Part shown: in pieces, positions 1 to 64,000 of the stretch
Layout: each line of letters starts with the position of its first letter
Position numbering within the stretch: position 1 is the stretch's first letter
Assembly (NCBI GenBank): GCA_947589345.1
Contig: CANQAC010000003.1
Span: forward strand, 22,420 to 86,419
Direction of reading: 5' to 3'
Origin: an uncultured Akkermansia sp.
GTDB lineage: Bacteria > Verrucomicrobiota > Verrucomicrobiia > Verrucomicrobiales > Akkermansiaceae
DNA length: 64,000 nucleotides
Notes under the pieces: model-generated
Database searches by the model: none
What the model was told of the DNA's origin: nothing
Seen by the model: the letters and a program-made list of their open reading frames with translations, nothing else
Made by a program: the position numbers and the translations under genes

Positions 1-356
1 CAGTGGAAAATGGTGGCTACCTTCATCCTATGCTTGCGATCACTGGGCAGCACAGTAGAATCCAACTCCTGCGCCAGGCCCATCCACCAACCTTCCGATT
101 CATCCATTTCAGGCGTGTCTTCATCATCTGCCATTCCGCTTGTCGGCAGCATGTTGCGCGTGGCCATATCCTGCCCATACTTTACGCCCAATTTCGCCAA
201 CTGGTCTATATTGGCCCGACATTTTACCACATCTCCAGCATTAAGGTAGCTAAACAGTAAGGGCGATGATATCCCCAGCAATACCGCCAATATGGCGATC
301 ACTACGATCAACTCAACCAATGTAAATCCACGAACCTGAACTCGTATCGCTCTCAT
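1..356 (-). CDS. Type II secretion/type IV pilin-like protein with prepilin N-terminal methylation motif (3' end truncated by window edge)
   Basis: Reverse complement from 356 reads MRAIRVQVRGFTLVELIVVIAILAVLLGISSPLLFSYLNAGD...; the GFTLVELIVVIAILAVL class III prepilin signal is explicit. RBS-like aggagggg precedes ATG. Absent from the ORF track because no stop lies in the window. Confidence 0.88.
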   Translation of the reverse strand, partial: MRAIRVQVRGFTLVELIVVIAILAVLLGISSPLLFSYLNAGDVVKCRANIDQLAKLGVKYGQDMATRNMLPTSGMADDEDTPEMDESEGWWMGLAQELDSTVLPSDRKHRMKVATIFH

Positions 357-414
357 ACCCCTCCTAATCTACCACATACCGCTATCTTGTCAAGCTTGCG
401 ATCGAAGCTCTTTT

Positions 415-915
415 ATGCTTGATTTTTGTAAATATTTTAACATAATAAACTTCATGGGACAAAACCTATATGCTGACCAAGGTTATGCGCTATATCGCAT
501 CCTTAAAGGATTGGAAAGGGAAAGGCAGGCAATCAGCAAGGGAAAAGGGCCTGTCGAACAATCGTCTCACTCTCTCTCAACGCGGCAAAAATTGGCTCTC
601 AGTCGTGTCAAATTGCTCACGACTGATCATCCGGAAGGTATAGGTCTCAAAGCGCTGGCTCAAAGTGTACAAATGGCAGTATCTGCCGCCTCCATCATGG
701 TAGACCTGATGGTGCAAAAAGGGTTGCTTCGGCGTTTACCGGATCCAAAGGACCGCCGAGCCGTACGCATCACGCTCACTCCACAAGGGGAGCAGACTTT
801 TTTGCTCTGCCATGAGCAATTTCTCTCTCACCTCTCCCTCATCGCGCAGAGATTTTCTCCGGAGGAACAGCTGGTTTTAAGTCGTATCGCGGAGAAAATT
901 GATCCTTCCTCCTGA
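415..915 (+). CDS. MarR-family transcriptional regulator (start may be 454)
   Basis: Winged-helix pattern ...LKALAQSVQMAVSAASIMVDLMVQKGLLRRLPDPKDRRAVRITLTPQGEQ... typical of MarR wing 'DxRDRR' region. Confidence 0.8.
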   Translation: MLDFCKYFNIINFMGQNLYADQGYALYRILKGLERERQAISKGKGPVEQSSHSLSTRQKLALSRVKLLTTDHPEGIGLKALAQSVQMAVSAASIMVDLMVQKGLLRRLPDPKDRRAVRITLTPQGEQTFLLCHEQFLSHLSLIAQRFSPEEQLVLSRIAEKIDPSS

Positions 916-1082
916 ACCTGATGCCTACGAGATGGGGGATCCCCATGTGGCATCAATCCGCTTCTGTTGCCTCTACCCGTCCCAAAAACTCTATGCTATT
1001 CTCGATCAAAAGAAAGAATATGATGTCTTGCTTGCACGTCAATGCTTTGGTACAATCTGTCGGCATCACCCATTGAGATGGT

Positions 1083-2021
1083 ATGAATACGAATACGCCT
1101 CGCCCTTCGTACACAGCAATACTGGTAGCGTACTTCATGATATATGTGGTGTGGGGATCCACCTACTTCTTTATTGGTGAAGCTCTCAAATACTTCTCAT
1201 CCTATGTGCTGGGCGGTGTGCGTTTTACGGCAGCAGGCGTTCTCCTGCTTTTGTACGCTAAAACCAAGGGGGAGAACATATTTAACCGCGGTATCATGCG
1301 TGTTTCCGTGCCCTGTGGCATGATCATGTTGTTTGCAGACATGACCGCTATCATGCTGGCTCAAAAATACATCACCAGCAGTTTGGAAGCAGTGCTGGCA
1401 GCATCCACGATGATATGGATCACGTTGTTCAACGTACGCCGCTGGCGTTACAATTTTCGCAACTATCGCGTGCCACTTGGTCTAGTGGGAGGTCTCATTG
1501 GTGTTGTACTGCTCTACCTGCACGAACTTTCGCTACCCGACAGTCATGGAGAACTCGGTGTATTGATTTTTCTGGGCGGCATGATTGCATGGTCGCTCGG
1601 CTCGCTGTTCATCAAATACTACGCCTCGGCCAAGGAACAAGTGAATGCGTGGAGCGGTACGGCATGGCAGATGTTTGCCGCCGGTCTGGCTTTCTTTGTG
1701 GTGGCTTATTTCTCCGGTGAAATATCGGCCACCAAGTGGGAAGACATTCCATGGCAAGGTTGGGCACATGTGAGTTATTTGGTGCTGTTCGGTTCTATCT
1801 GCGCATACACCAGCTATGTATGGCTCCTCAAAGTGCGACCGGCTACTGAGGTTGCTACCCATGCCTACGCCAACCCATTCATCGCGATTCTATTGGGAGC
1901 TTGCTTCGGCGGCGAGCAGATTCTCCCGCTGCAATGGGCTGGACTCGCTATCATCATCGCGAGCCTCGTTCTTATCAATAATCGCCACAAAAAGAAAAGT
2001 CCGCCGAAGGTCAAAGTCTGA
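1083..2021 (+). CDS. EamA/DMT superfamily membrane transporter
   Basis: About 10 hydrophobic segments; N-terminal YVVWGSTYFFIGEAL...RFTAAGVLLLL typical of EamA proteins. Confidence 0.85.
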   Translation: MNTNTPRPSYTAILVAYFMIYVVWGSTYFFIGEALKYFSSYVLGGVRFTAAGVLLLLYAKTKGENIFNRGIMRVSVPCGMIMLFADMTAIMLAQKYITSSLEAVLAASTMIWITLFNVRRWRYNFRNYRVPLGLVGGLIGVVLLYLHELSLPDSHGELGVLIFLGGMIAWSLGSLFIKYYASAKEQVNAWSGTAWQMFAAGLAFFVVAYFSGEISATKWEDIPWQGWAHVSYLVLFGSICAYTSYVWLLKVRPATEVATHAYANPFIAILLGACFGGEQILPLQWAGLAIIIASLVLINNRHKKKSPPKVKV

Positions 2022-3027
2022 TGGCTGCAGAACTCCACGTGAGACCAGCCCCAAAGGTCACCATCAGCACAATGTCACCTTTCTTGGCACGCCCGCCGCG
2101 AATCGCCTCGTCCAGAGCGATGGCACATGCAGCGCCGGATGTATTGCCGTACTTTTGCAAATTCACAAACACACGCTCCGGCGGAATACCAAGCCTCTGT
2201 GTCACAGCATTGATAATTCGCAGATTCGCCTGATGGGGAATCACCAGAGAAATATCCTCCGGCTTGATACCTGTGCGACGGATGAGCGAAAGAGCAGAGT
2301 CTTTCATGTGTGCCACGGCATGACGAAATACTTCATTGCCGCGCATGGCCAGAGTGTAGAGCTTCTCGTGTATGTTCTCTTCCGTAGTGGGTATGGCTGA
2401 CCCACCACCCGGCACCATCAGCAAATCCGTCAATGTGCCATCCGATCCAATATCAGAAGCAAGTATGGCACTATCCCCCGGCTCTCCCGTTCCTGTCCGC
2501 AGCACGGCCGCTCCTGCTCCGTCTCCAAAAAGAACACAAGTAGTCCGGTCCTCCCAGTTCACAATATGACTGAGCTTTTCAGACGAAATAATGAGAGCCG
2601 TACGCGCCTGACCACAGCCTATAAATTGCACGGCAGTCTTGAGCGCATAGAGAAAACTCGAACAAGCTGCTGATATATCAAAAGCCGCCGCATTCACAGC
2701 TCCTAAATTCGCTTGCACGTAGCAAGCTGTAGAAGGAGTGAAAGTATCGGGCGTCACGGTGCCGACAATGATCAGGTCAATCTCCTCTGGTTTTACTCCG
2801 GCCGCTTCCATGGCCTTACGAGCTGCATGAGTAGCCATATCACTCGGCTTTTCATCAGGCGCCGCTATGCGTCGTTCCTTGATACCAGTGCGCTCCACGA
2901 TCCACTCATTGGAGGTATCGACCATCTTCTCCAAGTCAGAATTCGTCAGCCGATGCTCCGGTACATAGGAGCCTGTCCCTATGAGTGCAACCGGCAGCCG
3001 TTTGAACGGTTTAGTCAAATCATTCAT
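2011..3027 (-). CDS. fabH: 3-oxoacyl-[ACP] synthase III
   Basis: GTGSYVPEHRLTNSDLEKMVDTSNEWIVERTGIKERRIA; ACSSFLYAL active-site Cys; PHQANLRII; GNTSGA. ATG at 3027 preferred over the TTG at 3048. Confidence 0.95.
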   Translation of the reverse strand: MNDLTKPFKRLPVALIGTGSYVPEHRLTNSDLEKMVDTSNEWIVERTGIKERRIAAPDEKPSDMATHAARKAMEAAGVKPEEIDLIIVGTVTPDTFTPSTACYVQANLGAVNAAAFDISAACSSFLYALKTAVQFIGCGQARTALIISSEKLSHIVNWEDRTTCVLFGDGAGAAVLRTGTGEPGDSAILASDIGSDGTLTDLLMVPGGGSAIPTTEENIHEKLYTLAMRGNEVFRHAVAHMKDSALSLIRRTGIKPEDISLVIPHQANLRIINAVTQRLGIPPERVFVNLQKYGNTSGAACAIALDEAIRGGRAKKGDIVLMVTFGAGLTWSSAAIRL

Positions 3028-3185
3028 AACTTCTTGATTGATAAGCAAACAGCAGGTTCTTCCCTGTGAGCTGCGGGATTATAGCATCTATCTGCCACTT
3101 TGACAAGCCCCTTCTTCCTCTCCCGCTCATCAACCTATCACTATCAAACGACAAGAAATTCAGGATATATAGTGTCAGTTTTTTC

Positions 3186-3213
3186 TTGACGGTACAACCT
3201 ATTGTGGTAGGAT
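3186..3213 (+). promoter_or_regulatory. Sigma70-like promoter for nrdR
   Basis: TTGACG (3186-3191) with TAGGAT-like -10 about 16 nt downstream, immediately upstream of the ATG at 3220. Confidence 0.4.
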
Positions 3214-3219
3214 GAAGGC

Positions 3220-3711
3220 ATGCGGTGCATCCAATGCGGATATACGGAGGACAAAGTGATCGATTCACGCATGTCGCGCGAAGGGTCGTGCATACGGCGA
3301 CGTCGGGAGTGCCTGCGCTGCGGGTATCGCTACACCACCTACGAACAGCTGGAACGCACCGAGTTGAGAGTTGTTAAAAGAAGCAATGTCCACGAAGCTC
3401 TCAACCGTGAAAAAATTTTGCGTGGGATGATTGAGGCATGTGAAAAAAGACCAGTGAGCATGGATCAATTGGACGCTGCCGCTGATGAGTTAGTGGCCGA
3501 ACTGCATCGCGACCACGTACGCGAGGTGCCCACGGCAGTCATCGTGATGAAGGTCACGGAGAAGCTGCAAAATATCGACCCGATAGCTTGCATTCGCTAT
3601 TCTTCAAGGTACCACCAATACCAGAATGCTGATGAATTTATCGAAATCGTACGCAGGATGGAAAGCCTGCGTGCCAATGACCCTCTGCAGCGCAAACTCA
3701 AACTCGGATGA
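3220..3711 (+). CDS. nrdR: Transcriptional repressor NrdR
   Basis: MRCIQCGYTEDKVIDSRMSREGSCIRRRRECLRCGYRYTTYEQLE zinc ribbon plus ATP-cone region. Confidence 0.96.
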   Translation: MRCIQCGYTEDKVIDSRMSREGSCIRRRRECLRCGYRYTTYEQLERTELRVVKRSNVHEALNREKILRGMIEACEKRPVSMDQLDAAADELVAELHRDHVREVPTAVIVMKVTEKLQNIDPIACIRYSSRYHQYQNADEFIEIVRRMESLRANDPLQRKLKLG

Positions 3712-4220
3712 TTCAGACAACGACCAAACGCCCCTACCTGCAAACGGGCGAGTGCATCACCTGCGACTACGACTGTGAGTGGTTGGAAGACGTGCTGCAT
3801 GAGGCAGCGCAAACCGCCGGAGTTTTTTTGCCCTATGAGCATGAAGTTGCCCAAGGTATACTGCAATACATGGAGCAGTATTGTCCCTTGAAGGCGCTGC
3901 CACTAAAATATTTTTTCGGACGAATGCGTGGAGTTTTGCGAGAGATTGGGCTGCCGCGCATTGCTGACGCACTGCAGGAGCAACTCCCTCCTGTATCCAT
4001 CCCGCTGGACGCTCTGGCGGGAGAAAACCCACTCCCTCTTTTCTTTTATACAGAGTTGAAGCACAGGATGGATGATCTGCGGCGCCGCGGGCTCACCTCC
4101 TACCGATTTTCCGGGGCGCACCGCTGCAGCTTGGTGCTGGGCAGGCGCCGTAGGTCCTGCCCCACCCAGCGGCGGGTTCTCCATGAACTGCGGTCCTTTC
4201 TAGCCTACCAAGCAGCGTAG
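3708..4220 (+). CDS. Hypothetical protein
   Basis: ORF overlaps nrdR stop by 4 bp (ATGA coupling); no family recognised. Confidence 0.6.
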   Translation: MIQTTTKRPYLQTGECITCDYDCEWLEDVLHEAAQTAGVFLPYEHEVAQGILQYMEQYCPLKALPLKYFFGRMRGVLREIGLPRIADALQEQLPPVSIPLDALAGENPLPLFFYTELKHRMDDLRRRGLTSYRFSGAHRCSLVLGRRRRSCPTQRRVLHELRSFLAYQAA

Positions 4221-4223
4221 GAC

Positions 4224-4793
4224 ATGAATGTTCCCGAACTTCTGGGCATCGCGGCAGCCTTGGCTGCTGACGCGGTGACGTACGCGTTCTCTTATGGATT
4301 GCAGCTGCAAATGCACAGACGGCGAGCTTCCTTGATGTTGGCGTGTACCGTTGGCTTTTTCCAAGGATTTATGCCGTTATTGGGCTATGTGAGCGGAACA
4401 GGATTGCGAGAACTAGTTCAACAGTGGGGCAAGTGGGGCGCACTGATCATCTTTTGCGCATTGGGACTCGGGACCATTCGCAAGGCTCTCTGCAAAGCAC
4501 ACACGGATGAGGTGCAACTGCCGCTTGGATTGCCGGGTTTACTTCTGGTAGGGATTGCTACAAGCATAGACGCCTTCTCTGTAGGCATCTGCATGGCGAT
4601 TAGACAAGAAATGGGGAACTATCTCTCACCCCAACAACTCGCATTGGCAGCGGGAACCATCGGTCTGGTCACCTTCGCGGGAGCCTTAATCTTTTTCCGC
4701 CTGGCTCGCGTGCTACGCAGTATTCCGGAACGTCTGCTTCAATTCGCAGATGGTCTCATTCTCATCGCCCTCGGGATTAACTGCGTATGCTGA
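4224..4793 (+). CDS. mntP: MntP-like putative manganese efflux pump
   Basis: Six hydrophobic segments; AADAVTYAFSYG and ATSIDAFSVGI resemble the two 'DAFAVS/SIDALAVG' repeats of MntP. Confidence 0.75.
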   Translation: MNVPELLGIAAALAADAVTYAFSYGLQLQMHRRRASLMLACTVGFFQGFMPLLGYVSGTGLRELVQQWGKWGALIIFCALGLGTIRKALCKAHTDEVQLPLGLPGLLLVGIATSIDAFSVGICMAIRQEMGNYLSPQQLALAAGTIGLVTFAGALIFFRLARVLRSIPERLLQFADGLILIALGINCVC

Positions 4794-4800
4794 TCAAGTA

Positions 4801-5772
4801 TCACGAGGCCGGCTCTGCCGGGGCGGCGTAGCGCAGCTCAGCCTGTTCATCACGGATAATGCTCATCACATCCTCCCCCGGATCATGCGCTTGTGGTAGA
4901 GGCTCGAGACTCTTCACTTCAAAAGGGGCAAAATCTTTTTCCGGCTTAATGTCACCACCGGTGGCCAAGGAGAAATACCCACGCTCAGGATTGAGTCGGC
5001 AGTTGATGTTATTGTTGGGATTCGCGTCGCGTGTAAAACGGAATTGAGACGCCTGATGCCAAACTTGGCCATCCCAGCGGAAAGCTGGACCGAACGTAGC
5101 GCGCCTCTCATTTTTCTTAGACTCCACATTACGCATAAAGTCCTCCACAAAGCCGCAGCTGCCGCCAAGCCCCTGCCGTACCGCTTGGACACGCCAGCAA
5201 CTCAACAACTCCCATTTGCCAGTTTCAGGGTTGTAAATATAGCCTGCAATGCGCCGAAAATCATCCCCATCTTTACGCTCTACCACGAGCGTGCGAATCA
5301 CCTGTCCCTCCTTCCAAGCAAACCTGCGCATGGATTTACCTCCGGTACCTTCCCCGCCAAATCTCTCGGTCACCACTTGCTCGCCGCGGGCCACCAACTT
5401 AGCGCGTTCCTCCTCGGGAGCAGCGTGAGGATTATCTCCCGTATCCTTGGCATCCCAAATCGAGAAGATGGCTACGCGTATCGGGTTACCTTGCCCGTCT
5501 TTCTCGCACAACTCCTGCACTCCGATGTATCCATTGGCAAAGTTGTTGCAAGAAAAATAGGTGCCCGGAGCAGACTTCTCAATAACCGCCTCTTGATACG
5601 CCGCCTTGTGTTCCGGCACATCAGGCCCGTACACCAGATGAACAGATGTACACTGTCGCTGCGCCATATTTTCCGGCGACCAATAATCCGAATCGCGATT
5701 TCCAAACGCCTGCGGCATCAACACCAACCCCGCATAAACCATTCCCCATATCATCTTCTCACCAATCTTCAT
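4801..5772 (-). CDS. Secreted protein, probable DUF3472-type domain
   Basis: Signal-peptide-like N-terminus; SAPGTYFSCNNFANGYIGVQEL...VAIFSIWD...ERFGGEGTGGKSMRRFAWKEGQ...GYIYNPETGKWELLSCWR resembles DUF3472 as I remember it. Confidence 0.6.
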   Translation of the reverse strand: MKIGEKMIWGMVYAGLVLMPQAFGNRDSDYWSPENMAQRQCTSVHLVYGPDVPEHKAAYQEAVIEKSAPGTYFSCNNFANGYIGVQELCEKDGQGNPIRVAIFSIWDAKDTGDNPHAAPEEERAKLVARGEQVVTERFGGEGTGGKSMRRFAWKEGQVIRTLVVERKDGDDFRRIAGYIYNPETGKWELLSCWRVQAVRQGLGGSCGFVEDFMRNVESKKNERRATFGPAFRWDGQVWHQASQFRFTRDANPNNNINCRLNPERGYFSLATGGDIKPEKDFAPFEVKSLEPLPQAHDPGEDVMSIIRDEQAELRYAAPAEPAS

Positions 5773-5893
5773 ACCCTCGTATGCTACCAAATTCACTCAC
5801 CGTTAGCAAGCATAAAAACGCCTTGATTTGGCTTGCATGTGAGGGGCGAACGTGCTATATATCCCGAGTCTTCTTTACTCATCGTTTTTCAGC

Positions 5894-7834
5894 ATGCCCC
5901 ACCGTAAATCTCAGCCTATTCGACGCAAAGTCAAAAATTGGACAGCCGCGGATTCTGCCGAGTTATACTGCGTCCCCGACTGGAGCAACGGATTTTTTGC
6001 CATTTCAAAAAATGGCGAAACGACAGTGCGCCTTCAGGACAGTGATGGGGAAATGCGCAACGTGAGTCTGGTGAGCATCATGCGTGAACTGACAGACCGT
6101 GGGACAGCCGCTCCGGTACTACTGCGTTTCCGCGATCTGTTACGTGCCAGGCTTGACGAGCTTAATAAAAGTTTCGCCGGAGCAATTCGCAAGGCAGACT
6201 ACCGGGGAGTGTACCGAGGAGTCTACCCCATCAAGGTGAATCAGCAACGCCCCATTGTCGAAGAAATTGTCTCCTACGGAGCGCGCTACCACTACGGCTT
6301 GGAAGCCGGTTCCAAGCCTGAACTCATCGCGGCCATGGCCTACATGCAGGATAGCGAAGCGTTCCTCATGTGCAACGGATATAAGGATGATGAGTTCATT
6401 GACTTAGCTCTCATGGGACAACGCATGGGGTTGAATATTTATTTGATATTGGAGATGCCCAATGAGTTGCCGGCTATCTTACGGCGGGCAGAAAGGCTGG
6501 GCATTGAGCCCAACTTGGGCGTGCGCGTGCGACTTTCCGCCAAAGGATCTGGTCACTGGAGCGAGTCGGCAGGCGATAAATCAGTATTTGGGCTTAACCC
6601 GGCGCAAGTTATCGATGTGGTGGACCACCTCAAAGCCGTTAACAAACTCCATTGCCTGAAAGTGCTGCACTACCACCAAGGCTCTCAAATCCCCAATATT
6701 TCTGTCATTCGTGAGGGTCTCTCCGAAGCGTGTCGCATATACATTGACCTCGTACGCGAAGGCGCTCCCATGGGTACGCTGGATATGGGCGGTGGTCTGG
6801 CAGTGGATTACGACGGATCACAGACCAATTTCCACTCCTCGTGCAACTACTCGGTGGAGGAATATGCCCGTGACGTCGTGGAAATTGTCGGTGAAATGTG
6901 TACCAGAAGCGGAGTCCACCACCCAACGCTCGTAACAGAATCCGGGCGTGCCATATCTGCATACCACTCTGTTTTGATATTTAATATACTGGATGTGACA
7001 AGTTCGCGCGGCTACGGTAGCGGGTTGCCCAAACTGCCGAAAAACGCCAGCGAGGTACTCAAAGCACTGGACGAAACCTACCGCATGCTCACGCGCAAAA
7101 ATATCCAGGAATGCTACAATGACGCCAACTACTACCGCGAAACTCTGCGCATGCAATTCGCGTACGGTAACGTAAGTTTGCGGGAACGTGGCGTCGGTGA
7201 AGCTATCTATTGGCATATTATGGAGCTTATTGCTCACCGCATCGCGGAAATGAGCGAAATCCCCGAGGATCTCAAGGAAGTTTCTGACAATATGGTAGAC
7301 TTCTACTACGCCAACTTCTCGCTTTTCCAAAGTCTGCCGGATGCATGGGCAATTGACCAGCTTTTCCCGGTAATGCCGATTCAGCGCCTCTGCGAACGGC
7401 CTACGCAAAAGAGCGTACTCGTCGACATCACTTGTGACTGCGACGGCAAGGTTGCCCAGTATATCGACCGTGAGGATGTGGCGAAATCCTTACCTCTGCA
7501 CGAAGTTGAAAGTGATGAGCAGTACTACGTGGCCATCTTTTTGGTGGGCGCCTATCAGGAAACGCTTGGAGATATTCACAACCTGCTGGGCGACACGAAT
7601 GTTGTAAGCGTTCATCTCGAAAACGGTCATCCCGTATTCACTGGTGAGGAAGAGGGCGATTGCGTGGCCGACGTGCTTTCCTACGTCAAATATGACACGA
7701 AAGAGTTGGTAAGTCGTTTCCGAGAATTGGCGGAAAAAGCCGTGGCGGTAGGTCGCATTACCCCACGCCAGCGACGCGAAGCGTTGGAAGCCTACCGCGA
7801 TGGTCTCAATGGCTACACCTACTACGAACTCTAG
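5894..7834 (+). CDS. speA: Biosynthetic arginine decarboxylase
   Basis: YPIKVNQQRPIVEEIV PLP-Lys motif; LDMGGGLAVDYDGS; DITCDCDGK; about 650 aa. Confidence 0.95.
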   Translation: MPHRKSQPIRRKVKNWTAADSAELYCVPDWSNGFFAISKNGETTVRLQDSDGEMRNVSLVSIMRELTDRGTAAPVLLRFRDLLRARLDELNKSFAGAIRKADYRGVYRGVYPIKVNQQRPIVEEIVSYGARYHYGLEAGSKPELIAAMAYMQDSEAFLMCNGYKDDEFIDLALMGQRMGLNIYLILEMPNELPAILRRAERLGIEPNLGVRVRLSAKGSGHWSESAGDKSVFGLNPAQVIDVVDHLKAVNKLHCLKVLHYHQGSQIPNISVIREGLSEACRIYIDLVREGAPMGTLDMGGGLAVDYDGSQTNFHSSCNYSVEEYARDVVEIVGEMCTRSGVHHPTLVTESGRAISAYHSVLIFNILDVTSSRGYGSGLPKLPKNASEVLKALDETYRMLTRKNIQECYNDANYYRETLRMQFAYGNVSLRERGVGEAIYWHIMELIAHRIAEMSEIPEDLKEVSDNMVDFYYANFSLFQSLPDAWAIDQLFPVMPIQRLCERPTQKSVLVDITCDCDGKVAQYIDREDVAKSLPLHEVESDEQYYVAIFLVGAYQETLGDIHNLLGDTNVVSVHLENGHPVFTGEEEGDCVADVLSYVKYDTKELVSRFRELAEKAVAVGRITPRQRREALEAYRDGLNGYTYYEL

Positions 7835-7864
7835 GTGATTCGCCCCGCTTGGCGCAACTCAGTC

Positions 7865-8797
7865 TTACTCACCTCGCTGCAGTTTATCCAAGATGAGTTC
7901 AATAATTTTCAGGGACATTTGACCAGATTCTTCAAGGGATGCGGCAGAAATACGCTGCATGTTATCACGCTTGCTGTGCCACCAATTGCTGCCCATGAAG
8001 GAAGCAATCATATTGAGCGTCGGAACCCCGGCCTCCATGTACGGACGATGATCATCCCAGTATGACCCCATGTGATACGTCCACCGATCCTGAGAAAATC
8101 CAAGTTGGCGCACGGCCTCCATGTAGATATTGCACATCGCCGGCACCGTGTCCATAATGGGTACGGCAATAACCTTGCCGGCACCACCCACCATATCCAT
8201 GTTGATCATACAGGCTGGCAGACCGGCAACTCCGCGCCTTGCCACATCATAGCGCGAACCATACAACCCGTCCGTCTCCGTAATACGCTCACCTAGTGAT
8301 TCTTCACCATCAAAAAATATAAGTTCCACCTGGTCGGCCACCTCCACGTTGCGTGCCAATACCCGCGCCAGTTCCAACAACACGGCTGCTCCGCTCGCCC
8401 CATCATCCGCCCCAAGGATGGCAGACCCTCCTTTTGTGTCAATGTGGCAAGAAACCAGCAATGGACGTCTCCCCTGCCGCTCGCTGAATACCGCGCGCAG
8501 GTTCACCATATTACAACCCGGAAATGGTGAAAAATGATCGCGCTGCACATGCCATCCCATGACATCCAGCGAGCGAACAATATAGTCCACTTGCGCAGCA
8601 TAAGCTGCAGAACCCGTAGGACGCGGTCCTAAGTCGCACAAAGCCGCACAGTGGATATAAGCATTTTTCCCGGAAAAACCCGGCGTATCTTCCACCTCTT
8701 GTGCTGTCTCGGCGGACGGTTTCTGTTGTCCAGTTCCTCTCTCCCCACAAGCAGATAGGAGCATGCCCAGCAAAATCACCCAGAACCACCGTCGCAT
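7865..8797 (-). CDS. M28-family zinc peptidase, lipoprotein
   Basis: Lipobox LLSACG; VSCHIDTKGGSAILGADDGASGAAVLLELARVL and FFDGEESLG metal-binding motifs. Confidence 0.88.
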   Translation of the reverse strand: MRRWFWVILLGMLLSACGERGTGQQKPSAETAQEVEDTPGFSGKNAYIHCAALCDLGPRPTGSAAYAAQVDYIVRSLDVMGWHVQRDHFSPFPGCNMVNLRAVFSERQGRRPLLVSCHIDTKGGSAILGADDGASGAAVLLELARVLARNVEVADQVELIFFDGEESLGERITETDGLYGSRYDVARRGVAGLPACMINMDMVGGAGKVIAVPIMDTVPAMCNIYMEAVRQLGFSQDRWTYHMGSYWDDHRPYMEAGVPTLNMIASFMGSNWWHSKRDNMQRISAASLEESGQMSLKIIELILDKLQRGE

Positions 8798-8840
8798 CTC
8801 GTTGATAATACTCAGGCTCATCATTGGCTGTCTCCCGCAC

Positions 8841-9731
8841 TCATGCACGGGACGTGATGCCGAAAATCTCCAGCAATCGCGTCAGCTCTGCCGATCCACT
8901 ATATGCGATCTCAATGACTCCCCCGCGACGCCCTCTGGACAGGATGTTCACGCTGGTGCCCAAGCTCTCGGAAAGTTGGGAACAGATAGCTTTGGTGGCG
9001 CGGTCGACCGGATGCACCGGCGCGACTTTTGAATCCTTGGATTGCGGCGGTTCCAGCATACTGTGCACCAATTTCTCTGTCTGGCGAACGGTCATGCCAT
9101 AATGAGCCACGCGTTGAGCCGCTTTCACCTGCATCTCCGAATCTTTGAGCTGCAGCAGAACTTTGGCATGCCCCACAGAAATCTTCTCATCCGTGAGCAG
9201 GTGGCGTACTTCCTCCGCCAGGTCAAGCAGGCGTACCATATTGGCAACCATCGCCCGCGACTTGCCGACGTGGCGAGCGATCTCTTCCTGCTTGAGTTTG
9301 AAACGAGTCTGGAGTAAGTGGTACTGCTCAGCCTCCTCAAGCGGCGAAAGATCTTCGCGTTGCAAGTTTTCAATGAGCGATATCTCCGCCACTTCCTGAT
9401 CGGTGGCCTTCATCACCACAACTTTCACTTCCTTGTGACCGAGAGTTTGCACCGCACGCAAACGGCGCTCACCGGCTATCAACTCAAAGTCTCCGGCCAC
9501 ACGGCGCACGACAAGCGGCTGCACCAATCCTCTCTCCTGGATCGACTTCGCCAATTCGCGAATCTGCTCTTCCTTGAATATGCGACGCGGCTGAAAGGGG
9601 GAGAGTCGGATCTCGCTCACCTTCGCCGTAATCACACGCTTCTCATCGTTCATCTGCTGCGTCAACGATGCCGATACCTCGTTCTGCTGAATGAGGGCAC
9701 TGAGACCCTTCCCTAAAACCTGTCGCGCCAT
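8841..9731 (-). CDS. parB: ParB/Spo0J chromosome-partitioning protein
   Basis: LGKGLSALI N-terminus; LIAGERRLRAVQTLG; SLIENLQREDLSPLEEAEQY; HTH VGKSRAMVANMVRLLDL. Confidence 0.95.
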   Translation of the reverse strand: MARQVLGKGLSALIQQNEVSASLTQQMNDEKRVITAKVSEIRLSPFQPRRIFKEEQIRELAKSIQERGLVQPLVVRRVAGDFELIAGERRLRAVQTLGHKEVKVVVMKATDQEVAEISLIENLQREDLSPLEEAEQYHLLQTRFKLKQEEIARHVGKSRAMVANMVRLLDLAEEVRHLLTDEKISVGHAKVLLQLKDSEMQVKAAQRVAHYGMTVRQTEKLVHSMLEPPQSKDSKVAPVHPVDRATKAICSQLSESLGTSVNILSRGRRGGVIEIAYSGSAELTRLLEIFGITSRA

Positions 9732-9926
9732 ACGCGTCGGATTCTAGCTGATAAGAACACGAATTGCAATCTCTTTTTGTCTGATGCACAACCGCCCTAT
9801 TTGTTGGAGTTTTGAGGCCCAATCACTGTATCTTGTACACATTTTCGACGCATTGTCCCATATCATGACAATGCGATGTATAACACCGCCTTATTTTCCC
9901 ATGCGATTTTTTAATGGAACGGAGAA

Positions 9927-11024
9927 TTACCGCTCGAGCGCTGCCTGAAGTACCCGCAAACAACGATCGTTTTGCTCGGGTGTTCCAATGGTAATGCGCA
10001 CGTACTCATGCAATCCATAACCATCCATGGGGCGTAGGATAACTCCGCGCTTCAAGCACTCGTGGAAGATTCGTTGTCCATTCCCTACATTGACCAACAC
10101 AAAGTTTCCCTGACTCGGCACAAATGGTACTCCCCATGTCTGAAAAGCTTCCTCATAGCGGCGCATCTCGGCACGTACCAAGGATACAGAGTTCAGCACA
10201 TGCTGCTCATCATCCAGAGCAGCCAGAGCAGCTGTCTGTGCAAGATTGCTCATGTTAAACGGTGAGCGAACTTTGTGCAGCATTCCGGCGATCTCGGACG
10301 TGGTGATTGCAAACCCAGCGCGCACGCCTGCCAGCCCATAGGCCTTTGAAAAAGTACGCAACACCACCACATTTTTTCCGGCGCGTACGTAGCGCAAGGT
10401 GTCCGGCTGAGGGTCAGCAAAGTGGATGTAGGCCTCATCGAAAGCGACCATGACATGTTCCGGCACTTCTGCCATGAAATCATCCAACTCACCTTGCTGC
10501 ACCATCGTGCCGACAGGATTGGTGGGGTTGGTAACGAACACGACGCGTGTGCGAGGGGTAATGGCGCGCAGCATTGCCTGCAGGTCATGTGTCCAATCCG
10601 GCTTATTTTCCACCTCCACGAACTCAGCGCCAAAAAGCTTGCACATCAGCGGATACATGGTGAAACTATAGCGCGCAGCTACAAGTTCTGCTCCCGGCCC
10701 GAGACAAGTATGACACACGAGTTCAATGAGTTCACTGCTCCCGCTGCCCACCACTGTCTGCTCAAAATCCACCCCGAAGATCTGGGCAATTTTCGTACGA
10801 AGCTCATATGAAGCCCCATCTGGATAAAGGTTTACATCCTGAGCAGCCAGCTGCATCGCCTGCACGGCACGCGGCGAGGCCCCCAATGGGTTCTCATTGG
10901 AGGCCAGCTTCACAATATCCTCCGGTTTCATGTGAAGTTCACGAGCTGTTTCAGAGATTGGCTTACCAGGCTTATATGCCTGTATCTCCTGCACATAGTT
11001 GTGTACGTACGGTAATATGCTCAT
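9927..11024 (-). CDS. hisC: Histidinol-phosphate aminotransferase
   Basis: KLASNENPLGASPRAVQAM; NPTNPVGT; TFSKAYGLAGVRAGFAI. ATG at 11024 (MSILPYVHNYVQ). Confidence 0.93.
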   Translation of the reverse strand: MSILPYVHNYVQEIQAYKPGKPISETARELHMKPEDIVKLASNENPLGASPRAVQAMQLAAQDVNLYPDGASYELRTKIAQIFGVDFEQTVVGSGSSELIELVCHTCLGPGAELVAARYSFTMYPLMCKLFGAEFVEVENKPDWTHDLQAMLRAITPRTRVVFVTNPTNPVGTMVQQGELDDFMAEVPEHVMVAFDEAYIHFADPQPDTLRYVRAGKNVVVLRTFSKAYGLAGVRAGFAITTSEIAGMLHKVRSPFNMSNLAQTAALAALDDEQHVLNSVSLVRAEMRRYEEAFQTWGVPFVPSQGNFVLVNVGNGQRIFHECLKRGVILRPMDGYGLHEYVRITIGTPEQNDRCLRVLQAALER

Positions 11025-11098
11025 GGTCGCGATTATACAATCCGCGCGAGTATAATACAAGCCTTGATTCCATGACCCTTTCCGTGTAGAATGAGAGC

Positions 11099-12112
11099 AT
11101 GACGGTACAAGTGCGGAACAATAGTCTCTTCGCCATGGCAATCGCCGTTGGTCTGGTCTTTATCACGGTCATCTGCTGGTTGCACTCCGCTGCCATCTCC
11201 CGCGATTTCCTCGATACGCTGACCTCACCGGAGGAAACGCCCGGCAGCCACTTTGAACTGAATTTTGATTACAATCTTGGCGACCCATCCCCTTACACTC
11301 GCTTGCTTGGCGCAGAGCATTACGACCCCTACCTGCGTATCCCCGGTGATGCTCCGGTTCATGTGCGCATCTACACCCACCGCGGGAAGCTGTGTGCTCA
11401 TCTGGCGTTACCGGATGGCGCCGAGCTGCCGGAAGGAATACGTGTGATTGGACGTGTGCAGCAAACCAGTATGATATATCGTCGGCATCCGGACGGGCTG
11501 CGTCACCCGCTGAGACTTCTTTTGTTGACCTTTGAGTTATGGGGCAAGGAATCTCCCAGGCCCTTGGCCGTAATACTGCAGACGATAGAACTGGACATCA
11601 TGGCGCACACGGCGGACTACGTACCATGCCTCACGTTGCCGGATGCGTACGCCGGCCGCCCCTGCAAAGATATTAACATGCCACACCGTGGAGAACTGCC
11701 TTCCAAGATTGATGCTCCGCCAGTACCTGCAGCTATTCTGCGCATGGTCTACGCTTTGGCTTCTGTGGAGGATCAAACTCACGCCGATTTGGTCGCCTCA
11801 GCCCTGCGCGAGTACGCCGACATCGTCATCCGGCACGAACCCTTTCCCTTGCGCCCATGGCCGGATAACTGGGGCGAGATCAAAGGATATGTCCGCGATG
11901 CCTCTCGGCTCATCACTCCGACACTTACTTATCTGCAGGAACACGAATGCTTCCACTCCTCTAACCTCAGTTCCTTTATCAATGGACCAGTGTTCGAGGC
12001 AATCTTTGGCACCCGATTTGAGGATACCTCGAGTGATCGTGTGCAGCGGCAACCCATCCCGATGTACCGCAGACCTAACCTGCCTTGTGATACCTGCGAA
12101 CTTCAGAACTGA
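11099..12112 (+). CDS. Hypothetical membrane-anchored/secreted protein
   Basis: N-terminal hydrophobic segment MAIAVGLVFITVICWLHSAAI; no family recognised; TAGAAT -10-like just upstream. Confidence 0.6.
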   Translation: MTVQVRNNSLFAMAIAVGLVFITVICWLHSAAISRDFLDTLTSPEETPGSHFELNFDYNLGDPSPYTRLLGAEHYDPYLRIPGDAPVHVRIYTHRGKLCAHLALPDGAELPEGIRVIGRVQQTSMIYRRHPDGLRHPLRLLLLTFELWGKESPRPLAVILQTIELDIMAHTADYVPCLTLPDAYAGRPCKDINMPHRGELPSKIDAPPVPAAILRMVYALASVEDQTHADLVASALREYADIVIRHEPFPLRPWPDNWGEIKGYVRDASRLITPTLTYLQEHECFHSSNLSSFINGPVFEAIFGTRFEDTSSDRVQRQPIPMYRRPNLPCDTCELQN

Positions 12113-13389
12113 GGAATTTTTCGCAAGGGCGGCACGCTATTCTGCCCGGGTGATCCATGGCTATCAAGGCTTCCCTCAGGGGCGGCTGCTCGTTGCTTCA
12201 AGGGCGATGCCGCGCTCTCTTGCGCGCCTTTCTGCCAAGTATTGAGGGCCGACTGGAGTTGCATATCCGGATACCCACTGTAGAGTACTTGCGAGTGCTC
12301 GTTGACAAGCACTGCATGAGGCAGCTGACTCACGCGATATGCCCGACCGGCCGTACCCTGTTCATCATCCATATAGCACACTTTTATCCCGTTCTCCCGG
12401 AGAAGTTTCTCAAGCTCCTCGCGAGTTCGATGTACCACCACCGGGCATAACACTAACTGGGGATATTGCGCTATCAGTGCGGCCTGCTTGCGCATGATGG
12501 AAAAACCGACATCTTCCTCCGGATCCCAAAAAAATATCAGGTTGGCCTTGCCCACTACAGGAAACAAACTATCCGTCCCATGCGCATCCACCACCTTGAT
12601 GCGTGGAGGTATAGCTCCTTCATCCAGCTTGCTAATGCGATAAATAAGTTCCTGGGCAGCATCAGTGAGACTTACGTCGCCAAACTGAGCATCTTGCGGC
12701 GATAATATGAGAGCCTGTCGAATCAGGTAAATGCGCTTAGCGCGCGCATGAGCACGGCCTCCTACTTCGCCGGCCAACGTAGGATTGGCTAGCATCACGC
12801 TCATAGCCAAGGCTGCCGCCCCACGAGCGGCGGGATGACTGTTACGTTCATAAATCTTCTGCAAAACTTCGTAGACATCTGCGCCGCTGTTTTGTGCCAG
12901 CTTCGCACAAACCTCTCCAATGAGAGGTGATCCGAAATGACGATAACGCACCGAATTCAACAGAGCCTGCGCCCCAACCGCCAGCTTCTGCGGATCTTTT
13001 TCGTAAAGCTTCGCCAGACTCTCCGGGTGATTCAAGAACCACACCACAGCGGGAGCCGCCCACGGCTCATCCATCTCATACGTCTTAATCTTTTTCTGAG
13101 ACCGATTATCGACCTTCCCACGACCTCCTCCGGCAGTATCCGGAACGTCCCGAGTGCCGGTGAGACCGCGGATCGATTTCCATAAAGCTTCGGCCACTTC
13201 CCCCGTGGATGGCGGGAGAATCGCATCCCGCTGCTCCGGGGTAGTGGCCACACTCAGGGCAGCGTGATATTCCGCCTCCTGCTGTTCCCAGAGTTCCAAC
13301 GCCTGCTTCATCTGCTGCTCATTGGCACGGCTGAGAGGCAACAAAAATGCTGCCGACAAGGCTGCCCACGCTGTGTATCGCATCTTCAT
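12103..13389 (-). CDS. Secreted protein with C-terminal thioredoxin/TlpA-like region
   Basis: Signal peptide MKMRYTAWAALSAAFLLPLSRA; C-terminus ANLIFFWDPEED...SQLPHAVLVNEHSQVLYSGYP resembles a TlpA-like fold lacking the CxxC. Confidence 0.5.
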   Translation of the reverse strand: MKMRYTAWAALSAAFLLPLSRANEQQMKQALELWEQQEAEYHAALSVATTPEQRDAILPPSTGEVAEALWKSIRGLTGTRDVPDTAGGGRGKVDNRSQKKIKTYEMDEPWAAPAVVWFLNHPESLAKLYEKDPQKLAVGAQALLNSVRYRHFGSPLIGEVCAKLAQNSGADVYEVLQKIYERNSHPAARGAAALAMSVMLANPTLAGEVGGRAHARAKRIYLIRQALILSPQDAQFGDVSLTDAAQELIYRISKLDEGAIPPRIKVVDAHGTDSLFPVVGKANLIFFWDPEEDVGFSIMRKQAALIAQYPQLVLCPVVVHRTREELEKLLRENGIKVCYMDDEQGTAGRAYRVSQLPHAVLVNEHSQVLYSGYPDMQLQSALNTWQKGAQESAASPLKQRAAAPEGSLDSHGSPGQNSVPPLRKIPQF

Positions 13390-13470
13390 GCCTCCATTAT
13401 AGGACCGCACGTCTCATTCATCAAGTGCTAAAAGAAAACCCAAGTAGTAGCATTGGGGAAAATGCGGTTG

Positions 13471-14982
13471 TTATTCGGGGAGATAATCCAGAACTTCCTG
13501 CCAGCTCAAAATGCGCACGCACAGGAACACCAGGTGAATCGTATGCCACCAATTATTTTCATACGATGAGATGATTTTGTAGGGTATTTTGTTCCCCTCT
13601 GAGTTGGTGAAAAGGGCTGTGGAACGATCCACCTCATCCCTCGGCACGTTCCATTGGCGGTCAAAGGTCTCAATGCTGATAAAGCCTTTCCCTTTCACGG
13701 GCGACGAGTTGTCCCACGTGGTGAGCTGTCCGCTGAGTTCCGCGCGCAGCAAGACACGAAGGGTTGGAGGCAAGCAATGGAACCTTTCCTTGGCAACCAG
13801 ACGCGCCATCTGTTGAATCGGTTCTTTGAAACGCTCCAAGATGAACTCGTGAGGCAGATTGCTCAGGGCTCCGGGGGCTTGAGGCTTCGCCACCATTTTC
13901 TCCCCATCGGGTAAGATAATCGGAGAACCATCGGCTAAGCAGAAGTAGCCTTTGATATTGGTAATTTTCCTTCCGTCGGGCAGCATGATAGTAGAGCCGG
14001 GATTCAGGTACTGGTTGCTGTTATATGGAGAAGAGCGGTAATCGACATCATGAAAATACAGGCCCATGGCAGCGGCCAAGCGTACATTTCTCTCATCCTC
14101 AGAAAGAGCGTTGAGCATGTCTGCCACCGCACTCATCTGTTCCTTCTCGGCGTCTGCCAACCGCTCCTTGTACGCCTTATACTGCTCGCGTATCGCCTCT
14201 ACTTCCTCCGGAAAGAGCGCAAGGATATCTTTAGCGCCGATGAGATTCTCGCAACGTTCAACAATCTGACGCCATCGTGTATAACGCACTCTTTGCACCG
14301 GATCCTCATAGATGTCCTTGATCTTTCTTTCCTTTCCGTCAGGTCCCGTGTACAAGGCCCTATCGGTGTCTCCGTGCCAGATATACTTGATTCCACAATC
14401 CATGGTCGCCTCGGTGCGGTATCCTTTCCACGCGTCGCTACCGTCCTGATGGTAGATTTTCTTGTCGAAGGTAGCTAGTAACGCCCAGCGATGTTCATCC
14501 GGCATGTTCTTCAGCAAGTATTTTGCCGTGTTGCGCACAACAGTTTCAACGTCTTTCCTGAAAAAGCCGAGCGCAGCGTCTTTTTTGAAAAATTTCACCT
14601 CCTCGTAGATCTCGCCCCAAAACTTTGATTTATCTACCTCGCTGTAATTCATAGGACGCTGCCCACGGCCCGCAAAAAAAGCCTTCCCCTGATAATGGCA
14701 CGTCCCCGGGGCGCCCTGATAAATGAACATCGACTGTGAACCGTCTTTGCAAAACATGAGACCCAGCTGCTCGGCAAGAAAGCATTCGCGAGTGATGGGA
14801 GGCAGTTGACGCACCTTTTTTACCGTTTCCATGAGTTCCTTACGCTTTACACCCTTGATGTCAGATACATCCACCGGTTTGTAGGCGGCGTAAACACAAT
14901 CTGGGAATACAGTGAGCAGCGCTATAGTGATCTCAATCGCTATTCTTATCCAAAGACACTTATTTTCAATCAATTTGAACAT
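13471..14982 (-). CDS. Hypothetical secreted protein
   Basis: N-terminal hydrophobic segment; long ORF; no family recognised. Confidence 0.55.
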   Translation of the reverse strand: MFKLIENKCLWIRIAIEITIALLTVFPDCVYAAYKPVDVSDIKGVKRKELMETVKKVRQLPPITRECFLAEQLGLMFCKDGSQSMFIYQGAPGTCHYQGKAFFAGRGQRPMNYSEVDKSKFWGEIYEEVKFFKKDAALGFFRKDVETVVRNTAKYLLKNMPDEHRWALLATFDKKIYHQDGSDAWKGYRTEATMDCGIKYIWHGDTDRALYTGPDGKERKIKDIYEDPVQRVRYTRWRQIVERCENLIGAKDILALFPEEVEAIREQYKAYKERLADAEKEQMSAVADMLNALSEDERNVRLAAAMGLYFHDVDYRSSPYNSNQYLNPGSTIMLPDGRKITNIKGYFCLADGSPIILPDGEKMVAKPQAPGALSNLPHEFILERFKEPIQQMARLVAKERFHCLPPTLRVLLRAELSGQLTTWDNSSPVKGKGFISIETFDRQWNVPRDEVDRSTALFTNSEGNKIPYKIISSYENNWWHTIHLVFLCVRILSWQEVLDYLPE

Positions 14983-15469
14983 ATCAACACCGTTAATATG
15001 AGACAACTCAACCTCACCAAGTCGCAAATCCTTGGCTCAATTCCTGTGTGCGCCTTCCAGCGCCGTTGCGTTTGCGTCCGACCTGTAGCGAAAAACCCCT
15101 CATTTTATGAAACATGTATATCTCTTTTGAGAAGCAATGTCAAATAAATAATTGTTGCCATTGAGCATTTTTCAGCAAACTAGCATCGGGTGGAACTTCA
15201 AATTCTGCAAAAAGAAAAAGATCAATGGGGAGGTTTTAGGAGATGTCTGTGGAAAATGTAGAGACAGATGCCGTACAGTGCATTGCTTCTGAGAGGAGAT
15301 GTGCAAACCACCCCACGCAATGCGTAAGATGCTGGATGCGTCGCGTTCACGCTTTTGAATCCTCACGGGATGCGCACTGTTTTTCAGAACACAAACAGAC
15401 AACGGCAAATGCGTTTGCACTGGGGCTTCCTCTTGCCAAATGCGAGGAGCTGTGATAGGATGGAACTCA

Positions 15470-16570
15470 ATGAGGAGATGGATGACACGCATCTTGCTGG
15501 TACTGCTGCTTGTGGCGTTGACGGCAGGCGTTTTTTTGTGGGTCAAAGTCAATCGGAAAACGGAGCAGCTTCTCCAACCCGTCAATCCTGTTTACCAAGG
15601 CTACTCAGATCTGCCTGACAAAACTCAGGGCGTGCAGCTTGATCCTTTCTCCTTGACCGGGCGGGATGGTCATCGCATCCAAGCCTGTCTGGTACGCGCT
15701 TCATCCGGAAAAGATATCACTCCCCGCCAGCAGACCCTGTTGGAGCGTTTACAAAATCACATACCCGACCGCCTGCGTCAGATCGACTTCGTCCTCATCT
15801 GCGTGGATTGGGATCACGGCATCCGCTCCGCTCTTCCCTTGGCTGAGCAATTCGCTGCCGCCGGCATCACTTGCGTGCTCTGGGAACCCCGAGGCAGCAT
15901 GTCTTCCCGTCCTTACTGCACCCACGGCGTACTCGAGAGCCAAGATGTTCCCCTCATCATCAACGCACTTGAGGAGCAAGCCGGTCGCAAGGATCTGATG
16001 ATTCTGGGAGTCGGTCAACGTTTCGGTGCAGAACTCATGCTGCATGCCGCCGTCAGTGATCCCCGACTTCGCGCCGTGGCAGCTATTGACACCCGCGCCT
16101 CTTTGAGCAACCGGATCAAACGCAGTGGTACTTCACTGCTCATCCGCGAGCTGGTCGGGTGGCGTATGAAGGCTCTCACTGGTCTTGAACCCTTTGATAT
16201 AGCGGCTGTACAGAGTATTTTTCGCCTGCCGCGCCAAGTACCGATTCTGCTTGCATTCTCAAGCGAAGATGATCCGGATAGTCTGCCGGAAGATTCTATC
16301 GCTCTCTACACCCAACTTCACCCGGAACAGCGTTGCCTCATCACTTTACGCACACAGAAAGACGCCGCTGATGCGGTCACGCGCGATGTCGTGTACACCC
16401 AGAAAGGAGAAACCCGCGAGGTACAACAACACGCCGAAGCGCTTTTGCTGCGAGATGCAGACGATATCCCCGTGCAAATCTTACGCTGGATGAATGAGAA
16501 GCTGCCGACATTGCAGGAACTGCCCCCCGACGAGTTGGGAGACCAATCCCTATTAACGCCCAAGTCATGA
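15470..16570 (+). CDS. Alpha/beta-hydrolase-like membrane-anchored protein
   Basis: N-terminal TM; ILGVGQRFGAELMLHAAVSDPRLRAVAAI resembles a GxGxGG-type nucleophile-elbow region; TTGCCA-17-TAGGAT upstream. Confidence 0.55.
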   Translation: MRRWMTRILLVLLLVALTAGVFLWVKVNRKTEQLLQPVNPVYQGYSDLPDKTQGVQLDPFSLTGRDGHRIQACLVRASSGKDITPRQQTLLERLQNHIPDRLRQIDFVLICVDWDHGIRSALPLAEQFAAAGITCVLWEPRGSMSSRPYCTHGVLESQDVPLIINALEEQAGRKDLMILGVGQRFGAELMLHAAVSDPRLRAVAAIDTRASLSNRIKRSGTSLLIRELVGWRMKALTGLEPFDIAAVQSIFRLPRQVPILLAFSSEDDPDSLPEDSIALYTQLHPEQRCLITLRTQKDAADAVTRDVVYTQKGETREVQQHAEALLLRDADDIPVQILRWMNEKLPTLQELPPDELGDQSLLTPKS

Positions 16571-17661
16571 GTACTGCCGCGCCCAGTTCTGCTGATACTC
16601 ACCGGCGCCAAAACCGCTTACGGCGTGGATTTGAGCTCACTGGACAGCGACACATGCTTCCCCTGCTCATCGTAGCCGCCGTTGTAGCCGCCATTATTCA
16701 TCTGATGGCGTTCCGAGCTGCCCCCTGGCTGTTACGACTGTGGCGCCAAGACATCATTCTCTCGAAAACAGAACGTGTGACCGACGATTTGGTCGCCCGA
16801 GTGGTGGTACGAGACACCACAACCGAACTACAGGAAGCCGCCGTGCCATTGCCGACCGAGGATTCCCTTCCCCCTGAGCAATTAGAGCAGGAGCCCCAGG
16901 AAATCGACCTTCTTGACATGGATATCAAAGAGCTGGTGATGGCTCCCGGAGAAACAAATATACCCCTGCCCGCCCCGGAGCAGACCAGTGAACCGGAAAC
17001 TCAGCAAGCCCAAATGATGCCCGATGCCCCCGCGTTGGCAAACTTTGCTCCGGATATGGATACGAGCTTGTCAGCTCTGCTCCCGGAGCCAACGCCCATC
17101 AACGCTAATTCTGTCATTGTCAATGCTTCTGCCCAGCTTCAAGAGCTGGAGAATGCCGAGGGTTTGATTGAAAAAGAATTGCGCAAACAAGCCGCACGCG
17201 GCAACAACGCCCTGCCCTCCGACACTCGCAGCCTTGCCCAACTCATGGGCATTGCCAATCCCGGCGCTTCATCCGGCGTAGCCCGTCTCGGAGCGGATCT
17301 TCTCTTCGCCTTCAACGAAAGTCGGCTTAAAAATTCCGCCCGTATCTCATTACTGCAGCTCGCTGCTCTTATCCACAAAAATCCATCCACGACCTTCATT
17401 ATCGAAGGGCATACTGACGGCATTGGTGGGGATGAATATAACGCTCAACTCTCCCTGCGCCGCGCACAAGCGGTCGTTGAGTGGCTCGCGGGCAATGGCG
17501 TACCCACCGCGCGGGTCTATACGCGTGCCTGCGGATCCACTCGCCCCCTGGTCCCTACCGATCTGCCGCGTGATGAACAGGCCCTCAACCGTCGCGTGGA
17601 AATCCACATGCGCAAGCCGGGCGAATTGATGCCGGATGGATGCGTGCCTGCAAAAAAATGA
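16567..17661 (+). CDS. OmpA-family peptidoglycan-binding protein
   Basis: C-terminal FIIEGHTDGIGGDEYNAQLSLRRAQAVVEWLAGNGVPTARVYTRACGSTRP...NRRVEIHM OmpA domain; N-terminal TM. Confidence 0.93.
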   Translation: MSTAAPSSADTHRRQNRLRRGFELTGQRHMLPLLIVAAVVAAIIHLMAFRAAPWLLRLWRQDIILSKTERVTDDLVARVVVRDTTTELQEAAVPLPTEDSLPPEQLEQEPQEIDLLDMDIKELVMAPGETNIPLPAPEQTSEPETQQAQMMPDAPALANFAPDMDTSLSALLPEPTPINANSVIVNASAQLQELENAEGLIEKELRKQAARGNNALPSDTRSLAQLMGIANPGASSGVARLGADLLFAFNESRLKNSARISLLQLAALIHKNPSTTFIIEGHTDGIGGDEYNAQLSLRRAQAVVEWLAGNGVPTARVYTRACGSTRPLVPTDLPRDEQALNRRVEIHMRKPGELMPDGCVPAKK

Positions 17662-18539
17662 ACATAGTGGCGCCATCACTCATCCTCCGGTCCGCAGAGG
17701 AGGGGGATATTCCCCTGCCGGGTCGTACCACCCCGATCATCGGTTCCCGGTCCTTTCTCATCTCACTGGATTACGACGGCACCCTGCGTCGCAAAGGCAT
17801 GCAACCAAAAGATATGGATGCAAAAAGTTTCCAATTGCTCAAGCAGTTGCGCCATCAGGGGATTCGCTGGGGCATCAATACCGGGCGCTGCCTGGCTGAC
17901 ATGGCCGAAGTCCTCGCATCGCTCCCCCTGCAACCGGATTTTCTATGCACCTGTGAGCGCTACATTTACTTGTCCGATGGAAACGGCGTGCTGCAACCGC
18001 TCGCGGAACACAATGCCCGATGCCATGCAGCCAATACACACCTGCGTAACACGGTGCTGCCCGCGTGGAATGCGGCTCTGAATTCCCTGCGCCGCGAACT
18101 GCCCCATGCACAGTGGGAAATTGCCGCCACCGACCCCCTCTCCATTGTCGCCCAGGATAGCGAAACCATGGACCTGCTCATGCCTTCCATTCTCGAGCTT
18201 GCCTCCTCCCTGCCTGACGTCACCGCGCAGCGCGCCGGCAAATACCTGCGTCTCTCCGATGCTCACTTCAACAAGGGCGTAGCCTTGCAAGCCGTGCTGA
18301 ACGCCTGGCATATTCCCGAACATCACCTCTTCCTCATGGGGGATGGACACAACGACCTTGACGCCTTCCGCCTGTTTCCTCACGCTTTCTGTGCAACGCC
18401 GGCGGATGCTCATGTTGACGTCCTGCGATGGATATCGCAACGAGGCGGCTACATCTTCCCTGATGTGCCTTCAGCGCTCCTCGCGTGGGAGAGCTCCCTC
18501 GTCGCCGGAGATTCACTTCCAGGCCCGAGACAAGCGTAG
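17658..18539 (+). CDS. HAD-superfamily (Cof-like) hydrolase
   Basis: LISLDYDGTLRRKG motif I; MGDGHNDLDAFRLFPHAFC motif IV. Confidence 0.85.
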   Translation: MNIVAPSLILRSAEEGDIPLPGRTTPIIGSRSFLISLDYDGTLRRKGMQPKDMDAKSFQLLKQLRHQGIRWGINTGRCLADMAEVLASLPLQPDFLCTCERYIYLSDGNGVLQPLAEHNARCHAANTHLRNTVLPAWNAALNSLRRELPHAQWEIAATDPLSIVAQDSETMDLLMPSILELASSLPDVTAQRAGKYLRLSDAHFNKGVALQAVLNAWHIPEHHLFLMGDGHNDLDAFRLFPHAFCATPADAHVDVLRWISQRGGYIFPDVPSALLAWESSLVAGDSLPGPRQA

Positions 18540-18862
18540 GAGAGGTTTCGCTATCTTCCGTGGAGGGAGATACCATAATGGAACCTCCTGCGCTTCCTCA
18601 CTCGGAACGCCGAAAGGCATGCAGAATCAGTCCGGACCTCGCTGCCGGAAAGGTCATGAACTCCCCATCCCCATTTGCCCATCCTTTGGAAATGAGTTCC
18701 TCAACACGTACAATCAACACCTCGCCAATCGAAAGTCAGTCGCCGTGATCGGGAATCGCCTCTTCTGCCGCACCCGCTCCATGCTCGGGAGTGAATTGCT
18801 CTTGACGCGTGCTTGAATTAGGATAGAATGAGGACGCGGTGCAGCAAACCGCTTCCCGAATC

Positions 18863-19687
18863 ATGGCAGCAAAGTTCCTACTCGTCATCCCGGCACGCTA
18901 CGCATCCACCCGCTTGCCAGGAAAGCCACTCGTTAAAATCGCCGGCATTGAAATGATCCGCCGCGTCGCGGATATAGCGGCTTGTATCTGCCGACATAAC
19001 GAAACGTGTAATTACGTGGTCGCGACGGATGACCAGCGCATCCAGACCTTCTGCCAGAGCGCCGAAATACCGGTCATGATGACGGCTGAAAGCTGCCGCA
19101 GCGGCACAGAACGCTGCCGGGACGTTGTGCAACACCACCCCTCTCGCCCCGACTTTGTGGTCAACCTGCAAGGAGATAATCCCCTCTGCCCCCCATGGGT
19201 TATTCAGCAACTGCTGGATGCCTGTCAGGCTGAGCAAGCTGATGTGTACACACCATGCATTCGCCTCAATTGGGAGGAGTACGATCGTTTGGTGGAATCA
19301 AAGCGTAGCACACCATTCAGCGGCACCACCGTGCTTGTAGATCATGCAGGCTATGCCATGGCCTTTTCAAAAAATATCATTCCCGCCGTTCGCAAACCGG
19401 CTAAAGCCCGCGAACTCTGCCCGCTCAGCCCGGTGCGCCGTCATGTCGGTCTTTATGCTTACACAACTGACGCTTTGCAGACCTATTTTTCCCTGCCTGA
19501 ATCACCCTACGAACCCGGTTGCATTGAAGGACTGGAGCAAATGCGTTTTCTTTTTAATGGTCTGCGCATCAAAATGGTCGAAACAGACTACCGAGGGCGC
19601 AAATCAACCGCCGGCGTGGACTCACCTGAGGACGTCCAGCGCGTGGAAGCTATCTTGCGGGAATACGGGGAATTCGACCTTAGCTGA
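18863..19687 (+). CDS. kdsB: 3-deoxy-manno-octulosonate cytidylyltransferase
   Basis: FLLVIPARYASTRLPGKPLVKIAG; VVNLQGDNPL; TDYRGRKSTAGVDSPEDVQRVE. Confidence 0.88.
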   Translation: MAAKFLLVIPARYASTRLPGKPLVKIAGIEMIRRVADIAACICRHNETCNYVVATDDQRIQTFCQSAEIPVMMTAESCRSGTERCRDVVQHHPSRPDFVVNLQGDNPLCPPWVIQQLLDACQAEQADVYTPCIRLNWEEYDRLVESKRSTPFSGTTVLVDHAGYAMAFSKNIIPAVRKPAKARELCPLSPVRRHVGLYAYTTDALQTYFSLPESPYEPGCIEGLEQMRFLFNGLRIKMVETDYRGRKSTAGVDSPEDVQRVEAILREYGEFDLS

Positions 19688-19701
19688 TACTTCCTCCCGC
19701 C

Positions 19702-20415
19702 ATGCCTCGCGTGCCATCGAAGCTTCCGCAACATATCGCCATCATCATGGATGGAAATGGTCGCTGGGCGCGCCTGCACGACCTGCCCCGTTCCAAAGGC
19801 CACGAAAAAGGAGGGGAGGCCGTCCACCGGGTGATCCAAATGTGCCTGGAGCGAGGAATCCCTTGGCTTACTCTCTATGCCTTTTCTACGGAAAATTGGG
19901 GACGATCGGCAGCGGAAGTAAGGGGACTCATGAATATGCTCTACCGCTTTCTCAAGCAAAGCCGGTCCATCCTCACGGAAAAAGATGTGCGATTGCGTGC
20001 CATTGGTGAACTGGATATGCTTCCGGAGAAAAATCGTCGTCTGCTGCAGGAGTATACAGAAGGCTCGGCATCCCACAAAGCATTGAATCTCACCCTCGCT
20101 CTCTCCTATGGTTCCCGACAGGAGATTACATCCGCCGCACGCCGTCTCGCAGCCCGTGTGCAAGCTGGCGAACTGGAACCAAACGATATCACGCCGCAAC
20201 TACTCAGCGACTCGCTCTACACCGTCGGCATGCCCGACCCGGATCTGCTCATCCGCACTTCGGGTGAATTACGTCTCTCCAATTACCTCCTCTGGCAAGT
20301 GAGCTATGCTGAACTGTGGGTGACCGACGTGTTGTGGCCGGACTTCTCAGAAGCCGACTTTGACGAAGCTCTGGCAGACTACGCTGCGCGCCACAGGAGA
20401 TATGGCAAACACTAG
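19702..20415 (+). CDS. uppS: Isoprenyl transferase (undecaprenyl diphosphate synthase)
   Basis: LPQHIAIIMDGNGRWA; TLYAFSTENW; DPDLLIRTSGELRLSNYLLWQ. Confidence 0.97.
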   Translation: MPRVPSKLPQHIAIIMDGNGRWARLHDLPRSKGHEKGGEAVHRVIQMCLERGIPWLTLYAFSTENWGRSAAEVRGLMNMLYRFLKQSRSILTEKDVRLRAIGELDMLPEKNRRLLQEYTEGSASHKALNLTLALSYGSRQEITSAARRLAARVQAGELEPNDITPQLLSDSLYTVGMPDPDLLIRTSGELRLSNYLLWQVSYAELWVTDVLWPDFSEADFDEALADYAARHRRYGKH

Positions 20416-20801
20416 TTTTTGGGGGGCTGTGGAGTAGGGTGCGGGCGATTGACCGGTGCAGGCCGACGAATCACCGTTTCGCCTTCTTTAGCTTGGTTGG
20501 CTCGGTCACGAGCCGTTTGCTCAAAGTACTCAGGATCCATCATCCAAATATAGCGATTGTGCGCTTCTTCCTCCTCCTCCATCGCTTTGATGAGCCGGTG
20601 ACTCGCAGAGTCCTTCTGCTGACGCAAACTCTTCACCTCTAACCATGCCGGCAGCACCAGCATCGTCCCTAAAAATGTCTCAAGAGCCAAAAAAATTAGT
20701 CCACATATTCCGAGTACGTGCCAAATTCCCTGCGTTTGCTGCTCGCGCCGTAGCTCAATTTCCTCACGGGTGCGGCGTCTTCTGGTCGGTAACAGGGACA
20801 T
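20412..20801 (-). CDS. Small single-TM coiled-coil protein, FtsB/DivIC-like
   Basis: Single TM followed by charged coiled coil and E/Y-rich segment; no strong signature. Confidence 0.45.
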   Translation of the reverse strand: MSLLPTRRRRTREEIELRREQQTQGIWHVLGICGLIFLALETFLGTMLVLPAWLEVKSLRQQKDSASHRLIKAMEEEEEAHNRYIWMMDPEYFEQTARDRANQAKEGETVIRRPAPVNRPHPTPQPPKN

Positions 20802-20819
20802 CGTTTACTCAGAATATCG

Positions 20820-21491
20820 TCAACGTTCTGCAAAAGGTACAAACCGTCCGCGGCGGGCCAAAACCATCGTATACATCTTCGTCTGTTTCCCCTTGTCAGA
20901 TACCGGCAGGGGAGAGGTGGACAATTCAAATCCGGCGCGGCGCAAAGTGGCGTCCAGCTTTTTATCCGGACGCCCCAGCAGTATGGCCAGCAAGCATCCC
21001 CCTTTCAAAGCTTGAAAAAAGGCCTGGGCTTCGGCCGCGTCCATCTCGCATCGCGCGTGCGTGTGGCGCATGATGACGGCGTGCAGCGAACCTGTCCGTT
21101 TGCGGCATAACTCAGCAGCACTCTCGCACTCCACAGTCACGCGCTCGTCGTCCAATGTATCCCCCATGGAGCAATAATTGCGATTCCATTCAACGATTTT
21201 CTGCACCGGTTCTGCGATGATGAATCGAGCCTTGGCACGCGGCAAAGCTGCCAATACCGCTCTCGCTCCGTACCCCAATCCCAGCCCGGCTACCATAATG
21301 CAAGGCTTATTCGCTCGCACCACGGGCGATACTGCCAACCCTGCCATATTCGCCTCAGCCGCACCGGTGCGACTCGTTACCACCGAAACACCATCCATGA
21401 TCAAACTCAGCTCACCATCGCGACTCCAAAGTTCCCACTCATGCCCTGCGGCATCAATCGTAGGTTCTTCCAATCTGATCAGCGGTTTCAT
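20820..21491 (-). CDS. Spermidine synthase-like/methyltransferase-fold protein
   Basis: IMVAGLGLGYGARAVLAALPRAKARFIIAEPVQKIVEWNRNY SAM-binding-like GxGxG region. Confidence 0.7.
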   Translation of the reverse strand: MKPLIRLEEPTIDAAGHEWELWSRDGELSLIMDGVSVVTSRTGAAEANMAGLAVSPVVRANKPCIMVAGLGLGYGARAVLAALPRAKARFIIAEPVQKIVEWNRNYCSMGDTLDDERVTVECESAAELCRKRTGSLHAVIMRHTHARCEMDAAEAQAFFQALKGGCLLAILLGRPDKKLDATLRRAGFELSTSPLPVSDKGKQTKMYTMVLARRGRFVPFAER

Positions 21492-21661
21492 ACCACGGGG
21501 AATATAGCAGATCTTCCCATAAATTGGCAAGACAAATCCGGCGCTTCTCGCAAGCCAGACTGCATCCTGAATTGCAACTTCATCTGCCGGCGACGTGTGA
21601 CATTCCTGAACGCAGATTAACCCAGGCAGTCGTCATCCACATTAAGTTCTCAGCACTTGTC

Positions 21662-21690
21662 TTGACTTTACCCAGCCCGTAAGGCATAAT
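21662..21690 (+). promoter_or_regulatory. Sigma70-like promoter for kdsA
   Basis: TTGACT (21662-21667), 17-nt spacer, CATAAT (21685-21690). Confidence 0.5.
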
Positions 21691-21713
21691 GACCTCATAC
21701 GAGGGAAACCCTT

Positions 21714-22538
21714 ATGTCTTTCCACATTCAAAACATCGAAATCGGCGGCGCTCGTCCTTTCTACATTTTGGGGCCTTGCTCCTTGGAAAAAGAAGACTTT
21801 GCCTGGCAAATGGCACGAAGCATCAAAGATATATGCTCTCGACTGAACGTCCCGTTCATCTTCAAAGCTTCTTACGACAAAGCAAACCGCACCAGCGCCA
21901 AGAGCTTCCGCGGTCCGGGTCTCGAAGAAGGCTGCCGCATTCTTGCGCAAATCGGCAAGGAACTGCACGTGCCTGTGGTCACCGATGTACATACCGAGGA
22001 ACAGGCCGAATACGCTGCACAGTACGTTGATCTGCTGCAAGTACCGGCATTTCTGTGCCGCCAGAGCGATTTGCTCGAAGCCTGCGCCAAAAGTGGTCGC
22101 CCGGTGAACGTGAAAAAAGGTCAGTTTCTGGCGCCGTGGGATTGCCGCAACATCTGTGAAAAAATGGTCTCCTTCGGCTGTCAACATTTCATGCTCTGCG
22201 AACGCGGCACAAGCTTCGGATACAACAACCTGGTGGTGGATATGCGCGGCCTGAAGTGGATGCGTGAGTTTGGCTATCCTGTGGTGTTTGATGCCACCCA
22301 CTCTGTGCAGCGTCCGGGGGGGTTAGGCGGCACTACCGGCGGAGATCGTGATCTGGCTCCTGTTCTCGCGAACGCCGCCATGGCTGTAGGCATAGACGGA
22401 GTATTCATGGAAGTTCACAGCGACCCCGACCATGCCCTGAGCGATGGTCCCAATCAGATTCGTCTTTCGGATTTGGAGCGCATTCTGAAGCATTTGCAAC
22501 TGCTGCGTTCCGCTTGGGATCAAATACAAAAGGACTGA
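21714..22538 (+). CDS. kdsA: 3-deoxy-8-phosphooctulonate synthase
   Basis: FYILGPCSLE; FKASYDKANRTSAKSFRGPGLEEG; PVVFDATHSVQRPGG. Confidence 0.97.
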   Translation: MSFHIQNIEIGGARPFYILGPCSLEKEDFAWQMARSIKDICSRLNVPFIFKASYDKANRTSAKSFRGPGLEEGCRILAQIGKELHVPVVTDVHTEEQAEYAAQYVDLLQVPAFLCRQSDLLEACAKSGRPVNVKKGQFLAPWDCRNICEKMVSFGCQHFMLCERGTSFGYNNLVVDMRGLKWMREFGYPVVFDATHSVQRPGGLGGTTGGDRDLAPVLANAAMAVGIDGVFMEVHSDPDHALSDGPNQIRLSDLERILKHLQLLRSAWDQIQKD

Positions 22539-22555
22539 TAATCGGTTTACAACAC

Positions 22556-23020
22556 ATGGGACGTCGATTTTTCTTCTCTCTGCTCATCCTGTTTCTGCTT
22601 TCCCCCTCGTGGGCGCAGGTAGCAGAGCGCACCGCCGGGGAGGGCGAGTTCCCGGCTCTTCAGCTGCTTCCCCCGGGTAGTGTGGTTCACGGCATCTCAC
22701 TGCCACGCTACGAAGACCACCGTGTAACCGCCATGCTCAAGGCTGACCTGCTCGAAGTTCTCTCGCGTCATGAAGCTCGCTTGGAAAACATCCACTCTGT
22801 GCTTTACGGAGAAGATGGTGAATCCACACGTCTCAATTTACCCGGGGCGCGCTATAACTTCCGCACCGCCCTTCTCAGCTCGCGTACCGGCCCGGTGGAA
22901 CTCATCCACCCGCGTTATAACGCCCGCGCATCCGGCGTTATCTTCCACAGCGTTTCCCACCGTGGCGTACTCACCGGACCGGTTCACACCGTCATTCGCA
23001 ATTCCCCGGAACACCCATGA
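22556..23020 (+). CDS. Secreted protein in LptC position (LptC-like candidate)
   Basis: Signal peptide MGRRFFFSLLILFLLSPSWAQ; lies between kdsA and an lptA-like gene as lptC does in canonical operons; family inferred from context only. Confidence 0.45.
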   Translation: MGRRFFFSLLILFLLSPSWAQVAERTAGEGEFPALQLLPPGSVVHGISLPRYEDHRVTAMLKADLLEVLSRHEARLENIHSVLYGEDGESTRLNLPGARYNFRTALLSSRTGPVELIHPRYNARASGVIFHSVSHRGVLTGPVHTVIRNSPEHP

Positions 23021-25290
23021 GGTTCCACCTCACCAGCTTGTTGCTCGCCGCAGCTGTATCCTTCGCTGCCGGTCAGGATTCCTCGCCCTCTTCGCCCCTG
23101 TTGGACGATATGAATCGCTGGGAACAAGAGGTGGCACAAACAGAGTTATCTCTCTCCTCCCTGAGCAAGCTCCCCGATGTCCCTTTCGATCCGCGTTCAG
23201 AGATGCCCGACATCGTCCCCGGTTCAACGGCTGTTCTTGCCGACTCCGGGATGTATTTTGATGAACGCCGTGCCTGTGTCGTCTATGTGGGTAATGTGCG
23301 TCTGAACCACGTCAGTCTCCAGTTGCGTGCGGCCCATCGTCTGTACGTACTGATGCCGGAAAAAGAAAAGAAAACAGCTGCTGACGAAATTTCCGACACG
23401 GACGCTCCCCCCGGCGCTACGCCCCATGCACGACAGCCAGCTGCTCCCACAAAGCAACCGCAGCAGCCTGCCGCTTTACCGGTAGAGATATCCGCTCAAA
23501 ACGCGGCGGTTGATACCATTGTCAGCCGAGTCCTGCTGGAAGGACTTCCCGGCGCGCCTTCTCTCACTTTTCGTCGCGGCGAGGATACTTTGGTGGTGCA
23601 AGCTCAGGCGAGCGGAAAGCCTGCCCGCGCGTACGCTGACGAAGCCGGTAATGTTTTGCTTTTAGGGTCACGTTTCTCCGGTTCCATGACACATGAAGCA
23701 GAACGCTATGAACTCAACGCTCAACAAGGACCGGTGGAATATGACGCCACAACACGTACAATCACCATCCACGGAAAAGCTGTACTCAAATCGCCACGGG
23801 GCACCGTGGAATGCACCCGACTGATGCGCCTCTCTTTTGCGCCGGGAGAAACTCCCCCGAAACCGGAACCGGGCAACAAACCATTCTCCCAGTTCACCAA
23901 TATGCGCCTCGGACAAATCTCGTATGCAGAGGCGCATGGTGACGTGATCTGCACGATGCCGGAGCAGGAGGGACGCCCGGCCTCCCGCGCCACCGGAGAG
24001 AGTCTCACCTACGATGGCGCCACCGGAGATTGCCGTCTCCGGGGCAAGCCTTGCACCCTGACATACGGTCAACAATCGCTGCAAACTTCCGGAGAAATCC
24101 ACTTAGAACCGAGTGGCGACGCCTCCATCACCGGGGATAATATCTCTGGCTCCTACGAGCGCCCTCTCGCAGGTGCGAAAAACGGACCCACGGTCATCGG
24201 CACCTTCACCACATGCGGCCCGGTTCTGTACAGCGCCAACGATCATTGCATCTCACTGCCGGCTGGCATCACCGCCCAAGATCCCTATGCCCGTTTCAGC
24301 TGCTCCGGGGAAACTCAAATTTTCCTGCTCGAGTCAACCTCCCCCCTCCCCCCTCGTAAGCCCGGCACTCCCAACCTCTCCATCGCCCACCACCAGGGGC
24401 TCTCTCTTCTTCGTGCCTCCGAATGCGTCAACCTCCACAGCGAAGCTACCGACACCCAGCCAATGGCGGATGCTGTTTGTGACTCGTTGGAAGCGGATTT
24501 CGTGCGTGGTACGGCTCACCTGCAGGCCCAGGACGCTCACGCCGCCTCCCTGCACTACGGCGATTATTCCCTCTGCGCACAAAGTCCATCTTCCCAGGTG
24601 GCGGATGTTCAGGTACTCGATAATGGAGACTTGCTTGCCCACGGTGACCGGATTCTCACTAAGTTACCGGGCGATAAAGGCTCCACATCCATCACCTGCG
24701 CCGACTTCATGAAGCTCGAACGTGAGCGCGCCCTGCTCTTCCTTGGTCCTCAATCCGTCATTGATGCGCCGGATGGCATCATGACCGCCGTGTCTGCCAT
24801 GGATGCCGAGTTGTTCCGTGGTCCGCCCTCCACCCACCCACGCCTTCCTAAATACCCGCATCTGGATTACAATTTTACGGGACTGCGCTCCGCCGTCACG
24901 CAGCAAGGTGGTTCGCTGCGTACTGTGAAGTTGAGCATGCAATGCGACGGTCCTATCCGGATACGCATGGTGCCGGGCGCTTCCACATCCTTCCGCGACG
25001 CGCTGGAGCTGGCTTCTGCTCGTGACCACGTCCGGCTTGCCGGCAAAGATGCCAACGGCAAACTCATACGGGCGGACGGGGATTTTCTCGACTTTGATCG
25101 CGCATCCGGCAATATTTACCTGCGCGGTACACGCGTCTCCCTCATGGATTCCTATAACACCCATACCGCCTCCGGGCGCGGCGCTTGCATTACACTCGAT
25201 CCCAAAAACAATATTCGTATCGACGGTGAGCACCAAACCACCACAGCCAATCGCATCCACCAACAAGTTGAATCCCAAAAAAAGAAATGA
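23017..25290 (+). CDS. Large secreted LptA/OstA-like protein
   Basis: Repeated beta-strand OstA-type segments (SAQNAAVDTI...; ARAYADEAGNVLLLGSRFSG...; ESLTYDGATGDCRLRGKP) immediately upstream of lptB; start overlaps the preceding stop. Confidence 0.65.
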   Translation: MRFHLTSLLLAAAVSFAAGQDSSPSSPLLDDMNRWEQEVAQTELSLSSLSKLPDVPFDPRSEMPDIVPGSTAVLADSGMYFDERRACVVYVGNVRLNHVSLQLRAAHRLYVLMPEKEKKTAADEISDTDAPPGATPHARQPAAPTKQPQQPAALPVEISAQNAAVDTIVSRVLLEGLPGAPSLTFRRGEDTLVVQAQASGKPARAYADEAGNVLLLGSRFSGSMTHEAERYELNAQQGPVEYDATTRTITIHGKAVLKSPRGTVECTRLMRLSFAPGETPPKPEPGNKPFSQFTNMRLGQISYAEAHGDVICTMPEQEGRPASRATGESLTYDGATGDCRLRGKPCTLTYGQQSLQTSGEIHLEPSGDASITGDNISGSYERPLAGAKNGPTVIGTFTTCGPVLYSANDHCISLPAGITAQDPYARFSCSGETQIFLLESTSPLPPRKPGTPNLSIAHHQGLSLLRASECVNLHSEATDTQPMADAVCDSLEADFVRGTAHLQAQDAHAASLHYGDYSLCAQSPSSQVADVQVLDNGDLLAHGDRILTKLPGDKGSTSITCADFMKLERERALLFLGPQSVIDAPDGIMTAVSAMDAELFRGPPSTHPRLPKYPHLDYNFTGLRSAVTQQGGSLRTVKLSMQCDGPIRIRMVPGASTSFRDALELASARDHVRLAGKDANGKLIRADGDFLDFDRASGNIYLRGTRVSLMDSYNTHTASGRGACITLDPKNNIRIDGEHQTTTANRIHQQVESQKKK

Positions 25291-26036
25291 GCAGTCCCGA
25301 TTCTACCCCATCCCTGCTGAATGCCCATGACCTCTGCAAGACCTATAGGGAACGCTGTGTGGTGGATCATGTGAGCATGGAAGTTCACGCCGGAGAAATC
25401 GTCGGCTTGCTTGGTCCTAATGGCGCGGGCAAGACCACATCCTTCTACATGGTAGCCGGTCTGGTGCGCCCGGATGAAGGAAATGTCCATTTTTGCGGGC
25501 AAGACGTGACAGGACTCCCCATGCACCTTCGCGCTCGCCTCGGCATGGGTTACCTCCCTCAGGAAGAATCCATCTTTCGCAAACTCAGCGTCCAGGACAA
25601 CCTGATGGCTATTCTCGAAACCCGCGCCGACCTCTCCCGCCGCCAGCAAAAAGAAAAAGCCGATGAACTCATGGAACGTTTTAATATCACCCGGCTGCGG
25701 AAAAGCCAGGCGCTCCAGCTCTCTGGCGGAGAAAAGCGTCGACTCACCATTGCGCGAGCCCTTGCCTCTAACCCCAAGCTGCTGATGCTCGATGAGCCAT
25801 TTGCCGGCGTGGATCCCATCGCCGTGCAGGATATTCAGCATATCGTGGCCTCTCTCCGCGAAACGGATGGACTTTCCATTCTCATCACGGACCACAACGT
25901 TCGTGAAACCTTAGGCATTGTGGATCGAGCGTATATCCTCTTTGAGGGACGTGTCATCAAACATGGCAATGCTCAGGAAATTGCCAACGATCCAAAAACT
26001 CGCAAAATATACTTGGGCGAACATTTCAAGATGTAA
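25287..26036 (+). CDS. lptB: LPS export ABC transporter ATP-binding protein
   Basis: GLLGPNGAGKTTSFYMVAGLV Walker A; QLSGGEKRRLTIARAL; MLDEPFAGVDPIAVQDIQ typical LptB. Confidence 0.95.
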   Translation: MSSPDSTPSLLNAHDLCKTYRERCVVDHVSMEVHAGEIVGLLGPNGAGKTTSFYMVAGLVRPDEGNVHFCGQDVTGLPMHLRARLGMGYLPQEESIFRKLSVQDNLMAILETRADLSRRQQKEKADELMERFNITRLRKSQALQLSGGEKRRLTIARALASNPKLLMLDEPFAGVDPIAVQDIQHIVASLRETDGLSILITDHNVRETLGIVDRAYILFEGRVIKHGNAQEIANDPKTRKIYLGEHFKM

Positions 26037-26055
26037 TGCGCGCCAAGCTGCTTGA

Positions 26056-26259
26056 TCAATCGTCCCGGCGTTTCCGCAAGTCACGCCTCACGCTCAGCCA
26101 CGTCCCGAGCGCCACACTAAAAAGCAGCACACAGACGCCCGCTGCCACAATTTGCCGCGCCAATTCCGGCCGCTCTCCCTGCACCAGGGCGTACGCCACC
26201 CCCAGCAACACGGCCCCAACCAGCAGGACGATCACGCCGACTTTGTTGGCTTCCCACAT
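26056..26259 (-). CDS. Small two-TM membrane protein
   Basis: MWEANKVGVIVLLVGAVLLGVAYALVQGERPELARQIVAAGVCVLLFSVALGTWLSVRRDLRKRRDD. Confidence 0.55.
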   Translation of the reverse strand: MWEANKVGVIVLLVGAVLLGVAYALVQGERPELARQIVAAGVCVLLFSVALGTWLSVRRDLRKRRDD

Positions 26260-26349
26260 AGATTTGCTTTTCACGTTTCTCTTTTCAGGAAAAGAGGCCA
26301 GACCGAAGCTGCGGCCTGGCCCCTGATAAGCTGACAACTGCGCTCAGAC

Positions 26350-26892
26350 TTAATAATTCTGTGGCAGAAGTTGGAAGTAGGCCTTCGGGTGCGCGCACAC
26401 GGGGCAGAGCTCCGGCGCTTTCTTGCCCACCACGATGTGCCCGCAGTTGATGCACTGCCAAATGCACTCACCGTCGCGACTGAAGACGAGGTCGCCCTGC
26501 ACATTCTCCAGAAGCTTGCGATAGCGCTCCTCGTGAGTTTTCTCCACAGCAGCCACGCCATCAAAGAGTTCTGCTATGTCGTCAAATCCTTCCTCGCGAG
26601 CTTCCTTGGCGAAGGTTTTATACATGTCCGTCCACTCGTAATTCTCGCCAGCCGCAGCATCTTTCAGATTATCTTCCGTGCCGGGTATGGCCCCGCCGTG
26701 TAGCAGCTTGAACCAGATTTTGGCGTGCTCCTTCTCGTTGCGCGCCGTCTCCTCAAAGAGCTGGGCAATCTGTACAAAGCCATCCTTTTTGGCTTTGGAA
26801 GCGTAGTAGAGGTACTTGGTGTGTGCCTGGGATTCTCCTGCGAAGGCCGTGGCCAAATTCGCAGCCGTCTTGGTGCCGTCAAGTTTGCTCAT
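26350..26892 (-). CDS. Rubrerythrin
   Basis: [27 protein letters not shown]-terminal rubredoxin-like [27 protein letters not shown]. Confidence 0.95.
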
Positions 26893-27033
26893 AGTTTCTT
26901 GATGTGTTGCATGCCCATTCTACCATGTTGCTTGTTGTTTGCAAGCCCGATTTTCCGATAACTTTCATCGGAAAAAGAACGCGTACCACGCGCATTTCTT
27001 GCCATTTGGCGGTCAGTGTGCTAAAGTGGGCGC

Positions 27034-27669
27034 ATGGACACCCGGTTGGCAAAAGCTCACCTGTACGGCATTGTGGACAGGGGCTATGTACAAGAAGCGG
27101 ACGTAGCGGCATGCGCGCGCGAACTGCTCGCCGGTGGAGTCCGTATTCTGCAATTGCGCGCCAAGAATTTGCCGCAAGAAGATGTGGCGCGGCTGGCTCA
27201 TGTCATGCAACCCATCTGCCGAGAAGCAAATGCCCTCTTTGTACTGAACGATTACCCGGAACTCGCCGCGAGCATCGGAGCGGACGCCGTCCATGTGGGG
27301 CAGGATGCACCGACGCTCGCAGACATCCGCCGCATCGTGGGCCCGCACATGCTCATCGGACGTTCCACCCACTCGCTCGACCAAGTGCGCCGCGCCCGCG
27401 AGGAGGGAGCGGATTACATCGGCTTCGGTCCGCTCTTCCCCACAGCCACCAAGCCCGGGCGTCCCGCCATCGGTCTGCAGGATATCGCGCAGGCGCAGCA
27501 GCAGGCGGGGGACATGCCCGTGTTCTGCATCGGCGGGATCAATGCCGACACGCTCCCGCAAGTGCTCGCCGCCGGGGCGCAGCGCGTGGTGGTTGTTTCC
27601 TGGCTGTTGCAGCAGACAGACCGCACCCAAGCCGCGCTGCAGCTCCTCCACGCTCTCACCCCTGCATAA
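27034..27669 (+). CDS. thiE: Thiamine phosphate synthase
   Basis: LLAGGVRILQLRAKN; ADAVHVGQDA; IGRSTHSLDQVRRAREEGADYIGFGPLFPTATKPG. Confidence 0.93.
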   Translation: MDTRLAKAHLYGIVDRGYVQEADVAACARELLAGGVRILQLRAKNLPQEDVARLAHVMQPICREANALFVLNDYPELAASIGADAVHVGQDAPTLADIRRIVGPHMLIGRSTHSLDQVRRAREEGADYIGFGPLFPTATKPGRPAIGLQDIAQAQQQAGDMPVFCIGGINADTLPQVLAAGAQRVVVVSWLLQQTDRTQAALQLLHALTPA

Positions 27670-27671
27670 GC

Positions 27672-28772
27672 ATGGCACGCATTCTCTCAGCGGTGAGCGG
27701 CGGGGTGGACAGCGCAGTGGCCACTGCCCTGCTCGTGCAACAGGGACACGAGGTGGTGGGCGCTTACATGAAAAACTGGATCAATGAGGAAGGCATCCCG
27801 GGCGAGTGCCCTTGGGAGCAGGATATCGAGGACGCACGCGCCATCTGCCGCGTGCTGGGCATTGAGCTGCGCGTGGTGGATCTCATCGAACAGTACCGCG
27901 CCCGCATCGTCAACTACCTGCTGGAGGGCTACCGCGCCGGCGCCACGCCGAACCCGGACGTGCTCTGCAACCGCGAAATCAAGTTTGGCGTGCTGCTGGA
28001 CTACGCACTGGAACAGGGTTTTGAGGGCGTCGCAACCGGTCACTACGCCAAGCGGGAGGACGCTCCCGGCGGCGAACACTACATTCTGCGCGGGGACGAC
28101 CCGAACAAGGATCAATCCTACTTCCTCGCCCTCATGCGCGCCGAGCAGATAGCGCACGCTGTTTTCCCCATCGGCGGCATTGCCAAGCCGCGCGTGCGCG
28201 AGCTGGCGCGCGAGTTCAACCTGCCCGTGGCTCTCAAAAAAGACTCGCAGGGCATCTGCTTCATCGGCCAGGTGAAGATGAGTGACTTCCTGCGCCACTT
28301 CATCCCCGATAACCCCGGCGACATCGTGAATGCCTCGGGTCGCGTGCTCGGTCATCACCTTGGCCTGCACCTCTTCACCATCGGTCAACGCAAGGGACAC
28401 CACATCGCCTCGCCGCGCGAGGGCGTCGCCTACGTCGTCGTCGGCAAAGACATCGCCCGCAACCGCCTCATCCTCGACTACGAAAGCCCGGACGCCCCCG
28501 GACTCTACGCCTCCGGCGCCTCGGTCAGCCACATCACCAACGGCTGCCACCCCCTGCCCGAGCGCGTGCTCGCCCAGCCCCGCTACCGCTCCCCCGCAGA
28601 ACCCGCCTCTCTGCGCTACATCGGCGATGATTGCGTCCAGCTCACCTTCGACCGCCCCGTTCGCGCCCTCTCCCCCGGCCAAATCTGCGCCTTCTACGAT
28701 CCCACAGCCCCCGCTCGCCTCCTCGCCGGCGGCTTCTTCTCCCACATTACCTCCAGTCATCCTCTGGGGTAA
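27672..28772 (+). CDS. mnmA: tRNA-specific 2-thiouridylase MnmA
   Basis: MARILSAVSGGVDSAVATALLVQQGHEVVGAYMKNW; NPDVLCNREIKFG; KDSQGICFIG. The in-frame ORF upstream of 27672 overlaps thiE and is rejected. Confidence 0.96.
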   Translation: MARILSAVSGGVDSAVATALLVQQGHEVVGAYMKNWINEEGIPGECPWEQDIEDARAICRVLGIELRVVDLIEQYRARIVNYLLEGYRAGATPNPDVLCNREIKFGVLLDYALEQGFEGVATGHYAKREDAPGGEHYILRGDDPNKDQSYFLALMRAEQIAHAVFPIGGIAKPRVRELAREFNLPVALKKDSQGICFIGQVKMSDFLRHFIPDNPGDIVNASGRVLGHHLGLHLFTIGQRKGHHIASPREGVAYVVVGKDIARNRLILDYESPDAPGLYASGASVSHITNGCHPLPERVLAQPRYRSPAEPASLRYIGDDCVQLTFDRPVRALSPGQICAFYDPTAPARLLAGGFFSHITSSHPLG

Positions 28773-28901
28773 ATATAGGAGCGCGACAGTACCATCCCCA
28801 ATTCGCCGACAGATCAGTCTTCGGGAAATCGCTGCAAAAAAAAAGGAGTTCTTCTCAAAATTTCGCTTGCTATTCGGATAGATTTCATAAGAGAATAACG
28901 C

Positions 28902-30494
28902 ATGCCTCCCCGGAAACACAATTTCAATTTCAAGGATCAAATGAATGATTCGGATTTCTCGTCACTTGCCAAATTTCTGGAAAAATACGCTGGTACGCCA
29001 GAAGAAGATACAGAGGCAGGGAAGGAATGCAAAAAACCCATCCACCTTGCAGCAGAAGCCAAGGATCTGTCACGCTTGCAACGTCTCCTGGATCGGGGAG
29101 TGTCCCCTGATGAGCGCAGTTGCTACACATTCGCGTCTGATCATGTTCTGATGGATGATCCGGAGGACGTGGCGGAAAGTAAAGATGTTACGCCGTTAAT
29201 GGTCGCTGCATCCGTCGATTTTGATGCAGGAGTGCAGGAACTCCTGGCTCGTGGAGCAAACATTGAGTGTAAGGACAGCGATGGGCGAACAGCTCTCTGG
29301 TACGCCGCTGCCTTTCACGCAGGAAAAACGCTCAAGCGCCTCATCTCTGCCGGGGCTGATGTGAACGTTGCCGATCTTGACGGCAATACCCCACTCGGTC
29401 TGGCGATCTACTGCCCCTCCCGACCGCGCATTCTCTCCGATCTTCTCGCCGCCGGAGCCAACCCCAATCAGGCAAATAAGGAACGCTGCACCCCCCTGCA
29501 TTTCGCCGCTGCCGATGGTACGGTCAAACAAGTAAAAATACTCCTCGATGCCGGAGCCAATCCCCATATCAAGGATCGCGATGGCTGGGTGCCTTTGTGG
29601 CATTGCACGAGCAACGCAAATCCTTTCCCCATCATCGACCTCCTCCGACCTTTCGGTCACTACTGGACGGCAAGCGATCTTAATCGCTCCTCGCGTCGCG
29701 ATCTCACCCCCCTCTTCGCCAATGCCTGCATGCAGTGCCCCTCCTCCCCCTTCATCCTGCAACTGATCAGAGAAGGCGCCAACATCAATACCACCTGTTC
29801 GACGGGAGCAACGCCCCTCATCCTGGCGCTTTCCACGTGCAATCAACCGGCCTACTCCACCCTGCTTGAATGCGGAGCCAACCCGAACCAACCGGACGCT
29901 CGCGGCATGACTCCGCTCATCGTCGCCCTGAGTGAAAACGATGAGCATGCCGCCCTCTCTCTCTTGTTATATGGAGCCGATATCAATGCCTCCGACCCCC
30001 TTGGGCAAAGCCCCTTGGACTATGCTCTCAACGGAACCTTTCGTCTGCGATTCCTCGCGACCCTCATCGATCGGGGGGCAGATGTCAACGCCCGGGATCA
30101 TCAGAACTGCACCCCCCTCATGCACGCTGTCAGGAATACGAACGAAACGGAGATTATCAAGCTGCTCCTCAGTCGAGGCGCCGACCCGAATGTCATCAAT
30201 GATCACGGCGAAACCGCCTTGCATTTCGCCGCTGAAGATGCCGACCCGTACTTCCTGCGCACCCTCCTCGCGGCCGGGGCTGACCCCTGTCTCATCGACC
30301 CCAACTGCGGTGTCTCTGCCCTGGACGAAGCTGTGCGCAGCAACTCCCATACCTGCGTCCGACACCTCGTCAACGCCCTTCCCCATTCCCCTGCTGCTGC
30401 CAACATCCTCCGCGAATCCCTCGACATCGCCCGGCAAGAACGCAATTCCCGCGCCGCCAAACTCATCGAGAACAAACTCGCCACGCTGGAGTAA
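28902..30494 (+). CDS. Ankyrin-repeat protein (many ANK repeats)
   Basis: Repeated ...GxTPLhxAxxxxxxxxVxxLLxxGADxN... units: DGRTALWYAAAFHAGKTLKRLISAGADVN; RCTPLHFAAADGTVKQVKILLDAGANPH; GETALHFAAEDADPYFLRTLLAAGADP. Confidence 0.93.
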   Translation: MPPRKHNFNFKDQMNDSDFSSLAKFLEKYAGTPEEDTEAGKECKKPIHLAAEAKDLSRLQRLLDRGVSPDERSCYTFASDHVLMDDPEDVAESKDVTPLMVAASVDFDAGVQELLARGANIECKDSDGRTALWYAAAFHAGKTLKRLISAGADVNVADLDGNTPLGLAIYCPSRPRILSDLLAAGANPNQANKERCTPLHFAAADGTVKQVKILLDAGANPHIKDRDGWVPLWHCTSNANPFPIIDLLRPFGHYWTASDLNRSSRRDLTPLFANACMQCPSSPFILQLIREGANINTTCSTGATPLILALSTCNQPAYSTLLECGANPNQPDARGMTPLIVALSENDEHAALSLLLYGADINASDPLGQSPLDYALNGTFRLRFLATLIDRGADVNARDHQNCTPLMHAVRNTNETEIIKLLLSRGADPNVINDHGETALHFAAEDADPYFLRTLLAAGADPCLIDPNCGVSALDEAVRSNSHTCVRHLVNALPHSPAAANILRESLDIARQERNSRAAKLIENKLATLE

Positions 30495-30534
30495 ATTCTC
30501 CCAAAAATAGATCTTTATCTGAAAGGAAGCCGCC

Positions 30535-31050
30535 TCAAAAACCCGAACCGTCTTCGCGAACGAGACCGCGACCTTTGCAACGTAAGCAGGGGACGTTGGA
30601 CACGGCACCGCGATGTCCCCTGCCATAGCAATCCGGACAGGTGACGACACGCACATGCGGCTTATCCGGCGCAATGCCGTCACGCACCCCGGTATCAACA
30701 CCATTCAGCGCACTTCCGTCCGACCGCACCATTCCCTCTCCCTTGCACTGGGCACACCTGCCGCCCGCACGCATGCGCCCGGTTCCTCCGCAAGATTGGC
30801 AGACAAAAACAGCGCCGTTCTGCGCATCCCGAGCCAAACCACTTCTCACGCGGGAGGGCATCCCGTTGACGAGGTCGCCGTTCTCCCGCACCACCTTTTG
30901 CCCCTTACACTGCACGCAGACGCCGCTCACCATCCGCCCTGTACCGCCGCACGATGGACACACCTTCACCGCCTCCTGCGCCCCGGCCATCCCAAGGCAC
31001 ACGCACGCCAGTGCTCCAAAAATCCACATCTTGATGTCCTCGATGCTCAT
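30535..31050 (-). CDS. Secreted protein with DnaJ-type CxxCxGxG zinc-ribbon repeats (no J domain)
   Basis: CPSCGGTGRM..CVQCKGQK, CQSCGGTGRM..CAQCKGEG, CPDCYGRGHR..CLRCKGRG; N-terminal signal/TM. Confidence 0.75.
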   Translation of the reverse strand: MSIEDIKMWIFGALACVCLGMAGAQEAVKVCPSCGGTGRMVSGVCVQCKGQKVVRENGDLVNGMPSRVRSGLARDAQNGAVFVCQSCGGTGRMRAGGRCAQCKGEGMVRSDGSALNGVDTGVRDGIAPDKPHVRVVTCPDCYGRGHRGAVSNVPCLRCKGRGLVREDGSGF

Positions 31051-31174
31051 AAACTCTTTTCTTTTCCTACCTCTCATTTCTTAAGTCTTTCCCGGTACAT
31101 TTCATCGCATTTTCTCCTCATCCGGAGGTTATTTCACCTCTGACCTTTATTGTCAATACTTTTCTGAACACAAA

Positions 31175-31273
31175 ATGCAATTTAATGAAGGAACTTTTGC
31201 TCTAAATATGCAATTTGATAAAGGAATTTTGGGATTATTTATGCAATCTGATGAAGGAAAATTCTCCTTTATG
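31175..31273 (+). repeat. Three imperfect 33-bp direct repeats
   Basis: Units begin at 31175, 31208 and 31241: ATGCAATTTAATGAAGGAACTTTTGCTCTAAAT / ATGCAATTTGATAAAGGAATTTTGGGATTATTT / ATGCAATCTGATGAAGGAAAATTCTCC.... Confidence 0.85.
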
Positions 31274-31412
31274 AGTAACGAAACGCGAGCTGCTTCCGGC
31301 TCACCTCTTCGCTCAATTTCGAAAATTTTCCCGCGCATTCGGTCACGCCTCCGCTTCGCGTAGCCCGCACGACGGCACGCGAATTTTCTAAATCGTAAAT
31401 AAGCTCACGGCT

Positions 31413-31649
31413 TCACCATTCCGTGATATCCCGCCCTTGGGCGTCATCGAAGGAGCCGAGCAGGATGCGGATGATGTCGATAACCTGCCAGATGACGAAA
31501 CCGCCACCTGTCAGAATCTGCAAAACGCCTGAAATGATCTTCCCCGTGTAAATACGGTGCAACCCACCGCAACACGAGCAAAAGAACAAACAGGCTAATA
31601 TCAACGTCACCGTCCGTGACCTGGGCGATACATTTTCTTCCATGTTCAT
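31413..31649 (-). CDS. TM2-domain-like small membrane protein
   Basis: LILACLFFCSCCGGLHRIYTGKIISGVLQILTGGGFVIWQVIDIIRILLG: TM2 pattern G-x-HRFY-x-G-x2-x-G-x2-Q...W-x-x-DhI. Confidence 0.85.
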   Translation of the reverse strand: MNMEENVSPRSRTVTLILACLFFCSCCGGLHRIYTGKIISGVLQILTGGGFVIWQVIDIIRILLGSFDDAQGRDITEW

Positions 31650-31691
31650 AAGATGATATAAGTTAAAAGATCATTTTCTGCTCACCCAAGT

Positions 31692-31883
31692 TCACCATAC
31701 GCTTTGAATAAGCCACACTGCACCCATCAATCCGCACGCAAGAGCCCCAAAAAGCAAATTCACCTCCCACGGCGGCGCAGGCATCGGATCCACAAAGTGC
31801 TTCGAGCAAAAATAATTCTGCACCCTCTCCACGCGCCGCTGCCACCAACCCCTGGGTTCTTGTCGCTGACTGTTCGTCTCCAT
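31692..31883 (-). CDS. Small single-TM protein
   Basis: METNSQRQEPRGWWQRRVERVQNYFCSKHF...LLFGALACGLMGAVWLIQSVW; lies directly downstream of the 44-aa ORF on the same strand. Confidence 0.45.
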   Translation of the reverse strand: METNSQRQEPRGWWQRRVERVQNYFCSKHFVDPMPAPPWEVNLLFGALACGLMGAVWLIQSVW

Positions 31884-31888
31884 ACTCG

Positions 31889-32023
31889 TTACCTAAATAA
31901 TTTCAGTGAAAGATACGCCACCCCAACCACGCACACGGCGATCAGCCACGTCGGCACATCCGGCCACAAAGAATGCAACGATTCCACAAAATCACGAAAT
32001 GAAGCTAGAACGTAGGTTTTCAT
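31889..32023 (-). CDS. 44-aa single-TM microprotein
   Basis: Hand translation of minus strand: MKTYVLASFRDFVESLHSLWPDVPTWLIAVCVVGVAYLSLKLFR*; stop 5 nt before the next ATG. Below the ORF-track size cutoff. Confidence 0.45.
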   Translation of the reverse strand: MKTYVLASFRDFVESLHSLWPDVPTWLIAVCVVGVAYLSLKLFR

Positions 32024-32275
32024 CTTTCTTTCTCTTTTACTTCATCGTTTCCGTCTCTCATTTTTCCGAGCAGTCAGCGTTTGTGGAATGACGTTGTTTC
32101 CACCAATTCTCCCGTACTCATACTGACACTCTACATCAATCTTCCTCTGCTAGCAAGTTAAAAGTATTGTTTCACCTTATTTTATCTCTTAGCAGTTTTA
32201 AATTAGAATATATTTTGCTATTTAATCAGCTTTTTATTTGACAAAACATGAGAAAAATGTTACAAGGGCTCGACT

Positions 32276-32761
32276 ATGAAAGCGAGCATCGTGAAATACA
32301 CCATCCTCGGCGTTATAGGTTTCGGAATTCTTCTTCTGAGTGTACCCCCTGTCCACGCAGCTGAACATTTCAACCGTTGCGGAACAAGCGTGACCCTGCA
32401 GTCCTCACTGGAGAAAGGTATAGAGAGCGTGAAACAGAAACTTGAGCAGAAAGCTTGGGACGACGCTTTGGGGGCAATCCATCCTCTCCATTCGGCCCTG
32501 GATCGATACACACAGCATGTGAAAGGATGCTCCGCGTGCAAAGATTATATCAAGGAAGAGAAAATCTCATGGTGGCAGCTCTTGAAAAGCGTAGAGGATT
32601 GGGTTGAGGAACAGGAAAAGGAATATTGCGATATCCTTAATAATTTGACAGCAGAAATTGTGCGCGCGAAGAATGAGCCATGGCGTACAAAACATCTTCC
32701 AGACAAGATCAATAAGTGGATCGACAAATTGATCCATCTAAAAGAGGTGTTTGTGGACTGA
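32276..32761 (+). CDS. Hypothetical secreted/membrane-anchored helical protein
   Basis: MKASIVKYTILGVIGFGILLLSVPPVHA signal-like N-terminus, then Cys-containing helical region (CGTS...KGCSACKDY). Confidence 0.6.
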   Translation: MKASIVKYTILGVIGFGILLLSVPPVHAAEHFNRCGTSVTLQSSLEKGIESVKQKLEQKAWDDALGAIHPLHSALDRYTQHVKGCSACKDYIKEEKISWWQLLKSVEDWVEEQEKEYCDILNNLTAEIVRAKNEPWRTKHLPDKINKWIDKLIHLKEVFVD

Positions 32762-32849
32762 TTACGCGGTGCGCCATGGGAGCTTGGTGTCCTACCGTTT
32801 GGCGCTTTCCCTGGCAAACATGTCTCGCCTACGCTTGAATGCTTCACAT

Positions 32850-33806
32850 TTAAACACTCGCACTTAATCGCGCATTAATAGCTGAGGAGATATCCGGCGA
32901 TATGGGACCGGGGATACTCTCCACCAGACTGCGCGCGAGTCGGTCGAGTTCCTGAGGAGTGGGGATGCGCCAGTGCGGGCGTTCATGCGAAGTGGCAGAA
33001 GAACCATCACCACCCACGGCGCGTATCAAAAAGCGGCGCACGTACATGCCCAGGGTTGCGCTGAGCGCCACAGCTCCCAACGCAGGCAACAAGCCACCGC
33101 CCAAGCCGAGCGCGGTAAGTCCCGCACCCGCCAGCGCTACGGAACCGGCCGTGCCTGCGCCCACCAGCAATCCCTGCTGCAGAGCGGGGTCACCCGCGCG
33201 CTGCACCTTGCACGCCATAGCCAGAGCTACCACTGCGGCGCACAGACCAATCGGGTTCGCTGAGAGGACACCGGCCAAGCCACCGGCGGAGGCCAGTTCC
33301 GCCAACTGCCGCACATCCGCCTGCCGACAGCCCACCACCACTGCCGCGCTGGAAAGAACACCTGCAAACAACTCAAGACCATTGATTTGCAGCAAGTCCC
33401 CCAACCAATGCTTCGGTATGAATAAATGCTCCTGGAGCCAGCTGCTCGCGCTCGCGTAGCCAGCCGGGTCCAGTGACACTACTGGCAATCCCGACACAGA
33501 AAACAAATCTTTGCCCAAGTGCCCCGCTGTTCCCATCAGCTCCTGCCATAGCGTATCATTCGGCAAGGCGCGGGCGGATGCCTCGAACGCACCGAAAATG
33601 TCGTGCTGACCATCCAGCAAGTGATGCAACTGTGAACCTCCGACATGCGTGCTCAGGTACACGCTGTCGATAGCCTTGTCATACGCCGTGGTATTGGCGG
33701 TGTTAATCCACTCTGCCAACTGATGCGCCACGCCGTGTCCGGACGCGCCTCCTAAAGCGGCATCCCCCAGCATTCCGCCGGTAAAAAGTGTTTTCCGCCC
33801 ATTCAT
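32850..33806 (-). CDS. Gly/Ala-rich multi-helix membrane protein, last gene of GTPase operon
   Basis: ATG at 33806 overlaps the upstream stop (ATGA); hydrophobic segments LCAAVVALAMACK, GLLVGAGTAGSVALAGAGLTALGLGGGLLPALGAVALSATLGMYV. Confidence 0.65.
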   Translation of the reverse strand: MNGRKTLFTGGMLGDAALGGASGHGVAHQLAEWINTANTTAYDKAIDSVYLSTHVGGSQLHHLLDGQHDIFGAFEASARALPNDTLWQELMGTAGHLGKDLFSVSGLPVVSLDPAGYASASSWLQEHLFIPKHWLGDLLQINGLELFAGVLSSAAVVVGCRQADVRQLAELASAGGLAGVLSANPIGLCAAVVALAMACKVQRAGDPALQQGLLVGAGTAGSVALAGAGLTALGLGGGLLPALGAVALSATLGMYVRRFLIRAVGGDGSSATSHERPHWRIPTPQELDRLARSLVESIPGPISPDISSAINARLSASV

Positions 33807-33997
33807 TTGCTCTTGTCTTCTCGCATCTTTTGCAGTGCCACGTCCGCTTTCGCCGCCAGCAGGGATACACCTGCCGAAACGATATTCCAAATGGTAATCG
33901 GAGGATCTACCATAATCGTCCTCCCCAACCATATGTCACAAACGACCTTAAAGTTTTCGCGAGCCTCCTTCAATCGTTCTTCACTGCTCTTCTTCAT
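33803..33997 (-). CDS. 64-aa small protein with one hydrophobic helix
   Basis: MKKSSEERLKEARENFKVVCDIWLGRTIMVDPPITIWNIVSAGVSLLAAKADVALQKMREDKSK; translationally coupled to 33806. Confidence 0.55.
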   Translation of the reverse strand: MKKSSEERLKEARENFKVVCDIWLGRTIMVDPPITIWNIVSAGVSLLAAKADVALQKMREDKSK

Positions 33998-34056
33998 GAT
34001 ATATTGACTGATTGATAATGAAGTTCACGCTCCGCTACCATCAAAACCCAATCCCC

Positions 34057-34977
34057 TTACGGCTGAGCTTGTACCGTGGATACCTCTGTTTGTCCGTTAT
34101 CGTTTTCCTTCGATTGCTCCCCAGCGGGTTGCGCAGGCACCAATCCTGCAGCAGGAAGACCATCCCTGTTTGTCGCAGAAGATACCTCTCCTTGCTTCTC
34201 TCCATTCTGTGGCTGACTCTTCGGTTGCTCCTCAGCAGGAAGTCTCCGTTGCACAGCGGGCGGCTGTCCTATCGGTTCAGTTTTTTTTTGCGATTCATCG
34301 TTCCCGCACCCATGCAGAAAAAGCCCCAGCACACCCACCAAAATGACCCCAATGCACACCGCTTCGATGGGGTTATTATTGCACCATTCCTTACAAACCC
34401 TAGCCTTATCAACTAGCACCTTCTTCATCCGCTCAATGTCCGACTCTACCACTTTCGGTCCCAGAAGAGCCCCCGGCACCTTGTTCCACAGGCATATATC
34501 AGGGCTCTCCTGCGACCATTGTCCACCAAAATGATCCGACAGGATAATGCGCAGCCCCGGATTCGAACGCAGTGTATGCTCTCTTAATTCAGCAATAACC
34601 TTCTCCACACCCTCATTTGCCTTATGACAGTATTTTCCCTTTGTGAAGAAATTCCCGTTATCCTTTTCCACCGGGTGACCCGCTGCAAGTTTCACCAATC
34701 GCTCCACAGACTCTGCTGCAGCGGAAAAAAAGTTTCCCCTCTCTAGCAAATAAGCAATTGTGAGAGACCGCGCTTCAGCCTCACTCAGTTGTTCAACTAC
34801 CACAGCATCTCCGTCGTCATCCTTCGCTGCTAAAAAATATTCGCCGCCCAAGTGGGTGTATTCCACAAGCAAGCGATACCCTTCGCCATCAACATCCGGA
34901 AGTCTGTTCGACAGATCCCTATTCCTTTTGGATGTATTAGCGATCCACTGACCCTGATTGCAATAATATATTTTCAT
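34057..34977 (-). CDS. Single-TM protein with Pro/Gln/Glu-rich C-terminal tail
   Basis: Soluble N-domain, TM NPIEAVCIGVILVGVLGLFLHGC, then low-complexity tail; 9 bp downstream of the 34987 gene. Confidence 0.6.
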   Translation of the reverse strand: MKIYYCNQGQWIANTSKRNRDLSNRLPDVDGEGYRLLVEYTHLGGEYFLAAKDDDGDAVVVEQLSEAEARSLTIAYLLERGNFFSAAAESVERLVKLAAGHPVEKDNGNFFTKGKYCHKANEGVEKVIAELREHTLRSNPGLRIILSDHFGGQWSQESPDICLWNKVPGALLGPKVVESDIERMKKVLVDKARVCKEWCNNNPIEAVCIGVILVGVLGLFLHGCGNDESQKKTEPIGQPPAVQRRLPAEEQPKSQPQNGEKQGEVSSATNRDGLPAAGLVPAQPAGEQSKENDNGQTEVSTVQAQP

Positions 34978-34986
34978 ATTTAAATT

Positions 34987-36045
34987 TCACGGTTTGAGTG
35001 TTGTTAAATGATCAATTTTTGACAAAACATCCGGGGTGTGATTCGTCATTGCTAATTTGCGACCGGTATCTCCCGCTACGCTCGAGAGCGCACGTGCGAT
35101 TTTTCCGTATTTTCCGGGAATCATACCCGACAAAAGCGCGGCAACCCGCATCACTTGCCCCGATACCTGTCCCGATTCCTTCTCTCCGACGCAGCAATAG
35201 CGGCAAAAATGCTCACAATTATTGGTTACAAGGTTGTATTTACCCCATGCGTCCGCATGGAAAAATACCCACACGGCTCGGTTGCGAGTCAGCAAACGTT
35301 TCCTCGCCCCGCTCTCCCGGTACGCCGCCTGCCAGCCGGTAGATTTACTACTTTTCCAACTCATGAAGTTTTGCAGACTGTCCGCCTTAATGCGGCTCTC
35401 TCCGCTCTCCATGCGGCAAGTAGAGAAGTGAATAATCCAATCGCCCTCGATAAGAATACCATGGTGCTCAAAGGCGGGTATAAAGGCATCCGGTACACAC
35501 GCATCGATGGCGCTCCCACTGCCCTCAAGAGGTATCCCAAGCCACTCCACCACCTCGGAGGGGCGAAGCTCCAAGTCTGTCACCCAGTGACGCCCGGCGG
35601 CGGGTGCCTTCTCCTCAAGCAAAGTCTCCATGCTCTCTCCCCACACGCATTCAGCCACGAAGTCATCCCCGGGAAAACTCCGTAGCCCCTCCAGTGCCTC
35701 GCCAAGCCTGCCACGCGCTCTTTCGTACACTGCGATCGGCTCTTGTTTATTCAACAGCTCCGGCGCGATGACGTAAAGCTCTTGCCCGGTACACAGGAAC
35801 TCCTCCACGCTCATTTCCACGATGCGGAAGCGGACCGCCTCCGGGGTGGAACCGGTGCAGTCTTGGCAGATCACTTTGTCGGTTTCTCCGGCAATACCGA
35901 AGCGCACTTTCACAGGCAAGCCGTACCGGCGCAGTTTTTCCTCCTGTGCCAAAGCAACCACTACCTGCCCGCAGCTCAACTCCGCCACATTATTTACCTT
36001 GTGCGGCGGTCTCGCTGCCTGCTCTCGTAAAAACAATCCGATCAT
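34987..36045 (-). CDS. LRAT-type (NlpC/P60 superfamily, permuted papain fold) domain protein
   Basis: FEHHGILIEGDWIIHFS (His-box, 13-residue HxG...H spacing as in LRAT HYGIYLGDNRVAH) followed by YNLVTNNCEHFCRYC (LRAT catalytic NCEHF motif). Confidence 0.78.
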   Translation of the reverse strand: MIGLFLREQAARPPHKVNNVAELSCGQVVVALAQEEKLRRYGLPVKVRFGIAGETDKVICQDCTGSTPEAVRFRIVEMSVEEFLCTGQELYVIAPELLNKQEPIAVYERARGRLGEALEGLRSFPGDDFVAECVWGESMETLLEEKAPAAGRHWVTDLELRPSEVVEWLGIPLEGSGSAIDACVPDAFIPAFEHHGILIEGDWIIHFSTCRMESGESRIKADSLQNFMSWKSSKSTGWQAAYRESGARKRLLTRNRAVWVFFHADAWGKYNLVTNNCEHFCRYCCVGEKESGQVSGQVMRVAALLSGMIPGKYGKIARALSSVAGDTGRKLAMTNHTPDVLSKIDHLTTLKP

Positions 36046-36063
36046 GCTCTGCCTCTCCGTTTT

Positions 36064-38490
36064 TTATTTCTTTCCGAACTTCTTCGATATCTCACCATCC
36101 AGATCCTGACACCGTTCGAGCAGATCTGGGATGGTCTCTTTAACCATCGGTTCAAGTACCTCTCTCACCCGCCGTTTCTCACTGTCCGCCTCCTTACTAT
36201 CATCCTCTGCCCGCGTCTTCTGCTCCTCCAAGGCTTCCTTCACATAATCGGCGGTATTCTTCAGCACCATAACGTAGTCGTTCAAGTGTTTCCAATATTG
36301 TCCATTCTGTAGAATTTGTGTGAAATGCTGCTTCGCTGCATCGATAAACGTATCACTCGTATTCTCCAGCAATTCTTTAACTTTTTCGCATGCCCGATCT
36401 GCATCTGTTTCCCCCCAATGAAGAGGATTAAGAATATTATTCAAATATGAAATATTGATATCTTCAATACCGGGAATGTCACGCAAAATAATCGGAAGTT
36501 TTTCCAGTTCTTTAACGATATCTTGTTCTTCCTCCTTCTTTTGCGCATCCTTGAAGGAATCAAAACCTGGCAAATTTTTGGAATATTCCTGATACACCCT
36601 GCCCCACTTTGTCAACATCTTCTTCACTTCACCATAACTCTCCAGTTTCGGAAGGCCCTCGACAACTTTCTCATCCCGCAATTGAGCGAGAAGAGATACC
36701 ATATGTTCTTTGATCTGATCACGAATACCACCAATAATAAGCCCTTTATCCTTTTCAGGGTCATACTGATGTACAAGATCATTCAACAAATCTGTCAGTT
36801 TCTGCTTCAATTCCTCCGCTCTATTCTCGTAGTAACTTTCAATTTGCCTGTTCAACCAATCAGCCAGTTCGTCCTGGAATGCATCTGCTGAATCATCAAT
36901 TTCATCTGTACATTGGTTGACAACTGATTGAAACTTTTTCAGAAGTCCCTCCTTTTTACCGAGTTCCCTTTTACGTTGTTCGACACTCTGCTCAAGTTCC
37001 TTTATTCTACCCTCTGCTTTTTCTTTCGCGCGATCAAGCAACATGATGACTTTTTTCGTCCCTTGATCTTGAAGAAGAGCATGCGCTTTTCTTAATGGGA
37101 TTGTTGTTTGTATTAGATCGATAAAATCCGGCACTTGGCTCTCTTGCAATGTTTCCTGCCATTTTATACGTTTGTCCGCGTCTTCATACTCCTCAATTTC
37201 TTTTCCTAAAAAAAGAAATACAAACTTACGTATTTGTTTTTCTAAAAATTTCTTACACCCATCTGGTTCAATCTTCCACTCTACGTCTCCGTACTCGCTC
37301 TCTATGCTTTCCTTAATTGCTTCGCAAGTATATCCCTCCAAGCCAGGTTCTGGTATCAAACCGTATTCCAAGCTCCGTAATGCTAGCGCCGTATGGTAAT
37401 CGTAAACCTCCGGTTTTACAAAACCAACACCTTCGATTTTTTGTACGCAATCTTTCTTTACGTTCCTCTTCCAATCATCAAGAGTTCTCCCTTTAACATT
37501 GGCACCAAAAAACAATCTATCATCTGCCCCTAACTGCTCTCTACACTTAGTTAAAGCTTTCACACATTGATCGCTCAAAGTATTCTCTCCTTTAATCCCG
37601 AAAAGAATAGCATCCGTATTCTTAATACACTCTTCCGCGACGTCCGTATCGCACTTGTTAGCAAAAAGACCAGGGCAATCTTCCACATCAATCCTTTCCC
37701 TTTTCAAATACTCAGAATCTACGTAATAGTGCAATTTTTTACAAAAGGCAAAGGCTACCTCCTCTTCGGTAAATACTTTATCCAAAGGCTTGCCGTCCTT
37801 CTCAACCTCCTCATTGTACCTCGATTCGTACAAATGCGGATACGAGGCATAACACCTGGCTTGCTTTACTTCTTCGATGCGTTGTACCTCACCCAATTCA
37901 ATACGAGCTCTGAACATATCGTAGAAATGTAAGAGGATCAAAGCGTGGCGGAAGAGACTTCTTTCCTCGGGTTTCAGCTCGACATTTTGTGATGGTTTAT
38001 GAACCAATTTTTCAAGGAGATATTGTTCAATTTTGTCACGATCTTGCTTTTTATCTAAGTTGAAATCTTCCGGCTTAAATGGACCGTCGACAGAAAGAAT
38101 CTTGATCGACTTGAGTACATTGATAATATCTTCTTTCCCGCACCATCTAACCTCGGCATAATCCTTCTTTTCCCCGGCAGGCAGTGCCGAGGCAACCACT
38201 TGGCATGCGCTCGTAGCAATGCCACCCGTTCCCCTTCCGCTTGGAGAAAGCTCCTTACCGCCGCACAAATAATTAAACATCGTGGACTTGCCACTTTGGA
38301 ATTCACCAACGAGCGTCAGCGTCATTCTGTCACTTTCGACTTTTTTGATATCCAATTGGCTCTTGCTGGCATCCATCTTACATTCTTTATGCACAGTATC
38401 AAGAACGCCTTGAGTTTCCTTCATTAGAGCGACTACGTTGTCTTTCAATCTAATGTATTCATTTTGAACGGTGGTAGTGTTTACTTTCAT
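36064..38490 (-). CDS. Dynamin-family-like large GTPase, 808 aa
   Basis: P-loop LVGEFQSGKSTMFNYLCGG; G2-like GTGGIATSA; G3 VEDCPGL; long coiled-coil C-terminal half. ATG at 38490 chosen (MKVNTTTVQNEY). Confidence 0.8.
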   Translation of the reverse strand: MKVNTTTVQNEYIRLKDNVVALMKETQGVLDTVHKECKMDASKSQLDIKKVESDRMTLTLVGEFQSGKSTMFNYLCGGKELSPSGRGTGGIATSACQVVASALPAGEKKDYAEVRWCGKEDIINVLKSIKILSVDGPFKPEDFNLDKKQDRDKIEQYLLEKLVHKPSQNVELKPEERSLFRHALILLHFYDMFRARIELGEVQRIEEVKQARCYASYPHLYESRYNEEVEKDGKPLDKVFTEEEVAFAFCKKLHYYVDSEYLKRERIDVEDCPGLFANKCDTDVAEECIKNTDAILFGIKGENTLSDQCVKALTKCREQLGADDRLFFGANVKGRTLDDWKRNVKKDCVQKIEGVGFVKPEVYDYHTALALRSLEYGLIPEPGLEGYTCEAIKESIESEYGDVEWKIEPDGCKKFLEKQIRKFVFLFLGKEIEEYEDADKRIKWQETLQESQVPDFIDLIQTTIPLRKAHALLQDQGTKKVIMLLDRAKEKAEGRIKELEQSVEQRKRELGKKEGLLKKFQSVVNQCTDEIDDSADAFQDELADWLNRQIESYYENRAEELKQKLTDLLNDLVHQYDPEKDKGLIIGGIRDQIKEHMVSLLAQLRDEKVVEGLPKLESYGEVKKMLTKWGRVYQEYSKNLPGFDSFKDAQKKEEEQDIVKELEKLPIILRDIPGIEDINISYLNNILNPLHWGETDADRACEKVKELLENTSDTFIDAAKQHFTQILQNGQYWKHLNDYVMVLKNTADYVKEALEEQKTRAEDDSKEADSEKRRVREVLEPMVKETIPDLLERCQDLDGEISKKFGKK

Positions 38491-38521
38491 GGTAGGTAAT
38501 GGTAATGTTTGTGAAGAAAAA

Positions 38522-40216
38522 TTAAAGAGAAGCGGCGAGGTGTTGAATCCTATCAGCCACATTGAGGAGTTGCTGCTTTTGGGATGGCGAAAGGCGGACA
38601 GTTTGCGCCTTTTTCAGAGCGTTTTCGATTTCCGGGAAAAGTCCGGCACTCCGCAAATTAGCCCGCAGTTGGTCGCACATGCGGTCGAATAGACTTTGCA
38701 TCGAGGCTTCGGTCTTTGTCGTCATTTCATCCACGGCTGCAGAGAACTCCGCAATAGCCCGACTGCGAATGACTTTACCCAGCATACGCATCGGCATCAG
38801 CTCACGGACTCTAGGGATTTTATCCCCGACAAAACGGACAATCATATCGCCAATGAACCCAGTCGGCATAATCAACGAAAAAACGGCAATATCGAGCGCA
38901 TAGAGCACCCAATGTGGGGTATTTGTCAGCATACGAATGAATGAGCTGCAGCCGGAGAATATATCCGAATCCGGCAGCCGGAACACGCTCTCAAGCTTCA
39001 CGCGATAGCTGCCCTCAATTCTGCCAAGAGTGTTCTCAAAATCGTTTCTCGCCAGTTTCAGCAAACGCTGAACGCGCTCCGGGAGGAGTTCCTGCCACGT
39101 CTTAACGGCGTCCAGCACCTCCGTGGCATCTTTCTTTTGCTCCAAATCCTCCTTGTAGCCAATTTTCAACTTCTCCAACCAATGTTTGAGATTTTCCTGG
39201 AAATTGTACTGAGCATCTGCAACATCTTCTAGCAAACTGCGCACCACGCGCTGGTACTCCTCGCGCTTAGCCGCCAGTACTTGCCTGATGGACTCGATCT
39301 CCTCCGCGCTCTTGCCGTCCATCTCCAGGCGCGAGACCACTGCGGCGCGCAGGCGTTCCAAAAGGGGACGCATATCACGCACCGCACGCGCCCGGTACCC
39401 ACGCTGCACCTCGCCACGCAGAAAAGCATCCAGCTCTGCTCGTACTATTTCACCATTCTGCAATGCAGTCTGACCCTTAGCGAGGGAGAAGACAGAAATA
39501 CCCACATTTGACACACCAATGCCGCTGAGCTGCGCGATGATGGTGGCGCAGAGGTCGTCAAATTGGGAGCCGATCTCGGACTCCATGGTGGTGAGAACCA
39601 CATGTATAGGCAGACTGGGCTGCTGCATGCCCGCCAAGTCCGCCAGGAGGTTAAGTTCCCGCTCGCTGAGCTGTTGCGCCCGCACCGCATACAGAAGAGC
39701 GTGCGCCGTGCGGGCTTCGTGCATGGTGCTCACATACACGTCCGAGTTCGTAGTATTGAGCCCCGGGGTGTCCACCAACGTGATGCCGGGTGGTAGAATG
39801 CCCGGCTCTGCAATGACCACTTTACTGTACTGCTTGGCAAGACGTGCACGCTCCTCGTCGGACTGAGCCGTCACCACCCGCGCCACATCCTCCGGCAGAA
39901 AATTCTCGCGGCTCTCCACAAGGGTTTCATCTTGTGTAGTCGTGTCACGCTTCCACGTTTCCATCCGCATCTGCCCGCTACTCAGGTGAGTAGGAACAGC
40001 AGTGGCTTCCAGATAGTCCACAGGCAATACATTTCTCTCTAAAAAAAGGCGGTTGATAAGCGTACTCTTCCCGGTCTTAAAATCGCCGATGACGACGACC
40101 TTGAGACTACGTTTTGCCACCTGCTCCAGCATGCTCGCGAAAGCAGACGCCAAATTGCCATCCTCCAATTCCTCAGCTATCTTCCCCGCTTCTTGGATTA
40201 TTTCGTCGATGTTCAT
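38522..40216 (-). CDS. Dynamin-like GTPase, 564 aa
   Basis: VVIGDFKTGKSTLINRLF; G2 ATAVPTHL; G3 LVDTPGLNTTN; helical stalk with hydrophobic WVLYALDIAVFSLIMPTGFIGDMIVRFVGDK. Confidence 0.88.
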   Translation of the reverse strand: MNIDEIIQEAGKIAEELEDGNLASAFASMLEQVAKRSLKVVVIGDFKTGKSTLINRLFLERNVLPVDYLEATAVPTHLSSGQMRMETWKRDTTTQDETLVESRENFLPEDVARVVTAQSDEERARLAKQYSKVVIAEPGILPPGITLVDTPGLNTTNSDVYVSTMHEARTAHALLYAVRAQQLSERELNLLADLAGMQQPSLPIHVVLTTMESEIGSQFDDLCATIIAQLSGIGVSNVGISVFSLAKGQTALQNGEIVRAELDAFLRGEVQRGYRARAVRDMRPLLERLRAAVVSRLEMDGKSAEEIESIRQVLAAKREEYQRVVRSLLEDVADAQYNFQENLKHWLEKLKIGYKEDLEQKKDATEVLDAVKTWQELLPERVQRLLKLARNDFENTLGRIEGSYRVKLESVFRLPDSDIFSGCSSFIRMLTNTPHWVLYALDIAVFSLIMPTGFIGDMIVRFVGDKIPRVRELMPMRMLGKVIRSRAIAEFSAAVDEMTTKTEASMQSLFDRMCDQLRANLRSAGLFPEIENALKKAQTVRLSPSQKQQLLNVADRIQHLAASL

Positions 40217-40236
40217 AAAATAAGTACATGTTTCAA

Positions 40237-41052
40237 TTACAACGCTTGAAGTTGCTTAAAAAGCTCCGGCACGCCGCTCTCTCGTTCGACTTCATCCCAT
40301 GACGGCACCGGCTCCTCCCCAATAAAGATCCTCCAGTCACGCTTCAATACCTCCTCCATTTCCCTTTCTTTTTCGCTCAATTTGTTCGCATCCACCACAG
40401 AGGAGAACGGCGAGGCATATAGCCAATATCTAAGCGCCTGTAGCTGCCGCGCATACAGCGCAAGCCTCGCGTGAATAACGACAATCGGCGGTTTCTTTGC
40501 ACCGATGGATTCTACATCCGACCTGATGGTGGCCACGAGGTCGCCCAAACTGCCACGCTCAACACCTTGGGGATTCAACGCTAGCACCACCTTTTTCCTT
40601 CTCAGCCGTTTCTGATAAAAAACTTTTTGCCGCTCTTCGAGACCGTATGCTCGGCAAACATAAATAATGTGGGAGACCTCCTCAATGCTCCTCTCTCTAT
40701 ACTCCGCCGCTTCCTGAGACTCGCCTGCCGAATCAAATCCAGGCGTATCCCTCACTATGCACCCTAGCTCCTCTAATATCGGTGTGCGCAAAAAGTAATT
40801 CTGCTCGCATTCCGTGGAAATGACATCCAAGATCGGCAGTGCATGGAGCGAAAAGTCCTTTTTCTTTTGCCTTGGCAGACGTATCTGTACATACTCTTCT
40901 TTAGCGGAGTCGCTCAGCGCCGCACAAGTTCTCCGCCATGGGGAACAGCACCCTAGCCCCGGCATCTCTCGACCTCCGCACAAATAGGAGAACAGCGTGG
41001 ATTTACCTGTTTGGTAATCCCCCAGTAGCAAAACTGTTTCTCCTTTTCTCAT
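40237..41052 (-). CDS. Stand-alone dynamin-like G-domain protein
   Basis: MRKGETVLLLGDYQTGKSTLFSYLCGGREMPG...IVRDTPGFDSAG; GTG start a few codons upstream possible. ORF-track extension to 41388 runs antisense-free into the upstream CDS and is rejected. Confidence 0.7.
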   Translation of the reverse strand: MRKGETVLLLGDYQTGKSTLFSYLCGGREMPGLGCCSPWRRTCAALSDSAKEEYVQIRLPRQKKKDFSLHALPILDVISTECEQNYFLRTPILEELGCIVRDTPGFDSAGESQEAAEYRERSIEEVSHIIYVCRAYGLEERQKVFYQKRLRRKKVVLALNPQGVERGSLGDLVATIRSDVESIGAKKPPIVVIHARLALYARQLQALRYWLYASPFSSVVDANKLSEKEREMEEVLKRDWRIFIGEEPVPSWDEVERESGVPELFKQLQAL

Positions 41053-41164
41053 AAAGTATGCCTTGAGTCTCACACCCCCAGTTCTCCCTTCCTCCCGGAG
41101 GAGGCGCGACCACCATGAGGTAGTCGCGCCAGCTCCAGAAATAGTCCGGCTGGCAATGCCCCTA

Positions 41165-42925
41165 TCACAGGGCTGCCATCCACTGCTTGCAAAGAGTAAT
41201 CTTCTCTTGCAGCTGTGCCTTCTCCTCCTCCGTGACAGTGCCACTACGTGCCATCTGTACGGCGTGCTCCATCTCGGAGAAACCGCCGTTTTGCATCGCC
41301 TTTTCAGATATCTGCTCAATGATGGCATCAAACCGCTGTGCGATTTTCTTCGTGATTTCGTCGGAACACTTCGCGAAGTACTCTCCAAGCTGCGGAGTTA
41401 ATTGTCCCTTGGCTATGTTTGCCATGATGGCTGTAGGTAACACCTTTTTGAGGAGCGGCAGTTTTCCGAGGAAAAAGCGTACGATTAAATCCGTGAAGAA
41501 ACCACCAGGTATAAACTCCCCAGAAAATATGTAATCTATAATGGTGATGAGTGTACCCGGCACCATCTTAATGGCTTTCAAGAAGAGACCCTCCAACTCC
41601 ACCGGCATAACGCCATCCACCGGCATTCCCGTCTCCATTTTCTCGCCGTATGTATTACTGATGCGCATCAAGATAAGCTTAAAGTCTCCGGCAGCATCCC
41701 GGACGATTTTTTCGATCTGTGGCTGGAATACCTCAACCTTACTTATCTCATCGATCACATCGCTCACATCGGAGAGTGTGTCGCATTCCTCGACCTTCTG
41801 CACATAGCTGTCGTGCATAGCCTGAAGTCCCTGTTGGACGGTTGCCTCCAACCCCTTTTGAGCTTCATGAATCTCCTGCAGCATTTGATTCACAATCGTC
41901 GTGTACCTGCCCTTCTTCGTCTGCAAATCCCCTTCGAGCTCACGGAGCTTCTCCTCATTCTGCCCGGCAAAGTTCACGCAGGATTCAAGCGCGATCAGTA
42001 AACGACCCAGCAAAGGACGCAAGTCGCGCACTTGGCGGATGGCTCGTCCCTGACGCACGGGACCATTGAAGAATGCTTCCAAGTCCTTGGTGATGTCATC
42101 CGTGGAGGCCGCCGCAGAGGCTGGAGACTCGGTGGAAGTTTTGAACGGGTCCCACTCGTCGTCAACGTTCACATTCACGCTTCCCTTGCTGCCCATAACG
42201 AATACTGACACCCCACACTGAGGAATCCCTACGCCCTCCAACTGCGCCCGGACGGTGCCCTGCAAATCACGGTATGCCCCGGGTTCATCTCCCTCCGGCA
42301 CGCTGACAACCACATGAATCGGCAAGCTGGGCTGCTGCATGCCGGCCATATCGGCCAGCAGGGAGAGCTCGCGTTCACTCAGCTGCCGACCGCGCACGAC
42401 GTAAAGGATAGCGTGCGCCGTGCGAGCTTCCTCCATAGTGCCGACGTAGATGCGCTGGTTGGTCGTATTCAGCCCTGGGGTATCCACCAGCGTGATGCCG
42501 GAGGGCAGGATGCCGGGCTTGGAGATGCACACGCGGCTGTATTTCTCCGCAATGGCGGCGCGAGCTTCCTCCGTGCCGGCGGTCACGATGGACTTTACCT
42601 GTTCCTGATCGAAGTCGGTCCATTCATTTTGCAGCGTACTCTTACCGTCCTCACCGCGCAGCCAGGTCTGCAGCCGGGTTTCTCCACTGCTCAAGTGAGT
42701 AGGCACCGCCGTTGCCTCCAGATAATCCACTGGCAGCAGATTATCCTTCAGGAAGAGCGTATTGATCAATGTCGATTTACCTGCCTTGAAATCCCCGAGT
42801 ACGACGACCTTGAGGGTGTCGCCAGAGATTTCTTCCGCCACTTTCTTCAGAGCGCTGACGAGCTCCGCATTCTTGATACTCTCCGCCATTTGTATGGCCG
42901 AGCTGATGATTTCGTTGGTTTTCAT
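41165..42925 (-). CDS. Dynamin-like GTPase, 586 aa, paralogue of 38522-40216
   Basis: VVVLGDFKAGKSTLINTLFLKDNLLPVDYLEATAVPTHLSSGE; LVDTPGLNTTN; hydrophobic segment GTLITIIDYIFSGEFIPGGFFTDLIVRFFLGK. Confidence 0.88.
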   Translation of the reverse strand: MKTNEIISSAIQMAESIKNAELVSALKKVAEEISGDTLKVVVLGDFKAGKSTLINTLFLKDNLLPVDYLEATAVPTHLSSGETRLQTWLRGEDGKSTLQNEWTDFDQEQVKSIVTAGTEEARAAIAEKYSRVCISKPGILPSGITLVDTPGLNTTNQRIYVGTMEEARTAHAILYVVRGRQLSERELSLLADMAGMQQPSLPIHVVVSVPEGDEPGAYRDLQGTVRAQLEGVGIPQCGVSVFVMGSKGSVNVNVDDEWDPFKTSTESPASAAASTDDITKDLEAFFNGPVRQGRAIRQVRDLRPLLGRLLIALESCVNFAGQNEEKLRELEGDLQTKKGRYTTIVNQMLQEIHEAQKGLEATVQQGLQAMHDSYVQKVEECDTLSDVSDVIDEISKVEVFQPQIEKIVRDAAGDFKLILMRISNTYGEKMETGMPVDGVMPVELEGLFLKAIKMVPGTLITIIDYIFSGEFIPGGFFTDLIVRFFLGKLPLLKKVLPTAIMANIAKGQLTPQLGEYFAKCSDEITKKIAQRFDAIIEQISEKAMQNGGFSEMEHAVQMARSGTVTEEEKAQLQEKITLCKQWMAAL

Positions 42926-42955
42926 AGTGATTGTTGTATTGGAAAAATGGAAAAA

Positions 42956-45262
42956 CTACCTGTTCGATTCATCGCCGATGGCATTGCGTAACGCATCGAT
43001 AAGCTCCCTGCATTTCGTTGCATTCGCATTCTTCTCGCGCTGAGAGGCGTATTCATCCGGGAAAATACACTGCTTGAGCTTTCTTAACACGTTCTCCCAA
43101 GCTTCTTCCACATGTTCCCGAGTGCAAAGTTTCATGCTCGCATCACATACGCCATCTTCTAACAATGATTGATACTTAACGCGGTTGCCCTTTACCTTCT
43201 CAGTAATGAAACACAGTGCCGCGAAGATAACCTTGCGTGCGAAGTCAGAAAACTCCTTCCCCGGTGCACTTTCAGAGGGGAGCTGGGTCTTCTCATCCTT
43301 CAAGTATTTAGCCATCTCTTTCGTCTTTGAATCACTCGATTTTTCAAGAACCTCGATGACAGGTTGTTTGATAAATGTCATACGTCCGGCTTTCCAACGC
43401 AAGTAATCCAACAAGTTCAGTGCGGGGCGAAGTTCGTCTAACGACACGTACTTGGCGCTCTCCCGTATGTCCACCAATCTCTTGATACCTTCGATAATTA
43501 AGTCGGCGCCATACGTTTCAGACTCCAGTTTTTCACTCAAGGACTTGAGCTTTTCGCCCGAATCCGAGCCGGAACACAATCTCTGCATCACCTGGTCAGT
43601 CAGGGCCTTACTCAGCACTCCCTCCACAAGCTCTTGGACGTGCGGTCCGATCTCTGCTGCAACCTCGGACAACTTACCGATATATTCACTCAGTTTGTCT
43701 TGGAAGCCGGAGAAAACTTTTTCTATGGGATGTCTACCCCTATTTAAGGTCTTTTTCATCTCCTCCTCGGTAATTTCACTTCTCACCTTCTTCTGCCATA
43801 TCTCTTCCTCCCACGTTTTCTTGATTCTTTCCACTTTTTCAAGCATCACGCTAAGCTTCTGATCAGGCTCCGTCTGTTGGCATATTTTACTCGTCAACTC
43901 ACCAAAATTGCCCTTGAGGCGATCCAGAAAGTTATCTCCCGTTGTATATCGGAACCACGCTGTGAACTTACCATTCATCGCTTCCTCCATCTCGTCGGGC
44001 AACTTAGGAGCCTGCTCCTGCAGCGGCTTAATCACCTCGTTGCGTACCCCGTTTTCAAGGTTGGAGATTTCATCCCACAGGCTCCGAATCATCTTTTCGT
44101 CTTCCCGCGGCAGCACCTCACTCAACCGCTCATTCAGATAGGCTTTAAATTGAGTCAAGGAGGTTTCATCGGTCACATCACAAGGTGGAGGAAGGTTGGG
44201 AATCACGTTTTTCTCGCGAACTTCCGACAAACGTCTTTGAGCAGAACTCCCATCAGCATCCGCCGGTTTATACCAGTTGACGAGGAAGATGGCGCGTTCA
44301 CGAATGGGATAGTCCTTATCGCTCACTTGCTCTAAATTGGCAATGAACTGAGCCAGCGAGCCGGTGATGCTCGGAGAATCTTTCGGTCGATCGAGAATAA
44401 CGAGCATATCCGTATCCTCTTTCAAGGTTTTGAGTGTCCGACGCAATGCTTGTGGATTCGGATCATCCACCCCGGGTGTATCGCACAAGCACTGATGTTC
44501 ATCCCCGTTCGGGTAACACTTTCTGACGAGCAGGCGACTTATCAAAGGCTGTTGATCTATTTCCTTTGAATGCGCCGCAAGCGTGCGGAGCTTGTCTATC
44601 GAATCTTCCCTTTCCTGACCGAGTACCGAAAAATTGCTGCCGAGAGCTTTTTGGATGCTATGCAAATGCTCAAGTGCTGGTCCGTAATTTAGCGCTGCCA
44701 TTGAACTGAGTGCCTTCACTTCCGGCAACCGCATGGAGGCAAATGCGGTCAGATTTTCAACTTTCGGCAAGGGAGCATACTCCTCCGGCTTTTCCCATAT
44801 GGTTCCATTGCCTTTGTTCAGATGCTCCACTTCGCAGTTGATGATATCCAGCAACTCGTCTTCTTTGTAATAAACAACAGTGATGCCCTCCCCACTGGGG
44901 TTTGCCACATGAGTAATCTCACACGAAACAGCCGTGCACCGCTCATTCGCGGCGGGCAAATCCTCAATCCCCGTGAGATTCTTCAAAAAGGTAGTCTTGC
45001 CGGCTTTCTCAGTCCCCGCCACCGCAATATTGATGACTCCCTTCTCAAAGAGTCGCACCTTATGCTCGATTCTCGCAGCCAGCTCGCTCACCTCATTGAT
45101 GTAATGTCGGATCTTTTGAGGCTTGTTTTCGAAAGCTTGAGATAGCTCCGCCGCAGTTAAAGCGTCCTTGAGCTTCTGCAACTTCTCACGCTGTTTCTTC
45201 AATGTCGGAGTCTGTTTTTGCCGATTTTCGATGATTTCTTTGTTGATGAGTGTGTTTCCCAT
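42956..45262 (-). CDS. Dynamin-family-like large GTPase, 768 aa (first gene of operon)
   Basis: INIAVAGTEKAGKTTFLKNLTGIEDLPAANERCTAVSCEITH; G3 LCDTPGVDDPN; long helical C-terminal part. Confidence 0.83.
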   Translation of the reverse strand: MGNTLINKEIIENRQKQTPTLKKQREKLQKLKDALTAAELSQAFENKPQKIRHYINEVSELAARIEHKVRLFEKGVINIAVAGTEKAGKTTFLKNLTGIEDLPAANERCTAVSCEITHVANPSGEGITVVYYKEDELLDIINCEVEHLNKGNGTIWEKPEEYAPLPKVENLTAFASMRLPEVKALSSMAALNYGPALEHLHSIQKALGSNFSVLGQEREDSIDKLRTLAAHSKEIDQQPLISRLLVRKCYPNGDEHQCLCDTPGVDDPNPQALRRTLKTLKEDTDMLVILDRPKDSPSITGSLAQFIANLEQVSDKDYPIRERAIFLVNWYKPADADGSSAQRRLSEVREKNVIPNLPPPCDVTDETSLTQFKAYLNERLSEVLPREDEKMIRSLWDEISNLENGVRNEVIKPLQEQAPKLPDEMEEAMNGKFTAWFRYTTGDNFLDRLKGNFGELTSKICQQTEPDQKLSVMLEKVERIKKTWEEEIWQKKVRSEITEEEMKKTLNRGRHPIEKVFSGFQDKLSEYIGKLSEVAAEIGPHVQELVEGVLSKALTDQVMQRLCSGSDSGEKLKSLSEKLESETYGADLIIEGIKRLVDIRESAKYVSLDELRPALNLLDYLRWKAGRMTFIKQPVIEVLEKSSDSKTKEMAKYLKDEKTQLPSESAPGKEFSDFARKVIFAALCFITEKVKGNRVKYQSLLEDGVCDASMKLCTREHVEEAWENVLRKLKQCIFPDEYASQREKNANATKCRELIDALRNAIGDESNR

Positions 45263-45523
45263 GGTCAGGTTTGTATTTAATTTTGCTATCTTCTTTTTCT
45301 CGTTTCAGGTACGTTTGAGAAAGCTTTTTCAGAGCGGGAAAAGTCATATATACATCTTTAAATTGATTATATTAGCTATTTTTACTATTTTAACTCGCTT
45401 TTTAAATAGTTTTTCATCGATTCAGTTCTCTCCGCTCCGGACTAGTTTTATATCTTTTCGTTAGATATGTCCAGATAAAAATAAAGCTCATAGTAGAATT
45501 TTAGAGAAGTTTTATAGATCGGT

Positions 45524-45982
45524 TCATAAGAAAGACAAACGGAGGGGGGGGGAAGCTCCGGAATGGGACAAGAGCATGGATAACATGTTAGAAAACTTTT
45601 CTCCTCCATCAAGGATAGGGACCTTGAATTTGGCATGCTTTCCATTTTTACGGGTACACAGTAAATCACCAAACGGACAATCTCCCTCAAGCGCGAAGAG
45701 GCGTACGCTCTCCGGCTCTTCGTGAACATACGCTGCTGCCAAAGTCCAACGATTCAAATACTGCGTTATTCGCTTCCCGCGGTCGCAAACCTCCCTCCAA
45801 TACCCCTCCCTCAAGGTAGAATCCAAACGTCCGACGCTCGGCTTCCCTGCCTCTTGATTCTGACTAGCAGCAAAAATTCCCCTCAACTCATCCCTCAGGA
45901 TGTTGAGTCCACCTCTTACTCCTCGCGGGGGGGGGGGATTGATTCTTAACGCGTTGCATAATTTGAGTCACGCTCGACAGGG
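45524..45982 (-). CDS. Putative slippage-dependent small ORF (ATG separated from body by C11 tract)
   Basis: Minus strand ATGCAACGCGTTAAGAATCAAT-C11-GCGAGGAG...: as sequenced (C11) the ATG frame stops early (MQRVKNQSPPPARSKRWTQHPEG*); with C10 it joins the 120-aa frame LRDELRGIFAASQNQEAG.... End coordinate of the ATG is approximate. Coding status unproven. Confidence 0.3.
45544..45552. repeat. Homopolymeric G9 tract (C9 on minus strand)
   Basis: gga-ggggggggg-aagc read directly. Confidence 0.85.
45925..45938. repeat. Homopolymeric G11 tract (C11 on minus strand); coordinates within about 2 nt
   Basis: cctcgc-ggggggggggg-att read directly. Confidence 0.85.
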
Positions 45983-46885
45983 GAACATATATCACAAAAA
46001 TATCGAGAATACAAGTATTTTTTTACATGATGTCATGCACCATCGCAACCAATCACCTCACGGAGATTGAACAGGGACTGCCTCCGGCAGACTTTGTTCT
46101 ATCACCGCATTTTGGAGCGGCTCTTTTTTCTCGCGTGCTTGATCAATCCCATCCTGGATCAACCGCAGCACGACCAATCAGGACACAATCATGAAGACGA
46201 TGAATCGCCGGTCGAACATGACGGCTTTGCTCCACTCTACGTCAGATTCCACCCGCGCGCGGACGCAGTACCTCCATACTTCTTACTACGCCGTTCAATT
46301 AGCATGCTACTGGGGCGTACCATCACATGTTTATCAATCTTTTACAGCTACAGGGAGAAATACGGTTGGCCTTATTTTCATACTCTTTTTAGGTGTGTCA
46401 GAAATTAATTTCTGCCCTCTTTCTTGAGAAGTATTGCTTTAGGAGGCATGAAATCGGCACGGAGTTTGACTTTGCTCGAAAACCCTCTTCCCCACGTCAT
46501 TTCCGTCGTGTAAGTGAACTCAGGAAGATTTTCCAAAAAACAATATCTTACCGAATAACATGCGCGTATTCACACAGAATCAACGGGAAGAATCGGCAAG
46601 GCAACGAAATCCGCAAGTACGGTATTCAAGGCGACACGCGCCGCAAAGGGCATATAGATATGACTCATCGGATATTGCCGGACGGAGGAACCTGATCGCA
46701 GCCGACAGCTATCCGGCTGCACGAGCACGCTGGACAGAAATGAGCAACACCTTGGTAAAATTGTTTTGTCATTATCGCAAAAATTCGATAGACTGCGGGA
46801 ATAGGAGGTGTATAATAGGTGAGTGCATTTTCTGCGGTTGATGATTCAGCCTGCAGGAGAAAAGCATGAAAAACGCGGGGAAAAT

Positions 46886-49102
46886 ATGAACTGGATCACA
46901 CAGAAAACGACACGCGGACTAGGTTATATCGCCTTGGTGTTCATGGCGAGCAGTTGCGCCGCACCTGCTGCGCCCGATTACAACACGATAGGCAGACAGT
47001 TTTCGGAGGTGTTGCAAAACTCTCATTTTTCGCGGGAGCGTTTTTCAGCATCACTCTACGCTAAGTTTTTGGATTGCTACCTTCAATCCATTGACCCGCA
47101 GCACCTCTACTTTACGCAGGAGGATGTGAATGCTCTGCACAAAAAATACGGGGATTCCTTTGGAGATTATCTGTTGAATCGAGAAACGTCAAATCTGGCG
47201 CAGGAGTTGTATGGCATGTACGCAGAGCGAGCGTTGCGCCACATAGCGCAGGCAGAGGCTATCCTGCACGAGTATGAAAAGAATCCGCCGAAGTTCGATA
47301 GCGACCGCGTGGTGCCGCGCACACGACGCAAGCTTCCAAGAGCAAAAGATGACGCTGAGCTGGATCAGGTGTGGCGCTGCCAGGTGGAAGACATGCTGCT
47401 TTCCGAGGTGTGCCGACGCGAGAATGTAGCCCGTTTGGCGGCAGAGAAAGGGAAGCCGGATCCCAATGCAAAGGAACCCTCCCCGACCGCTAAGATATTG
47501 GCTCGACTGAAGCGGGTGCGCATGGAAGTGCAAGAGGCGGATGAGGAAGATATGGTGACCCACTTGCTCAACGCCGTGGCGCACGTGTATGATCCCCATA
47601 GCGATTACATGGGGGCGCGCGAAGAGAAACAATTTAAGGACATGATCAAGGCCTCTCTGGTGGGCATAGGAGCCCAGCTGCGAGAAGATGATGACGGCTC
47701 CACGAAAATAGAAGGCATTGTCAAAGGGGGACCGGCAGATAAAAACGGACAGCTTAAACTGGGGGATCACGTGGTGGCCGTTGATACAAACGGGGACGGA
47801 AACTGGACGGATATTCTTTTCATGAGCATCGATAAGGTGGTGAACCTCATTCGGGGCAAAAAGGATGTGCCGGTGAGGTTGCGTGTGCAGAGCGCGGAGA
47901 GCGGGGATGAACGCATCATTACCATCGTGCGTGATGAGGTGCCCATGTCAGAATCTCTGGCCGGAGCGCGTATCGTGGATTTACATGAACAGGGGCCGCA
48001 GGGGGAGGTGCGCACCTATCGTCTGGGCATTCTCACACTGCCTTCCTTCTATGTGGATATCGATGGAGGGAATGTACATTGCGCCACCGACGTGCGACGA
48101 ATTCTTGCTCGCATGGTGCGCGAGAAGGTGCAGGGGTTGGTACTCGATCTGCGTACCAATGGTGGCGGCTCACTGGAAGAGGTGCGCAAAATGGTCGGCT
48201 TCTTCACCGGCGCCGGCCCGGTGGTGCAAGTGAAGGATGCGCGGGGGCAGGTGGAACGTCTGACTGTGAGCGGCAAACCCATTTTCCACGGTGATTTGGT
48301 GGTACTCACCAGCAAGGCGAGCGCTTCCGCTTCCGAGATTTTTGCCGGGGCTATGAAAGACTACGGACGCGCCGTGATTGTGGGTGATGACACCACTTTC
48401 GGTAAAGGAACCGTGCAGGTTCCGCGAAGCCTGGCGGATTATATGCCTTTCTTTTCAGCGCGGGAGGGGTGCGGCCTGATCAAGGTGACCGTGCAGAAGT
48501 TTTATCGTATCAACGGGGCATCTACCCAACTGAAAGGAGTGAGCAGCGATATTGAATTGCCAACGGTGACCTCGGGCATGCAGATAGGTGAGGCGGAAAT
48601 GGACCATGCCATGCCGTACGACGCGATTGCAAAAGCGGGGGGCTACGTGTGCGGCACACACACAAGCGCTATCCTGCCAAGGTTGCGAGAATTGAGCGCG
48701 GCGCGTGTGGCAAAGGACGAAGATTTGCAGAACAACGTGTGGTACGCCAACTACCGCCGCCGCATCATTAAAGAGAATTCCTATTCGCTCAACAAAGAGA
48801 AGCGACAAGCTCAAATTGCCGAGTTGCGCGACTTCAAGAAGAAGAGCGATGCAACTCGTAAGCAGCGCTACGAAGCCATGAGCAAAGATGACGCCTCTAA
48901 ATTGACCATCTACCGCCTCAAGCTCACGGATCTGGACAAGGGAGAACTCCCCTTGGCAACAAAGGAAGATAAAGACAATTTCATGCGCGAAGCCAAGGAT
49001 CCGGAGGAAGAATTGGAGGATAACCTTGACTACCCCTCTGACTTGGATCCCGTGTTGCGCGAGGCGCTCTACATCACGCGGGATATGATAGATCTGCGCT
49101 GA
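46886..49102 (+). CDS. prc: Carboxy-terminal/tail-specific S41 protease, lipoprotein-like
   Basis: Lipobox-like MASSCAAP; PDZ GIGAQLREDDDGSTKIEGIVKGGPADKNGQLKLGDHVVAVD; LVLDLRTNGGGSLEEV; TSKASASASEIFAGAMKDYGRAVIVGDDTTFGKGTVQ. Confidence 0.95.
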   Translation: MNWITQKTTRGLGYIALVFMASSCAAPAAPDYNTIGRQFSEVLQNSHFSRERFSASLYAKFLDCYLQSIDPQHLYFTQEDVNALHKKYGDSFGDYLLNRETSNLAQELYGMYAERALRHIAQAEAILHEYEKNPPKFDSDRVVPRTRRKLPRAKDDAELDQVWRCQVEDMLLSEVCRRENVARLAAEKGKPDPNAKEPSPTAKILARLKRVRMEVQEADEEDMVTHLLNAVAHVYDPHSDYMGAREEKQFKDMIKASLVGIGAQLREDDDGSTKIEGIVKGGPADKNGQLKLGDHVVAVDTNGDGNWTDILFMSIDKVVNLIRGKKDVPVRLRVQSAESGDERIITIVRDEVPMSESLAGARIVDLHEQGPQGEVRTYRLGILTLPSFYVDIDGGNVHCATDVRRILARMVREKVQGLVLDLRTNGGGSLEEVRKMVGFFTGAGPVVQVKDARGQVERLTVSGKPIFHGDLVVLTSKASASASEIFAGAMKDYGRAVIVGDDTTFGKGTVQVPRSLADYMPFFSAREGCGLIKVTVQKFYRINGASTQLKGVSSDIELPTVTSGMQIGEAEMDHAMPYDAIAKAGGYVCGTHTSAILPRLRELSAARVAKDEDLQNNVWYANYRRRIIKENSYSLNKEKRQAQIAELRDFKKKSDATRKQRYEAMSKDDASKLTIYRLKLTDLDKGELPLATKEDKDNFMREAKDPEEELEDNLDYPSDLDPVLREALYITRDMIDLR

Positions 49103-49860
49103 TGTCCGAACGAAGAGCCACTCCTGATGCCTCTCCTGAAGATAACCGGAGCATGCCGCTGCACCGGGCTGTTACTGCGGATGAAATGCCGCGTGAAAAG
49201 CTCATGGGGCGTGGCCGCAAGGTCCTCACTGATGAGGAGCTGCTTGCGATATTTTTACGTACGGGAATTCACGGGTGCAATGTGCTGGAACTGGCGGAAA
49301 AGTTGAAACGCCGCGCCGGTTCGCTCACTGCGCTGGGCAAATTGGAGGCCTCGGAAATTATGGATCTGGTGAAGGGAATAGGCCCGGCAAAGGCAGCCAC
49401 CCTCGCAGCCGTGTTCGAATTGGGAAAACGCGCTGTGCAAGAGGCGCCGGAACTCAAACGCCTTGCCACGCCTGATGACGTATACAAGCTGATGGCTGAA
49501 GAATTGCGTTATGAAGCTCAGGAGCATTTTTGCGTGCTGTCACTCAATGTCCGTCATGAGGTAATCCACCGGGCGCACATAGCAATTGGTACCCTCTCGC
49601 GAGTCATCCTGCATCCGCGGGATGTGTTCCGTGATCCGATTCGCCACAGCGCTGTTTGCATCATTCTGGTGCATAATCACCCCAGCGGCAACCCTACGCC
49701 AAGCGCACAGGATATCGAACTTACACAAAGACTGGTGCAGGCGGGGCAAACATTGCTCATTCCGGTGGAAGATCACGTGATCATCGGGACAGAGAGCAGG
49801 AACGAGGAAAGGCTCCCCTACTACAGCTTCAGAAAGGAAGGACGGATTCCTGGATCATGA
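49102..49860 (+). CDS. radC: RadC-family JAB-domain protein
   Basis: MPREKLMGRGRKVLTDEELLAIFLRTG; HPRDVFRDPIRHSAVCIILVHNHPSGNPTPSAQDIELTQRL; DHVIIG. Confidence 0.95.
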   Translation: MSERRATPDASPEDNRSMPLHRAVTADEMPREKLMGRGRKVLTDEELLAIFLRTGIHGCNVLELAEKLKRRAGSLTALGKLEASEIMDLVKGIGPAKAATLAAVFELGKRAVQEAPELKRLATPDDVYKLMAEELRYEAQEHFCVLSLNVRHEVIHRAHIAIGTLSRVILHPRDVFRDPIRHSAVCIILVHNHPSGNPTPSAQDIELTQRLVQAGQTLLIPVEDHVIIGTESRNEERLPYYSFRKEGRIPGS

Positions 49861-50480
49861 TGGATTACCACACGCACCATGTCGGCTCACAAGGTGGTTA
49901 CTTGTGCGCGGTGTGCCGCGAAGATTGGGATCGTGTAGCAGCGGCTTGCCCGCCGATGATCCCTTGCTTCGGGGTGCATCCTTGGCACGCTAAGGATGCT
50001 CCCGTTGCACAGACCGCCTATGACCTAGATGAGTACCTGAGTCGCTACCCCAAGGCTCAGGTCGGTGAAAGCGGGCTGGATGCCACCGCGCGCTACCGCG
50101 AGTCGTTGGGTGCGCAGGAAGTCCTGCTGCAGGTGCATCTTGGGGCGGCATTCCGCCATGAGCGCATGGCGCACTTGCACGGCGCCGGAGCTTGGGGATT
50201 ACTGCTGGAACGGCTCAGAAACCGGGAGAAAAAGGGGACCCTGCCGCGTGTGCTGCTGCACGCATGGAATGGCGCGCACGAACTCGCTCGGGATTTCCTT
50301 GCGCTTGGTGCAATCTTTTCTGTCGGGGTACGAGAACTTTCCCATCCCAAAGCCTCGGAACGATATGCGCGCATCCCGGCGGACAGGTTGTACGCGGAGT
50401 CGGATGACCAGCCCGAGAATTTTCCCAAGGCAGTGGCACTACTCTGTTCGTTGCGCAGGGATATAGGAGCGGGCAAGTAG
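49860..50480 (+). CDS. TatD-family metal-dependent hydrolase-like
   Basis: MDYHTHH; PCFGVHPWHA; VGESGLDATARYRES; VLLHAWNG; ESDDQPENFPK. Confidence 0.75.
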   Translation: MDYHTHHVGSQGGYLCAVCREDWDRVAAACPPMIPCFGVHPWHAKDAPVAQTAYDLDEYLSRYPKAQVGESGLDATARYRESLGAQEVLLQVHLGAAFRHERMAHLHGAGAWGLLLERLRNREKKGTLPRVLLHAWNGAHELARDFLALGAIFSVGVRELSHPKASERYARIPADRLYAESDDQPENFPKAVALLCSLRRDIGAGK

Positions 50481-50496
50481 CAGCCGGTGATCTCGT

Positions 50497-50982
50497 TCAA
50501 CGCGGACGTGTGCGTTTGTAGGGGCCGTCCCCCACAGAAAGCACGTCTATGCGCACCCGAGCCAGTCCGTTGTGATGGAAGCGCAACTTATGCGCCACAG
50601 CCGTGCTGACATCAATGAGCCGACCTGCGATGTATGGGCCTCGATCCGCTACGCGCACCGTACAGCTCTGTCCATTTTCAAGGTTTGTGATGCGCGCTGT
50701 GCAAGGCAGAGGCAAAGTTCGGTGTGCGGCGTAGTACTGATTGCGGTACAAACGTTCCCCGATAGCGCCACACGCCCCATTAGCTTCGTAGTGGGAGGCG
50801 ATACCCACCGCACTGTAACGCAGGGCCTGATCCACATTCATGGGCACAAAGCGCATTCCCTTGAGTGTGTACGGAGCCATCTTATACCCGCGGTAGGGCG
50901 GTTGAGCAGCATAGTGCTGCTGGCAAGCCGTCACCGTCAGCGCCATCCAAGCCGCCAAAAGCCTCTGCGCTATCCTGCTCAT
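50497..50982 (-). CDS. rlpA: RlpA-like septal ring lipoprotein (double-psi beta barrel)
   Basis: Lipobox LTVTAC; GIASHYEANGACGAIGERLYRNQYYAAHRTLPLPCTARITNLENGQSCTVRVADRGPYIAGRLIDVS. Confidence 0.88.
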   Translation of the reverse strand: MSRIAQRLLAAWMALTVTACQQHYAAQPPYRGYKMAPYTLKGMRFVPMNVDQALRYSAVGIASHYEANGACGAIGERLYRNQYYAAHRTLPLPCTARITNLENGQSCTVRVADRGPYIAGRLIDVSTAVAHKLRFHHNGLARVRIDVLSVGDGPYKRTRPR

Positions 50983-51005
50983 CAGTTTTGCGGCTCTCAA
51001 GCGGG

Positions 51006-51752
51006 TCACATGCACATGCCACCATCGCAGACCAGCACCTGGCCGGTGACGTAGCGAGCTTCATCAGAAGCGAGGAAAAGTGCGCAGTTGGCGATGTCTT
51101 CCGGCTTACCCATATCACCCAGCGGAATGCGGGTCAGCAGAGCCTCGCGAGCTTTTTCAGGAATGGCATCCGTCATTTCAGTAGCGATAAAACCCGGAGC
51201 AATTGCATTGCAGGTCACCCTGCGGGATGCGAGTTCCTGCGCCACTGATTTGGTAAACCCGATGACACCGGCTTTGGAGGCAGCGTAATTCGCCTGACCG
51301 ACATTGCCGGATACACCAACAATAGAACTCATGTTAATGATGCGCCCGGCTGGGCTCTTCATGAGGACACGCTGCAGGGCCTTCACAAAAAGGAAAGCGC
51401 TCTTGAGGTTTGTGGCCATCACAGCATCCCAATCCTCTTCCTTCATGCGCATAAGCAGCCCATCCCTGGTAATGCCGGCATTGTTGACCAGAATATCGAT
51501 CACCGGGAACTGCGTCAAGATAGCTTTCACGCAGGAATCAACGGCTTGCGCATCTGCTACATCACAAGGAAAGGCCTGACAACTCCCGGGAATCTCCTCG
51601 TTGATTTTGGCCGCAGCTCCCTCGCATGAGGCGGGATTGCGCGAGATGAGGACGACTTTGGCTCCCTCCTGCGCAAAGCGGTGAGCAATAGCGTATCCAA
51701 TACCGCGACCGGCTCCGGTCACCACAGCAGTTTTTCCTGCAAGTCTGTTCAT
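51006..51752 (-). CDS. fabG: 3-oxoacyl-[ACP] reductase
   Basis: TAVVTGAGRGIGYAIAHRFAQEGA; DILVNNAGITRDGLLMRM; NMSSIVGVSGNVGQANYAASKAGVIGFTKS. Confidence 0.95.
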   Translation of the reverse strand: MNRLAGKTAVVTGAGRGIGYAIAHRFAQEGAKVVLISRNPASCEGAAAKINEEIPGSCQAFPCDVADAQAVDSCVKAILTQFPVIDILVNNAGITRDGLLMRMKEEDWDAVMATNLKSAFLFVKALQRVLMKSPAGRIINMSSIVGVSGNVGQANYAASKAGVIGFTKSVAQELASRRVTCNAIAPGFIATEMTDAIPEKAREALLTRIPLGDMGKPEDIANCALFLASDEARYVTGQVLVCDGGMCM

Positions 51753-51858
51753 ACGCACGTCATTCTAGCTGATTTTCGTCACCGTGTCAATGAAGCAGTC
51801 AACGAACGTCAGGCAATCGAATTGAAGTCAGCAAACGCCGAGGGATTCAAAATTGTGC

Positions 51859-51886
51859 TTGACAACACCAAAGGGTATGCTATACT
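51859..51886 (+). promoter_or_regulatory. Sigma70-like promoter for tRNA-Glu
   Basis: TTGACA (51859-51864), 16-nt spacer, TATACT (51881-51886), about 60 nt upstream of the tRNA. Confidence 0.6.
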
Positions 51887-51945
51887 GCGCCTGCTTTTGT
51901 GCAGACGCAGTTTGAAGTTGCGCTGACGGCGAGAGTGAAGCATTT

Positions 51946-52017
51946 GTCCCCATCGTCTAGGGGTTAGGACATATGATTCTCAGTCATAGAACCGCGGTTC
52001 GAATCCGCGTGGGGATG
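51946..52017 (+). tRNA. tRNA-Glu (anticodon CTC)
   Basis: GTCCCCATCGTCTAGGGGTTAGGACATATGATTCTCAGTCATAGAACCGCGGTTCGAATCCGCGTGGGGATG folds as a cloverleaf; anticodon loop TTCTCAG; GGTTCGAAT T-loop. Confidence 0.93.
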
Positions 52018-52020
52018 CTC

Positions 52021-52058
52021 AAAGAGGGGCGGCTCTGAACAGAGCCGCCCCTCTTTTT
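52021..52058 (+). terminator. Rho-independent terminator after tRNA-Glu
   Basis: AAAGAGGGGCGGCTCTG AA CAGAGCCGCCCCTCTTTTT: perfect long GC-rich stem plus T-run. Confidence 0.95.
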
Positions 52059-52230
52059 GACATCCGTCCACTGCCCCATCCAATACGGACTCTTCCCATC
52101 CCTACAAACAATCACATCGCTTACTAGACAGCTCGTGCCATTCTCGTGCGTCATGCGCCGTTTATTAAATACCCCCGCCCCAAATCAATAAAAAAGAGCT
52201 AGATACGTTTCCTAAACATACCTAGCTCAA

Positions 52231-52314
52231 TACCATCGACGGGACTCGAACCCGTACAGCCCGAAAGCCGGGAGATTTTAAGTCTCCTGCGTCTACCGAT
52301 TCCGCCACGATGGC
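52231..52314 (-). tRNA. tRNA-Leu (anticodon TAA)
   Basis: Minus strand GCCATCGTGGCGGAATCGGTAGACGCAGGAGACTTAAAATCTCCCGGCTTTCGGGCTGTACGGGTTCGAGTCCCGTCGATGGTA: class II tRNA with variable arm, loop CTTAAAA. Confidence 0.95.
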
Positions 52315-52361
52315 GCGTGGCGCATTGTACAATACAAGGGGACAAAAAGCAAGCCGCTAGA

Positions 52362-53693
52362 TTACTCGTTGTGGAGATGGACACTGTATATTTTTGAAAG
52401 AATGGGGTAAGAGTACTCCTTGCCGGCAGGGCGGAAATAGAGTTCAAACACGACCTCCCTCGCACGCTGATCGGAATCTTGGCGGATGATAAAAAGCGGG
52501 GCTTTCGGAGGGACAACGTCAAAGAGGACAGTATGGCGAAGGTGACTTGGGATATCGCCGGGTATGTTGTGGATGAACAATTCATCCGGATTGTGTGAAT
52601 GGTGAGCCGGGATTTCAAAGTTGAGCAGAGTTTCTCGCGAGTGATTGTCCACAAGACGAAGGATCAGATAGCCTTTCTCGCCGGGATTGGCAAGAATTTG
52701 GGCTTGATAACAGCCGCTTTGTGCGTACGGCTCAGAGAGAAGAATATCCGGCGCCGAAGGGGAGTCCGCGGTGAATTGAGCGTGAGTACTTCCGGAGATA
52801 AGGTGAGACAAAGTGGCCTGCGTTGGATTTTCTGCGAGAGGTCGCACCATCTCGTCCACCGCGCGTATTGCGGCGTTTATGGCTCCACGTGCATGGGGGG
52901 AATCATCGGGACCGCGCCAAGCTAGGAGAAGGTAGTGCGAACCATCCAGGTCCAGAGCCAAATCGGGAAACTGTTTACCGGATTCGGAGAGTTCAGGAAA
53001 AGGAGAGCCACCCTTCACCACGGCGTACCCGGCAGGCAGCTGCTCACCATCCACCAGATGCATGAAGGCGACATGAACAAAACCCGGGCCTGAATCCTGG
53101 TCCTGCAGTATCATGACGACATGCCAAGGTTTGGTATAAAAGTTCTGGTCAGAGAGCGAGGCAGCCCAGCGCGGGGACTGTGAAACATAGGCACGCAGGA
53201 GATCAGGGAGCCGAGCCTCCAGCTCGACAAGATGGGGAGCAGACTGGAGCGTCGCGGAGGCGGGAGAGTCCGGAACAATGGGGATGGCGAGAGCATGCGG
53301 ACCTTCGATTATATCCGAAGGAGGAAAGACTGGAGGCTTTGATTGCGGAGTAACATGAGGCTCCTGCATGGCGGGAGGCGGCGGCACATTGGCAAAGTAG
53401 GCCAGCACGGCAAAGATAGCGCCGGTAAGGAGCCATTCAAATGCCCAAATAGCGCATTGGAGCAGCGTGCGCAGGTTGCGCAGGCGCAGGAGCATAAAGA
53501 GAGAAGCAATGCCCAGAACTGTGAGCGATACCAGAATGGCTGCCATGATTGCATCACCGGCGTACTCCGGAGCTGAAGCGCGCCAGGCATGTGGGAGCAT
53601 GCGGGGCCAGAGCAGAGGCAAGCTGGCCAGCAAAGCCAGCAGACAGCATGTAATATGCCAGATATGCTGGCATGCAATGAGAGGGAGTTTCAT
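52362..53693 (-). CDS. Hypothetical membrane protein (N-terminal TMs plus large extracytoplasmic part)
   Basis: Several N-terminal hydrophobic segments; stop/start overlap with the downstream-transcribed neighbour at 53690. Confidence 0.55.
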   Translation of the reverse strand: MKLPLIACQHIWHITCCLLALLASLPLLWPRMLPHAWRASAPEYAGDAIMAAILVSLTVLGIASLFMLLRLRNLRTLLQCAIWAFEWLLTGAIFAVLAYFANVPPPPAMQEPHVTPQSKPPVFPPSDIIEGPHALAIPIVPDSPASATLQSAPHLVELEARLPDLLRAYVSQSPRWAASLSDQNFYTKPWHVVMILQDQDSGPGFVHVAFMHLVDGEQLPAGYAVVKGGSPFPELSESGKQFPDLALDLDGSHYLLLAWRGPDDSPHARGAINAAIRAVDEMVRPLAENPTQATLSHLISGSTHAQFTADSPSAPDILLSEPYAQSGCYQAQILANPGEKGYLILRLVDNHSRETLLNFEIPAHHSHNPDELFIHNIPGDIPSHLRHTVLFDVVPPKAPLFIIRQDSDQRAREVVFELYFRPAGKEYSYPILSKIYSVHLHNE

Positions 53694-55531
53694 GAGGACT
53701 TGGGAGCGAAATCAGCGCGGTGTTGCAAGAAATAGCGGGCAATAACAATGCGTAGTTCGTACATCCACCCGGATTTTTGCTCGCGCGACATGATGGAATC
53801 AAGAGAGGCGGCATCATCAAGATGGGCGGCGATTTCAGCGTACACGTCAGCTGCATGGGAAGCACCGAGGTGCCGCAAAGAGCTGATGAGACGGTTCTGC
53901 TCCTCTTCAGTCATGCTGCCAAACCAAAGTTTTTCCCATGAAGTGAGAAGAATCGCATGGCGCAGGAAGTCAGAATCCGGTTCACGACCTTGTTCCAGCA
54001 ACCATTCCACGACGCCATTATTACACACCGCCGGCAGATTGAGGACGGCGAGTTTGGCAGCATACCCACCGGCTCTCAAGGGCAAACGTTTATCATTCAT
54101 ATATCGCGAGATAAACTCCCGCGCATCCGGAGTGCGGCCGAGAAGTTCTACGAGGGAGGACGCCTCCTCCTCAAGCCCGGCTGAGAAAGCTTTTTCTGCC
54201 ACTCTGGATAAAAAGTCTGCCGGCAGTGCGATGTTTGATTGCGTAAGTGCGGAAAGAGTCGGGTGAAGCAGCGTATCCGCAAAGTCGATGGTGAACGGCT
54301 GTTGCCACGCAGGCATTGCCACGATAGTGTCAGCGGCTTTCAGAGCGTCAATACGCGCCAGCAACGAGACTGCTGCTTCGACGGCCTGCGGGAAAATATC
54401 CTGCTGTACCAGATCAGGCGAGGCGGAAAGGACGGAAGCAATCCGGTCGAAAAAGGGAGCGAGAGTTGCCGGGTCACGAGGAACCAGAGAAGCCCGGCAC
54501 ACATCCGCTAACAATGTAGAAGATTTTTCCCCGAAGGTGAGCGGTGGCGGAGTGATGTCGATACCGCGTTCATGGAGTAGCTTTTGCAGTTCGGGCTGCA
54601 GACACAGCAGGTCGAAAGGACAGAGACCTGGCATATTTTCACTCCCGGAAGTTGCGCACCGCAAGGATGGATTGGCGCCTTCCTGCAAGAGCCTTTCGAG
54701 CATGTCAAGCGCAGCAGGAACAACCGGCAGATCGACAGGAAGTTCAGACAGCTCCTCTGCCAAGCGAAAAAGTGGAGTGCAGCCGGGAATGCCGTTTTGC
54801 AGGTCATTCACGGTGGCGCCACGTTGCAAAAGTAGTTGAAGGCACTGCAGGTGCTGTCCGCTGAAGCGACAGCTACCCACGGCAACCGCATGAATCAAAT
54901 TGTCTTTCGGCACACCGCTATCCAAAAGAGCTTTAAGTAACCGCGGCCATCCATGAAGTGCTGCTGGCAGACCGCTTTCTTGATCCGGTTGAGCACCTTT
55001 CTCAAGCAGGTGCAGGATGACTTCTTCTCGACCGCAAACATAAGCGGCTTTCGTCAAAAAATCATTTTCCCGGACGCCCTGATTTTGGAACCGGGCTCCA
55101 TGTGCCAGCAAATCATCCACGATGGATATGATCACACCTGAATCAGTGTCGGGCAACAAAGTAGTATCCATGGCCAGCAAGAGGCTCTCCGGGCCGCGTC
55201 GGTTAGGATCGGCTTCCTTTTCAAGCAAGTAATGCACAAGGAGCGGTTTTTTGAAGAGACATGCCAAGAGAAGGATGTCCATCGACTCATCATGCACGAC
55301 GGATTGTGCGTTGCCTGTTTTCAGAAAATCGCTGATGGTTTTCTGGAAGAGTTGAGCGTATTCGGGTTCCAGCTGCTCCCCTTGCAAAAGAGCGGGAATC
55401 TCCCGGGAGCTGATTTCGCGTAGGATACGGGCAGCTTCATCAGCTTGCAGCTCACGAGAGCGATCGTGGCACGAACAGAGAAACACCAGGCCGACTGCCG
55501 CAGCCAGAGTCTGAGTCACATACCCGTTCAT
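53690..55531 (-). CDS. Ankyrin-repeat lipoprotein-like protein
   Basis: MNGYVTQTLAAAVGLVFLCSCHD lipobox-like N-terminus; ANK units MDILLLACLFKKPLLVHYLLEKEADPNRRG, NDFLTKAAYVCGREEVILHLLEKGAQPD. Confidence 0.75.
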   Translation of the reverse strand: MNGYVTQTLAAAVGLVFLCSCHDRSRELQADEAARILREISSREIPALLQGEQLEPEYAQLFQKTISDFLKTGNAQSVVHDESMDILLLACLFKKPLLVHYLLEKEADPNRRGPESLLLAMDTTLLPDTDSGVIISIVDDLLAHGARFQNQGVRENDFLTKAAYVCGREEVILHLLEKGAQPDQESGLPAALHGWPRLLKALLDSGVPKDNLIHAVAVGSCRFSGQHLQCLQLLLQRGATVNDLQNGIPGCTPLFRLAEELSELPVDLPVVPAALDMLERLLQEGANPSLRCATSGSENMPGLCPFDLLCLQPELQKLLHERGIDITPPPLTFGEKSSTLLADVCRASLVPRDPATLAPFFDRIASVLSASPDLVQQDIFPQAVEAAVSLLARIDALKAADTIVAMPAWQQPFTIDFADTLLHPTLSALTQSNIALPADFLSRVAEKAFSAGLEEEASSLVELLGRTPDAREFISRYMNDKRLPLRAGGYAAKLAVLNLPAVCNNGVVEWLLEQGREPDSDFLRHAILLTSWEKLWFGSMTEEEQNRLISSLRHLGASHAADVYAEIAAHLDDAASLDSIMSREQKSGWMYELRIVIARYFLQHRADFAPKSS

Positions 55532-55772
55532 CGCGCATGAGGATACCAAAATTACGCACCCTTGGCAAGCAGCATTTGCCTGACATCTCAGCGGCGCTCG
55601 GTGAACCGTCGAAGGGTGTGTGAACTGCCAGAAGCTCGGGGGAGAAACCGTCGAAACTGAGGGTGCGGACTCTGACAAGGGAATTAATCAGCGAACAGAC
55701 AAGATTTTTGAGATTGCTATGCGTGATGTGATATGGTAGAATGAGTCAAGCTCTTGATGAGGTGGACAAGCT

Positions 55773-56426
55773 ATGCTCAAGGCGGTGATATTCGATATGG
55801 ATGGGACGCTCGGTGATACGCTCACCCTGTGTGTGGAGAGCTACAGACGTTGTGTTCGAGAAGTGACAGGTAAGGAACCGGAGGCAGAGGAGGTAGAACG
55901 TTTTTTTGGAGTGAGTGATCGCGGAGTTTTGGGACAACTGTTGGGAATGTCACCGGAGGATCCAAAATTGCCGATAGAGGAATTTGCGAAAATCTATGAC
56001 GAAATGCACGAACAGTACGCCCCGGAACCATTCCCCGGTGTACGCGAGCTATTAAGACGTCTGGCAGCGCGTGGGCTGAGGCTTGCTGTAATCACCGGGA
56101 AAGAACCGTACACGGCGTTACCTACACTGCGCCGCTACGCGTTGACCCCGATGTTTGAGATATGCCTGTATGGCGACCCCTACTGCAACGTCAAAGCACG
56201 ACGAATGCTGGAGTATACTCAGCAGACGGGACTGAAAGCAGATGAAATGATTTACGTTGGGGACATGCCGAGTGACGTGGAACAGGGGCGACTGGCAGGA
56301 GTGCGTGTTGCCCATGCTGCATGGGCACCCGGGTCACAAAAATACGTAGCGGATTGCCGAGCCATGGCTCCGGATATTTCAGCAAACAGCCCGAAGGAAC
56401 TCTATACTGCCCTTATGGCGTGTTGA
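55773..56426 (+). CDS. HAD hydrolase, phosphoglycolate phosphatase-like
   Basis: AVIFDMDGTLGDTLTL; AVITGKEPY; MIYVGDMPSDVEQGRLAGVRVAHAAWA. Confidence 0.88.
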   Translation: MLKAVIFDMDGTLGDTLTLCVESYRRCVREVTGKEPEAEEVERFFGVSDRGVLGQLLGMSPEDPKLPIEEFAKIYDEMHEQYAPEPFPGVRELLRRLAARGLRLAVITGKEPYTALPTLRRYALTPMFEICLYGDPYCNVKARRMLEYTQQTGLKADEMIYVGDMPSDVEQGRLAGVRVAHAAWAPGSQKYVADCRAMAPDISANSPKELYTALMAC

Positions 56427-56430
56427 AACG

Positions 56431-59271
56431 ATGTACTTCCTGCGTTACATCTCCATGATTATTTTCGGTACGACAGTTATGGTGTCAGCCAGTGATAGTG
56501 TGGTGTATCCATGTGTGCAGAGCTGTGAGTTGAGCGGGCAAACAACGCGGGTCAAGGAGTATGTGGAACAGCTGCGCTGCGAGCAAAGCAAGGAAGGGAT
56601 GTGGGAAGCGTTGCCCGCGGGAAAAGAAGGGGCTTACGCAATCCGCATCACTACCGGACGGGCAGAGGTTTGGGCGAATGATGAGCAGGGGCTCTACTAC
56701 GCCAAGCAAACCATCAGCCAGCTTATGCAAGGGGTGCCGGGATCTGATAACGCTCAGCGTGATCCCTTCCCTGAACTGAATACGGAACAAGTTGCTAAAC
56801 TGGGAGACCTTACCACCGGCGTAATAATTGATTGGCCGGATCTGACATACCGCGGCGTGGTGGAAGGATATTACGGCATACCATGGAGCGCGGAGGCGCG
56901 ACAATCAATCTTTGAGTTCATGGGGCGCAACAAAATGAACGTCTACATCTACGCACCCAAGGATGACCCGTATCACCACGGCCGCGGCTGTTATGAGCCA
57001 TATTCACCGGAGAAGGCGCAGGAGTTACGCCAACTGGTGCAGTATGCACGAAAAAATCACGTGCGATTTGTGTGGGCAGTACACCCGGCTAATACCGTGC
57101 GGTGGGAGGTGGATGGTGGGCGTCAGCAACTTGATGCTCTGTGTCGCAAATTGGAAGCCATGTATGAATTGGGAGTGCGCAACTTCGGGTTGCTTATTGA
57201 CGACACCAGCGGAGAAATTAGCCGAGCCGAGCGGCAAGTACAACTTTCCAATTATCTCACCGAGCAGTTTTTGCGCAAGCACCCGGATGTGAATCAGACG
57301 CTCATCATGTGTCCCACTGGATACAACCGCAGCTGGGCTACTCCCGAAGATCTGCAGACTCTCGGCAAGGGACTGGACCCCACGACTTGTGTGATGTGGA
57401 CAGGAGACACAGTGGTACACGACATCACACTGGAAGGGCAGCGCTGGGTCAGTCGCCATTTGGGTCGTCCCTCCTTTATCTGGTGGAACTGGCCATGCAA
57501 TGATTTTAAGCCGAATCGGCTTTCCATGGGCAGAGCGTATGGACTGGGAACGGAGGAAGAGATGAAGGAACAGATGAGCGGGTTCGTGGCCAATCCCATG
57601 GAGGAAGCCGAGGCCGGGAAGGTGGCACTCTTCGGTGTTGCCAACTACACGTGGAACATAGCACGATTTGATTCCATACGCACGTGGGAGCAAGGTATAG
57701 CACGCCTGTATCCCGCGCAACGGGAAGCAATGCAGATATTCTGCGAGCATAATTCCAGTCTGCTCCCCAATAACCATGGTTATGAACGCGAAGAATCGAC
57801 GCGTGTGGCGGGGGTGGTCAATGAGCTGATGCACAGTTTGGATATTGAGCAGCCTAATGAGCGCGCCGCGCGGGAGCTGCAAAAAGAATTTTCACGCATA
57901 CAGCAAGCTGGGCAAACATTGCAGAAAAGCGGAGACGCTTTGAGTCGAGAGATTGCGCCATGGTTACGGCAGTTCGAGCTGCTTGGTCAGGCTGGCGGCT
58001 ACGCCACAGGAGCATTGCTGGAAAGCGATCCTGAGAAAAAGTTGCCACTTTTCCTTGCCGGAGTAGATATCCTGAATACTATGAGCACTACGGAGCGCGT
58101 CGGTTGGGACGGTCACCGCATCATTCCTACCAATGATGTGGAAGTATCCATGCACGCCATGACACCAGCGCTACGCAAGACGCTGTCATATGCGAACAGC
58201 TCGATCTATGCACTCATGGCCGGTCGTAGCCATGTATTCCCTACCTTCAGCACATCCTGCGGCAATGCAGACAAGGCGGCGCACGCTTTGCGCGATGGGA
58301 ACCCGCACACATTCTGGTCAAGCGAGAAACAACAACAAGTGGGAGATTGGTTCTGCCTGGATTTCGGCGACCCTGTGGACATACATCGTGCGAACATACT
58401 CATGGGCGGGGAACGAGCGAATGACTACGTGCCATGCGGACAGTTTGAAGTATCTGATGATGGAGAGAAATGGATGCCGGTCGGAGTCGAAGTAAACGGA
58501 CCGGCAGCAACGATAAATCTGGGAGAACACCCGGTGCGGGCACGTATGTTGCGCTTCCGTATTACACAAGCTAACCATAATTGGGTTTCCATCTATGAGT
58601 TTTCAGTGAATCGAATGCCGACCGCCTATGCGGTGAGCAACATGCGCGAGAGACCGATGCTACGAGCAGTCGAGTATCAGGACTCCGTGGGTATAGCACG
58701 CATGATGGAAGTGCTAACGCTGCAGCCTGAGGAATTCATCGACCTGCAGGTGCCGGCATTAGTAGATCCTCTTTACGTGGAAATTAATCTCGAGAATGAT
58801 GAAATCGACAGCTGGGCATCTGTTGAGTTAACCACTGAGGACGGTAAAAAAGTGCCGGTGTGTGGGAAAGCGGATCAAGGAGTCATCTTTATCAAGAATC
58901 CCACACAACAACCCGTGAGAGCCATGAGGCTCACCAACGCCGGACATGCAGCCCGCTCGATTCGTCTCACTCGCTTCCGACTCGGCTATGCCGTCGGTGA
59001 AGGAGAATCTGCCGTTCAACTGCTTACAGACCAAGATTTAACAACAGGCATCAGTTGTGGAGAAAAGGAGTTACAAATCATCCTGCCGCGCCCGCCGGGT
59101 GTGAGCGAGGCCATTGTCGTGGGTACAGCCTCTTGCAACATCCTTGGAGCTCAGGAGGTATCGTCTTCACCCCACCTGCATCACTTTAGCTTACCGCCCG
59201 GCGAGGAGTCTCTCCGCCTCACTGTCCCCCAGCAACCTTCTCAATTCATCAACGAACTCATCCTAAAATGA
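56431..59271 (+). CDS. GH84 beta-N-acetylglucosaminidase (O-GlcNAcase/hyaluronidase-like) with discoidin-type C-terminal domain
   Basis: YRGVVEGYYGIPWSAEARQSIFEFMGRNKMNVYIYAPKDDPYHHGRG GH84 signature; FGLLIDDTSGE catalytic Asp pair; F5/8-like DGNPHTFWSSEKQQQVGDWFCLDFGDP. Confidence 0.93.
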   Translation: MYFLRYISMIIFGTTVMVSASDSVVYPCVQSCELSGQTTRVKEYVEQLRCEQSKEGMWEALPAGKEGAYAIRITTGRAEVWANDEQGLYYAKQTISQLMQGVPGSDNAQRDPFPELNTEQVAKLGDLTTGVIIDWPDLTYRGVVEGYYGIPWSAEARQSIFEFMGRNKMNVYIYAPKDDPYHHGRGCYEPYSPEKAQELRQLVQYARKNHVRFVWAVHPANTVRWEVDGGRQQLDALCRKLEAMYELGVRNFGLLIDDTSGEISRAERQVQLSNYLTEQFLRKHPDVNQTLIMCPTGYNRSWATPEDLQTLGKGLDPTTCVMWTGDTVVHDITLEGQRWVSRHLGRPSFIWWNWPCNDFKPNRLSMGRAYGLGTEEEMKEQMSGFVANPMEEAEAGKVALFGVANYTWNIARFDSIRTWEQGIARLYPAQREAMQIFCEHNSSLLPNNHGYEREESTRVAGVVNELMHSLDIEQPNERAARELQKEFSRIQQAGQTLQKSGDALSREIAPWLRQFELLGQAGGYATGALLESDPEKKLPLFLAGVDILNTMSTTERVGWDGHRIIPTNDVEVSMHAMTPALRKTLSYANSSIYALMAGRSHVFPTFSTSCGNADKAAHALRDGNPHTFWSSEKQQQVGDWFCLDFGDPVDIHRANILMGGERANDYVPCGQFEVSDDGEKWMPVGVEVNGPAATINLGEHPVRARMLRFRITQANHNWVSIYEFSVNRMPTAYAVSNMRERPMLRAVEYQDSVGIARMMEVLTLQPEEFIDLQVPALVDPLYVEINLENDEIDSWASVELTTEDGKKVPVCGKADQGVIFIKNPTQQPVRAMRLTNAGHAARSIRLTRFRLGYAVGEGESAVQLLTDQDLTTGISCGEKELQIILPRPPGVSEAIVVGTASCNILGAQEVSSSPHLHHFSLPPGEESLRLTVPQQPSQFINELILK

Positions 59272-61073
59272 AAAATAAACTCATCCGAATCGGAATACTC
59301 TGCACGTGGTTAACCGGGGCCGTCTGCTCGGTCAGCGCCGTGAAGGAGACGAACTACATCTACCTGCTGGCCGGTGGCGCCAACGCTCTGGGGCCGGTAG
59401 GAGATGCGCCACTCACACCGGAGCAGATTACCAACTACAAGAGCTATCACTACCTATGGAATGGCAATATGCTTAACACTGGTGCACTCGCAGAACCCAA
59501 CACGAAATGGAAGGTTGTGGCGCCCCAATTGCCTGAACAGAAAGAAGCTTCTAAGACAAGTGTTCAGGTACTCAGCATGGGGCCGGAATATGGCTTTTCC
59601 AACATGATGCAGCGCCGCAAGTGGCATAGCGGTCAAGGTGAGGTTATCCGTATCATCAAGGGCGGTATAGTTGGCAGCATGGATTGCTGGAAAAAAGATG
59701 CCGACGGGTACAACAACTTCATCCGTAGCATGGTTGCCGCCATGGGACATGAGGATCTGAAAGGGCGTTCAATCTTCCGCGCTTTTTTATGGATGCATGG
59801 AGAAGAAGAGCAAGAGGGACAGATTCCTGTTGTCGTGCAACAGTTTCAGGATATGCTCTCGCGCATGAACAAGGACATGCGCAATGGTGCGCCCCCTCTG
59901 AAGGCCGGAGAGAATCCCCCGGCCGAGGATCCCAATGCGCCTAAAAAAGTGGTACCCAAATGGCTGAAAAAAGGGATGCCCAAATTAGTGGTTGTGGGTG
60001 AGAATTCAACCCAAAAGGAAGGCGATTTTGATAAAGATGGGAAGACGGTGGTAAAACTGATGCACGATTTTGTGCAAAAGAAAAAGAAGACCATGGGCTG
60101 GGTGCGCACCCGCGATTTGAAGTGCATCGGAAACACCAACAGGTACGATGGTAAGTCGCAGCTTGCCATCGGTGCGCGATATGCATATGCTGTTGCCCAG
60201 CTGGAAGGTCTTCCTCTTCCTTCCGCTCGTAATGATGCACCTGAGGCCTCGTTGAACACGCCGGCAGCATGGTGGGCCGGCAAGATGCCACAAGCGGACG
60301 GAGTGGCGTTATGGGATATTTCTGCAGCCAACACAGTCGAGAAACTTTCGGCTGATTGGAATGTGGGAGGTCTTGTCGTGGAGGACCCGTATACGAACAC
60401 AGTTCTCATTCAACCTAAGAATGAAAAGGAGACTCCTAAACTTATCGTGGGTGGTAAAGGCATCAGCGTCAAGGATGGGAGTATTACTTTTGAAGTTCCT
60501 CTCGATGTGAGCGTTGCTCAAACGTGGGACTTCAAGACCAATTGCACCATCTCAGTGGGTTCCAAGGACAAGCCGGTCGCCATCACTGGTAATGCGAACA
60601 TTACCTTGGAAGCCATGAACAACACAGCACTGGAACTCTACCTCACGGCTCTCCCCGAGGTCACTTGGAAACTGCCTATTCAGCAGCTCAAAACGAGAAT
60701 TATGGTAGATGGCAAACCTGCGCAATTTACAAAAACTGAAGGCGACAGCTATGCCATCACTATGATTCCTCTCGATGCGAGTGTTGCTCAAACGTGGGAT
60801 TGCAAGACTAATTGCACCATCTCGGTGGGATCCAAAGACAAGCCTGTCACCATCACCGGCAAGGACTGTATTACTTTGGAGGCCGTAAATGACACAGCAC
60901 TGGAACTCTACCTTACAGCTCTCCCCACGGTCACTTGGAAGCTTCCCCTTCAGCAGCCAAAAATGACAATCATGGTAAATGGCAAACCTGCACGATTTAC
61001 AAAAGCTAAAGGAGATAGCTATACCATCACGATGGTTCCGGAGAAGAAACCTGAGGCACCTCCAGCGCAATAA
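59268..61073 (+). CDS. SASA/DUF303 (sialate O-acetylesterase-like) protein, predicted catalytically inactive
   Basis: Aligns by eye throughout with 61120-62520, but GQSN is replaced by GGAN and the catalytic-His position by Arg (see findings); two C-terminal 90-aa modules. Confidence 0.78.
   Translation: MKNKLIRIGILCTWLTGAVCSVSAVKETNYIYLLAGGANALGPVGDAPLTPEQITNYKSYHYLWNGNMLNTGALAEPNTKWKVVAPQLPEQKEASKTSVQVLSMGPEYGFSNMMQRRKWHSGQGEVIRIIKGGIVGSMDCWKKDADGYNNFIRSMVAAMGHEDLKGRSIFRAFLWMHGEEEQEGQIPVVVQQFQDMLSRMNKDMRNGAPPLKAGENPPAEDPNAPKKVVPKWLKKGMPKLVVVGENSTQKEGDFDKDGKTVVKLMHDFVQKKKKTMGWVRTRDLKCIGNTNRYDGKSQLAIGARYAYAVAQLEGLPLPSARNDAPEASLNTPAAWWAGKMPQADGVALWDISAANTVEKLSADWNVGGLVVEDPYTNTVLIQPKNEKETPKLIVGGKGISVKDGSITFEVPLDVSVAQTWDFKTNCTISVGSKDKPVAITGNANITLEAMNNTALELYLTALPEVTWKLPIQQLKTRIMVDGKPAQFTKTEGDSYAITMIPLDASVAQTWDCKTNCTISVGSKDKPVTITGKDCITLEAVNDTALELYLTALPTVTWKLPLQQPKMTIMVNGKPARFTKAKGDSYTITMVPEKKPEAPPAQ
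60495..61034 (+). repeat. Two-copy 270-bp in-frame tandem duplication
   Basis: gttcctctcgatgtgagcgttgctcaaacgtggga (60495) and attcctctcgatgcgagtgttgctcaaacgtggga (60765): 270-bp period, near-identical through ...GKPA.FTK..GDSY.ITM. Confidence 0.9.
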
Positions 61074-61119
61074 GTAAGCATCGCGGCTGTTTCTTGAAAA
61101 AGGTACCAGAAAGTGGACA

Positions 61120-62520
61120 ATGGGAAAGATGAGAACGTGTACCTGTGCGGGAAGTGTGATGGCTTTGCTAATGGCATTTTTTGCACAGGCACAGACGAAT
61201 CATGTGTATATACTCACTGGGCAGTCCAACTCGCTGGGGGCGGTGAAAGGGACGCCGGCTACCCCTGAGCAGCTGGAGCGTTACAAAAGCAATGGGCTGC
61301 TCTGGAACGGCAACATGGTCCGTGATACCGGAGAGAGGTTCGAGAAGAGTCCAAGTTGGTCTACTGTGGCTCCGCAACTGCCAAGGCTTGCCGGATCTCT
61401 CTGCATGGGGCCGGAATACGGCTTTTGCTCTATGATGCAGCGGCACAAATGGCATACGACCAATGGGGACAAGGTGGCCGTCATCAAAGCGTCTCTGGAT
61501 GGTGGGAGCAACAGCTGCTGGCTGCCGAACGCCCCTGGCTTTAGGTCCTTGTCCGGCACGGTACGAGCTGCCATGTCTGCGCTGAGAGAACACGCTCAAG
61601 TTCATGCCTTACTTTACTTGCAGGGAGAATCCAACCACACGGAGGAGGAGATCACCGAAGCTCCCTCTCGCTTTCTTGACTTGCTCACACGCGTGGGCAA
61701 GGAAACCAAGAAGGGAACACTGAAGTTTGCAGTGGTAGGAGAATGCGCCACGTGGGCCGGCAAGGAGAAACAAAATGCTGCGGGCGACACCACGGCCAAG
61801 TTGCTCGGTGACATGGCCCGCAAGAAGAAGAATGTGGGTTGGGTGCGCACCCGAGACCTCACCAAAATCACCGCAGGAGATACCTTGGGAGTTCACTACG
61901 ATGGTAAATCCCAACTGACGATTGGTGCACGCTACGCGTATGAAGTGGCCACGCTGGAGAAATTGCCATTCTCGCCTACCAGAAACGATGACCCTCACGC
62001 TGCTCTGGATTCACCTGCCGCATGGTGGGGCGGTAAAAGGCCCTCGGCACAACTGACCGCCACATGGGATGCCTCTGCTGCCAATGTGCCGAGAGAAAAA
62101 GTCGATAAGGTCTTATCCGTAGCCGGAATTATGGTGGATGATCCCTTCAGCGAGAAGATTCTCCTTTACGCTGAGAATACCGGTAAAGCCCGCGTAAGCA
62201 TCGGTGCAAAAGGCATCAAACTCGAACAAGGTGACCTTTCCCTGCAGTTGCCGGTGGAGATCACTGCCGACCAATCCTGGAGGTTGACAAAGGGGCGTTC
62301 CCTCATCATCGGTTCAGCAGCTACCCCTGTGAGCCTGGCTGGTGATGCTTTGATCAATGTGCAGGCAGAGCAAGGATCTGCTCTCCAGCTACACCTTGCA
62401 GGACCAACACGTGTTCAATGGATTTTATCATCCCCGCAGCCTGATGTACAGATCACCGTTGCTGGTAAGCCGGCCAAGTTCAGCAAACAGGGAGAATCAT
62501 TCGTAATTACGACGGATTGA
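61120..62520 (+). CDS. Sialate O-acetylesterase-like (SASA/DUF303) protein
   Basis: HVYILTGQSNSLGAV nucleophile motif; LLYLQGESNHTEEE; GVHYDGKSQLTIGARYA catalytic His region; signal peptide. Confidence 0.82.
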   Translation: MGKMRTCTCAGSVMALLMAFFAQAQTNHVYILTGQSNSLGAVKGTPATPEQLERYKSNGLLWNGNMVRDTGERFEKSPSWSTVAPQLPRLAGSLCMGPEYGFCSMMQRHKWHTTNGDKVAVIKASLDGGSNSCWLPNAPGFRSLSGTVRAAMSALREHAQVHALLYLQGESNHTEEEITEAPSRFLDLLTRVGKETKKGTLKFAVVGECATWAGKEKQNAAGDTTAKLLGDMARKKKNVGWVRTRDLTKITAGDTLGVHYDGKSQLTIGARYAYEVATLEKLPFSPTRNDDPHAALDSPAAWWGGKRPSAQLTATWDASAANVPREKVDKVLSVAGIMVDDPFSEKILLYAENTGKARVSIGAKGIKLEQGDLSLQLPVEITADQSWRLTKGRSLIIGSAATPVSLAGDALINVQAEQGSALQLHLAGPTRVQWILSSPQPDVQITVAGKPAKFSKQGESFVITTD

Positions 62521-62574
62521 GATCATTCTGACGCCCCCAGTACGTAATTTGTCATTGATTGATACAATTTGTAC

Positions 62575-62602
62575 TTGACGGAGCAGATTTTGGGAGTATA
62601 AG
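62575..62602 (+). promoter_or_regulatory. Sigma70-like promoter for the DUF362 gene
   Basis: TTGACG (62575-62580), 16-nt spacer, TATAAG (62597-62602). Confidence 0.5.
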
Positions 62603-62650
62603 CTGTCTGGAGCAGAAGGGAGCCGAGCCGCGTTTGCGACCCCATCCACC

Positions 62651-63619
62651 ATGAAAACGATCCTCAATCTTCTTACCGTCATGACAGCAGGAGCTAGTGT
62701 TTGTATGTCAGGACAAGATACTGACCAACCACAGGAAACCAGCCAAGAACCGCCGGTGCCAAAGGTATATTTTACCAAGGACATCAGCCCGGTGGGTTTG
62801 CTCAAAATCTACAATCACGTGAAAGCCGATATTCAGGGGAAAGTTGCCATTAAATGGCATTCAGGAGAGCCCCATGGTCCCAACATTATCCCCGTACCTA
62901 TGGTGAAGGCGCTGCAGGAGGCTATCCCCGACAGTTTACTCGTAGAAACTAATACGCTCTACGAAGGTGGTCGCGACACCACCGAAAAACACCGCGAAAC
63001 GCTCCAAGTGAACGGTTGGACTTTCTGCCCGGTGGATATTATGGATGAGGAGGGTACAGTGATGCTGCCGGTGAAGGGCGGCAAGCACTTCAAAGAAATG
63101 AGTATGGGGAAGAATATTTTGAACTACGATTCCATGGTGGTACTCACTCACTTCAAGGGGCATCCCATGGGCGGATTCGGCGGATCAATCAAAAATATTG
63201 CCATTGGCTGCGCGGATGGTAAGATCGGCAAAGCGATGGTACATGGTTCTACCCCGGAAAATACCTGGGCCAGCAGTCAAGCACCTTTCATGGAGAATAT
63301 GGTTGAATCGGCCAAAGCGACGGTGGATCATTTCGGCAAGCATATCACCTTCATCAATGTGATGCGCAACATGTCCGTGGATTGTGATTGTATGGGAGTG
63401 GACGCGGCTCCACCCACCGCAAGCGACATCGGTATTGTAGCGTCCACGGATATTCTGGCCGTAGATCAGGCGAGTATTGACCTACTCTACAAATTGCCGG
63501 AGGCAGAGCTTCATGATCTCAGGGAGCGTATTGAATCTCGTGGCGGACTTCATCAGCTCGAATACGCCGAGCAAATGGGACTCGGCTCGCGCAAGTATGA
63601 ACTCATCTCATTGGACTGA
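62651..63619 (+). CDS. DUF362-domain secreted protein
   Basis: Signal-like N-terminus; VAIKWHSGEPHGPNIIPVPMVKAL; NYDSMVVLTHFKGHPMGGFGGSIKNIAIGCADGKIGKAMVHG typical DUF362. Confidence 0.8.
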   Translation: MKTILNLLTVMTAGASVCMSGQDTDQPQETSQEPPVPKVYFTKDISPVGLLKIYNHVKADIQGKVAIKWHSGEPHGPNIIPVPMVKALQEAIPDSLLVETNTLYEGGRDTTEKHRETLQVNGWTFCPVDIMDEEGTVMLPVKGGKHFKEMSMGKNILNYDSMVVLTHFKGHPMGGFGGSIKNIAIGCADGKIGKAMVHGSTPENTWASSQAPFMENMVESAKATVDHFGKHITFINVMRNMSVDCDCMGVDAAPPTASDIGIVASTDILAVDQASIDLLYKLPEAELHDLRERIESRGGLHQLEYAEQMGLGSRKYELISLD

Positions 63620-64000
63620 GAGTCTTCCAACGGGGTAAAACTCGCGGGAGGAGCGATTACGGGTGGTAACTTGCGGTTTTTGACACTGTTCACGGTGTAC
63701 ATATCTCCCCCCGACTCACGGATCTCGGGGAAGCTGTGAAATCAGCTAATTGTACGCACACCGAGGGGCATAGCATTGTCATAATTTTGATCCTTGGAAG
63801 CGAAGAAATCACCTGACCGGAGCGTTTTCGCCACTTCACGACTTTCTAATGCGTTTGCCCTGGTACTCTCGGCAGGGCAACCGCATTAGAAAAATGGATT
63901 CATTTTAAGGGAGGAAACAAGATGGTCACTGATGTCCCAAATCGTTGCCAAACAATATATCATCGAGTACATCTGTATCCCACGTTGCCCTCAGTCTCAG

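Follow-up and report, generated by a model that had tools for sequence, protein, structure and literature searches.

Organization of the locus

The locus lies in a 64-kb window (64,000 nt, the whole stretch of DNA analysed) from an uncultured Akkermansia sp., in which a short reading frame bounded by two C tracts precedes a GTPase operon; the parts of this locus are all on the minus strand. The order on this strand is an ATG at position 45959 that opens the leader ATGCAACGCGTTAAGAATCAAT (MQRVKNQS, 45938–45959), a C11 tract (45927–45937) at codons 8–11 after the ATG, followed by GCGAGG, and an open frame, hereafter the body (45524–45926), which directly adjoins the tract and ends with a TGA at 45524. 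The body is 120 aa long when counted from the TTG at 45886 and 147 aa from stop to stop. The ATG and the body are offset by one base, and the length of the tract sets the start-to-body frame; as assembled, C11 leaves the body OFF, and the frame of the ATG reads MQRVKNQSPPPARSKRWTQHPEG to a stop after 23 codons. A start within the body frame 5' of the tract was rejected, because that frame holds no ATG, GTG, or TTG before its in-frame stop at 45970–45968.

A second tract, C9 (45544–45552), adjoins the end of the body frame, and the alternative C-terminus after C9, SVCLSYEPIYKTSLKFYYELYFYLDISNEKI followed by a stop, forms the end of the ORF listed at 45448–45729. The original prediction for this DNA had proposed a phase-variable locus in which loss of one C from C11 would fuse the ATG to the body and loss of one C from C9 would exchange the C-terminus. 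Its tracts, out-of-frame ATG, coordinates, and frame arithmetic were all confirmed by re-reading the minus strand, and the exchanged C-terminus is indeed encoded in the listed ORF. Upstream of the leader, a putative promoter, site A (TTGTAT, 17 nt, TATATG; 45986–46014), belongs to the same 5' module; it had no match in a stricter promoter consensus scan. An Rfam search of positions 44000–48000 returned no family and no known RNA.

The GTPase operon and motif B

The operon consists of five GTPase genes and a gene for an LRAT-like protein. It begins with dynamin-like GTPase 1 (768 aa, 42956–45262; PF00350, E=9.4e-10; LeoA profile, E=8.3e-5) and dynamin-like GTPase 2 (586 aa, 41165–42925; PF00350, E=7e-18; LeoA, E=1.2e-16), followed by GTPase 3 (383-aa ORF, 40237–41388; PF01926, E=5.5e-5), the start of which is uncertain, as its first part overlaps GTPase 2 and the version in genome G016 has 271 aa. 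Dynamin-like GTPase 4 (564 aa, 38522–40216; PF00350, E=2.1e-17), dynamin-like GTPase 5 (832 aa, 36064–38562; PF00350, E=2e-4, below its cut-off; LeoBC, E=9.4e-15), and the LRAT-like protein (34987–36045; PF04970, E=3.5e-11), the last gene of the shared block, complete it. Matches of the GTPases to the PADLOC profiles LeoA and LeoBC were partial (E from 1e-16 to 5e-4). The operon is common to G016, with 95% DNA identity over 8.1 kb; the N-terminal half of GTPase 1 is conserved between the two genomes and its C-terminal half is strongly diverged, the rest of the operon being nearly identical, which suggests that 42956–43950 may be a mosaic or a diversifying effector end. A relative of GTPase 1 was found in three genome records. 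Two of them are MAGs of Akkermansia whose samples are called Lapin (rabbit being inferred from the name), and the Akkermansia of the window is probably of rabbit gut origin. The third, a Muribaculaceae-binned contig with a 94% match to GTPase 1, is probably mis-binned.

The gap of about 260 nt between the body and the operon holds motif B, TTTTATCTGGACATATCTAACG (45459–45480), a promoter- or operator-like element that is present in one copy each in 7 of 76 Akkermansia genomes. It adjoins this GTPase operon in three genomes and lies upstream of a GrpE-like operon in G008. A generic promoter was rejected as its identity, given its single-copy occurrence in only 7 genomes. Because motif B lies between the body and the operon, and because contig C41 of G084 keeps the body region with the GTPase operon absent, the operon probably has its own promoter in motif B, and any effect of the tract on the operon is conjecture. 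A palindrome close to CATCTCTTTCGAAAAGAGATG was also observed upstream of genes in G086, G088, and G008 (L032:2037-2340, L085:2520-2550, and L087:2340-2370), and the window's motif B resembles a variant form of this palindrome; no copy of the palindrome within 3 mismatches was found in the window.

Recurrence of the leader module

The pattern ATGCAAxGCGTTAAxAATCAAT, which covers the start codon and leader, was found at six loci in five genomes, and a reversed control pattern gave zero matches. DNA searches, in an analysis that covered a genus panel of 76 Akkermansia genomes, further showed that the module (site A, leader, and C tract) recurs in four other genomes at three further genomic sites: it is present in G016, at two loci in G084, and in G087 and G082. 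The spacing of site A is 17 nt at every aligned locus; its first hexamer TTGTAT is identical in G084 C41, G087, and G084 C68 and is TTGCAG in G016, and the second hexamer varies among the aligned loci. The module neighbours dnaE in G016, G084 C41, and G087, gyrA in G082, an acyltransferase gene in G084 C68, and prc/RadC in the window, and it is directly upstream of and co-directional with the GTPase operon in the window, G016, and G087. As judged from these alignments, the leader represents a conserved module common to several loci of one Akkermansia lineage. A viral contig pattern scan and plasmid and phage searches found nothing, so that nothing points to an origin from a phage or a plasmid.

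The homologous tract is C4TC18 in G016 and C9 in G084 C68, and it is interrupted in G084 C41. Its length thus differs between species (C11, C4TC18, C9, or lost) in what is a between-genome comparison only, and none of the assembled tracts C11, C4TC18, and C9 is in the ON phase. Contigs break inside the tract in G087 (C84 and C31) and G082 (C21); poly-C contig ends are also seen elsewhere, and a sequencing artefact is possible. Two separate blocks of the window, 26992–32163 (thiE/mnmA/ankyrin) and 45442–46047 (the poly-C ORF), are also present on a single G084 contig (L018). The poly-C ORF adjoins dnaE in L018 but prc in the window, a difference that suggests either that the region was rearranged or that the GTPase operon was inserted at the poly-C spot.

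An intact GrpE-like gene behind the module

In G084 C68, the frame that is open after the tract encodes a 218-residue protein and is followed by genes for a C39-like peptidase, two dynamin-like GTPases, and an Hsp70-like protein, the last being the partner expected of a GrpE-like product. A matching operon order with Hsp70 occurs in G088 (PF00012, E=5.5e-27), G021, and G089, the Hsp70-like frame being Pfam-confirmed in G088 and recognised by eye in the other two. The family of the 218-residue protein had no Pfam match. Its AlphaFold model has a core pLDDT above 90, and a Foldseek search of the PDB with this model returned GrpE structures at all of the top 11 positions (best E=5e-5, TM-scores 0.2–0.5); despite the lack of a Pfam match, the product is predicted to have a GrpE fold. 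DNA identity to the corresponding gene of G024 is 84–98% right of L021:2580 and 24–36%, which is background, left of it. Because identity drops so sharply at this point, the comparison indicates that the 5' end of the GrpE-like gene was replaced by the module with its promoter, start, and tract. To the right of the junction, a recount based on the frame offset puts the differences between the two genes at 13 for the first, 4 for the second, and 29 for the third codon position, and the family is therefore under constraint. A GrpE-like/C39 peptidase-like/two dynamin-like GTPases/Hsp70-like/GYF-domain protein operon was also observed at L192:621-9912 in Akkermansia. No described system with this gene set was found in the papers searched, and a literature search for a GrpE/dynamin/DnaK operon found nothing direct.

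Probable origin and decay of the body

The body had no Pfam hit, and a pattern scan of contigs found no relatives of its protein, which were found by profile and DNA searches of whole genomes. The original prediction had named a lack of homologues of the body as grounds against itself, and this objection is removed. In BLASTP, the body matched the GrpE-like protein of L021 with E=3e-6 over 46 residues; the score was 32.7 bits, compared with 25.0 for the best of 300 shuffles and at most 18.1 for the other five frames. A profile of three bodies searched against the 76 genomes hit three GrpE-like loci with one and the same profile stretch (E=0.004–0.085, among weak hits), and profile–profile comparison by itself gave a weak probability of 4% for the GrpE-like family. 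At the DNA level, the body and the gene in G084 C68 showed no significant similarity beyond about 20 nt 3' of the tract. The homology is confined to the middle helical segment, and the C-terminal beta domain is missing. With moderate confidence, the body is interpreted as a GrpE-like stump without the beta domain; the link to the GrpE-like family comes from one 46-residue segment.

Differences between the body and its counterparts in G016, G084, and G087 number 28/28/20, 22/23/19, and 17/20/15 at the three codon positions, with no third-position bias, and dN/dS is 1.01, 0.75, and 0.86, respectively. The adjacent N-terminus of GTPase 1 has a dN/dS of 0.15–0.19, the value of 0.15 going with 6/6/24 differences. 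The body frame is stop-free in all four aligned genomes, which is not significant under neutral resampling (P 0.17–0.28 per pair). The body carries a 1-nt deletion at 45759 (a frameshift) in G016 and a 129-nt in-frame deletion in G087, and a stop stands at the tract end in G084 C41. An open 196-aa frame in G016 was rejected as an ON allele, because the first part of the body is in the wrong frame there and the body frame is re-entered via the 1-nt deletion. DNA identity is 84–92% in the 3' flank and 78–82% in the body. These patterns indicate that the body evolves under little or no protein constraint, and its dN/dS, together with the frameshift, deletion, and stop in relatives, does not fit a gene with a selected, functional product. 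The window copy probably no longer makes a useful protein.

The C9 tract is private to this genome in the four-genome alignment: the relatives have CCCCTTCC or CCACCTCT at this site, two bases fewer and no run. C9 was probably gained by slippage within a degenerating 3' end, and its absence in relatives speaks against the predicted switch of the C-terminus.

Frequency of long C/G runs

C11 and C9 are the only C/G runs of at least 9 bases in the window, where a first-order Markov model derived from the window predicts 0.40 runs of at least 9 and 0.026 of at least 11. Under the same model, the 2.25-Mb genome has 16 distinct runs of at least 9 (14 expected), 11 of at least 10 (3.6 expected), and 4 of at least 11 (0.9 expected). 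Long C/G runs are therefore in excess over expectation from 10 bases upward, and C9 alone is unremarkable because runs of at least 9 are near their expected count. By run length, C11 is mildly notable; what sets it apart from C9 is its position, at the start of a frame and directly after a conserved leader. Runs of 9–10 nt also occur within the folD, dnaX, and carboxylase genes of this genome (named by eye from translations), and for this reason a homopolymer run by itself proves nothing.

Interpretation of the module and alternative explanations

The feature is best explained as a poly-C contingency module in front of a shortened, diverging GrpE-like stump that is OFF as assembled, with a probably separate promoter for the operon; the probability of this reading is put at roughly 55%. 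Slippage of the tract would determine whether the start shares the frame of the gene behind it, which is an intact GrpE-like co-chaperone gene in G084 C68 and a GrpE-like stump in the window. The tract may slip in living populations, ON cells would make the protein, and motif B could drive the GTPase operon. A contingency anatomy is indicated because C11 stands behind a conserved promoter-like site and start, its length differs between genomes, and the module has been grafted onto another gene. To this extent the predicted phase-variable locus holds up, whereas it is doubtful that this copy turns a useful small protein ON and OFF, because the body shows no protein-level constraint and is broken, deleted, or stop-capped in relatives. 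The module has probably outlived its gene in the window copy, which is probably decaying.

An active contingency locus, in which C11 switches a functional small protein and C9 its C-terminus, would account for the stop-free frame in four genomes, the in-frame nature of the G087 deletion, and the conservation of leader and start; the near-neutral dN/dS without third-position bias, the non-significance of the missing stops, the G016 frameshift, the stop at the tract in G084 C41, and the relatives without C9 make it distinctly doubtful. Those same signs of relaxed selection would suit a dead remnant, the tract being the fossil of a former switch with no present role, and the interruption or loss of the tract in G016 and G084 C41, together with retention of the ORF region without the GTPase operon in the latter, points the same way. 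However, start and leader are still recognisable while the body drifts, and the window tract is an uninterrupted C11, so that this explanation, too, is unlikely, if a little less so than an active locus. The module could instead act in cis, with the frame state of the leader ORF controlling read-through into the GTPase operon by polarity or coupling and no useful body protein being necessary. Its directly upstream, co-directional position in three genomes and the higher conservation of the 3' flank than of the body would agree with such a role, but the gap of about 260 nt with the rare motif B suggests an independent promoter, and G084 C41 has the region without the operon; this role is very improbable.

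A transferable poly-C promoter-start cassette, travelling from locus to locus through replacement of the first gene's 5' end, might make Hsp70/GrpE-dynamin operons stochastically phase-variable in Akkermansia, a proposal that is offered tentatively and is itself rather unlikely. If the module does switch co-chaperone genes in operons of dynamin-like GTPases, the population would be bet-hedging a candidate intracellular conflict system. The window copy is of lesser value in this respect and illustrates how a module can outlive its gene.

Relation to known systems

Surface polysaccharides and pili are the main known targets of slipped-strand switching in gut commensals. In A. muciniphila, the G9 of Amuc_1413 (exopolysaccharide export) lengthened to G10 during long-term culture and mucin binding was lost, a change interpreted as phase variation (PMC13055324), and a poly-C contingency module consistent with this G9 switch is plausible here. 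In both cases a long C/G run stands close to where a frame begins, stops occur out of frame, and the run differs in length between genomes. In contrast to Amuc_1413, the target in the window is a GrpE-like stump and not a surface-polysaccharide gene, the leader and tract recur as a module at several loci, and switching in the window is a candidate only. Phase variation in the same genus is also described for cps1, which relies on an invertible promoter (PMC13343947), that is, on DNA inversion and not on homopolymer slippage.

The G084 C68 family and its relatives resemble the GrpE nucleotide exchange factors of Hsp70 in predicted fold and in having an Hsp70 gene 3' of them, but the family is strongly diverged, without a Pfam GrpE match, and the C-terminal beta domain is missing from the window copy. 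Some of the GTPase-centred conflict systems include HSP70 and GrpE (PMC7159879). Multiple dynamin-like GTPases per operon are shared with these systems and with LeoA/LeoBC (PMC4159319), and GrpE/Hsp70/peptidase partners in the related Akkermansia operons are a further likeness to the conflict systems; the profile matches to LeoA/LeoBC are partial, and the window operon is a candidate conflict system. No phase-variable leader for GTPase-centred conflict or Leo systems was found described in the papers searched.

Other long runs were observed in this genome. C10 runs at L158:1877-1886 (folD-like) and L159:1967-1976 (dnaX-like) show that housekeeping genes here tolerate long C runs. A C21 at L168:2196-2216 (G000:C6:73695-73715), the longest run of C found, ends 8 nt 5' of an ATG that may be the start of an ECF sigma-factor gene (Sigma70_r2, E=3.6e-18) and is a candidate switch in a 5' leader. 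At L161:1968-1976 (G000:C45), an acyltransferase-SGNH frame has a G9 run at its extreme 5' end; surface-modification genes of this type are typically phase-variable.
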